Source: a virus. From it: 32,057 nt of DNA. Positions 1-32,057 of this stretch are shown here, piece after piece. Below the pieces are notes generated by a model. The model saw only the letters and a list, made by a program, of their open reading frames with translations, searched no databases and had not been told where the DNA came from. Positions within the stretch are counted from its first letter, which is position 1, and each line of letters starts with the position of its first letter. The position numbers were made by a program, and so were the translations under genes. The DNA lies in the IMG/VR virus record IMGVR_UViG_3300009436_000066, positions 1-32,057 of that record; one strand, 5' to 3'.

Positions 1-5
1 ACCTT

Positions 6-13
6 TATTTATA
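6..13 (-). promoter_or_regulatory. T4-type late promoter
   Basis: The minus strand reads GTATAAATAAA here, the same 11-mer found at five other gene starts in this window. TATAAATA is the -10 element of T4 late promoters, read by the phage late sigma factor gp55. It lies just past the stop of the gene ending at 26, so it should serve the next gene, beyond the left edge. Confidence 0.8.
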
Positions 14-25
14 CGACCAAAAATA

Positions 26-694
26 CTATGGGTTGTACTGCCCTTTGAAATCACCCATTGATATATCAGGCGGGTTAGCTCCGTTTTGTGGAACGCTTTG
101 GTTATAATAAGCAGTGTATGCTGCTCTGCCCTTTGTTCTCCATATCGAATATTTGATGTCGTATGTTCTTATTGGTACACCGAATACGGTTCCCTGCGTA
201 AAGGTATTGCTTATACCCATAGACAGTTCTGTAAAACTTTGCCCTATATAGGGGTAGTTTGTATCTGGGGTAAAGTAAAAGTATCCACTAGTGCTTCCGT
301 AAGATACAGCTGGACCTCCAACATATGAAGTTGGACATGCGGGGTTGTTTGGAGAATTAGTTACTGGAATACTCAGTGTACCTTTAACCTGACCAGCCCA
401 ATACCAAGTGAAATCTATGGTTGTATTAGGAACTAGAACCCAAAATCCTCCAGCATTTTGATACCTCTGCTCGGTTTGCCATCTTGCATAGTTTGTGCTG
501 GGACCGACTGCTGGATAATAGGGGTTATCCAAATAGTACTTTGGGTTATAGGGTACGACTGCTGAGTTGTCAACAAGTCCGGTGTTATTAACGAATCGAT
601 AGTAATTACCAAGGGAAACATTGGAGGAGCTGCCACCATATTCGCCTCTGATATTACTACGCAATCTAATATTAGTTGTGGGTATTTGTGCCAT
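26..694 (-). CDS. Phage structural protein, likely tail-tip or hinge type
   Basis: This is a 222-residue protein. Its N-terminus (IPTTNIRLRSNIRGEYGGSS, then VSLGNYYR) resembles the 'IP.. I...DI..EFGGS..ISLSEYY' module that opens many tail-associated proteins of marine and other tailed phages. The rest is rich in Tyr, Asn, Pro and Gly (for example PKYYLDNPYYPAVGPSTNY) with beta-prone stretches, as in host-recognition or fibre-tip proteins. There is no signal peptide or membrane segment. Its ATG overlaps the stop of the S74 tail fibre by one base (TAATG), so the two are probably translationally coupled. That coupling suggests it joins the same fibre, but the role is inferred from context and composition only. 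No catalytic motif is visible. Confidence 0.72.
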   Translation of the reverse strand: MAQIPTTNIRLRSNIRGEYGGSSSNVSLGNYYRFVNNTGLVDNSAVVPYNPKYYLDNPYYPAVGPSTNYARWQTEQRYQNAGGFWVLVPNTTIDFTWYWAGQVKGTLSIPVTNSPNNPACPTSYVGGPAVSYGSTSGYFYFTPDTNYPYIGQSFTELSMGISNTFTQGTVFGVPIRTYDIKYSIWRTKGRAAYTAYYNQSVPQNGANPPDISMGDFKGQYNP

Positions 695-3123
695 TACGCT
701 TTCAACTCCTCAACTTCTGCTTTGAGTTCTTTGATTGCCTCAATGAGAAGGGGAACCAGTTTTTCATATCGAACTGCCAGATAACCGTTGTCTCTTTCTG
801 TTACTACGTCAGGAAGTCCCAATGCCTGAACCTCTTGTGCTATGACACCAGTCTCGCTTCCAACTTTATCAGTCTTGTCATTCCAATCAAAGGTGTTACC
901 ACTGAGTGATGCAACCTTGTCAAGAGCGTTGGGGATGGGTGTGATGTTATCCTTTAGTCTTTCGTCAGAAGTAAAGTATGCAGTGATATCACCTGTCGCT
1001 GTAATAGCACCTGTTACAGAAAGACCAGAAGCAACGTTGAGAGTGCCATTAATTTGCCCGTCACCAGTGGCAGCAAGATTACCACCGACAAGGAATGGTG
1101 CTGCCATATAACCTACAATTCCAAGTCCTGCGCCAAGATCACCCAGAGTAAGGATTGGATTAGTTGTGCTATAGTCATTTACAATAAAGTTCATTGTTTG
1201 ACCCGATGCTGCCTGCGTGAGGACAGCAGCGTTATTACCATTAAAACTTATTCTTTCGGAAACATTAACCGTTGATGAAAAGGTTTTCTCTCCAGTAATA
1301 GTTTGTACAGTGTTAGTCGTAACACCATTGGTCACCGATGATGCGTTTCCGTCTAGTGTTGCTGTTATCGTTCCAGCAGTGAAGTCACCAGAAGCATCTC
1401 TAAGAACGATAGTTCCGTTGGTTGTAGTGGAAGCAGTAACACCATTAAGAGTCCCAGCATCACTCGCAAAGGATGCATTTGATGCAGTACCACTAAGGTT
1501 TGCTGATATTGTCCCAGCAGTGAAGTCACCGTTACCATCTCTCAGGACAATCTTAGCATTATCGGTGATGGATGCCGTCACATTGTTAAGTGCTGAAGCG
1601 TTAGAAGCAGTTGTTGCCGTATCAGCATTCCCTGTTAGGTCTCCAGTGAGTCCTCCACTAAAAGTCTGATTTACAGTAAAGATATTATCAGAGTCTAAGT
1701 TGATATGATTATCTTCAACATCAGATATCATAGCAACTATGCCACTCTTGTTAGGCATATCATAAGTTCTTTGTGCGGTAAGTCCGACAAACTTTACTAT
1801 TCCTATGTTTGTGGAGTTAGAAGTATAAGTGTACTCACCGCTAGGGGTGGTAAATTTCATAGCAGCAGTTGACGCAAAGTCTAAGTCTGCACCTGAAGAA
1901 CTAACGCTTGTAACATTTGATAACGCACCCGTTATGTCAGCAGTGCCGTTAAATGGGCGACCCCATATCAGTCTTGAAGTGGTCAACTGATCTGCCTGTG
2001 CTGCGCCACCGCCCGACCCAACAAGATTGTTCCAAGAGGTAACTTCAGTCACCAGTGGTACTTGAAAGGTTGGTGCGACATCAATATTCATTGTCACTGC
2101 GCCAGTGTTTGATAACTGACTTACCGAAAATGCTGGGGAAACTGTTGCGAGGTTCGCAGCAGTAACACCAACACCAACACCACCACCGATTATCGAACCG
2201 TCTACTTGGAGGTCACCTTTGATTATTGTATTAGCACCACCAACCGAACCTAAGTTAACTAACCCAGGTGAAGTGAGATTATTAATTTTTGCACTATCAT
2301 AGTCTGGACCAGCACCTACGAGTGAAGGAATGGTTACCGCGCCATCAGGTGCAATCGTCAATGCTTCAACGTTGGTTGTGCCATTGTAGGAGTTTAAAGT
2401 AAGATTCCAGAGTGGTGGACTGACTTGTGTTTGCTTTGCTTTTATTGAACCAGATTTACTTGTGATAGAGGTTGAACCAGAAGCACCAACTTGTAATGTA
2501 ACTTCTTGGTTAAGGATATTGTCAAGCGCACCAATATCGACCTGAGTTCCACCGAGTTTACCGATACGAACTTGAGATGTATTTGGGTTGGCAGTAGAAC
2601 CTGCACCAACGTATACGTTGGTTCCTGTCAGGGTCATTGCATAATTTGATGTATCAGAGTCAACGAAACTTAGAGTTGTTCCGTATCTAACATCACCATT
2701 TTTAAGATTGAGGTTACCACTATATGATAAAAAATCTCCTTCGGCAAGTGTGACACCAAAGTCACTATCGCCTTGCTGTATGTTTGCATAGTCTAATCTG
2801 TAGTTTACATAATTTACGCCAAATGGTGTCACGCCCGAATTATTGTACGGGTTATCAACAAAGATGCCGCCTTCGGTATCAAGTCCAACATTCTTCAAAT
2901 ACAACCCGTCATACTTTGGCCAAGACTTACCACCCTGTTGCATGACATCAATGGTTCCCCAGTTAGCATCCATCTGCTCATGGGATAAAGAATTACCGTT
3001 GTTCCACTGGTATCCAGTAACTAGGTTTCTTGTTACGACACTGGGTGATGGAGGTGAAGGTTGAGTTCCATTGCCATCTTGCTGTGGTCTTGATGATACT
3101 TTTGTTGGGAGATACTTTGCCAT
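694..3123 (-). CDS. Tail fibre with C-terminal S74 intramolecular chaperone
   Basis: An 809-residue fibre. A flexible N-terminus leads into NGNSLSHEQMDANWGTID, a short module typical of marine phage fibres. The long middle is beta-rich, Ser/Thr/Gly/Asn-rich and nearly Cys-free. A tandem 47-residue repeat near residues 490-585 carries IVLRD(A/G).GDFTAG(T)I. The last 91 residues are a Peptidase_S74 domain. Ser719 and Lys724 in SDERLKDN have the Ser-x4-Lys spacing of the endosialidase auto-cleavage dyad, followed by GVIAQEVQ and a terminal coiled coil (EAIKELKAEVEELKA). In this family the domain trimerises the fibre and then cuts itself off. An AGGA-type ribosome site precedes the ATG, with a degenerate late promoter and a terminator upstream. 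The receptor-binding role is inferred. Confidence 0.93.
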   Translation of the reverse strand: MAKYLPTKVSSRPQQDGNGTQPSPPSPSVVTRNLVTGYQWNNGNSLSHEQMDANWGTIDVMQQGGKSWPKYDGLYLKNVGLDTEGGIFVDNPYNNSGVTPFGVNYVNYRLDYANIQQGDSDFGVTLAEGDFLSYSGNLNLKNGDVRYGTTLSFVDSDTSNYAMTLTGTNVYVGAGSTANPNTSQVRIGKLGGTQVDIGALDNILNQEVTLQVGASGSTSITSKSGSIKAKQTQVSPPLWNLTLNSYNGTTNVEALTIAPDGAVTIPSLVGAGPDYDSAKINNLTSPGLVNLGSVGGANTIIKGDLQVDGSIIGGGVGVGVTAANLATVSPAFSVSQLSNTGAVTMNIDVAPTFQVPLVTEVTSWNNLVGSGGGAAQADQLTTSRLIWGRPFNGTADITGALSNVTSVSSSGADLDFASTAAMKFTTPSGEYTYTSNSTNIGIVKFVGLTAQRTYDMPNKSGIVAMISDVEDNHINLDSDNIFTVNQTFSGGLTGDLTGNADTATTASNASALNNVTASITDNAKIVLRDGNGDFTAGTISANLSGTASNASFASDAGTLNGVTASTTTNGTIVLRDASGDFTAGTITATLDGNASSVTNGVTTNTVQTITGEKTFSSTVNVSERISFNGNNAAVLTQAASGQTMNFIVNDYSTTNPILTLGDLGAGLGIVGYMAAPFLVGGNLAATGDGQINGTLNVASGLSVTGAITATGDITAYFTSDERLKDNITPIPNALDKVASLSGNTFDWNDKTDKVGSETGVIAQEVQALGLPDVVTERDNGYLAVRYEKLVPLLIEAIKELKAEVEELKA
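1371..1652 (-). repeat. Tandem 141-bp (47-codon) coding repeat in the S74 fibre
   Basis: The segment beginning at 1374 recurs at 1515, exactly 141 bases (47 codons) away. Each copy encodes a form of LN.VTAS.T.N..IVLRD followed by GDFTAGTI.A.L.G.AS. The copies differ mainly at third positions and a few residues, so they duplicated some time ago and are held in frame. Such repeats build the fibre shaft. Confidence 0.7.
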
Positions 3124-3155
3124 TATTCTTTCCTAGTCTATTCTTTCATTATCTT

Positions 3156-3163
3156 TATTTAGG
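3156..3163 (-). promoter_or_regulatory. Degenerate late promoter for the S74 fibre
   Basis: The minus strand reads CCTAAATAAAG, matching six of the eight TATAAATA positions and keeping the trailing AA. It lies 33 bases upstream of the fibre ATG and directly after a terminator hairpin, where a promoter is expected. The mismatches make it weaker evidence than the six perfect copies. Confidence 0.45.
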
Positions 3164-3165
3164 CA

Positions 3166-3200
3166 TAAAAAAAGAGGTGGAGCAGAACTCCACCCCTCTT
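3166..3200 (-). terminator. Intrinsic terminator after the 126-residue structural gene
   Basis: Read on the minus strand, AAGAGGGGTGGAG pairs with CTCCACCTCTT around a TTCTG loop, with a 2-base bulge, and is followed by a run of seven T. The hairpin begins 22 bases after the stop at 3223 and ends just before the degenerate promoter, so it separates two transcription units. Confidence 0.8.
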
Positions 3201-3222
3201 AGAGATAAAAAACTTTTTCGAC

Positions 3223-3603
3223 TTAGTTTGGTGCTTCGTAAGTCAAAGAAGAGATAGAGATGGTATCGCCTTGTCCAATAGCAACAGAAGACAAGATTAT
3301 GTCACCGCCACCACCAGTAGCAGTTACGCTACCAGAAAAGATAGTCGTTCCACCGCTATTTTTTACAGCAAAAACAGCAACAGTACCAGCAGTACAGTTA
3401 GTGTCATCAGTGATTGCAGCAGCAGTACAAACGCCACTAGCAGCAGCACCAAAAGCAGTTGTGCTAAAAGTCAGGTCTGCAATATCAGCAGCTCCACCAG
3501 ATGTTTGAAAGAAGATGTGACCAGCAGCACCTCCGTCATCAATTTTTGCAGTTACAGTATCAGCAATCAAGTTGCGGATGGGGGTTTCGTGTGTTACAGC
3601 CAT
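3223..3603 (-). CDS. Small phage structural protein, Gly/Ala-rich beta type
   Basis: A 126-residue protein beginning MAVTHETPIRNLIADTVTAK. Its layout (N-terminal RN.IAD.VTAKID segment, FGAAASGV, ITDDT, GTVAVFAVKNSGG, then GGGDIILSS and GDTISISSLTY) recalls a small family common among tailed-phage structural genes. Its job is not known to me; a decoration or fibre-associated role is possible. It is almost wholly beta-prone, with two cysteines and no membrane segment or signal. The start is well supported by a strong AAGGAG site 8 bases before the ATG. A strong terminator follows the stop, so its message ends here. It may be transcribed from the late promoter at 3833-3840. Confidence 0.8.
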   Translation of the reverse strand: MAVTHETPIRNLIADTVTAKIDDGGAAGHIFFQTSGGAADIADLTFSTTAFGAAASGVCTAAAITDDTNCTAGTVAVFAVKNSGGTTIFSGSVTATGGGGDIILSSVAIGQGDTISISSLTYEAPN

Positions 3604-3622
3604 GTTAATTCTCCTTGAGAGA

Positions 3623-3659
3623 TTTTTTAAAAAATAAGTAAATCAAGTATTAGATTTAC
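3623..3659 (-). terminator. Possible weak terminator overlapping a gene end
   Basis: On the minus strand GTAAATC and GATTTAC form a 7-bp AT-rich stem around an 8-base loop, followed by TTATTTTTT. The stem contains the TGA stop of the 62-residue gene. The weak stem makes partial read-through likely, which would fit continued expression of the next gene. Confidence 0.35.
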
Positions 3660-3831
3660 CATTGTCTTGTTCTTGAGTTTCAGTACCTTCTTTTTGCGCT
3701 TGCAAAATTAGGTCTGCTTGCTCGCGTGTTAGATCAGTATTAATGGTAAATGTTTCAACAGTTCCGTCCTTACGAACGACCTGCCCTTGTCCTGCTAATT
3801 TACCAATGCTACTCTTCGCTCTTACACTCAT
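3643..3831 (-). CDS. Small hypothetical phage protein
   Basis: A 62-residue hydrophilic protein that I do not recognise. The N-terminal half (GKLAGQGQVVRKDGTVETFT) looks like a short beta unit. The middle (LTREQADLILQAQ) is a likely helix, and the C-terminus is acidic and polar, probably disordered. An AAGGAG site at 3841-3846 sits 9 bases from the ATG, and that spacer is itself the late-promoter motif. A transcript begun at that promoter would start inside the second codon, so this gene should depend on messages reading in from upstream. Its position among structural genes suggests a virion or assembly role, but nothing in the sequence proves it. Confidence 0.65.
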   Translation of the reverse strand: MSVRAKSSIGKLAGQGQVVRKDGTVETFTINTDLTREQADLILQAQKEGTETQEQDNGKSNT

Positions 3832-3832
3832 T

Positions 3833-3840
3833 TATTTATA
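3833..3840 (-). promoter_or_regulatory. T4-type late promoter inside a ribosome-site spacer
   Basis: A perfect GTATAAATAAA on the minus strand fills the gap between the AAGGAG ribosome site and the ATG at 3831. By the T4 rule (motif at about -13 to -6), transcription would start near 3827, inside that gene, so the promoter would usefully serve only the following gene at 3603. Confidence 0.7.
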
Positions 3841-3851
3841 CTCCTTCAGTT

Positions 3852-4223
3852 TTACGAAATCGGTTTAACTATCATATCAGTTACCTGATTAGATAAGAAT
3901 GCCTTCCCTTCAAGTACTCGCTCAACGACAGCAACGCTATCTTTCTCATACTCAATTTCTACGTCATAGACGTACCTACGCTGGGTGAGCGTAGAGGTTT
4001 GTTGTGGATTTAGACTAAAATTGATTATTCCATTTTCAGGTGGAGCATCAATGTTTGCCAGAAAATTCACAGCAGTGGAACTATCCGAACCATATGTATG
4101 CTTCAAACTACCACGGACAAAGCAATCTGACAAGTCTCTCCTACCACCGCCAACATCAAGCAGTTGTATTTGATACTTTATAGAAGTACCTTGATCTATT
4201 TCTATGTCTTCGTATTGTGCCAT
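3852..4223 (-). CDS. Small Ig-like/BppU-N-like structural protein
   Basis: A 123-residue protein starting MAQYEDIEIDQGTS. An in-frame ATG at 4328 would add 35 residues, but these lie inside the 3' end of the giant gene. The start at 4223 sits 5 bases past a perfect late promoter and 17 bases after the giant gene's stop, so 4223 is chosen. The pattern (polar DIEIDQG start, LLD..G...DLSD.FVRGSLKHTYGS, GIINFSL, then RYVYDVEIEY ending VERVLEGKAFLSNQVT) resembles short beta-sandwich proteins near phage baseplates, including the N-terminal domain of BppU. It may adapt fibres to the baseplate; that is inference. No good ribosome site is visible, so this could be a leaderless message. Confidence 0.75.
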   Translation of the reverse strand: MAQYEDIEIDQGTSIKYQIQLLDVGGGRRDLSDCFVRGSLKHTYGSDSSTAVNFLANIDAPPENGIINFSLNPQQTSTLTQRRYVYDVEIEYEKDSVAVVERVLEGKAFLSNQVTDMIVKPIS

Positions 4224-4228
4224 ATGTT

Positions 4229-4236
4229 TATTTATA
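4229..4236 (-). promoter_or_regulatory. T4-type late promoter
   Basis: A perfect GTATAAATAAA on the minus strand begins 3 bases after the giant gene's TAG stop. Applying T4 geometry, the first transcribed base would coincide with the A of the ATG at 4223, predicting a leaderless or nearly leaderless mRNA. Confidence 0.8.
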
Positions 4237-4239
4237 CTT

Positions 4240-7200
4240 CTATTTAATAGTTCTTCGGGACAATATTCTTCTTGTCTTTGGTTTTCTAATTCTGAATGCT
4301 CTCTTCGTTGGGATCGCATCCTGTTCAATAATGTTCTGATAGACTATCGCGGTAATGCTTGAGTCATCAGATTCTAATATTCCCGAACCTGTAACAGTTC
4401 TCTCTACAGTCCCGATTACAATACTATCAGTTGTATTTAGCACTCCAGAACCAGTGGATGATCTCTCACTAAGTGAGTTCACTACACAGTCTTGAGCAAC
4501 AACGTTACCCGCACCTGTAATTATACGTTCTGAAAGACCCGTCATTTCAACGTCTGTGGATACCAGACTACCTGTTACCGTTATTATTCTCTCGGAGAGA
4601 CCTGTAACGGAAGCATCATCTACAACGATAGGCGTTGCTAATGAATTAGAAGTTCTAAATCCAGCACCCACAACACCAGATGGTTCACATACCACTTTCG
4701 CTCTTGAAGTAATAAGTTTACGTTCACCGTTACCACTCGTAGCAGAGACACTAACATCTCCGTCACTTAGGTCTGCTTCAATCTCAACGATAGTTCTTTC
4801 AGACAGTCCATCAACCGTTGCGGGTTGTGCTTGGGTATCTGCACTCAGAGAGTTGGCATGTCTGACTCCATTACCAACAACCAGCGATGGGGAACATATT
4901 ATGTCGCCCTCATCAACTGTGTTGATAACTTCACCAAGACCCGTAACAAGCGAGGCAGTTGAGGTCAACGATACTTGTGGTCGTATGATTCTTTCTGATA
5001 GACCAACAGCAATTGCAGGTTGTGCTTTCACATCTGCACTTAGGTCGTTAGATACTCTAACTCCGTTACCAACAATCAATGAAGGACTGCATGTCAGGTC
5101 GCCTTCGTCAACCGTATTGATGACTTCACCAAGTCCAGTGGTGGTTGATGGAGATGCTTGCAATGGAGTTGCTAGTCCGTTTGCAGTTCTAAATCCAGCA
5201 CCTACGGCAAGGGCATCAGATGGACTGATGTCGCCTCTTGCAGTATTGATGACTTCACCAAGTCCAGTCACTTGCGACTCTACGACTGTAAGAACACCTG
5301 TTCCAAATAGAACCCTCTCAACATCTCCCACAACAATGGATGGTTGTGATATGACAGTAGCAGCGATTGGGAAGAGTGACCGCTTGGTAACAGCAGCAGT
5401 TGTTGATAGACCCGCTTCAAGTGATATGGCAGGTCTTATTATTCTCTCTGCAACACCAGTGGAGAGCGATTCTGTTGTATCAAGTACTCCAGTGCCAGGG
5501 ATAATATTTTCAGAGAGACCGACTATTACTGACTGCTGACTAACAAGGACACCAGCACCAGTGATAGTATTTTCGGACAGACCAACAACAGTTGCGGGTT
5601 GCGCCTTTGGTGTTGCGTCAAGGGCGTTAGAAGTTCTAACACCTACCGATACGATAGTTGCGTCTTGTGCTTTCGGTGTAGCATCAACTTCAACAATGCT
5701 TCTTTCAGACAGTCCGTCAATGGTCGCAGGTTGCGCTGATAATGTTGGCGTACCCAGAGAGTTAGAATGTCTTACGCCCAGTCCACTAACGAGAGCAGGT
5801 GCGACATTGATATCGGGGATAATCCCGCCTATCCAGTTAGTAGAATCGTAGTTAGCAATTGTAATGTTCTGTGATGTTACTGCCGCGCCCACGCTATTGT
5901 ATGCGAAGAACTTATTCACACTTCCATTATCCATTGGATAGACTAAAGTATTTGAAGACGTTGTATTGTCAACAAACTTCATGTCGAATATTATCTGTGG
6001 CAGAGTCGGTGATGATCCGAGACCGCCAATCGAACGAATCCTTGCATAGGCAGCGGCCGGTTTCAATCCTGTGCTGATGCCTCCTGCTGTCATGACTAAA
6101 CCTGCGGAGGTATTTGATATCGTAACATCAACAGTAGAATTAACCAATGTGGGGATTTGTATCTCAGCAGTCCTAAAGGTCGTTCCAGTGTAGTATCTTA
6201 CGACCAACATTTCGTCAAACTGTTGTGTCTGAGGATTATTGATTCCAGTAACATTGAGACTAAAAGAACCAGCTATGTTTGAAGTTTGCGAAATTAGATA
6301 CCGATAACTAGAAGTTGACCACGCCTTCACGACCCACTTGAATGATATCTCAAAGTCTTGACCTGATGTCCAATCGGTAGGTAACTGCCCACGGGTATTG
6401 GTATCTTGTTGATAGACAAAGGGTACATCTAGTTTGTTTACTGTTCTTTCTGCAAGCGCAACAACCAGTGAAGGACTACATGTCAGGTCGCCCTCATCAA
6501 CGGTATTGATAACTTCACCAAGACCTGTAATAAGCGACTCAGTTGTATCCATCACTCCAGTAGAGTTTATCGTTCTCTCAGATAGACCTGCAACAAGTGA
6601 GTCACTTGTATCCATCGCACCGTCAGCATTGATAATGCGTTCAGACAGTCCTGTAACAAGCGACTCACTTGAGGTCATCGCTCCAGTAGAGTTTATCGTT
6701 CTCTCAGACAGTCCTGTAACAAGCGACCCAGTTGTATCCATCGCACCGTCAGCATTGATAATGCGTTCAGAAAGACCTACGATCAGAGCAGGAGTAGATG
6801 TTAAGTCTGCGGAATCTACCGTGTTAATAACTTCGGCAACGCCTGAGACAAGCGCGTCTGTTGTGCTAGGACCGCCACCCGTACTGGTGGTGGCACTACC
6901 GATACTGTAATTCGTACCGTTACCCAACGAATCACCAGCGACTACTGTTCGTGCATCAACACTACCACCTACGGACACCATCCAAAGGTCTTCTCTGTCG
7001 TTCCATACTATTATATTGAAATTCGATGAATTGACTTCCAGTTGCCAAATTTGGTACAGTCCATCCTCTTGATATACAGGATTCGGAGTATACTCAATAC
7101 TCATTCGTTTATCAGTAAGTGCATATGTACCATTCAGACCATATTGAGATTGGTAACCTGAAAGTGTGAGGTTTGTGCCACTGTATGATATTGTACTACT

Positions 7201-10200
7201 AGCAGTTGGACTATTAGCAGAAGTGCTGATGCCTGATACGATAACAATGCTGCGTTCAGATAAACCATCAACAAGCGAGTCGGTGTTATCAAGTGCGCCT
7301 GTGCTATTGATAGTTCTTTCGGCAAGGGCGACAACCTCTGATGGGGTTGACTGCATGCTACTAGAAGAAGTTATTATGTTCTCTGCGACTGCTGCTACCG
7401 TTGATGGGTCGCTAAGTAATACGCCTTGAGCGTTTATCGTTCTTTCCGCAACACCGCCAATCAGCGCATCGCTTGCTTTCGCAATTGCAACTCCAGTGAA
7501 ACTTCTGTTGATGACTGCTGTAACAATAGAGGGAGTACATTGCAGATTCGCGAATAGATTGTTAATTCCGTTTTCTGCCACACCCGTTATCTTAGAGGGT
7601 TGCGCTTGCAAGTAACCTACTGCCCACGCACCGCGAACTGCACTTCCACTGACGGCAACATCTTGTGCCGCGACTGGTGCGTATTCCATTCCTTTCGGAG
7701 ATTGAATAGTAAGAGTTGTTACTGGTTCTTGTAAGTTTGCAGCATTAGGTAGAGTTATCGTTCCGTTTGCGTTGTAAACTGGTACGCCTGTTATCGTAGC
7801 GCAATACCAAGCGTTTCTTGTAGCGTTCCAATGCATACCCTTAGATGAGGAAGTTCCTGAATTTCTCAGATAAGAGTTGTAGTTAGTGTTATAGGTAAAT
7901 ATCCAATCGCCACCAGACTCTGAAACTGTCCCGCCAAATATCGCTGGCATCAGTTCGCCATTGTATGCAGAGTTACTCATCCCACTCAGTACTGGATATC
8001 TAGGAGTGTAAGACCCTGTGCGAGATGTATAGGTGACCTTGGGCGATACGTCAGAAGGTCCGTATGCAGTCTCACCTGTACCTTCTGGCCAACCATTTAT
8101 GTTGGGAAGTTGATTGATACCCCTTTCACTTATTCCAGAAACTTCGGAAGCATCTCCCTTTATGTTTCCAGTAACAGTGATGATATTTTCAGAGACACCT
8201 TGAACTTGTGATACCGCTGATACTAAATTGCCTACTAATACTACAACGGTTCTTTCAGCGATACCAGATGCAGTTGAAACATCGTCTGGCATATTAACAC
8301 CAGACTCAACTACTACGAGGCGTTCTGCTTCGCCAACAATACTTGATACTTCTGTTTCTAGTATTCCTATGCCTGTAATAATATTTTCTGCAAGTCCAAC
8401 AACAGTAACATCACTTGATTCGAGTCCATCTAATAAGACATTAGATGCTCTAACACCAAGTCCTGAGATGATAGAGTCTGTGCTTTCGAGTTGACCACTT
8501 GAAGTTATTTCGTTCTCTGCCAATCCTACAACCACAACCTCGGTTGACTCTAGAGTAGCGGAACCATTTACTTTTCTCTCTGCTATGGATTCAACTAATC
8601 CATCGGATGCTTTAGGCGTTCCGACAGCATTTATTATTCTCTCGGATAGTCCAGCAACCACCGCATCCGTTGATACGAGTGTGCCACTTGAAGTTATTTC
8701 ATTCTCTGCCAATCCGTCAACTACAGATGCACTTGAAACAAGCGCGGCAGTAGCACCGTTTTGGTCTATGGTTCTTTCAGCAAAACCTTGCAGCACGACA
8801 GGGAAAGTGTCTAGGGTGATATTCATCACTATTGTTCGTTTAGATAGACCCGTAACACTAGACGGTTCAATCTGCGTCAAACCAGTAGCAACAATAATGT
8901 TTTCCGCGACACCTAAGACATTTGATTCGGTTGATGTCAATGCAGCACTTTGTGTAACAACCTTTCTCTCTCCCCTTGCGGAGAAGATGGTGGACGGTTG
9001 AACCTGTGCGATACCAGTAGCAACAATAATGTTTTCGGATGTTCCAACAACAGTTGATGCTTCACTAACAATCCCAACCGATGGGTTGATAATTCTTTCC
9101 GATAGACCAGCAATAATAGATGGCGTTGATACTAAGGATGCAGAAGCGGTGTTGATAACTTCGCCCAGACCAACAACTTCTACCGCATCGCTGACCAGAA
9201 TTCCCGAACCGACTATTAAGTTTTCGGAGACACCAACGACACTGGATGCCTGAGATACAATCACCACAGATGTGACTAGTATTCTCTCGCTTAGTGCATC
9301 AACTAGCGCGTCAGAGGCAACCAGTGATGCCGTAGCACCCCTCTGGTCTATGGTTCTCTCTGCTATTGCATCGACTATGGATGGTTGAGATTCTAATACG
9401 CCAGTGCCAGGGATAGCATTTTCGGATAGACCAATGACTGTAGATGCTTGTGCTTCTATTGAGGCATCAATAACCTTTCTTCTAATTCCAAGTCCTTGAA
9501 CTTCGGATGGATGAGATACAAGCGCACCAGCATCAGACTCAGTTTCTCTTTCAGCAGTACCGACTATTGTAGAACTTTGCGCTTGCAGGATTCCCGTTCC
9601 GTTTATGGCATTTTCGGATAGACCCGTAACTATTGATGCGCTTGTTTCTAATGCGCCTGTTGCAGTGATGACATTCTCAGCAACACCAGACACGCTTGCT
9701 ATCTCAACTTCAAGTGTTCCGCTAGAGTTTATGATTCTCTCAGAGGCACCCTCAATAGTTGCGGCACTTGATATTAATGTGCCAGTGCCTGGAATAACGT
9801 TCTCAACAGTTCCAAGGACGGTCGCGTCTTGAGATTGTATTGATGCTGATATTGTGACTGTTCTCAGTCCAGAACCACCGACTGTCGATTCTTCAGATTG
9901 TAATGTTCCAGAAGCAGTGTTGACGACTTCACCCAGTCCACCAACTATTGATGCGCTTGTTTGCAGCGCACCCGAAGCAAGAATTGCATTTTCAGATAGA
10001 CCAACAACGATGGAGGAAGTAGATGTTAATGCACCAGATGCCGCGATAACATTTTCGGATAGACCGACAACAGTTGATGCCTGTGCCTTCAATAGTCCAT
10101 CTGCAAAGAAGGTTGACTTTTGTCCGTCACCCTCAACACGGGCATCGAATACATAGAGAGTTCCGATTCCTACAACTTGTCGGTTTGATTCACCAGAGAC

Positions 10201-12387
10201 ATTCGCATCTTCAACCTGGGAAATACCAGTAGCATAGTCAGTGAAAGCGGATGCGCCAATAACGAATGATTGCTGTGATACAAGTGTACCGTTGCCCGTA
10301 ACAATATTCTCAGAGGTTCCAGTGACGGACACTGGTTGCATTACCAGTTCAGATATTATTACATATGTATGGACTCCAAGACCACTGGCGTTGGCATCAC
10401 CCACATCTATTACACCAGTCCCAGAAACGGTTCTCTTTGTTTGACCGACAACTTCTGATGACTGCGTGTCCAGTGTTCCAGTTACATTCACTGTTCTTTC
10501 GGATGCACCGAGAACTGTTGATGCTTGTGCTTCAGGTGTTCCAGAACCAGTTGTAATGTTGTCAGATGTGGCGACAACAGTTGATGCTTGTGATTGCAGT
10601 GTTCCTGATGATACTACCGTTCTTTTTATCGTAGCGACAACAGTTGATGCTTGTGCTTCAAGTGTTCCAGAACCAGTTGTAATGTTTTCGGATGTTCCAA
10701 CAACAGTTGACGCTTGTGCTTCCAATGTTCCAGAGGAAGTCATTATTCTTTCAGATAGACCAACAACTTCTGATAACTGTGCTTCCAATGTCCCAGAGGA
10801 AGTCATTATTCTTTCAGATAGACCCTCAACTATTGATACTTGTGATTCTAATGTTCCAGAAGCAATTTCAGCAGGTGCGCCTGTAGCAGACCCATCAACA
10901 TTAGACACTTGTGATTCTAATGTTGCAGTAGAAGTTATCTTTCTTTCAGATAGACCATCAACTATTGATACTTGTGATTCTAATGTTCCAGAAGCATTTA
11001 TTGCGGGTGTGACTCCAGCAGAACCATCAACTATTGATGCTTGTGCTTCTAATGTTCCAGAAGCAGATGTTACTGGTGTGCTTCCACCTACTCCAGATAC
11101 ATCAACAACCTGTGCTTCCAGTATTCCTGAACCAGTTTTAATGTTATCAGATGTAGCAACAACAGTTGATGCTTGTGATTGCAGTGTTCCAGTAGAAGTT
11201 ATCTTTCTTTCTGATGAACCACCTACCGTTGATGCTTGTGATTCTACAACACCAGTCCCTGTTTTAGAGTTTTCGGATAGTCCATCAACTTCTGATACCT
11301 GTGCTTCCAGAGTTCCACTTGAAGTTACACTTCTCTCAGAGAGACCATTTACTGTGGCGACTTCTGCTTGGAGACTTCCACTACCAACTGTAATATTATC
11401 AGATATAGCAGTGATAGTTGATGATTGCGCTTCCAACGCCCCGCTTGATATCAACTTTCTTTCAGAAGAACCGCCAACTGTTGATACTTGTGATTCTACT
11501 ACACCAATCGCTGTCTTAGAGTTTTCAGCAATAGAAGAAACCCCAGATGCTTGCACTTCCAGTGCGCCAGAACCTGTATGGTTATCTACAGCAAGACCAC
11601 TAACCGTTGACGCTTGCGCTTCAAGAGTTCCCGAACCAGTTATTGCGGGTGTGGTTGCAGCAGAACCATCGACTGTCGATACTTGTGCTTGTAGTGTTCC
11701 AGAACCGACACGCATTGGTTCAGATACACCAACTATCAATGATGCTTGCGCCTCTAGTATTCCTGATGCTGACATCTCTCTTTCAGATGCGCCCACAACG
11801 GTAACAATCTGTGCTGCCAGTATTCCAGAACCAGTTATTGCGGGTGTGGTTGCAGCAGAACCAGCGACCTCTGATACCTGTGCTTCCAGTGTGCCTGTTG
11901 AGGTCATCTCTCTTTCTGATGAACCACCTACTGTTGATGCTTGCGACTCGGTAACACCAGTTCCTGTTTTAGAGTTTTCAGCAGTAGAAGAAACTTCGGA
12001 GACTTGTGCCTGTAATCCACCTGTTGCTATCTTAGAGTTTTCGGCAGAACCACCTACTGTTGATGCCTGTGCTTCCAGTGTGCCTGACGCAGTTATGATA
12101 TTTTCTGCTGCACCGACAACAGTAGATGCTTGTGCTTCTAGTGTGCCTGATGCAGTGAATGTTTCGGATACCGATGCTGCACCAACCACTGTTGATACTT
12201 GGTCTTGGAGTTGTCCTGACGCTGATCCACCAGCAGCTCTGATGCCGACATAGAAACCACTCGACAAGACTTCTACATAGTTGGAACCATCCTCAACATA
12301 AACATAACCGTTGTCACTGGTGTAACTTAGACCAGTTGTCGCGGATGCTTGCGCTTGAGGTGTTCCTGATGCTGAATGATCGGCCAA
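4240..12387 (-). CDS. Giant repetitive fibre protein (2715 residues)
   Basis: An 8.1-kb gene built from a 21-residue unit, consensus SGTLEAQASTVVGLSE followed by four or five variable residues. By eye there are about 90-100 copies. Three non-repeat inserts interrupt them near residues 1425-1580, 1717-1841 and 1980-2195; a short one (NGYVYVEDGSNYVEVLSSG) lies near residues 25-55. N-terminal units are the most alike; later ones form subfamilies such as GLSERIINADGAMDTT and DEGDLTCSPSLVV. The last 21 residues are highly basic (KRAFRIRKPKTRR, then ILSRRTIK). The start is TTG at 12387: an in-frame TAA lies three codons upstream, no ATG is nearby, and AGAG precedes it. A late promoter lies 36 bases upstream. 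It has no signal peptide or enzyme motif. A long tail fibre is the likeliest role; the repeat fold is unknown to me. Confidence 0.88.
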   Translation of the reverse strand: MADHSASGTPQAQASATTGLSYTSDNGYVYVEDGSNYVEVLSSGFYVGIRAAGGSASGQLQDQVSTVVGAASVSETFTASGTLEAQASTVVGAAENIITASGTLEAQASTVGGSAENSKIATGGLQAQVSEVSSTAENSKTGTGVTESQASTVGGSSEREMTSTGTLEAQVSEVAGSAATTPAITGSGILAAQIVTVVGASEREMSASGILEAQASLIVGVSEPMRVGSGTLQAQVSTVDGSAATTPAITGSGTLEAQASTVSGLAVDNHTGSGALEVQASGVSSIAENSKTAIGVVESQVSTVGGSSERKLISSGALEAQSSTITAISDNITVGSGSLQAEVATVNGLSERSVTSSGTLEAQVSEVDGLSENSKTGTGVVESQASTVGGSSERKITSTGTLQSQASTVVATSDNIKTGSGILEAQVVDVSGVGGSTPVTSASGTLEAQASIVDGSAGVTPAINASGTLESQVSIVDGLSERKITSTATLESQVSNVDGSATGAPAEIASGTLESQVSIVEGLSERIMTSSGTLEAQLSEVVGLSERIMTSSGTLEAQASTVVGTSENITTGSGTLEAQASTVVATIKRTVVSSGTLQSQASTVVATSDNITTGSGTPEAQASTVLGASERTVNVTGTLDTQSSEVVGQTKRTVSGTGVIDVGDANASGLGVHTYVIISELVMQPVSVTGTSENIVTGNGTLVSQQSFVIGASAFTDYATGISQVEDANVSGESNRQVVGIGTLYVFDARVEGDGQKSTFFADGLLKAQASTVVGLSENVIAASGALTSTSSIVVGLSENAILASGALQTSASIVGGLGEVVNTASGTLQSEESTVGGSGLRTVTISASIQSQDATVLGTVENVIPGTGTLISSAATIEGASERIINSSGTLEVEIASVSGVAENVITATGALETSASIVTGLSENAINGTGILQAQSSTIVGTAERETESDAGALVSHPSEVQGLGIRRKVIDASIEAQASTVIGLSENAIPGTGVLESQPSIVDAIAERTIDQRGATASLVASDALVDALSERILVTSVVIVSQASSVVGVSENLIVGSGILVSDAVEVVGLGEVINTASASLVSTPSIIAGLSERIINPSVGIVSEASTVVGTSENIIVATGIAQVQPSTIFSARGERKVVTQSAALTSTESNVLGVAENIIVATGLTQIEPSSVTGLSKRTIVMNITLDTFPVVLQGFAERTIDQNGATAALVSSASVVDGLAENEITSSGTLVSTDAVVAGLSERIINAVGTPKASDGLVESIAERKVNGSATLESTEVVVVGLAENEITSSGQLESTDSIISGLGVRASNVLLDGLESSDVTVVGLAENIITGIGILETEVSSIVGEAERLVVVESGVNMPDDVSTASGIAERTVVVLVGNLVSAVSQVQGVSENIITVTGNIKGDASEVSGISERGINQLPNINGWPEGTGETAYGPSDVSPKVTYTSRTGSYTPRYPVLSGMSNSAYNGELMPAIFGGTVSESGGDWIFTYNTNYNSYLRNSGTSSSKGMHWNATRNAWYCATITGVPVYNANGTITLPNAANLQEPVTTLTIQSPKGMEYAPVAAQDVAVSGSAVRGAWAVGYLQAQPSKITGVAENGINNLFANLQCTPSIVTAVINRSFTGVAIAKASDALIGGVAERTINAQGVLLSDPSTVAAVAENIITSSSSMQSTPSEVVALAERTINSTGALDNTDSLVDGLSERSIVIVSGISTSANSPTASSTISYSGTNLTLSGYQSQYGLNGTYALTDKRMSIEYTPNPVYQEDGLYQIWQLEVNSSNFNIIVWNDREDLWMVSVGGSVDARTVVAGDSLGNGTNYSIGSATTSTGGGPSTTDALVSGVAEVINTVDSADLTSTPALIVGLSERIINADGAMDTTGSLVTGLSERTINSTGAMTSSESLVTGLSERIINADGAMDTSDSLVAGLSERTINSTGVMDTTESLITGLGEVINTVDEGDLTCSPSLVVALAERTVNKLDVPFVYQQDTNTRGQLPTDWTSGQDFEISFKWVVKAWSTSSYRYLISQTSNIAGSFSLNVTGINNPQTQQFDEMLVVRYYTGTTFRTAEIQIPTLVNSTVDVTISNTSAGLVMTAGGISTGLKPAAAYARIRSIGGLGSSPTLPQIIFDMKFVDNTTSSNTLVYPMDNGSVNKFFAYNSVGAAVTSQNITIANYDSTNWIGGIIPDINVAPALVSGLGVRHSNSLGTPTLSAQPATIDGLSERSIVEVDATPKAQDATIVSVGVRTSNALDATPKAQPATVVGLSENTITGAGVLVSQQSVIVGLSENIIPGTGVLDTTESLSTGVAERIIRPAISLEAGLSTTAAVTKRSLFPIAATVISQPSIVVGDVERVLFGTGVLTVVESQVTGLGEVINTARGDISPSDALAVGAGFRTANGLATPLQASPSTTTGLGEVINTVDEGDLTCSPSLIVGNGVRVSNDLSADVKAQPAIAVGLSERIIRPQVSLTSTASLVTGLGEVINTVDEGDIICSPSLVVGNGVRHANSLSADTQAQPATVDGLSERTIVEIEADLSDGDVSVSATSGNGERKLITSRAKVVCEPSGVVGAGFRTSNSLATPIVVDDASVTGLSERIITVTGSLVSTDVEMTGLSERIITGAGNVVAQDCVVNSLSERSSTGSGVLNTTDSIVIGTVERTVTGSGILESDDSSITAIVYQNIIEQDAIPTKRAFRIRKPKTRRILSRRTIK
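5800..6440 (-). other. Insert 3 of the giant protein: LamG-like module
   Basis: Around residues 1980-2195 the repeats give way to a globular beta-rich domain: WTSGQDFEISFKWVV, a central RYYTGTTFRTAEIQIP, then IIFDMKFVDN and LVYPMDNGSVNKFFAYNSVG. The end of the module matches two modules in the wedge protein at 25306-27696 (YPMREGSGDIFKAY and YPMQDGTGTTMLAY). The strand pattern suggests a concanavalin/LamG-like jelly roll, a fold that often binds sugars. Confidence 0.6.
6865..7235 (-). other. Insert 2 of the giant protein: unknown small domain
   Basis: Residues of about 1717-1841 contain no repeats. They read as a compact beta domain: LTLSGYQSQYGLNGTYALTD, then YQIWQLEVNSSNFNIIVWND and REDLWMVSVGG. 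The pattern 'GLNGTY ... W.L......IIVWN....W.VS' suggests a small domain of the kind found in phage and marine bacterial surface proteins. I cannot name the family. Confidence 0.5.
7650..8110 (-). other. Insert 1 of the giant protein: unknown small domain
   Basis: Residues of about 1425-1580 form a non-repeat block with GDWIFTYNTNYNSYLRNSG, KGMHWNATRNAWYC and YNANGTITLPNAANLQEPVT. The mix of Trp, Tyr and Asn differs sharply from the Ser/Thr/Val/Gly repeats around it. It looks like a separately acquired ligand-binding or spacer domain; the family is unknown to me. Confidence 0.5.
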
Positions 12388-12396
12388 GGCGAATTA

Positions 12397-12400
12397 CTCT
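12397..12400 (-). promoter_or_regulatory. Ribosome site supporting the TTG start of the giant gene
   Basis: AGAG on the minus strand lies 9 bases before the TTG at 12387. An in-frame TAA lies at 12396-12394, and the only codons between it and the TTG are TTC and GCC, so TTG is the only plausible start near the promoter. Confidence 0.55.
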
Positions 12401-12422
12401 ATTATTATTAGAATGCTGGTTT

Positions 12423-12430
12423 TATTTATA
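12423..12430 (-). promoter_or_regulatory. T4-type late promoter of the giant gene
   Basis: A perfect GTATAAATAAA on the minus strand. Transcription would begin near 12417, giving a leader of about 30 bases before the TTG start of the giant gene. Confidence 0.85.
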
Positions 12431-12433
12431 CTC

Positions 12434-12462
12434 TTTTAGATGGCAGTGTCTCGCCATCAAAA
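12434..12462 (-). other. Hairpin between two late genes
   Basis: GATGGC and GCCATC pair around an 8-base loop, extended by TTTT against AAAA across one bulged base. It lies between the stop at 12470 and the late promoter at 12423-12430. No T run follows it, so it is not a standard intrinsic terminator. It might act in mRNA processing or stability, or have no role. Confidence 0.4.
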
Positions 12463-12469
12463 TAAATAA

Positions 12470-13072
12470 TTAGAGATTATCGACCTGAGTCTGAAGCGTA
12501 ACGATCATCGCCTTCAGTTCATTGATCGCCCCTGCTACGTCTTTTGCTGTAGTATTAACGCTTGCAGATGGCATAGTGATTGTGCCTGTGAAAGTAGCGT
12601 CTGTGCCATTAGTTCCATCCAGAACTACGACATCATTAACGCCTGATCTTATTGTTAGGTTGCCACCGTTATTTCTCAAGACTCCGTATGTTGCACCATC
12701 AGATTTCAAGACAACGTTGAATAGATTATCTTTTGAATCTAAAATCAGACCACCAGTTTCGCCTGTCGCAGTTATTTGAACATCATTACCTATGACATTG
12801 GTGTTCACGGAAGAAGTTATGTTTGTGTTAACGCTGTTGACATTGAACTCAGAAGATGTATTGAATGTGGCGACTACTGCACTTGTGATGACAGTACCTG
12901 AGTATGTCCAATTGGAATTCACACCATTAGTGTAGATATTCGTAAAATTTTCTGTGGCAGAACTTAAAAACGTATTATTAGAATCCACATCAGCAACAAA
13001 CAATACAAGTTTTTCAACTTGCTGGTTCATTGTATCAACTGTTTTAAACTCTGGGTAGTCTATTATGGCCAT
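12470..13072 (-). CDS. Short fibre-like structural protein
   Basis: A 200-residue protein. The N-terminus (IIDYPEFKTVDTMNQQVEKL) looks helical. The middle is Asn/Thr/Ser/Val-rich with short beta repeats (NVNSVNTNITSSVNTNVIGN), then LILDSKDNLFNVVLKSDG and LTIRSGVNDVVVLDG as in trimeric fibre shafts. The C-terminus (AGAINELKAMIVTLQTQVDNL) is a short coiled coil that could trimerise it. The ATG starts one base after the stop of the preceding small gene, so coupling is likely. It has no S74 domain. A short tail fibre or fibre-adaptor role is plausible but unproven; no specific family is recognised. Confidence 0.75.
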   Translation of the reverse strand: MAIIDYPEFKTVDTMNQQVEKLVLFVADVDSNNTFLSSATENFTNIYTNGVNSNWTYSGTVITSAVVATFNTSSEFNVNSVNTNITSSVNTNVIGNDVQITATGETGGLILDSKDNLFNVVLKSDGATYGVLRNNGGNLTIRSGVNDVVVLDGTNGTDATFTGTITMPSASVNTTAKDVAGAINELKAMIVTLQTQVDNL

Positions 13073-13073
13073 A

Positions 13074-13301
13074 TTACTTCTCTAATAATTGTTTTAAGAG
13101 TGACTTGATATCTTCCATATCTTCTTTAAGATTTTCGATATCAGTTTTTATTTTAATGCTTTCTGCTTTGCTTTTGAGTTTAGATGCCTTCCTTTTCCGC
13201 GCAGCATTTATCTCATTAACGTTAGTATTTAGTATAGTTCCACGCTCCACATTTTTTACAATGTGGGCGTGTCCCTCAACCTTCTTATAATCATCACTCA
13301 T
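13074..13301 (-). CDS. Small coiled-coil phage protein
   Basis: A 75-residue, highly charged protein beginning MSDDYKKVEGHAHIVKNVERGTI. The N-terminal part (VEGH.H.V..V..G.I.NTN) resembles a small protein often seen beside structural genes in T4-like marine phages. Residues of about 32-75 are Lys/Glu-rich and predicted helical, ending in a heptad-like coiled coil (IENLKEDMEDIKSLLKQLLEK). Its ATG shares a base with the TAA of the 1902-residue gene (TAATG), and its stop lies one base before the next ATG, so it is tightly coupled on both sides. It may be an assembly factor or a small virion component; the function is unknown. Confidence 0.8.
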   Translation of the reverse strand: MSDDYKKVEGHAHIVKNVERGTILNTNVNEINAARKRKASKLKSKAESIKIKTDIENLKEDMEDIKSLLKQLLEK

Positions 13302-16300
13302 TATATAAGTGCGATAGCGCGGATCGATCCTATCACTGGAATCTCACAAGTGTTTGTGGTCTTCATAACAACCTTCAACTGGAAGGATGTAAAGTCATCA
13401 AGGTCGCCATTAACACCACCCAAAAGATAACGATACTCAGAGTAGAAAAGATTTAGAGGATCGTATGTTAACGCCTCAAACTTATCATCTGGAGGACTGT
13501 TATCAGGTGTTGCTGCTATCCAAGTGACACCGTAGATATCATCGTCCCCATTCGACAAACGATAGTAGAGGTCAAAGGATGCAGATGGTGGTTTGTTGAT
13601 ATCAACAAACACCTTGATACCACTTGCTGCTAGATCAAGAACAACGGGTTTGGTGATCTGCTTTGATGGACTTGAACCAGATTGTGGATTTGTCTCAGGG
13701 ACAAAGAAGAACGGTTTGTTCTGCACTGCGTTACCAGACTCTCCTGCACTATCAACTTGGTTATCTATCTGGAAGTTCTGCATAGTAAAGTTACATTTCT
13801 GTAGGTCAATGATAGGCGAAACATCAGACACATATCCATCTGCTTGTTGCTGTGGAGTCGTGTTACCGAAAGTAGATGTTATCGTGCTTTTCATATTAGC
13901 AGACAAAACTATTGACGGACCATTTGCAGATTGAGCATCCAATTCCATATCAGAGTCACCAAGCAACCTTGGGTTGCTGTAATATATTGGTGCGTTATTT
14001 CTGATTGTCGTAACTCCTCCTCTCGCAAATCTTGGGTCATTCGCACCAGACAAGGATAACTTAGACAGAGAGTTGCCAGACATAAAGTCGCCTTCATAGT
14101 TTATTGAAGTCCCTTCAAAGTCTAGTGATGTAAAGTTCATCAATGCTCGGTCAAAGTTGAAAGCATTGTTTGTCTCACAGACAGTTTCTCCAAATACACC
14201 AGCAGATGTAAACGTGCCTCCATTTGGGACGTTAACAAAGTATCCAGCAGCATCTGCCTCATTGACAACGTTGTCCTTATTCAGTATCTGACTGCCAGTA
14301 AGACCAAGGTAATCCTTCGCATCTATTAACCCAGTCAGTGCAACAGAGTCTCCAATACCAAGACCGTGTGCAAACTGATTGACACGGAAGCGAGTAAAGT
14401 CGGCAGAGTCAACAGACATCATCAGTTGGTTGTGAACAAACTTAGGATAGGTAGAGTTGTAAAAGTTTACGTTACCCTCAGATTTGAACTTGGCGGTGTG
14501 GATTCTATATGCCATGTTCTGATCTTGTTGTGCTGTCCAAGTTGAACCATTCTGTGACAAGAACAAGGAACCTGATGCTGGTTGCTTATTGATTCTGCTT
14601 GTAGTCTTACCAAGAACCAATCCATAAGTGGTAGAAACAAATGCTTCGTAGTTGTCACACTCTGCTAACAACACGATTGCGTATTCAGTCCCACCCGCAA
14701 GATAAACAGGTTCGTCAAACACAAAGGTTACAGGGTTGGCAAGAACATCATCAAGGTTTTCCAAGTCGGCAATATTGTTAACAACATCGTAACAATCGTC
14801 AGCAGACTTGTAAACTCTAAACTGTTCAGTAACAGGATGTGATTTTGGAACACCTGCTTCAGTCTCTCTTATTTGTAACTGGAGAGGTATGGCAGTTTGA
14901 GTTCCACCATTCTGATCGGTTACTGGAGCTCTCCTCAAGTACACATCAACCTTTGTTACAAATGCCCCAGGCAATCCTGTTCGTGCATCAATCTCAAAAG
15001 ACTGTGCAAGTGGGTCATACTTGTATACCGTAAATCCAGTATTACTTGTGTTAGTGGTTTGCGTTGTCCCAGCAATGTTCCTAGTGTATCTGCTTGTCTG
15101 TTGTTGAACTCGTACAAGTCCCATAGCAGGATAGGTCATAGACGCTCTTGAAAGTGCTTGCGATTCATCCGCGCCTTGTCCATTGACAGGAGAAACATCC
15201 AAGAGTTTCATCTGTAAGATTCCACCCCTAAATTTCCAACCTAATGCATCATAGACAGTTGGGTCTTTTATACTAGCACCTGTAGCAGATGATAATCGCT
15301 GCTGCTCATCGCCCCACTCTCTCCACTCTTCAAAAGATGAAAATGCGCGACCATTGTTAGAAGGGACTTTCCTATTGTTAGGTAGATAGAAAGAGTAATA
15401 CACTTCGCCCAGTCTATTCGTAACCAGATCACTAGAACCATCGGGAGCAGATAAAATATTAACGTTGACAGGTTGATAAGTTTTAAGATGATCGCCATCT
15501 TCTAAATGCTTATCGTATCGCGCTTCAGTCAGTGCATGACACCACTGAGACACATCAACGCCTTCAAAGTATGGCCAGTAGCGAGTATCTGGACGCAAAC
15601 CTTGCGCCTTACAGTAGATGGGTCGCGACCTAGCAAAAGGATACGCAACTACCATTCTTTCGTTCTTACGAGAAGTGAGAGTGGTTGTAGTCTTAATGTT
15701 CGATGATGTTCTTGAGAAACTTACACCGGCTCGGACTTTAAAGGAACTATTTCTCGGTGCATCCTTATTCATTATGTCTATGTCGTTTTGGACATTTCTT
15801 GCTGCCGCTTCTTCGGTCGCTGCCTCCAAAGACATCCCATCGTTATTGACGATATTGATAGGAAGAAGTCGCCTTACATTTCTGATAGTCGTTGTAATAT
15901 TGATATCAGGAAGATGAATATCGTCAAACCATAAGTCCCTCTCTGGAGATAGTTTCAAACTACCTTCGCCAGTGAAAACATTGAATGGGTTGACGTTGTA
16001 ATAACCACTCTCTTCGTAGTCAACGCCACCAGATTTCCAAGAGATAGATTGGTTTACTAATGACTCATCCAAAGTATCAACGTAGTCGAGATAGATAGTA
16101 TCACCAACATGCTTGTAGTTATTATTACCATCGTTGTTTAGTTTATCGTAGACAACCGCTCGACCCCTTTCGTATCCACCAGCGTTTGTGTCACCGCCTG
16201 AATCAAACATCAGCGAGACTGCTGCGCGAGCGTTCTTAGGTTCGATAGCGTAAGTAGTTTCCCCAGTTTGTAAAAGTGTTTGACCAACAAGGGCAAAGTC

Positions 16301-19009
16301 TTCTTGCCATGTTGGACCGACTGGAGATGCTGTAAAAGCAAGACCGTTTGTAAAGTCATCTACAAAGAATCCCGTCTTTGAACGAACCGCCCCATCGCTG
16401 TCCAGTTCAACCAAGTTAATGGCAGACTGTTCGATAGCAGTTAGAGAAACAGTTTCTTCTAACAGTTCTACGCGATCTTCTAGAACTTGAATATCTTCCA
16501 TAGTAAAGCGTTTGTAGCTATGAGTAACAACCGCCATGTCTGTTGTACTAATAGTATTCCCACCATAGTTAATAGTAAACAGTATCATTTCTGATGTGAC
16601 TGGTGGTGGCGCGTGAGCAGTCAACTCCTCAAACCCTGTATGTATTCTTATCTCAGATTTGAATGTTGTGGGGTTGTATCCTAAAGAGACATTATCAACT
16701 CTTCGGTTGTACCATTCAATATCGTAACTTATTTGCCCACCATCTTTCGGAAGTCTAAACCTATCTGCTGCTGGCATAACTTCTAAAGAAGTATCCAACT
16801 TAGAACGGAAATCAAACTGGTTTCTCAAATCGTAGGCAATGCCGTTGCGACCAGAGGTGTAAACTGGTATCTCTGAATATGAGAACTTAGGTTCTGTGTC
16901 AGTCGAGTCTACTGCGGCAACTAACCTGTAAGAATTGACAGAAAGGAAGTCTCCAGCACTGACATCGTTTGACCATTCAAAGTTATCGATCTTTGCATAT
17001 ATGGTTCTAATCGAACCTTCAAGACCAGCACGTTTTAATTTAATTGGAGAATAGAAGTTGTCGCGTTGACCGCCATCGAACTCTAGAACATCGGCAACGG
17101 GAACTTGTGTTGCGCCATCTAAACGATAAGCACCTAGTAGACGAACACCGTCATATTTGGCACCGCCCGTTCTTACAAAGTCAGCACTATCATTAGGGGA
17201 AGTCCACTCTTCAAAACCACTTCGTGTAAAGGTTTTGATTTTTGCTGAAGCACCCAAGTCAGTAGCAAGGGCAAACACGCAATAGTTTCTGGAGGCAGTT
17301 AGACCAGTTACCGTAGCAATATTTCCAGCAAGGGTAATGGTTGTAACAATTTCCATTTTATCGTCATCAAGGTTTATGAATATCCACTCTAGAATATTAT
17401 CAAATCTATTTTCGATTCCACAGTCAAGAGACATGCCACCAGAATTATCGCTTGGTTGGAAGAACTGTCGCTGTGATGAGAACAATACATCACTGACACT
17501 CTTTGCTCGACCACCTGGAATTTCAAACAGGGAGGTATTGATTTCTGGTTCTACGATATAAGCATTTGTTCCTTCAAGGAAAACAGGCATACGTTCAGCA
17601 TCAGAACCAGCAGAGATAAAGTCTACTGTGCGGAAGTTTTCATCATCGTCCATTCTGACATCATACAGATATACTTGAACACCTTTAGGTGATGCGTTTG
17701 GCAGTCTAGTCAAAGACTTGATTCTGGTTGTTCCTATCTGCTGATTGGCAGCGTTGAACAATTTGAATTGTGTTTGAGTTCTCAGATCACCACTTGATGG
17801 CCACTCCCCAAGTCCCGAATCCACATCGGTAGTATTTGATACTGGGATAAAGTTTCTGTATGCTATGGTTGTTGTAGTGTTATTTTCTATAGTAGTACTT
17901 ACTGGTTTTAGAATCGCATAGTCTGAATCAAAGGATTGTTCCAACCTATATCCGTCAACGAATGCAGTTGCTGACCCCTCAGTTGAGAGTCCTAGAACGC
18001 TCATCGTCAGACTTGATTGGTCATTTCCTGCTTGATATGAAAGACCAAATGGATTAACTATAAAGTCACCATTAGTATCAAACTGTCGTTGCGCCATGCG
18101 CGTTTCTATCTGATTATAGTCGTTGTTAGGTGTCTTTATCTTAGCGACAAGTCCACCCTTGACTTGAGCAAAGGATAGAAAGTCTAATTCATCAGCGACT
18201 GCATCCTTTGTAGTAAGTATCAAACGGATACGATATCGGTCTGCACCAGGAGATGCTAAGTTAGGGACAGCACCCTGATTGTCATAAAGACTAACATCAT
18301 CTTCTACAGTAACGATGTCTTGAATTACTTCAAAACCAACGTCCACATCAACGTCAATCTCGAATGGAGAAATGACAATCTCTTGTTTCTCAACAAAGAC
18401 AAAGTGACCTTGTGTGTAAAAATTGCTTTGCTGTATTGTGAACAACAAACCTTGACCAGTTGACAAAGGTGCGCCTGAACGAGTGGCAACTACTATTGGT
18501 GTCAGTGGAACAGCGTCTTGATCGCTAAGATTATCACCATCGGTAAATGTCGGAACCTGCCCTTGGACATCTGATGATGTAACGCCAGATTGGTCTGCGG
18601 AAGTATAGTTTCCATAGAGAGTTGCGTATGAAGTTCCATCAATTGCTGGCATTGCAAAGGTAACAGTGAACTCCAAACCGTTATGAACATTGCTTACTGC
18701 TGGACCTTTTAATACCCTACCAACATATCGCTGTACCGAGGTGTTACCAAGATTGCTCGTATCGATCAAGACATAGGATGTTTGCTTAACTCCCGAACCA
18801 CCAGATGCATTAGTAACAGAAGCACCATCTTGAAAAATGTTGTCAGCAAATGTGCTGATTTGATTTTGCAGAATAGTCTGTAACTGTGTCAGTTCCCTTG
18901 CTTGAAGATAACGAGAACTATTAAAGAGTACCTTATAAAAACCCGCACTGTCCGAGTAATCATCATGATAGACATCTTTGATAGTCTGTTCTGTAAAATC
19001 CTTTGGCAT
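13301..19009 (-). CDS. Very large DUF4815-type baseplate/tail structural protein
   Basis: A 1902-residue protein. The N-terminus (LFNSSRYLQARELTQLQTILQNQISTFADNIFQDG) is the start typical of DUF4815 phage proteins. Other family-like marks are DGGQRDNFY near residue 645 and a helical LEDRVELLEETVSLTAIEQ near 836-860. YDPLAQSFEID near residue 1330 is followed by GAFVTKVDVYLRR and LQIRETEAGVPKS. Much of the rest is beta-rich. It follows gp8 directly, where T4 encodes wedge and pin proteins (gp9, gp10), so it is probably a large peripheral baseplate or fibre-base component. Equivalence to a given T4 protein cannot be shown. An AAGGATAG ribosome site precedes the ATG. No signal peptide or enzyme motif was seen. 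Confidence 0.88.
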   Translation of the reverse strand: MPKDFTEQTIKDVYHDDYSDSAGFYKVLFNSSRYLQARELTQLQTILQNQISTFADNIFQDGASVTNASGGSGVKQTSYVLIDTSNLGNTSVQRYVGRVLKGPAVSNVHNGLEFTVTFAMPAIDGTSYATLYGNYTSADQSGVTSSDVQGQVPTFTDGDNLSDQDAVPLTPIVVATRSGAPLSTGQGLLFTIQQSNFYTQGHFVFVEKQEIVISPFEIDVDVDVGFEVIQDIVTVEDDVSLYDNQGAVPNLASPGADRYRIRLILTTKDAVADELDFLSFAQVKGGLVAKIKTPNNDYNQIETRMAQRQFDTNGDFIVNPFGLSYQAGNDQSSLTMSVLGLSTEGSATAFVDGYRLEQSFDSDYAILKPVSTTIENNTTTTIAYRNFIPVSNTTDVDSGLGEWPSSGDLRTQTQFKLFNAANQQIGTTRIKSLTRLPNASPKGVQVYLYDVRMDDDENFRTVDFISAGSDAERMPVFLEGTNAYIVEPEINTSLFEIPGGRAKSVSDVLFSSQRQFFQPSDNSGGMSLDCGIENRFDNILEWIFINLDDDKMEIVTTITLAGNIATVTGLTASRNYCVFALATDLGASAKIKTFTRSGFEEWTSPNDSADFVRTGGAKYDGVRLLGAYRLDGATQVPVADVLEFDGGQRDNFYSPIKLKRAGLEGSIRTIYAKIDNFEWSNDVSAGDFLSVNSYRLVAAVDSTDTEPKFSYSEIPVYTSGRNGIAYDLRNQFDFRSKLDTSLEVMPAADRFRLPKDGGQISYDIEWYNRRVDNVSLGYNPTTFKSEIRIHTGFEELTAHAPPPVTSEMILFTINYGGNTISTTDMAVVTHSYKRFTMEDIQVLEDRVELLEETVSLTAIEQSAINLVELDSDGAVRSKTGFFVDDFTNGLAFTASPVGPTWQEDFALVGQTLLQTGETTYAIEPKNARAAVSLMFDSGGDTNAGGYERGRAVVYDKLNNDGNNNYKHVGDTIYLDYVDTLDESLVNQSISWKSGGVDYEESGYYNVNPFNVFTGEGSLKLSPERDLWFDDIHLPDINITTTIRNVRRLLPINIVNNDGMSLEAATEEAAARNVQNDIDIMNKDAPRNSSFKVRAGVSFSRTSSNIKTTTTLTSRKNERMVVAYPFARSRPIYCKAQGLRPDTRYWPYFEGVDVSQWCHALTEARYDKHLEDGDHLKTYQPVNVNILSAPDGSSDLVTNRLGEVYYSFYLPNNRKVPSNNGRAFSSFEEWREWGDEQQRLSSATGASIKDPTVYDALGWKFRGGILQMKLLDVSPVNGQGADESQALSRASMTYPAMGLVRVQQQTSRYTRNIAGTTQTTNTSNTGFTVYKYDPLAQSFEIDARTGLPGAFVTKVDVYLRRAPVTDQNGGTQTAIPLQLQIRETEAGVPKSHPVTEQFRVYKSADDCYDVVNNIADLENLDDVLANPVTFVFDEPVYLAGGTEYAIVLLAECDNYEAFVSTTYGLVLGKTTSRINKQPASGSLFLSQNGSTWTAQQDQNMAYRIHTAKFKSEGNVNFYNSTYPKFVHNQLMMSVDSADFTRFRVNQFAHGLGIGDSVALTGLIDAKDYLGLTGSQILNKDNVVNEADAAGYFVNVPNGGTFTSAGVFGETVCETNNAFNFDRALMNFTSLDFEGTSINYEGDFMSGNSLSKLSLSGANDPRFARGGVTTIRNNAPIYYSNPRLLGDSDMELDAQSANGPSIVLSANMKSTITSTFGNTTPQQQADGYVSDVSPIIDLQKCNFTMQNFQIDNQVDSAGESGNAVQNKPFFFVPETNPQSGSSPSKQITKPVVLDLAASGIKVFVDINKPPSASFDLYYRLSNGDDDIYGVTWIAATPDNSPPDDKFEALTYDPLNLFYSEYRYLLGGVNGDLDDFTSFQLKVVMKTTNTCEIPVIGSIRAIALI

Positions 19010-19021
19010 TATTTCTATCCT

Positions 19022-20527
19022 TTATAAATCTATGATTATCTTGATGTCTTCAGTTTGGTTGGCATCGCGTTCAATAGCAACCCTATTATCTATGTATAAG
19101 ACTTTACCAGAGAAGTTATCTACGTCTGCGGGGCGTAACATGCTTGTGCCGTTAGGGTCCATTATGCTTGTACCAATATTGTTACCAATCTGCAATGCGG
19201 TACTGCTGGTAGTAAACTCTTCCCAACCCGTAGATAGATTCTGATGACAATGGATAATTGCTTCTGTTGCACTAACTTCCTGATAGTAATCAACGATTGC
19301 CTTTTTATGTGGATAGGCAACTTCGTAGACTATTGCATCAGTTCCAATTGTTGTCTTGTCAACGTTGGTCGGGTTGATGTATAACTTCTTCATAGCGGCA
19401 GCGCGAAGAGAAGTGAGCGGTGCTGCACCTACCGAATCCTTTGTTGGATTTTCTATCAATCCGATTTGACGGAAATCATTCTGAACGTTGAATGTTTCAT
19501 ATTCGTTACCCACAAGTCTTGCTGTGTACATAAGAGCAGAACTATTCAAATCGTTTCTTGGATCAGCACCCATTCCACCACTGTCTAGGAATACTATTGG
19601 ACGCAGTGCTGCGCCAGTGCCAATGCCACTTGAGTCAGGATTTAGTGATGCCCATGCGGTTTTATTATATCCAGAACCAAATTCATAATCGGGTGCGTTA
19701 AGGTCAGTCTTCATGATACACTGGAATATTTTACCATTGTTATCAGTCCTTGCGTATGCATAGGCAAGGGTTGTAGGGTTGTCGCCCTGAAGATTAATCT
19801 CAAGAGATATTGTTGTGTTACTAGGATATCCAACACCAGTCGAATCAACTGCAACTCCGATTACCTGTCCAACAATTGCGGCATCTTGTATGACCTTTTG
19901 CTCTGCCCTAGAAGCAGACAGTTCATCGAGGGGTTTGCCACCAATTTCATCTGGGTTAGGAATTCTTTCTACTGGGATATAGTTTGAAGTGAGATATCTT
20001 CGCGCATTAAATACACCAACGTTATACATAAACTTCCAAGAGTATCCATCACCAGTAGAGAAAACAGCAGAAGTCATACCAGTGGGTTTGCTTAATGAAT
20101 TTTTAACAACGCCTGTCTCAGTCATGCCTTGTTGTACGCAGATGTAAACATTGTTCTGGTCAGTGATAACGTAATAAGCACCAATGATATCATTCAAACT
20201 TCCGAAGGTTGTATCCGAACTATTCTTGTTATCCCACGCAGTGTAAATACTTCCTGCTGACCAGTTGACGCGAGGGATGACATAAGAGACATCTTCAACT
20301 TTCTTAACCGCTTGCAGTGAAGACTGAAACTGAATCACATCATTAATTGATGGAGTGGGTGGTGGTGCAACGCCAACGGATGTCCATTGCTCTGCCTTAC
20401 CGATACCTATGTAATAGTTATCAGGTGCGACTGCTGGGGTGCTACCATCCAGAAGTTTGCCAGTATAGGAAGAATAGAGTCCGTCAATTAAATCTTTCTT
20501 CAAAAGGTCTGTTATTGTTGCTGCCAT
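19022..20527 (-). CDS. gp8: Baseplate wedge subunit gp8
   Basis: A 501-residue protein. Features matching gp8 of T4-like marine phages are the early YYIGIGKAEQW, IPRVNWSAGSIYTAWD, YYVITDQNNVYICVQQG, and especially FSTGDGYSWKFMYNVGVFNARRYLTSNYIPV. In T4, gp8 forms a dimer in each baseplate wedge next to gp7 and gp10. T4 gp8 has 334 residues, so this form carries extra sequence, mainly C-terminal (for example ALRPIVFLDSGGMGADPRND). A GGAG ribosome site precedes the ATG, and the stop lies 12 bases from the next start. The position after gp6 and before a large peripheral protein repeats the T4 order. Confidence 0.9.
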   Translation of the reverse strand: MAATITDLLKKDLIDGLYSSYTGKLLDGSTPAVAPDNYYIGIGKAEQWTSVGVAPPPTPSINDVIQFQSSLQAVKKVEDVSYVIPRVNWSAGSIYTAWDNKNSSDTTFGSLNDIIGAYYVITDQNNVYICVQQGMTETGVVKNSLSKPTGMTSAVFSTGDGYSWKFMYNVGVFNARRYLTSNYIPVERIPNPDEIGGKPLDELSASRAEQKVIQDAAIVGQVIGVAVDSTGVGYPSNTTISLEINLQGDNPTTLAYAYARTDNNGKIFQCIMKTDLNAPDYEFGSGYNKTAWASLNPDSSGIGTGAALRPIVFLDSGGMGADPRNDLNSSALMYTARLVGNEYETFNVQNDFRQIGLIENPTKDSVGAAPLTSLRAAAMKKLYINPTNVDKTTIGTDAIVYEVAYPHKKAIVDYYQEVSATEAIIHCHQNLSTGWEEFTTSSTALQIGNNIGTSIMDPNGTSMLRPADVDNFSGKVLYIDNRVAIERDANQTEDIKIIIDL

Positions 20528-20546
20528 TATTGTCTCCGAGTTTCCT

Positions 20547-21176
20547 CTACCAGAATTTATCTATTTTAATAAAACATGAATCACCAGCAGATAAACTGCC
20601 ATCGCCATATATCTCTGCTGAATTGGCATCGAACCACCAATAGTCGGATGAGTCAGGTGCGAATATGTATGTAGTTGGAAATCTATCCCCTGCTATTGGA
20701 GAAGTTCCGTTTGGTGGATTAGATTTAGTTTTGAAATACAAGTTTCCTGTATACTGTCCGACAACTTTGTAACTTCCAAGAGAAGAATCACTCGCCTTCT
20801 GGTACATGGTTAACGTGGTTGCAGTTGTAACGGAATCATATATTCCAGATGTTCCGTTCCAGTCTTTTTGAACGCTAATAGTTTTTACTGAACCCAATTG
20901 GTCTGACTGAGAAATGCGGAAGTTAACAAAGTTCTTCATATTGGTTGGGGAAGTGCTGTAGGCATTCACCACACCAGAGGAAGGTTTAGAATAAGCATCA
21001 GTAACCGTACCAACCACAAAGGATTTACCTGGCCAGTCGTCCGAACTATTATAAGCAGACTGCCAAAGGGAGGCGAAGTTATTGTTTATTTTATCTGCGG
21101 CATCGCGCAAACTATCGCCTGTGCCATCGTTTGCCATTGCACCATTCGAAATAGTTTGTTGTGTTGGTATTGCCAT
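20547..21176 (-). CDS. Small structural protein with NDGTGDSLRDAADKINNNF module
   Basis: A 209-residue protein. Residues of about 8-40 (ISNGAMANDGTGDSLRDAAD, then KINNNFASLW) form a module at the start of many fibre and baseplate-linked proteins in T4-like phages, probably a virion attachment element. The rest is a beta-rich domain ending SSDYWWFDANSAEIYGDG and CFIKIDKFW. It is the first gene after a perfect late promoter, with a leader of about 26 bases and an AGAG site before the ATG. A tail-surface or baseplate-adaptor role is likely; I cannot assign it to a T4 gene. Confidence 0.78.
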   Translation of the reverse strand: MAIPTQQTISNGAMANDGTGDSLRDAADKINNNFASLWQSAYNSSDDWPGKSFVVGTVTDAYSKPSSGVVNAYSTSPTNMKNFVNFRISQSDQLGSVKTISVQKDWNGTSGIYDSVTTATTLTMYQKASDSSLGSYKVVGQYTGNLYFKTKSNPPNGTSPIAGDRFPTTYIFAPDSSDYWWFDANSAEIYGDGSLSAGDSCFIKIDKFW

Positions 21177-21207
21177 GAATCTATTCTCTTTTGTTATCCT
21201 ATGGGTT

Positions 21208-21215
21208 TATTTATA
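21208..21215 (-). promoter_or_regulatory. T4-type late promoter
   Basis: A perfect GTATAAATAAA on the minus strand. Transcription would begin near 21202, 26 bases before the ATG at 21176. The motif also supplies the last three codons (TAT AAA TAA) of the remnant reading frame after the spike gene. Confidence 0.85.
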
Positions 21216-21251
21216 CAACTTCTTATGGACTATTCTGTTTGAATAACCCCC

Positions 21252-21278
21252 TTCAACATATATATCGGGGAAAGTCAT
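21252..21278 (-). repeat. 27-bp direct repeat, copy C (after the spike stop)
   Basis: Identical to copy B at 24117-24143 except for one base (GAT for GAC). It encodes MTFPDIYVE in the same frame as the spike gene but after its stop codon. Together with copies A and B it brackets the spike's head region. Confidence 0.9.
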
Positions 21279-21287
21279 ACCAACAAC

Positions 21288-24200
21288 TTACGTCAACTCT
21301 CTCATCACTGGTGGGTACACTGAGTATCTAAGATTTCCAGTTCTACTAGCAGCAGCTTGATTGTTGTAAATGTAAGTACCATGAGTTGTAGAACCATTTA
21401 GGTTTGAATTGTTAGTTGCTACATCGTAAGTTTCGGAGAACGTTGCCCCGCCTTCAGTAGTAGTTAAAGGTATCAAGGTAGAACTGTATTGATTATCTGG
21501 TGTTATCAATGCAGTTTGATCGGGTCTTATTCCCGCATAACATCTCAATATTCCGTCTTTAACTTCCATAACCAATCTAACTTCAACTCCATCAGTATGC
21601 GGGAATGGTGCGCTAATTCCTTTGAGTGTTCTATCTGTTGGTTGTCGCCCAACTTCAAACAGTGCGAGGTAAGATGCATTTCCTGCTGCTCCAGCATACC
21701 AAACGAAACTTAATCCGAATTCGGAAACAGCACTATTCATACAGATTAGAGGACCACCCGATACTCTATGATCTCCAGACCAAGGTTCTTGTACAGACAC
21801 GTTAGAAAACCCTGTATCTATATACCCAACTGCCCTACTGGTCATAAGGGCAGAAGTACTCGGTGCGGCAATCGTCCAACTTGTTTTTTCCCAGTATTCT
21901 AATGATGGGTCATTCTGAAGACCCTGAACTGTTGCGGCTTCCCAATATGTACTCTGTCCACTTATGTTATGTGCGGAACTATATAGTGGCATGTCTGTCT
22001 GCGTATCATTAGTAGTAAAACCTATGTCTGTGTTGTAAACACCACTCGCTTCACCGATAAATTTGGTGGCGATATCCCTTCCTACAGGCGTGACACCAGT
22101 CGGCCAGAAGTTCCACATATCACTTTCATTTGGAAAGTTACCTGCGGCAAAGTATGTTTGGTTAGAAATCACATCAACGACAGGTTGACCGCCAGTAGTA
22201 TGAGCAATCGTGGTGTTCTTCGCCTTGTAAGGACCGTAATCACTTGCTGGCAAATCAGACGCTGTGTTAGGTTGCCATTGCGTGTTGTTTGTTGATGTCC
22301 TAAAGACGTTTCCTTGTAGGTCGTAATCATACCCTTGGATCGGAAGAATTTCTAAATATACAAAGTATTTAAACCGATAGTTTGCTGAAGGTTCTGTGAG
22401 TTTAATTCCACCATATGGTATGTCAAATCTGTTGTCTTTAATAAGTATATTCTGTTGACGGGCAGGTGGCGTTGCACAACTCAGGAATGGGTTTGGTAAA
22501 GCAGACGTTGGGGTCTGTATGGCATAAGTCGAACCATTACGAGGCGTAGTGCCAAACTCAGGACCACTCCCCTCAAAAATTTCAATAACGCTGCTTTTAT
22601 TGGTATCTGGTCCTGATATGAATTTGGAGTTTTTAATCACAACATTTCCAGCATCTCCCCTAATTGATATTGACCGCGAACCTGGATTATATGCTGACAT
22701 ATTATCAACTAAGACATTACGAGCATCACTGATTCCCATACTACCACCAAAGTTACGGGAAGCGTCATCATTGTAACTTATATGATTTAAGATACTAACG
22801 TTACGAATATAGTGACCGATAGTAATACCAGCACCCCTGTTGTTATGACTAACACAATCCAGCAGTGTAATATTCAAACCTGATGTTAAGTCGAAACCAT
22901 TCTCCCTGTTATCTGAAGAGCTGCAGCGCACAACTTCATGGTTTGGACCTACGTCATCATATCGCGTGAAACCATTATTGTTTGGATCATAATAACCACC
23001 GTTCTTGTGGAACACAATTCCGTCATTATTTCTAGTCCTTTTAACATGACAGTCTTGCGTCAACGAGTTAGTTACTGGGAAACCTCTATTACTTCCTGGG
23101 TCTCCGTTTGCATATGCATCAAAGTCTCCCCTTGATCCAAAGAACCCAAAACCGTTATTGGTATTGTCGGTGGCAGAACTATTATTAAGGAAATAATATT
23201 CTCCAATATTGAATGATGTTGCTGTGCGACAATATTTAAACAGGGAAGAGTTAACAGTAATGTAACTACACCAGTCATTAACGTTCCCAGTTCCTTCCCC
23301 AAGTGCTTCCCAGGTAACACCTCTACCAGCACTACCCATAACAGTTCCACCAACGCAGATGAATGCAATATTGTTAACTGACAGATAATCGCATCGTTTC
23401 ATTGAGAGGACGCTTTTGTTATCACAGAATTCCATGTGTCGCGTACTCATGTTTTCACCAGCGTTAGGGTAATAATAAATCTTGTTTGCATCACACCACC
23501 ATTCACCTGCCACTAAGTCTGCTGGGTCTGAAAGAGAACGCCATGTCAAAGAGTGCGCTCGCTTCACTGCCATTATACCATCAGCAGTCCATTCGGATGC
23601 AGTACATCCAAACAGTTGTGCCTTGGTTGGACTGGTTGATGGATGCGGATTTGTGGCTTCATATACATTTGTATAAACAGATGATAATGTCCAACCCGTT
23701 TGAGTTACTGCATTCGTAATATATGTATTGGGATACTGAGTAGTCGGTCTATCTGGATACCCACCGAGGTAAGCAGTGGAATTTGGGTCACCGTCCAAAG
23801 ATATTGGGTTGAGTGCCGTACCACGTTTATTACTCACATAAACTGTACCGATGCCTGATGTATTAATCCTGTATGGATTTTGAGGACCGTTGTCGATGCC
23901 TATCGTATTGTAACCTGGAACCAATCCATCAGTCAATGCTTTGTCTACGCTTGCCCAAGGGTTTGCCGCGCTACCGTCACCAGTTGCGTCATTACCCAAG
24001 AGGTTGTCATAGTAATATGTCCCAAGCATTACAGGTTGCAGACCGTCAACACCTGAACTAGATGATTCTAAATCACCACTTCCAGTGTGCGTTTGTATTG
24101 CAGTCCTGATAACACCTTCAACATATATGTCGGGGAAAGTCATTTCAACATATATGTCGGGAGAGGGCATGCCCACATAAGGTTCAATGGTATTTCCAGC

Positions 24201-25301
24201 ACCATCAACTGTTGATGCTTGTGCTTCGAGTGTTCCCGCACCGATCACTTTATTTTCTGCCAGACCGTCAACGCTTGATGCTTGCGCCTCAAGTGTTCCA
24301 GAACCAGTTATAATATTTTCAGATAGACCATCAACAGTCGATACTTGTGCTTGGAGTGTGCCTGTTGAGGTTATCTCTCTTTCAGATGCACCAACAACAG
24401 TAGATGCTTGTGCCTCTAGAGTTCCAGTTGCATCCCGATCTTCTATTGATGTACCAAAAACCGTTGATGCTTGCGCTTCCAGTGTTCCCGAACCAATTAT
24501 TGCAGGCGTTATTGAACCAGCACCATCAACTGTTGATGCCTGTGCCTCAAGTGTTCCAGAACCAGTTGCAATATTTTCAGATGTAGCAGTAACAGTTGAT
24601 GCTTGCGCCTCAAGTGTTCCAGAACCATCAACCCCGCGCCCTGATAGACCATCCACTATTGATGATTGTGCTTGCAGGTTTGCTAATATAGAATTAGCAC
24701 CCCTTCCCACTATTGCTGTGACAGTAGCATCGGTTGACACTAGAGCAGAAGATGTTCTAATTTCTCTTTCAGATAAACCATCTACAACAGACCGCGATAC
24801 TGTCAGTGCGCTATTAACAGTTACTCCTCTATCTCCATCGCCAACAACGGTAGAGACTGTAGTTGTGAGCGCACCAAGTGCAGCAATAATATTTTCGGAT
24901 AGACCATCAACAGTTGCAGGACTTGCTTTAAAGTTTGATACACCAATGGAGTATATTGGTGGTTGTTCTCTTCCAGGTCTTTCTGGACGGAAATCTAATT
25001 CGTCACCCAGCATGTTATTTCCATAACCATCCGAGTCTCTTTGTAACCAGTGATTTTCATCCATGCGATTTATAGTATTAGAGAAGTCAGTAAAACCTGA
25101 ATGGACTCCATCAAAATCTGCATCAAATGTTCTAGACTGAATAAGGTCTAGTGCCGCAACATCTTTATATTGCGTATTAAGTTCTGCGATACTAAATCTG
25201 CCACCTTGCGGAGCATCACTATCCGACATATTAGATATGTCATTTATCCTAGAACGATATACTATTCCAGTAAAAAGAGGATCGGTGTTATCTGACGGCA
25301 T
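21288..25301 (-). CDS. Tail fibre/spike with repeat stalk and beta-helix head
   Basis: A 1337-residue protein. Residues 1-120 are a unique, probably virion-anchoring region (FTGIVYRSRINDISNMSDSD). Residues of about 121-377 hold 12 units of the 21-residue repeat seen in the giant protein (GSGTLEAQASTVDG). Residues 378-396 are a doubled PDIYVE motif. From about 427, NDATGDGSAANPWASVDKAL opens a right-handed beta-helix like polysaccharide lyases and phage spikes, with coils such as NHEVVRCSSSDNRENGFDL, NITLLDCVSHNNRGAGITIG and NVSILNHISYNDD. The last 250 or so residues form another beta domain. No catalytic residues can be assigned, so it may bind or cut polysaccharide. A strong AGGAGGGG site precedes the ATG. 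Confidence 0.88.
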   Translation of the reverse strand: MPSDNTDPLFTGIVYRSRINDISNMSDSDAPQGGRFSIAELNTQYKDVAALDLIQSRTFDADFDGVHSGFTDFSNTINRMDENHWLQRDSDGYGNNMLGDELDFRPERPGREQPPIYSIGVSNFKASPATVDGLSENIIAALGALTTTVSTVVGDGDRGVTVNSALTVSRSVVDGLSEREIRTSSALVSTDATVTAIVGRGANSILANLQAQSSIVDGLSGRGVDGSGTLEAQASTVTATSENIATGSGTLEAQASTVDGAGSITPAIIGSGTLEAQASTVFGTSIEDRDATGTLEAQASTVVGASEREITSTGTLQAQVSTVDGLSENIITGSGTLEAQASSVDGLAENKVIGAGTLEAQASTVDGAGNTIEPYVGMPSPDIYVEMTFPDIYVEGVIRTAIQTHTGSGDLESSSSGVDGLQPVMLGTYYYDNLLGNDATGDGSAANPWASVDKALTDGLVPGYNTIGIDNGPQNPYRINTSGIGTVYVSNKRGTALNPISLDGDPNSTAYLGGYPDRPTTQYPNTYITNAVTQTGWTLSSVYTNVYEATNPHPSTSPTKAQLFGCTASEWTADGIMAVKRAHSLTWRSLSDPADLVAGEWWCDANKIYYYPNAGENMSTRHMEFCDNKSVLSMKRCDYLSVNNIAFICVGGTVMGSAGRGVTWEALGEGTGNVNDWCSYITVNSSLFKYCRTATSFNIGEYYFLNNSSATDNTNNGFGFFGSRGDFDAYANGDPGSNRGFPVTNSLTQDCHVKRTRNNDGIVFHKNGGYYDPNNNGFTRYDDVGPNHEVVRCSSSDNRENGFDLTSGLNITLLDCVSHNNRGAGITIGHYIRNVSILNHISYNDDASRNFGGSMGISDARNVLVDNMSAYNPGSRSISIRGDAGNVVIKNSKFISGPDTNKSSVIEIFEGSGPEFGTTPRNGSTYAIQTPTSALPNPFLSCATPPARQQNILIKDNRFDIPYGGIKLTEPSANYRFKYFVYLEILPIQGYDYDLQGNVFRTSTNNTQWQPNTASDLPASDYGPYKAKNTTIAHTTGGQPVVDVISNQTYFAAGNFPNESDMWNFWPTGVTPVGRDIATKFIGEASGVYNTDIGFTTNDTQTDMPLYSSAHNISGQSTYWEAATVQGLQNDPSLEYWEKTSWTIAAPSTSALMTSRAVGYIDTGFSNVSVQEPWSGDHRVSGGPLICMNSAVSEFGLSFVWYAGAAGNASYLALFEVGRQPTDRTLKGISAPFPHTDGVEVRLVMEVKDGILRCYAGIRPDQTALITPDNQYSSTLIPLTTTEGGATFSETYDVATNNSNLNGSTTHGTYIYNNQAAASRTGNLRYSVYPPVMRELT
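24117..24143 (-). repeat. 27-bp direct repeat, copy B
   Basis: This encodes MTFPDIYVE (spike residues 387-395). It is tandem with copy A and differs by one base from copy C, 2.9 kb away after the spike stop. Confidence 0.9.
24144..24170 (-). repeat. 27-bp direct repeat, copy A
   Basis: This encodes MPSPDIYVE (spike residues 378-386). It abuts copy B head to tail; they differ mainly in the second to fourth codons. Confidence 0.88.
24175..24940 (-). repeat. Array of about 63-bp coding repeats in the spike stalk
   Basis: Twelve in-frame units of about 63 bases (one 69-base variant) encode SGTLEAQASTV.G.SE-type repeats. They match those of the giant gene at 4240-12387, including the longer variant with TPAI.GSGTLE. 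Units nearer the anchor are more diverged than those nearer the head. Confidence 0.9.
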
Positions 25302-25305
25302 TGGT

Positions 25306-27696
25306 CTACGCCCCTCCTGATTCTAAAAAGTTTTTACTGACCCATTCACCACTACCCAGAATGATAGCATCCTGTGATGCGCCTGCTGCAATACCAAACT
25401 GATCGTATGCCAACATAGTTGTCCCTGTACCATCTTGCATTGGATAATAGCGCGAATTCGCACCATCTCTTAATTCCAGATTCCACACTGTTGCAGTGAG
25501 AGCTGTACCAGTAATGTAATTAATCTTGGCAATTTCAAGAGGTGTGACCAAGGATTCTATTGTGCTGGAAACACCATTTTGCAGACTTGTTATTGTAACT
25601 CTATCTATTGAATGCTGAATCTGAACATAGACGCTTTCATCAACCTGTAGATTGTCTATTTGAACAGTTGTAGTTCCTCCAGCGTCTTGGTAAACATATT
25701 CTAGTATATTTTCGCTAGTTACTTTAAGACCAACAGTCTGATTATTATTGTCCCACAATAACAGAGATTCGATTCCTGAAAAAGTGGATACACTTAGATA
25801 TAAATTGATACCGAATCCTGTTGCGTTGATGCTCGTCCATTCTGGTACACTGATATTGTTACCTTTCCATAAGGCAGTAAGTGGAGCAGACCATGCACCG
25901 CGATCCGATGAAGGCAGTGGGATATCTTTATTCACAAATCTATTTCCGTTATCTGCATACGCTTTGAAGATGTCTCCAGAACCTTCTCTCATAGGATACT
26001 GTATAACGTTTGATCTGTTCGTTGCATCTTGCAAGACAACTTCCCATATGCTGCCGTAGAAATTGTCACCTATCGCATCCACTCTTGGGTAGTATTCTAC
26101 GGCAGCAGAGTAGACACTATTTATGCCATCCGAACTAACGAATATCTGAGTAGATGTAACCAAGACCTGAATGTTATGGTTTGTGCCTAGCAGCACATTC
26201 TGTATCGCATCAACATCAACTATATTCAAGGTCGTTTGTTCCACATATCTATAGACCAATCTGTTTGGCGTTGCTGCTGGGAAAACAAGACCGTGTTTTA
26301 GTCCACCAACCGTTGCGCTAAACAACCACTGGTCTTCGGTGTTCATCTCTCGTCTGTTAAAGACGAGACTCACTACCCCGTTCACCTGACCATCCCATGT
26401 CTGTGGTAATGTTAAGTCACCATCGCTCATATTAAAAACAAATTCAGATGGTTCTGGTTTAACTTCTGGTTGCCTAACATTAAATTCAGTAACTTCACCA
26501 TATGCAAAGTCATCAACTGTTCCGACACCTTCGTAGTCAAGATCGTACATCTCTGTACTTGTAGGCAGAGCAGATAGACCGACACCACTAACGCTTTCTA
26601 TTAACACTTCACCCGCCAAGTACATACCTGAAGGATGAATAAAATCTTTGTAAACATCTTTCCAAGCATTTACGGCAATGGGTGTTTTAATAAGAATAGA
26701 GAACATCTGGTAATAGGCATTATCAGTTATTCGTTTGTCGCCAATGTCAGCACCTATTGGCGAACCAGCAGGAAATCTTCTTGTCGTTTCAATCCTAGAC
26801 TTCGGATATCTCATAGGACCGAAAGGTTCACCAGAGTAATCCAATTCTCTACTAGGCGGTGCAATTTCTCCAAACTCAGCAAGGTGGTCTAACCAAGGGT
26901 CACCTTTCTTTAGAGAATTCTCTAGTCCTGCCTTAATAAAAACAATGGTCTTGCTATCATATTCCACAACGTAGTCTATGTTTTCTCTAAGAAGAAACCA
27001 AACATTGTAAGTAGTTTTTATTGCAGTCCTTATGATATAGTCGGTCTGCCCCTCGTCATCAATGTAGTTGTTGACAAAGGGAGTTTCTCTGATATAGAGT
27101 GAAGGTACAACCTCAGTCTTTGGTGTTAAGGCAAGTGCGTACACTTGTATTACACCGTCTTGAAAGTTGAACTTGAGTCTATCTCCAGGAAAAAGAACGT
27201 TAACATCATTCCCATTCGCGTCTGTCCCACCTGAACGATACTCTGATGTGTAAAGTAACTTCTCCTGCGCGGGATCACCAACAGTAAATATCTCGTTGCG
27301 ACCATACCTAATATTAATATCAAACCCAAAGAATATTCTAAAGAATTGTTCAATGGAAAATGATGTTCCTTTTGAACGATACAGAAGGTTTGATATTTGT
27401 ATTGCGGATTCTTTGTCCGAAAAACTCTCGGTATAATCTTTACCAAGAAACAGTTCTTCTCCAATGAATCGGAGAAGATGGGGAGTTACATCTGCCAAGT
27501 CCCTGTTGTGTTGCAGTTCATTCAGGAACTTAGCAGGACTATCATCACCATCATAATTCTGATAGTATGAAGAAAGGAACTCCACAAACTTTGGATAGAT
27601 TGACTCAAAGTGTGCTGGCAGACTATTGCTGACAGGAAACTTATCTAACTTTAAAGGAAGACGGTATTGGTCAGTAAGAGTTTTATCAAGACTCAT
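25306..27696 (-). CDS. Baseplate wedge-type protein with two LamG-like modules
   Basis: A 796-residue protein. Residues of about 1-400 are a helical/beta region beginning LTDQYRLPLKLDKFPVSNSL, with HFESIYPKFVEFLSSYYQNY and GTSFSIEQFFRIFFGFDINI. This looks like a conserved virion protein of marine T4-like phages. The position after gp6 and before gp8 is that of gp7 in T4, but I see no sequence proof of gp7. Residues of about 410-590 and 600-785 are two related beta modules, each ending in YPM(R/Q)(E/D)G.G......AY, with a third relative in the giant protein. These are probably LamG/concanavalin-like and may bind surface sugars. The ATG lies 3 bases after the gp6 stop; the gene is followed 4 bases later by the spike gene, which suggests that the two assemble together. 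Confidence 0.82.
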   Translation of the reverse strand: MSLDKTLTDQYRLPLKLDKFPVSNSLPAHFESIYPKFVEFLSSYYQNYDGDDSPAKFLNELQHNRDLADVTPHLLRFIGEELFLGKDYTESFSDKESAIQISNLLYRSKGTSFSIEQFFRIFFGFDINIRYGRNEIFTVGDPAQEKLLYTSEYRSGGTDANGNDVNVLFPGDRLKFNFQDGVIQVYALALTPKTEVVPSLYIRETPFVNNYIDDEGQTDYIIRTAIKTTYNVWFLLRENIDYVVEYDSKTIVFIKAGLENSLKKGDPWLDHLAEFGEIAPPSRELDYSGEPFGPMRYPKSRIETTRRFPAGSPIGADIGDKRITDNAYYQMFSILIKTPIAVNAWKDVYKDFIHPSGMYLAGEVLIESVSGVGLSALPTSTEMYDLDYEGVGTVDDFAYGEVTEFNVRQPEVKPEPSEFVFNMSDGDLTLPQTWDGQVNGVVSLVFNRREMNTEDQWLFSATVGGLKHGLVFPAATPNRLVYRYVEQTTLNIVDVDAIQNVLLGTNHNIQVLVTSTQIFVSSDGINSVYSAAVEYYPRVDAIGDNFYGSIWEVVLQDATNRSNVIQYPMREGSGDIFKAYADNGNRFVNKDIPLPSSDRGAWSAPLTALWKGNNISVPEWTSINATGFGINLYLSVSTFSGIESLLLWDNNNQTVGLKVTSENILEYVYQDAGGTTTVQIDNLQVDESVYVQIQHSIDRVTITSLQNGVSSTIESLVTPLEIAKINYITGTALTATVWNLELRDGANSRYYPMQDGTGTTMLAYDQFGIAAGASQDAIILGSGEWVSKNFLESGGA

Positions 27697-27699
27697 GTC

Positions 27700-29610
27700 T
27701 TATACCCTGCTTGTAACTGTTACCGCATTCACCGAAGATTCAGCAGCGTCATATTTTAATATGCCACTGAACTTAGGTATGATAGCAGACTCGTTAGCAG
27801 GACTTCCAAAAACCTTAATAAAATTAGTTGCGCTGTTTGTACTTTGAACGTTCAAGTTCAGTATCTCAACATCACCAGAGACAGGGTCATAGTATCCCAT
27901 GTAGTCTTTTACAACCACACCCTTTGTGTCAACCATCTCCAACTTGTTGGATGGTTTCCTATCAAAGACTATCGGAACTACGCCAGCAGCAGATACTCTA
28001 ACTTTGTCGTAAAGTTTATTTCTTATATAAACATCCCTGTTTAGATATTTGAAGAATCCAGTCCTGAGTACAGGTGTGGTTAGTTCATCTGGATTCTTTA
28101 GAGAAGTACCAAAGGTGAATTTTTGATTTTCGGGTAAGGTCAGTATAGGGATTATTCTTTTCTGCAACGTCACATCTGCTCTTGATGATAAGACTGATGG
28201 ATCAGAATCGTCAACTTCTGTCAGGAGGTTAGACCTACGGAATGTTTGCGCGAACTTGCCGATGTTTTTTGTAAAGTAATTGGTGACAGTCTTCTGAACA
28301 GAGGCATCAACATCCGATTGACTTGTTGCACCAAGCAGAGGATTGTATTGGAAAAATAAGTTAGTAGACACATAGGTTTCACTAGGTGCAATGAACTTGA
28401 TATTAAATGACACGATAGAAAGTTCTTTAGTCAAGTCAATAATCTCTCTTCGCAGTTCAGTAACAGCAGTACTACTAAGGTTGTCTTTCCAAACGATTGA
28501 TGAGAATGTTGTTCCATACTCAGGTGGGAGATTATCTTCTCCACCCCAACAGATAATATCAGTAATGAAGTTACCATACTTACGCAAGATGAGTGCTTCG
28601 TAATCCAGTGGAGTCACCATACGATTTTGTGCAGAGTATTGAAAGGGTGCTTTCTTACGAATAGATTCGATCCCCTCTTTCTCTGTTCCACCAGCAGATT
28701 TAGTTTTTGTGGTAATGGTCACTTCATCAGCAGAGATGTTGTAGTTACCAAACTTCAATGCGCTGATAAGTCTAAAGGAAGAAATACCATCAGAAGTTGT
28801 ACCACTCGCTCGCAGATAGTTTACGTTTACAACGTTACCTGCGAGGGGAGAAAGACCCAATGAATTAAAAGCACCAAAGGTCAACTCGTAGAATTTGTTG
28901 GGAGACTCTCGCAACACATAGAGAGTAGACTGGTCTGTGATAGATGAAGTTTCAAATATGTCATTGTAAACAGTATATGCACCAATTCCAGTTGCGGCAA
29001 CTGCGGGGTCTGTATAAACTTTGATGATGGCGGTGCTTGCATCTATGTTCTGGTCAGGTATTACATAGAGAGCATTCTCGCTATTATCTACCAAGTATTG
29101 TTGGTTTCTTTCCTCTCCCTCGTAAACAACGATTGAAGATTCAGGATCATCAAATGGATAGAAGGTATAAATGTTTGTACCTTCTGCATCTGCGGTTATT
29201 GTTTTCCTGTTACTGAATGTGTAAACATCACCATCCATGCTCCCTCTAAGAACCAACTCTCCAGGTTGGAAAGAATAAACTTGGTCGAAAGGAAAATCGC
29301 CAGAAGGTTTAATAGTAAGACCAATAGTTGCCTGAGATGAATTCCTAGTTCCTGGAATATATCCTAAAGACTCTGCCAAAGACACAACCGAGTTTCTCAA
29401 CTGCGCGGTTCCAAGATAAGATTCGTTCAAAGCAAAGTTTGCAATGAGTCCACTGAAATGAGTATTGTATGCCAACACATCCAGAAGACTGTTCAGACCA
29501 GAACCTTCAAAGTCATAATCCGAGAACTGAGCATCCTGTTGGAAGTAGACTTTTAGTTTAGACTTAATCTCTTCAAAGTCTAACTCTGTCGATGTAATAG
29601 TTGTCGCCAT
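27700..29610 (-). CDS. gp6: Baseplate wedge subunit gp6
   Basis: A 636-residue protein, close to T4 gp6 (660). The start (LDFEEIKSKLKVYFQQDAQF) and SGLNSLLDVLAYNTHFSGLIANFALNESYL are characteristic of gp6, followed by QLRNSVVSLAESLGYIPGTR. Later signs are a Baseplate_J-like core (GIESIRKKAPFQYSAQNRMV, TPLDYEALILRKYGNFITDI) and VVKDYMGYYDPVSGDVEILN. In T4, gp6 dimers form the continuous ring around the baseplate that rearranges when the sheath contracts. It follows gp25 by 5 bases, with an AAGG site before the ATG, and these two proteins touch in the wedge core. Confidence 0.95.
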   Translation of the reverse strand: MATTITSTELDFEEIKSKLKVYFQQDAQFSDYDFEGSGLNSLLDVLAYNTHFSGLIANFALNESYLGTAQLRNSVVSLAESLGYIPGTRNSSQATIGLTIKPSGDFPFDQVYSFQPGELVLRGSMDGDVYTFSNRKTITADAEGTNIYTFYPFDDPESSIVVYEGEERNQQYLVDNSENALYVIPDQNIDASTAIIKVYTDPAVAATGIGAYTVYNDIFETSSITDQSTLYVLRESPNKFYELTFGAFNSLGLSPLAGNVVNVNYLRASGTTSDGISSFRLISALKFGNYNISADEVTITTKTKSAGGTEKEGIESIRKKAPFQYSAQNRMVTPLDYEALILRKYGNFITDIICWGGEDNLPPEYGTTFSSIVWKDNLSSTAVTELRREIIDLTKELSIVSFNIKFIAPSETYVSTNLFFQYNPLLGATSQSDVDASVQKTVTNYFTKNIGKFAQTFRRSNLLTEVDDSDPSVLSSRADVTLQKRIIPILTLPENQKFTFGTSLKNPDELTTPVLRTGFFKYLNRDVYIRNKLYDKVRVSAAGVVPIVFDRKPSNKLEMVDTKGVVVKDYMGYYDPVSGDVEILNLNVQSTNSATNFIKVFGSPANESAIIPKFSGILKYDAAESSVNAVTVTSRV

Positions 29611-29615
29611 TATTA

Positions 29616-30137
29616 TTACCTTAACCTGTTCATATTAACGTCAATGCTGACGAGTTCGTCTGTGTTTAGTATTTGTACAATCACCGTTATCATAATAGCA
29701 TATCTTGCTTCGCTACTATTGCTCCAATAAGTTAAACTCGCAGCACCTTTAGGTATAACCTTATCTGATGCAAGGTCGGTGAAGACTACGTCTTCTACTT
29801 TAACCCGTGGTTCGTATTTTCTGATAGCACTACGGACAACATTATTGATGACACTTTCTGAGTAACTTTCTACATGCTCAAACAAGAACGTTCTTAGGTC
29901 TGCACCAAAATCTGGTTGGAAAGGTTTCTCGTATTTATTAGTAAGAAGTATCGTTGTTATACTTTGAGTGACTGCTGCAACGTCAACCTTCTTATATATG
30001 TCTCCTCGCCTCACACCATCTGCTTCTACAGTTCCCCTCTTTGGGAGGAATATCAAATCTAAATCACTGTAGAACCTATGCTTCTTAGTTACAAGAGTCG
30101 TATCGGTAAGTCCTGGTGTTATTCTTTTTAGTGCCAT
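29616..30137 (-). CDS. gp25: Baseplate wedge subunit gp25
   Basis: A 173-residue GPW/gp25-family protein; T4 gp25 has 132 residues, so this form has an N-terminal extension. The family signature is clear: SITTILLTNKYEKPFQPDFG, then a helix (SYSESVINNVVRSAIRKY) and the EPR core motif at residues 109-111 (EPRVKVEDV), ending with a beta strand (YAIMITVIVQI). In contractile injection systems gp25 joins the wedge core and is proposed to nucleate sheath assembly; older 'lysozyme' labels for the family are not supported here. It is the first gene after a perfect late promoter, with a leader of about 22 bases, and heads an apparent unit gp25-gp6-wedge-spike. Confidence 0.95.
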   Translation of the reverse strand: MALKRITPGLTDTTLVTKKHRFYSDLDLIFLPKRGTVEADGVRRGDIYKKVDVAAVTQSITTILLTNKYEKPFQPDFGADLRTFLFEHVESYSESVINNVVRSAIRKYEPRVKVEDVVFTDLASDKVIPKGAASLTYWSNSSEARYAIMITVIVQILNTDELVSIDVNMNRLR

Positions 30138-30164
30138 GCTGAAACGCCCGTTGATGTCTAAGTT

Positions 30165-30172
30165 TATTTATA
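30165..30172 (-). promoter_or_regulatory. T4-type late promoter of the gp25 unit
   Basis: A perfect GTATAAATAAA on the minus strand, between the gp5 stop (30179) and the gp25 ATG (30137). Transcription should begin near 30159. Confidence 0.87.
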
Positions 30173-30178
30173 CGACTT

Positions 30179-32057
30179 CTAATCAGTTATCTCAACGAGT
30201 GAACCAGATTTTAGCATTTGTCTGTTAAAATATGTACAAACACTTTGTGCAAAGGTTGCCTTAAAGTCTTTCTTTATTTTTGGCATGACGATAAGTATTT
30301 GCTGACCCATAAGATTATCAGGTCTAGTAGTATCATAGTCAAGACTCAGTTGGTCAAAGTTAAAGGTATCTCTTATGTATAAGGAAAGATCATACCCAGC
30401 ACTGTAGTCAACTTTACCGCGAGAGTTGAAGAGGGTATATGCCACCGCCCTACCTTCATACTTCAGTTGGTTTATTGTGATGCCACCAGCAACGATAGAC
30501 TTCTGTGTACCACCACCATCTTCTGTGCGATATGGTTCTCTCCAATAACGATTACCACTGCCCTTAAACTTTTCACGAATACCGTTGGCGGGATAATAGA
30601 ACCCCTCAGTAACTTGCAGACGATAGTTTGCAAACTGCTTAGACGATGCAACACCATCCATCAGCATGGCATGCAGATACCACTGTCGGGCAAGGTCTTG
30701 CCTATCAATGATGAGGGGGATAAATTCGAGGGATGCTCTTGAACCTGCTGCGCCTAAAAACTTTCCAACAGTCGCTGACCTTGACAGTTTAGAACTTGAG
30801 GAAATAGGAGCATCGTGCTTGTCAGGATTGTAGAGTGGGTCGGCAAGGATGGTCTTAGACACTGCCTTGATTTTTGAAGTAAATGTCTTAGACCTTCGCT
30901 CTACTGGGTTGCCCATCAAAGTATATCCAAACCTTGCGGATGGAGTCGCAGACCCCTCACGCTTCATTTGATAAGGTGCTTCGGGTGCGGGAATCTTATA
31001 CTTGGGAGAGATTCGGTTCTCATCCAGAAGAGTGCTTATACATTTCGGTCCGTCAGTCTGCTTCTCTGGTGCAGTTGCAGTATCGTTTGCTCCGTCAATC
31101 GTTCGCAACTTGGAACGAATCTCAGCAATGTCTGGAGTCCATTTAAAGTAATTACTATATCCTCTTTTAGATGTAGGAGTTCCAGATTTTGAAATCTTCT
31201 CTTCCGCAATGTCATCCTCATCAATCATCACGCTGCGTACTGCGAATGGGGAAACCTTATTCCAAACCTCTGCCCATTCTGGAGTGGCAATATAGTCATC
31301 CGCACCGTCAGAAGTGGTCGCACTAAAAGGATACTTCAATATAACATCTGGTGCAGTAGCGGATGCTAAAAAAGATATGTAAGGACTGTTGGAGGGAACG
31401 ACAGCGGGTGGGATTACTACGGGTGGAACCGCAATCCCTGTGATTTCTCCCGCAATAACGGCAGCGTTTGCGCCAGAAGAATGCCCAGCAAGCTCTGCGA
31501 AATTGGACACAACAGAACTGTATGCCCAGACTGCCTTCTTAGCATACAGAGAATTCTTCGCTTCTAGCGCACAACCGAATAGCGAACCTTCAAAGGTTGC
31601 TTTAGAAACTCCATCACCATCGTAGTCTTTCTCTCCGCTAAAGTTTGAACCGACAAACTGGAAGTCTGCTCCACCGACTCTTCCTGTCTTGCCTGTTACC
31701 CTCGTATCCTCAGAAGATATCACTGCTACTTTACCAGAAGTTGCAGTAAAATATTCGTATGCGGTAAGACGGACATGACGCTTTGAGTTTACTATGAAAT
31801 CATTCTTGGTAATGAATCGCAAGTCTTTCTTAGTAGCAATCTTTCTTTCACCTACATGGAAGTCAACAGTGTCGCCATAGACTTTCACATCCTTGTTACC
31901 CCGAACCACCGTAGAATGGGCATCGCCAGTTTCGGTAATGTATGTTCCGTGTACAGAGTTGTTGGAGTTTGCTCCAACATCAAGGTTGTAGTTGCCATTT
32001 ACTTTGAGATTGTAGTTTCCGTTTACAGTGAGATTCATATCCCCATCATAAACAACG
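30179..32057 (-). CDS. gp5: Baseplate hub/needle protein gp5-like, 5' end outside window
   Basis: The frame stays open through the right edge, so the N-terminus is missing; residue numbers here start from the Met at 32038. Residues 1-125 are short beta repeats (LTVNGNYNLKVNGNYNLDVG, later FITKNDFIVNSKRHVRL) like the intertwined beta-helix of gp5/VgrG needles. A linker rich in Pro and Val (IAVPPVVIPPAVVP) follows near 201. Residues of about 440-600 resemble the Hedgehog/DD-peptidase fold: YRLQVTEGF at 472-480 and LKYEGRAVAYTL at 525-536. The His and Asp that bind zinc in Hedgehog (LHYEGRAVD) are Lys526 and Ala533 here, so zinc catalysis is unlikely. No T4-type lysozyme motif is visible in the part present. 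The needle pierces the outer membrane; the C-terminal domain's job is unknown. Confidence 0.85.
   Translation of the reverse strand, partial: VVYDGDMNLTVNGNYNLKVNGNYNLDVGANSNNSVHGTYITETGDAHSTVVRGNKDVKVYGDTVDFHVGERKIATKKDLRFITKNDFIVNSKRHVRLTAYEYFTATSGKVAVISSEDTRVTGKTGRVGGADFQFVGSNFSGEKDYDGDGVSKATFEGSLFGCALEAKNSLYAKKAVWAYSSVVSNFAELAGHSSGANAAVIAGEITGIAVPPVVIPPAVVPSNSPYISFLASATAPDVILKYPFSATTSDGADDYIATPEWAEVWNKVSPFAVRSVMIDEDDIAEEKISKSGTPTSKRGYSNYFKWTPDIAEIRSKLRTIDGANDTATAPEKQTDGPKCISTLLDENRISPKYKIPAPEAPYQMKREGSATPSARFGYTLMGNPVERRSKTFTSKIKAVSKTILADPLYNPDKHDAPISSSSKLSRSATVGKFLGAAGSRASLEFIPLIIDRQDLARQWYLHAMLMDGVASSKQFANYRLQVTEGFYYPANGIREKFKGSGNRYWREPYRTEDGGGTQKSIVAGGITINQLKYEGRAVAYTLFNSRGKVDYSAGYDLSLYIRDTFNFDQLSLDYDTTRPDNLMGQQILIVMPKIKKDFKATFAQSVCTYFNRQMLKSGSLVEITD
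30239..30721 (-). other. Hedgehog/DD-peptidase-like domain at the gp5 C-terminus
   Basis: This covers residues of about 440-600 of the gp5-like protein. Two short blocks match the Hedgehog N-terminal domain in the same order: VTEG (LRVTEGW in Hedgehog) and YEGRAV. The first zinc His and the Asp are replaced by Lys526 and Ala533. The region where Hedgehog has HIH reads QQILIV. It looks like a metal-free version of the fold; alignment is by eye. Confidence 0.6.

Follow-up and report, generated by a model that had tools for sequence, protein, structure and literature searches.

The window analysed here, from a marine T4-like phage, is an IMG/VR contig of 32,057 bases, in which the relevant genes all lie on the minus strand (Table 1). 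It carries a T4-like baseplate region with gp25/gp6-like, gp53-like, spike, gp9/10-like and gp8-like genes and a gene for a DUF4815 protein. The gp25 label is provisional, given from gene position and our own reading of the sequence, and for gp6 the closest match among cultured records is Phage C48C1 (Kyanoviridae; 36%). The architecture of the spike (gene A) is modular, with a baseplate anchor, a repeat stalk, a short tip motif and a predicted beta-helix head with a C-terminal domain, the last of which showed no Pfam match. The 21-residue repeat of the spike stalk also makes up most of a 2715-codon ORF at 4240-12387 (minus strand), which contains several non-repeat insertions and has no Pfam match; the long antisense ORFs across the same interval are repeat artefacts. 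A fibre-like protein of 809 codons, encoded at 694-3123 (minus strand), has a Peptidase_S74 chaperone domain at its C-terminus (E=2e-16).

Table 1. Features of the spike locus and its flanking genes in the window
Feature	Position	Strand	Remarks
gp53-like baseplate wedge gene, upstream anchor	25306..27696	-	PF23786 E=9e-11
Spike gene A	21288..25301	-	1337 codons; flanked by gp53-like and gp9/10-like genes
Spike N-terminal conserved domain (baseplate side), 115 residues	24957..25301	-	69-75% identity, five relatives
Spike stalk, 21-residue (63-bp) repeats ..SGTLEAQASTVDG..	24183..24956	-	Direct repeats at 63-nt spacing; sequence reading
Tip repeat copy A (MPSPDIYVE)	24144..24170	-	ATGCCCTCTCCCGACATATATGTTGAA
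Tip repeat copy B (MTFPDIYVE)	24117..24143	-	ATGACTTTCCCCGACATATATGTTGAA
Tip-head linker	24036..24107	-	3' end GVDGLQ opens the conserved zone holding the L008/L011 swap border
Head, predicted right-handed beta-helix region	21756..24032	-	Pfam Beta_helix; strand-ladder model; Foldseek match
Head C-terminal domain, LamG-like by appearance only	21288..21755	-	Conserved in L007, L008, L011, L113, L116
Head-module stop codon and 3' tail TAAGTTGTTGGTATG	21276..21290	-	Common to L008 only
Relic of headless stalk end, including copy C, read MTFPDIYVEG[+1 G]VIQTE-stop	21230..21278	-	26/27 to copy B; aligns to L011 gene B end
Repeat copy C	21252..21278	-	ATGACTTTCCCCGATATATATGTTGAA
T4-type late promoter of the next gene	21208..21215	-	TATAAATA; conserved before gp9/10 in relatives
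gp9/10-like baseplate gene, downstream anchor for finding relatives	20547..21176	-	phrog_677 E=4e-8; PF07880 21.7 bits, below cut-off 25

Three copies of a 27-bp repeat and a late promoter at the spike end

The three 27-bp copies described in an earlier sequence-only reading of the window were all recovered, two of them, A and B, as adjoining copies within the spike gene and the third, C, past its stop codon. Copies A and B differ at 4 of 27 bases, and copies B and C, which are 2865 nt apart, differ at a single base, as had been reported. With up to three mismatches allowed to the degenerate tip motif, four matches were found in the window against 0.16 expected from shuffles, and the three good ones are copies A, B and C. 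Copy C begins 9 nt past the spike TAA and shares the reading frame of the spike, also as reported; the 13 sense codons counted after it are in fact 14 (GGYSNRIVHKKLYK), followed by TAA. A recombinant between copies B and C would, as predicted, have 409 codons and end GYSNRIVHKKLYK.

The last codons of this frame, TTG TAT AAA TAA, had been overlooked as a regulatory element: they constitute the late promoter TATAAATA. The window contains six copies of this octamer, each on the coding strand; the expectation for both strands together is 1.3. The promoter block AAGTTGTATAAATAAAC.CATAG precedes the gp9/10-like gene in close relatives, and KLYK-stop also occurs 3' of the second stalk gene (gene B, see below) in two relatives, L008 and L011. 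Since the octamer is a T4-type late promoter and the block is conserved before gp9/10 in relatives, KLYK-stop is promoter DNA read as codons.

Scattered occurrence of the PDIYVE motif as a common short repeat was ruled out by the pattern matches in IMG/VR, among which the tip motif in a tail-gene context was confined to this spike gene of close relatives; the remaining matches encode nothing related.

Relatives with and without the head

Relatives of the locus were collected by IMG/VR searches with the spike N-terminus, the gp9/10-like protein and the head; for the gp9/10-like protein a single-sequence search was used, and the profile search was swamped by distant T4-like phages. Only a small number of relatives emerged, every one of them a metagenome contig (designated here by L numbers). 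Public phage genomes searched with the locus, the head, the spike N-terminus and the gp9/10 protein gave no match or only a distant one, and a search of genome contigs gave no relative.

Among the headed relatives, L008, L009 and L011 have a GTLEAQ-type stalk, the tip PYVGMPFPQIYVGMPFPEIYVDGV and the head, followed by gene B. L113/L114 and L116 have the same N-terminus where it is present, a different stalk and a head directly before gp9/10. In the divergent L122 (gp6 49%; head 68% to L011), the head stands at the end of the gp53-like protein: gp53 and spike are fused, a single ORF (L122:8339-12352) running from the gp53-like protein through a short stretch resembling the spike N-terminus and a stalk to the beta-helix head. 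The tip is dispensable for head attachment, since L113, L116 and L122 have a head but no tip motif.

Headless spikes are found in L010 (212 codons, ending EPYVGMPSPAIYVGMPFPAIYVGGVLQVPPVDPQ) and L127 (483 codons, ending LPYITMATGELYVEMPGTLYVRNVTK), and also in L115 and L126, which have the other stalk type; the head of L113 and L116 is borne on a stalk of this L115/L126 type. L007 retains the tip and the head C-terminal domain without the helix. At L007:2185-2300, the stalk and the head C-terminal domain are joined out of frame and the whole beta-helix is gone, by real loss or by an assembly fault; because an out-of-frame join may be such a fault, no firm conclusion was rested on the helix loss of L007.

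The tandem tip is conserved in L007-L011 as PYVGMPFPxIYVGMPFPxIYVxGV. Gene B (L008:13391-14641, L011:14022-15203), which occurs in only three IMG/VR contigs, has an unrelated N-terminus and reads MAWRNVANN...DDIYVIGELQPE in L008 and L011; its end, TPYVYMEGGEVYDYMGPDDIYVIGELQPE, is a variant of the gene A tip. Because the L010 and L127 spikes and gene B of L008 and L011 all end at the tip or at a variant of it, the tip is a natural end point for stalk proteins of these phages.

Exchange and loss of the head among related backbones

L008 and L011 are closely related in gp8 (97%), gp53 (92.5%), the spike N-terminus (96.5%) and gene B (92%), and their helices share only 60% amino acid identity (63% nt). 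The helix of L008 is 82% identical to that of the window at the amino acid level (87% nt), and the two phages are 65-80% identical in gp53, gp8, gp9/10 and the spike N-terminus. The 115 N-terminal residues of the spike thus follow the backbone genes (73-75% for the window). The head tree and the gp8+gp9/10 tree conflict, both at full support, and by the AU test each alignment rejects the grouping found with the other (p=2.8e-9 for the head, p=7.7e-6 for the backbone).

The L008 swap is the only one with mappable borders. On the left, the L008 tip is L011-like and the window, L008 and L011 are all highly alike through GVDGLQPVMLGTYYYDN, past which L008-L011 identity collapses within about 180 nt; this puts the border at the start of the head, some 100-200 nt 3' of the tip. 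To the right, the window agrees with L008 through TTGACGTAAGTTGTTGGTRTG, just past the stop codon, after which L008 resumes the L011-type spacer; the post-stop tail TAAGTTGTTGGTRTG of L008 is common to the window only. Between these two borders, the module comprises the head from its start, the stop codon and a short stretch beyond it. Nearly the same borders apply to L115, which is without the module: at the point where its spike ends, L113 and L116 continue with the lead-in to INYLDN, and immediately beyond the head stop the L115 DNA again corresponds to theirs. L009 and L008 align without gaps for 14,134 bases at 99.7% identity, which counts against a chimeric assembly.

The head is therefore an exchangeable and losable module among these relatives. 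The sequence-only reading had proposed to look for relatives with a different head or none, and both kinds exist: the head is swapped between L008, L011 and the window, and missing in L010, L115, L126 and L127, so that relatives do not all carry the same head. Its further proposal, that the head was inserted at or exchanged through the repeats, holds in part. The headless spikes of L010 and L127 do end at the tip, but the L008 swap border is not at the repeats. As the L008 tip is of the backbone (L011) type, with borders 3' of the tip and past the stop, the 27-bp repeats are better seen as a scar than as a proven site of exchange.

The relic of a headless end after the stop codon

The same reading took GYSNRIVHKKLYK as the former C-terminus of the spike. 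This was rejected on the basis of the homologous ends in relatives, which read ...IYV.G..QPE-stop, and of the overlap of its last codons with the promoter; a spike ending SNRIVHKK was found in none of the relatives compared. Read one frame over after a run of five Gs, the DNA from copy C onwards gives PDIYVEGVIQTE and a stop, which matches IYVGGVIQPE of L007 and IYVIGELQPE-stop of gene B. Copy C and the DNA downstream (GATATATATGTTGAAGGGGGTTATTCAAACAGAATAGTCCATAAG) align to the gene B end of L011 (GACATATATGTTATTGGTGAACTCCAACCAGAATAGTCCATAAA), and none of 500 shuffles reached the alignment score, with or without the promoter; the stop region, AGAATAGTCCATAA, is like that of L011 gene B. Because L010, L127 and gene B of L008 and L011 genuinely end at the tip, copy C is the relic of a headless end. 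The core of the earlier proposal is thereby upheld: the tip repeat marks a former C-terminus, and the DNA of the old end persists downstream of the spike.

L010 carries a mirror-image scar. Shortly past the stop of its headless gene, CPNLLMDLE-stop occurs in frame and matches the head end YPDLLMDLG-stop of L007 and L011, a relic of the last codons of the head. Both outcomes have thus left scars, a head before an old headless end in the window and a headless gene before an old head end in L010.

Origin of the relic

We favour, with modest confidence, a history in which the head is a mobile module and copy C is what remains of the spike's own former headless end. An ancestral spike, or a sister stalk gene, would have ended at the tip with ...PDIYVEGVIQTE, and a head module bringing its own stop codon and about 12 nt of 3' tail would have been joined in front of this old end. 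The tip would thereby have been doubled, leaving copy B inside the gene and copy C behind it as a non-coding relic, which would later have drifted out of frame, with the late promoter of the next gene retained. The head moves between related phages by recombination, and a single site in the gene would serve for its gain or loss. The headless ancestor may have been gene A itself, and the join may have formed by microhomology at (GTTG)..ATG; a short word seems to be shared by the window tail (GTTGGTATG), the L008 tail (GTTGGTGTG) and the context of copy B (GTTGAAATG), and a join at this word would fit either gene A or gene B as the source. The spike's own end is favoured because copy C and copy B of the window share MTFP, whose T occurs in no relative (the relatives have MPFP), and agree at 26 of 27 bases.

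The head would also be mobile if copy C represented the last codons of a downstream gene B, lost when the A-B spacer (GTTGGTRTG) recombined with the B tip, a course of events that we consider rather unlikely. The relic occupies exactly the position of the gene B end in L008 and L011, its stop region, the post-stop DNA and the following promoter match gene B of these two phages, and the window has the same head type as L008 and the same 3' tail as far as GTTGGTRTG. Against this stands the coding part of the relic, GMTFPDIYVEGVIQ, which resembles gene A tips, whereas gene B ends MGPDDIYVIGELQ; moreover, no other trace of gene B was seen in the window. That copies B and C serve as a present-day switch, dropping the head in part of the population to give the 409-codon headless spike, is permitted by their geometry and agrees with the existence of headless relatives, but we regard it as highly improbable: no relative examined has the C-terminus predicted for such a spike, and such a product would end in 14 extra residues translated from the frameshifted relic and from promoter DNA. 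In addition, the near-identical pairs L008/L009 (99.7%) and L113/L114 (100%) all retain the head and give no sign of rapid switching, these phages being without copy C and outside the window's own population. That a short DNA word recurs by chance or was duplicated locally, without connection to the history of the head, is conceivable in that the copy is only 27 bp long and two-copy families can be accidental; it is scarcely credible given the excess of motif matches over shuffles (4 against 0.16) and a homology to stalk-gene ends that extends beyond the repeat, across the stop region and as far as the promoter, with a score that shuffles fail to reach even when the promoter is left out.

Beyond the origin of the spike's own relic, a wider picture can be drawn, which we put forward as a doubtful one. 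A portable head would be put on and shed at one fixed point on at least three carriers (the repeat stalk, a propeller-type stalk and the gp53-like protein), often enough that reciprocal scars stay readable, and headed and headless spikes would coexist in the same population as two adsorption strategies.

Predicted fold and role of the head

Sequence and model both point to a right-handed beta-helix fold for the head. Pfam Beta_helix matched the window head at E=9e-4, below the gathering cut-off, and its L011 homologue at E=4e-7, above it. The predicted structure contains a strand ladder at about residues 170-580, in a model of low confidence (mean pLDDT overall only 42). In a Foldseek search with this low-confidence model, the best PDB fold match was the Klebsiella K1 capsule lyase 7w1c (E=2e-4, 12% identity, TM-score 0.17-0.24), followed by other beta-helix carbohydrate enzymes and tailspikes. 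A PDB sequence search with the head yielded no convincing direct relative, and a fold search of viral models gave no match at E<=0.001. By analogy with such proteins, the head and its C-terminal domain most likely bind or cleave host surface polysaccharide. The K1 capsule-specific polysaccharide lyase shares the right-handed beta-helix, but at this level of identity and TM-score enzymatic activity of the head is not implied.

Comparison with known exchange of adhesive modules

Exchange of adhesive-tip modules is known among phages, and the join is usually invisible. The locus is a case of ordinary modular evolution, by a known process, with unusually readable scars. It constitutes a natural record of uncultured marine phages gaining and losing a likely host-recognition part, with the swap borders mapped in L008, and exact module boundaries are now available for testing the role of the head.

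In the account of Tetart 1998 given in PMC3797505, the distal tail fibre adhesins gp37/gp38 of T-even phages swap via recombination between conserved motifs. There as here, a tip adhesin of a T4-type phage is exchanged and the structural part stays, with conserved stretches at the borders; relative to that account, the present protein is a different spike, next to gp53, with a predicted beta-helix head and with presence or absence of the whole head accompanied by reciprocal scars. Fibritin (wac) is likewise a stalk protein of T4-like phages with replaced C-terminal domains, alien ones being found on a conserved N-terminus and shaft (PMC3797505). However, fibritin is a coiled-coil collar fibre whose swaps are described as ancient, whereas here near-identical backbones differ in their heads. 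In the beta-helix tailspikes of E. coli phages, which also combine a conserved anchor with a horizontally moved binding domain, conserved DNA motifs before and after the binding domain are proposed hotspots (PMC10408124). No sequence relation to these tailspikes was detected, and the downstream element here is a headless-end relic with a late promoter, not a terminator.

Other variation next to the spike

A C-terminal extension of about 376 residues is present on the gp53-like protein of the window, L007, L008, L011 and L113 and absent from that of L010 (L010:989-2239) and L127 (L127:8297-9571), forming a second presence/absence module that adjoins the spike. L127 also carries two adjoining gp9/10-like genes (L127:11073-12425), apparently a duplication.

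Follow-up and report, generated by a model that had tools for sequence, protein, structure and literature searches.

The question raised by the last gene of this marine virus is what kind of domain ends its spike protein, and whether that domain could still act as an enzyme. The window (the whole stretch of DNA analysed, a 32,057-base IMG/VR virus record) closes with a minus-strand gene encoding a gp5-like spike protein, at the C-terminus of which the initial annotation had placed a Hedgehog-like, apparently metal-free pseudo-enzyme. Counted from its first ATG, the spike reading frame is 619 amino acids long. The features of the locus are as follows.

30179..32056, minus strand: gp5-like baseplate spike protein, 625 amino acids, 5' end cut by the contig end
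31568..32056, minus strand: beta-helix needle (gp5 C-terminal repeats), matching phrog_430/694/4540 and, weakly, Gp5_trimer_C; N-terminus incomplete
31286..31567, minus strand: variable linker, 3 of 93 reference columns invariant, median dN/dS 0.245
30845..31285, minus strand: conserved linker region (EVWNKVSPFAVR...IRSKLRTIDGAND...), 40 of 147 columns invariant, median dN/dS 0.057
30182..30844, minus strand: zinc-less Hedgehog/M15-type domain, 221 amino acids (from hhalign, AlphaFold2, VIA-align and Foldseek)
30602..30613, minus strand: VTEG, core strand 1, aligned with ITSG/VTNA of intact phage M15 domains and VTEG of Hedgehog
30467..30598, minus strand: active-site-loop insert of 44 amino acids (...RYWREPYRTEDGGGTQKS...), between VTEG and the Lys motif
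30428..30466, minus strand: LKYEGRAVAYTLF, with Lys in place of the zinc His and Ala in place of the zinc Asp of HxxGxAxD
30332..30397, minus strand: GYDLSLYIRDTFNFDQLSLDYD, helix and strand with the DQL motif and with Asp where intact relatives have the catalytic Glu
30281..30304, minus strand: QQILIVMP, the strand equivalent to WIH(I/V)S / HIH but lacking a His; strand 180-186 of the predicted model, after strand 165-171
30182..30238, minus strand: C-terminal tail CTYFNRQMLKSGSLVEITD, aligned to VMTFxNHxxY..GLxxLA of intact hub M15 domains
29616..30137, minus strand: gp25-like wedge protein, downstream neighbour (GPW_gp25, E 1.4e-12)
27700..29610, minus strand: gp6-like wedge protein (phrog_219, E 1.9e-123)

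From the window alone, the gp5-like identity of the protein is weak (Gp5_trimer_C, E 0.018; phrog_430, E 1.3e-4), and T4 gp5 chains are weak PDB matches of the needle. In full-length relatives the identity is clear (phrog_430, E 1e-22 to 1e-26). As in a T4 gp5-type spike, a beta-helix with gp5 repeats is encoded beside gp25 and gp6. OB and lysozyme domains were not found in the same chain; relatives have them in a separate upstream gene, and the window ends before that gene. The conserved linker between needle and C-terminal domain (147 residues) has no assigned fold. Elsewhere, the window encodes a probable tail fibre of 809 amino acids with a Peptidase_S74 chaperone at its end (694-3123), a 1902-amino-acid protein with DUF4815 (13301-19009), and a minus-strand reading frame of 2715 amino acids with no Pfam match (4240-12387), opposite which runs a frame of 595 amino acids (10466-12253).

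The same C-terminal domain was found in 14 and then in 47 loci in scans of viral contigs (57-98% identity; the two sets overlap), and a further scan, aimed at zinc-less relatives at greater distance, yielded the same contigs again. Full-length relatives are 770-907 amino acids long and share one order of parts: a short N-terminal part, the beta-helix, the variable linker, the conserved linker and the C-terminal domain. In six loci, three genes lie upstream of the spike gene: a Gp5_OB gene, one of no known family and one that encodes an Amidase_2 domain. Downstream of it are gp25 and then gp6. The Gp5_OB gene, which also has a weak match to Phage_lysozyme2, is visible only where a locus extends far enough. 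Because the OB domain lies in a separate upstream gene, gp5 is split in the zinc-less group. The three upstream genes are presumably present in the window's own virus as well, judging from L001-L003, whose domains are 95-98% identical to that of the window. Phage C48C1, nearest by gp6 (35.6% identity), was considered as a relative and set aside; it has a short gp5 from which the domain is absent.

The C-terminal domain belongs by profile homology to the Hedgehog/M15 superfamily (clan MD). Compared by hhalign, the zinc-less family and the intact M15 family of phage hubs align with a score of 39.0 (P 1.7e-5); the highest score among 200 column shuffles was 22.9. An earlier run gave 38.1 (100 shuffles, maximum 24.2; reversed profile, 12.0). 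In a comparison of 69 profile pieces from the same gene clusters, the four holding parts of the domain scored 27.5-38.0 and the other 65 at most 20.7. Of the 36 or 37 zinc-less rows in these alignments, 16 or 17 were retained by hhalign. When the 225 ORFs of 29 loci were ranked with an HMM of the intact domain, 29 of 29 zinc-less hub proteins took ranks 1-29. Their scores were low, at 2.2-10.2 bits against 1.0 for the best of the remaining ORFs, and the 29 proteins, being related, count as one observation. The initial annotation had rested on the words VTEG and LKYEGRAVAYTL, and both are indeed found at their reported positions in the C-terminus of the gp5-like protein. Taken by itself, the N-terminal half that holds VTEG and GRAV gives no significant match (hhalign score 12.4, P 0.31), and the "YE" of YEGRAV is replaced in relatives (KNNGRAV, KHSGRAV, KYQGRAV), which keep GRA[VC][AV]Y. 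The significant signal comes from the C-terminal half, GYDLSLYIRDTFNFDQLSLDYDTT and the tail (score 38.5, P 2.2e-6), a block that had not been cited. The domain is also wider than first drawn, at about 30182-30844, its C-terminal location standing.

The link to Hedgehog itself runs through the intact family. For the intact hub domains, Sonic hedgehog is the best PDB match by sequence (E 0.05), and hhalign aligns the two with the zinc residues in register (score 38.6, P 9.4e-6). For the zinc-less family, a direct comparison with Sonic hedgehog gave 22.8, within 100 column shuffles (maximum 27.9). Pfam returned no M15 or Hedgehog match for the domain in any of nine members, PDB sequence searches with the domain alone returned nothing of M15 or Hedgehog type, and PHROGs searches with four full-length relatives gave useful E-values for the needle part only. 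A tblastn search with the domain in phages yielded only Acinetobacter and Pseudomonas phage proteins at E 4-8, which were rejected, the Acinetobacter protein being without the M15 motif. With no Pfam match, no significant direct match and no recognisable zinc or calcium sites, the domain does not group with the Hedgehog signalling domain proper (PF01085). Its nearest relatives are the phage hub M15_3-type peptidases, and Hedgehog is a superfamily cousin. The term "Hedgehog-like" is thus apt for the superfamily, to which both fold and profile lead, but not for the closest kin.

The predicted fold points the same way. With nine zinc-less sequences, AlphaFold2 gave a model of pLDDT 48 in the order helix-strand-strand-helix-strand-strand, and fold searches with it returned noise only (LysB4 at Z 2.7, rank 33; best Foldseek match in the PDB, E 0.68). 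With 36 zinc-less and 46 intact sequences, pLDDT rose to 84.2 and pTM was 0.84 (five models, 81.8-84.2); since the alignment contained the 46 intact homologues, this model is not an independent test of the fold. Its order of elements agrees with that of the nine-sequence model. In a VIA-align search of the PDB with the confident model, rows 1-29 were all Hedgehog (Z 6.4-4.9; best 3ho5, rmsd 2.7 over 104 residues), followed by VanX, Ply500 and LysB4 at Z 4.2 to 4.0 and by unrelated rows from 3.7 down; by the program's own note a Z below 8 can reflect a common arrangement, but here every row that ranks ahead of the unrelated ones belongs to a single superfamily. Foldseek found nothing in the PDB at E 0.001 or better (Ply500 first, E 0.93). 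Against viral models, its first match was the gp5 of phage pf16 (E 4.4e-9), and the matches also included Peptidase M15A proteins and a 701-residue protein of the same length as the gp5 of Cr30; the named pf16 and Cr30 loci are not rows of the model's alignment. By this model, built with intact homologues in its alignment, the domain is predicted to have the Hedgehog/M15 fold, in line with the comparison to Hedgehog and VanX-type folds that the initial annotation had proposed. Neither of the two outcomes that would have counted against that annotation, a missing profile match and an unlike fold, was observed.

Intact counterparts of the domain are found at the same place in other phages. The gp5 of the Synechococcus phage BUCT-ZZ01 has a plain M15-type domain at its end, after the beta-helix (...SAFRRGNGKSQHNKGQAVDFVF...PFDQMILEYL...TTWLHISY...). 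A tblastn search with this domain matched 136 phage records, among them the gp5-type hubs of pf16, four Melnitz phages and Cr30, PAAR-type tip proteins, and peptidase M15 genes of Pelagibacter phages. The intact domain terminates gp5 in BUCT-ZZ01, pf16, Melnitz-3 and Cr30, and terminates PAAR-type proteins in Astolliot, PA5oct and Vibrio 1.244.A; such fusions to PAAR-type tip proteins of large phages lie at L071:2955-3959, L072:2919-3941 and L073:2961-3950. A scan of viral contigs added 80 intact loci, 79 of which have HxxGxAxD and E..W.H by pattern (the exception, L143, reads HGTGQGAD and still keeps His and Asp); the regular expression that labelled beta-helix hubs among them is rough. The curated cut-off of Peptidase_M15_3 (23.2 bits) was passed by two of four intact relatives tested (L091, 33.3; L136, 60.2), the others matching only under it. 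The closest layout is that of the Methylophilales phage Melnitz-3, where, as in the zinc-less group, gp5 is split into an OB gene and a beta-helix gene with the M15 domain, followed by gp25 and gp6. Its OB-domain protein (L069:919-1959) itself has a VanY-like domain (E 1.1e-4, just below cut-off), so the Melnitz-3 hub may carry two M15-type domains. The hub peptidase is not discussed in the Melnitz paper.

The zinc-less domains differ from these counterparts at every catalytic position that can be recognised. The roles of zinc His, zinc Asp and catalytic Glu are those that we take from established knowledge of M15 and Hedgehog proteins. In a joint alignment of 36 zinc-less loci with 46 of the 80 intact ones (82 of 83 listed rows, L039 being left out), the zinc His column is Lys in all 36 zinc-less rows (27 distinct sequences) and His in 46 of 46 intact rows. 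The zinc Asp column is Val (28) or Ala (8) in the former and Asp in all 46 of the latter, and the catalytic Glu column is Asp in 36 of 36 against Glu in 46 of 46. Lys526 and Ala533, numbered from the first ATG, were named correctly in the initial annotation, and its suggestion that gp5 homologues with an intact site be sought is borne out by the hubs of other T4-like phages, which keep His and Asp. The strand expected to bear the second zinc His reads QQ[IL][LI][IV]V, and the window has no His after DQL. The sequence given earlier for the HIH region, QQILIV, is present at 30281-30304 without a His; its column is gapped in the alignment, and its placement depends on the predicted strand 180-186. 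By the same token, the domain shows neither the HxxxxxxD zinc motif nor the catalytic Glu and second His of Peptidase_M15_3 (PF08291). The zinc residues are lost as the word "metal-free" had implied, and on the evidence of these residues the domain would be without a metal.

Loss of the site has not been followed by decay. Across 27 full-length sequences, from which conservation and dN/dS were computed, the two stretches of the domain that flank the insert have 34 of 84 and 32 of 95 columns invariant, the highest share in the protein, with median dN/dS of 0.049 and 0.051 (14 and 8 usable pairs). The 44-residue insert, which is absent from intact relatives, has 9 of 42 reference columns invariant and a median dN/dS of 0.205 (40 pairs); the figure for the variable linker comes from 15 pairs. 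The zinc-less domain is the best conserved part of the spike protein and is under strong purifying selection.

Two other domains of wall-hydrolase type are encoded by neighbouring hub genes. In 19 of 19 aligned sequences, the lysozyme-like domain of the OB protein has G[VI]L..[IV]SG where Cr30 and L089 have GN[LI]..ES. Judged by eye, its Glu seems to be lost too, a call weakened by an acidic residue one place earlier in several of the sequences. OB-fold hub proteins with Phage_lysozyme2 below cut-off, in which Glu is apparently replaced by Ile or Val, are encoded at L002:810-1739, L056:73-987 and L034:158-700, and hub-cluster proteins with a C-terminal Amidase_2 domain at L034:1756-3234, L056:1792-3324 and L002:2619-4172. 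Two His and one Asp are retained in all 23 sequences of the Amidase_2 neighbour; these are presumably the ligand positions, by AmpD. An amidase HMM matches 29 of 29 zinc-less loci and none of 30 intact gp5-M15 loci, the latter hand-picked from the intact-locus table and the four named phages; the flanks compared are unequal in length. By Pfam, Amidase_2 occurs once in each of eight zinc-less records and in none of 13 intact records, including four complete phage genomes; the records are fragmentary, and fragments can hide genes. Because the zinc-less group is one clade, the association counts once. Peptidase_M15_3 has no match in any of the eight zinc-less records, nor does PAAR_motif, which could be missed in fragments. 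From its place among hub genes, the amidase would be a virion protein.

We consider it likely that a dead Hedgehog/M15 pseudo-peptidase ends the spike as a structural or peptidoglycan-binding tip, with cutting passed to the Amidase_2 protein. The domain would descend from an active zinc peptidase domain of the kind that ends the spike or the PAAR tip elsewhere in contractile-tail phages. With all recognisable catalytic positions changed (His to Lys, Asp to Val or Ala, Glu to Asp, and probably a second-zinc-His strand without His), neither zinc binding nor M15-type cutting is expected. Purifying selection would have kept this pseudo-enzyme as the folded end of the spike, where its most likely task is still contact with peptidoglycan, or else capping and guiding of the spike; its position would be at or near the tip because its counterparts are fused to PAAR tip proteins or end the gp5 needle. 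Cutting of the wall during entry would be the task of another hub protein, the Amidase_2 protein encoded directly upstream; it seems to have moved to this protein, whose gene lies beyond the window's end, and the dead domain is apparently still strongly preserved because the neighbouring enzyme now cuts. The earlier proposal of a pseudo-enzyme, structural or peptidoglycan-binding, gains from the changed site in all 36 rows together with the strong conservation, and the role would be one or the other. The idea that a DD-peptidase-type domain had replaced the hub lysozyme fares less well: a peptidase-type domain is present, but it is probably ancestral to such hubs and not a simple swap. A broader version, which we hold to be about evenly balanced, is that the whole hub exchanged its wall enzyme: the lysozyme and the Hedgehog/M15 domain are both dead yet conserved, one of them has acquired a new loop and serves for targeting or as a tip module, and a recruited Amidase_2 cuts.

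The same conservation could be read otherwise. A purely structural role, in which the domain is a trimer cap or a chaperone-like beta-helix end that replaces the PAAR tip and binds no ligand, would agree both with the strong conservation and with the lack of a PAAR_motif match in eight of eight records. Spike caps elsewhere, however, are small PAAR or gp5.4 proteins, and the long variable linker from needle to domain argues against a tight cap, which makes this role rather unlikely. The many invariant charged residues and the extra loop at the old active site might instead mark a neo-functionalised enzyme, with a new site made of the conserved Lys, the RYWREPYR..DGG insert, IRD and DQLSLDYD. 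This we regard as improbable; no catalytic family matches, an Amidase_2 is already there, and within the domain conservation is lowest in the insert (dN/dS 0.205; 9 of 42 columns), which is unusual for a new active site.

A further objection would be that the likeness to Hedgehog/M15 is a convergence of short words in a domain of another fold. The insignificance of VTEG and GRAV alone, the direct Sonic hedgehog score lying within shuffles and the poor model obtained from zinc-less sequences alone all speak for it. Yet profile, ranking and structural comparisons agree with one another, and the order of genes and domains is the same as in Melnitz; convergence was judged very unlikely. The dead pseudo-peptidase at the end of the spike thus remains the preferred reading.

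Set beside known systems, the spike protein most resembles the T4-like gp5 hubs of BUCT-ZZ01, pf16, Melnitz-3 and Cr30, with an M15_3-type domain after the beta-helix, the DQL helix-strand block and the tail. These hubs differ in keeping HxxGxAxD, Glu and WIH and in being without both the insert and, in the 13 intact records, Amidase_2. With the Hedgehog HH_signal domain and the bacHh peptidases its C-terminal domain shares the predicted fold (Z up to 6.4, 104 residues, 22% identity) and the words VTEG and YEGRAV; unlike Hedgehog, it is part of a phage spike. The endolysins Ply500 and LysB4 and the M15 enzyme VanX share its predicted fold (Z 4.0-4.2); all three are active zinc enzymes, stand-alone or in lysis. 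A parallel loss of zinc ligands within the superfamily is described for Drosophila Hedgehog (PMC6027127). In another report, the hub protein gp15 of cyanophage A-1(L) has lysozyme, endoglucanase and peptidase domains, the last two of which hydrolysed host cells (PMC10966104). An active peptidase in a hub, which may be of another type, is thus already known, whereas the domain studied here is expected to be inactive. A cell-wall hydrolase domain on a hub is a known kind of arrangement and zinc-ligand loss is known for Drosophila Hedgehog. Searches of the open-licence papers in PubMed Central turned up no zinc-less M15/Hedgehog domain in a phage hub, nor one on a spike together with an exchanged amidase.

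Together with its intact counterparts, the domain forms a natural series in which active and dead versions of the Hedgehog/M15 fold occur on a single machine, the phage spike. Such a series makes a non-cutting role of the fold testable, which is the same question as that asked of Hedgehog itself. It suggests that phage spike domains are not just enzymes, and that the region of a protein with the strongest conservation can be a dead domain. It also shows how the wall-cutting enzyme of a hub may come to be replaced, and it bears on the many hub proteins to which "tail lysozyme" is given as a default label.
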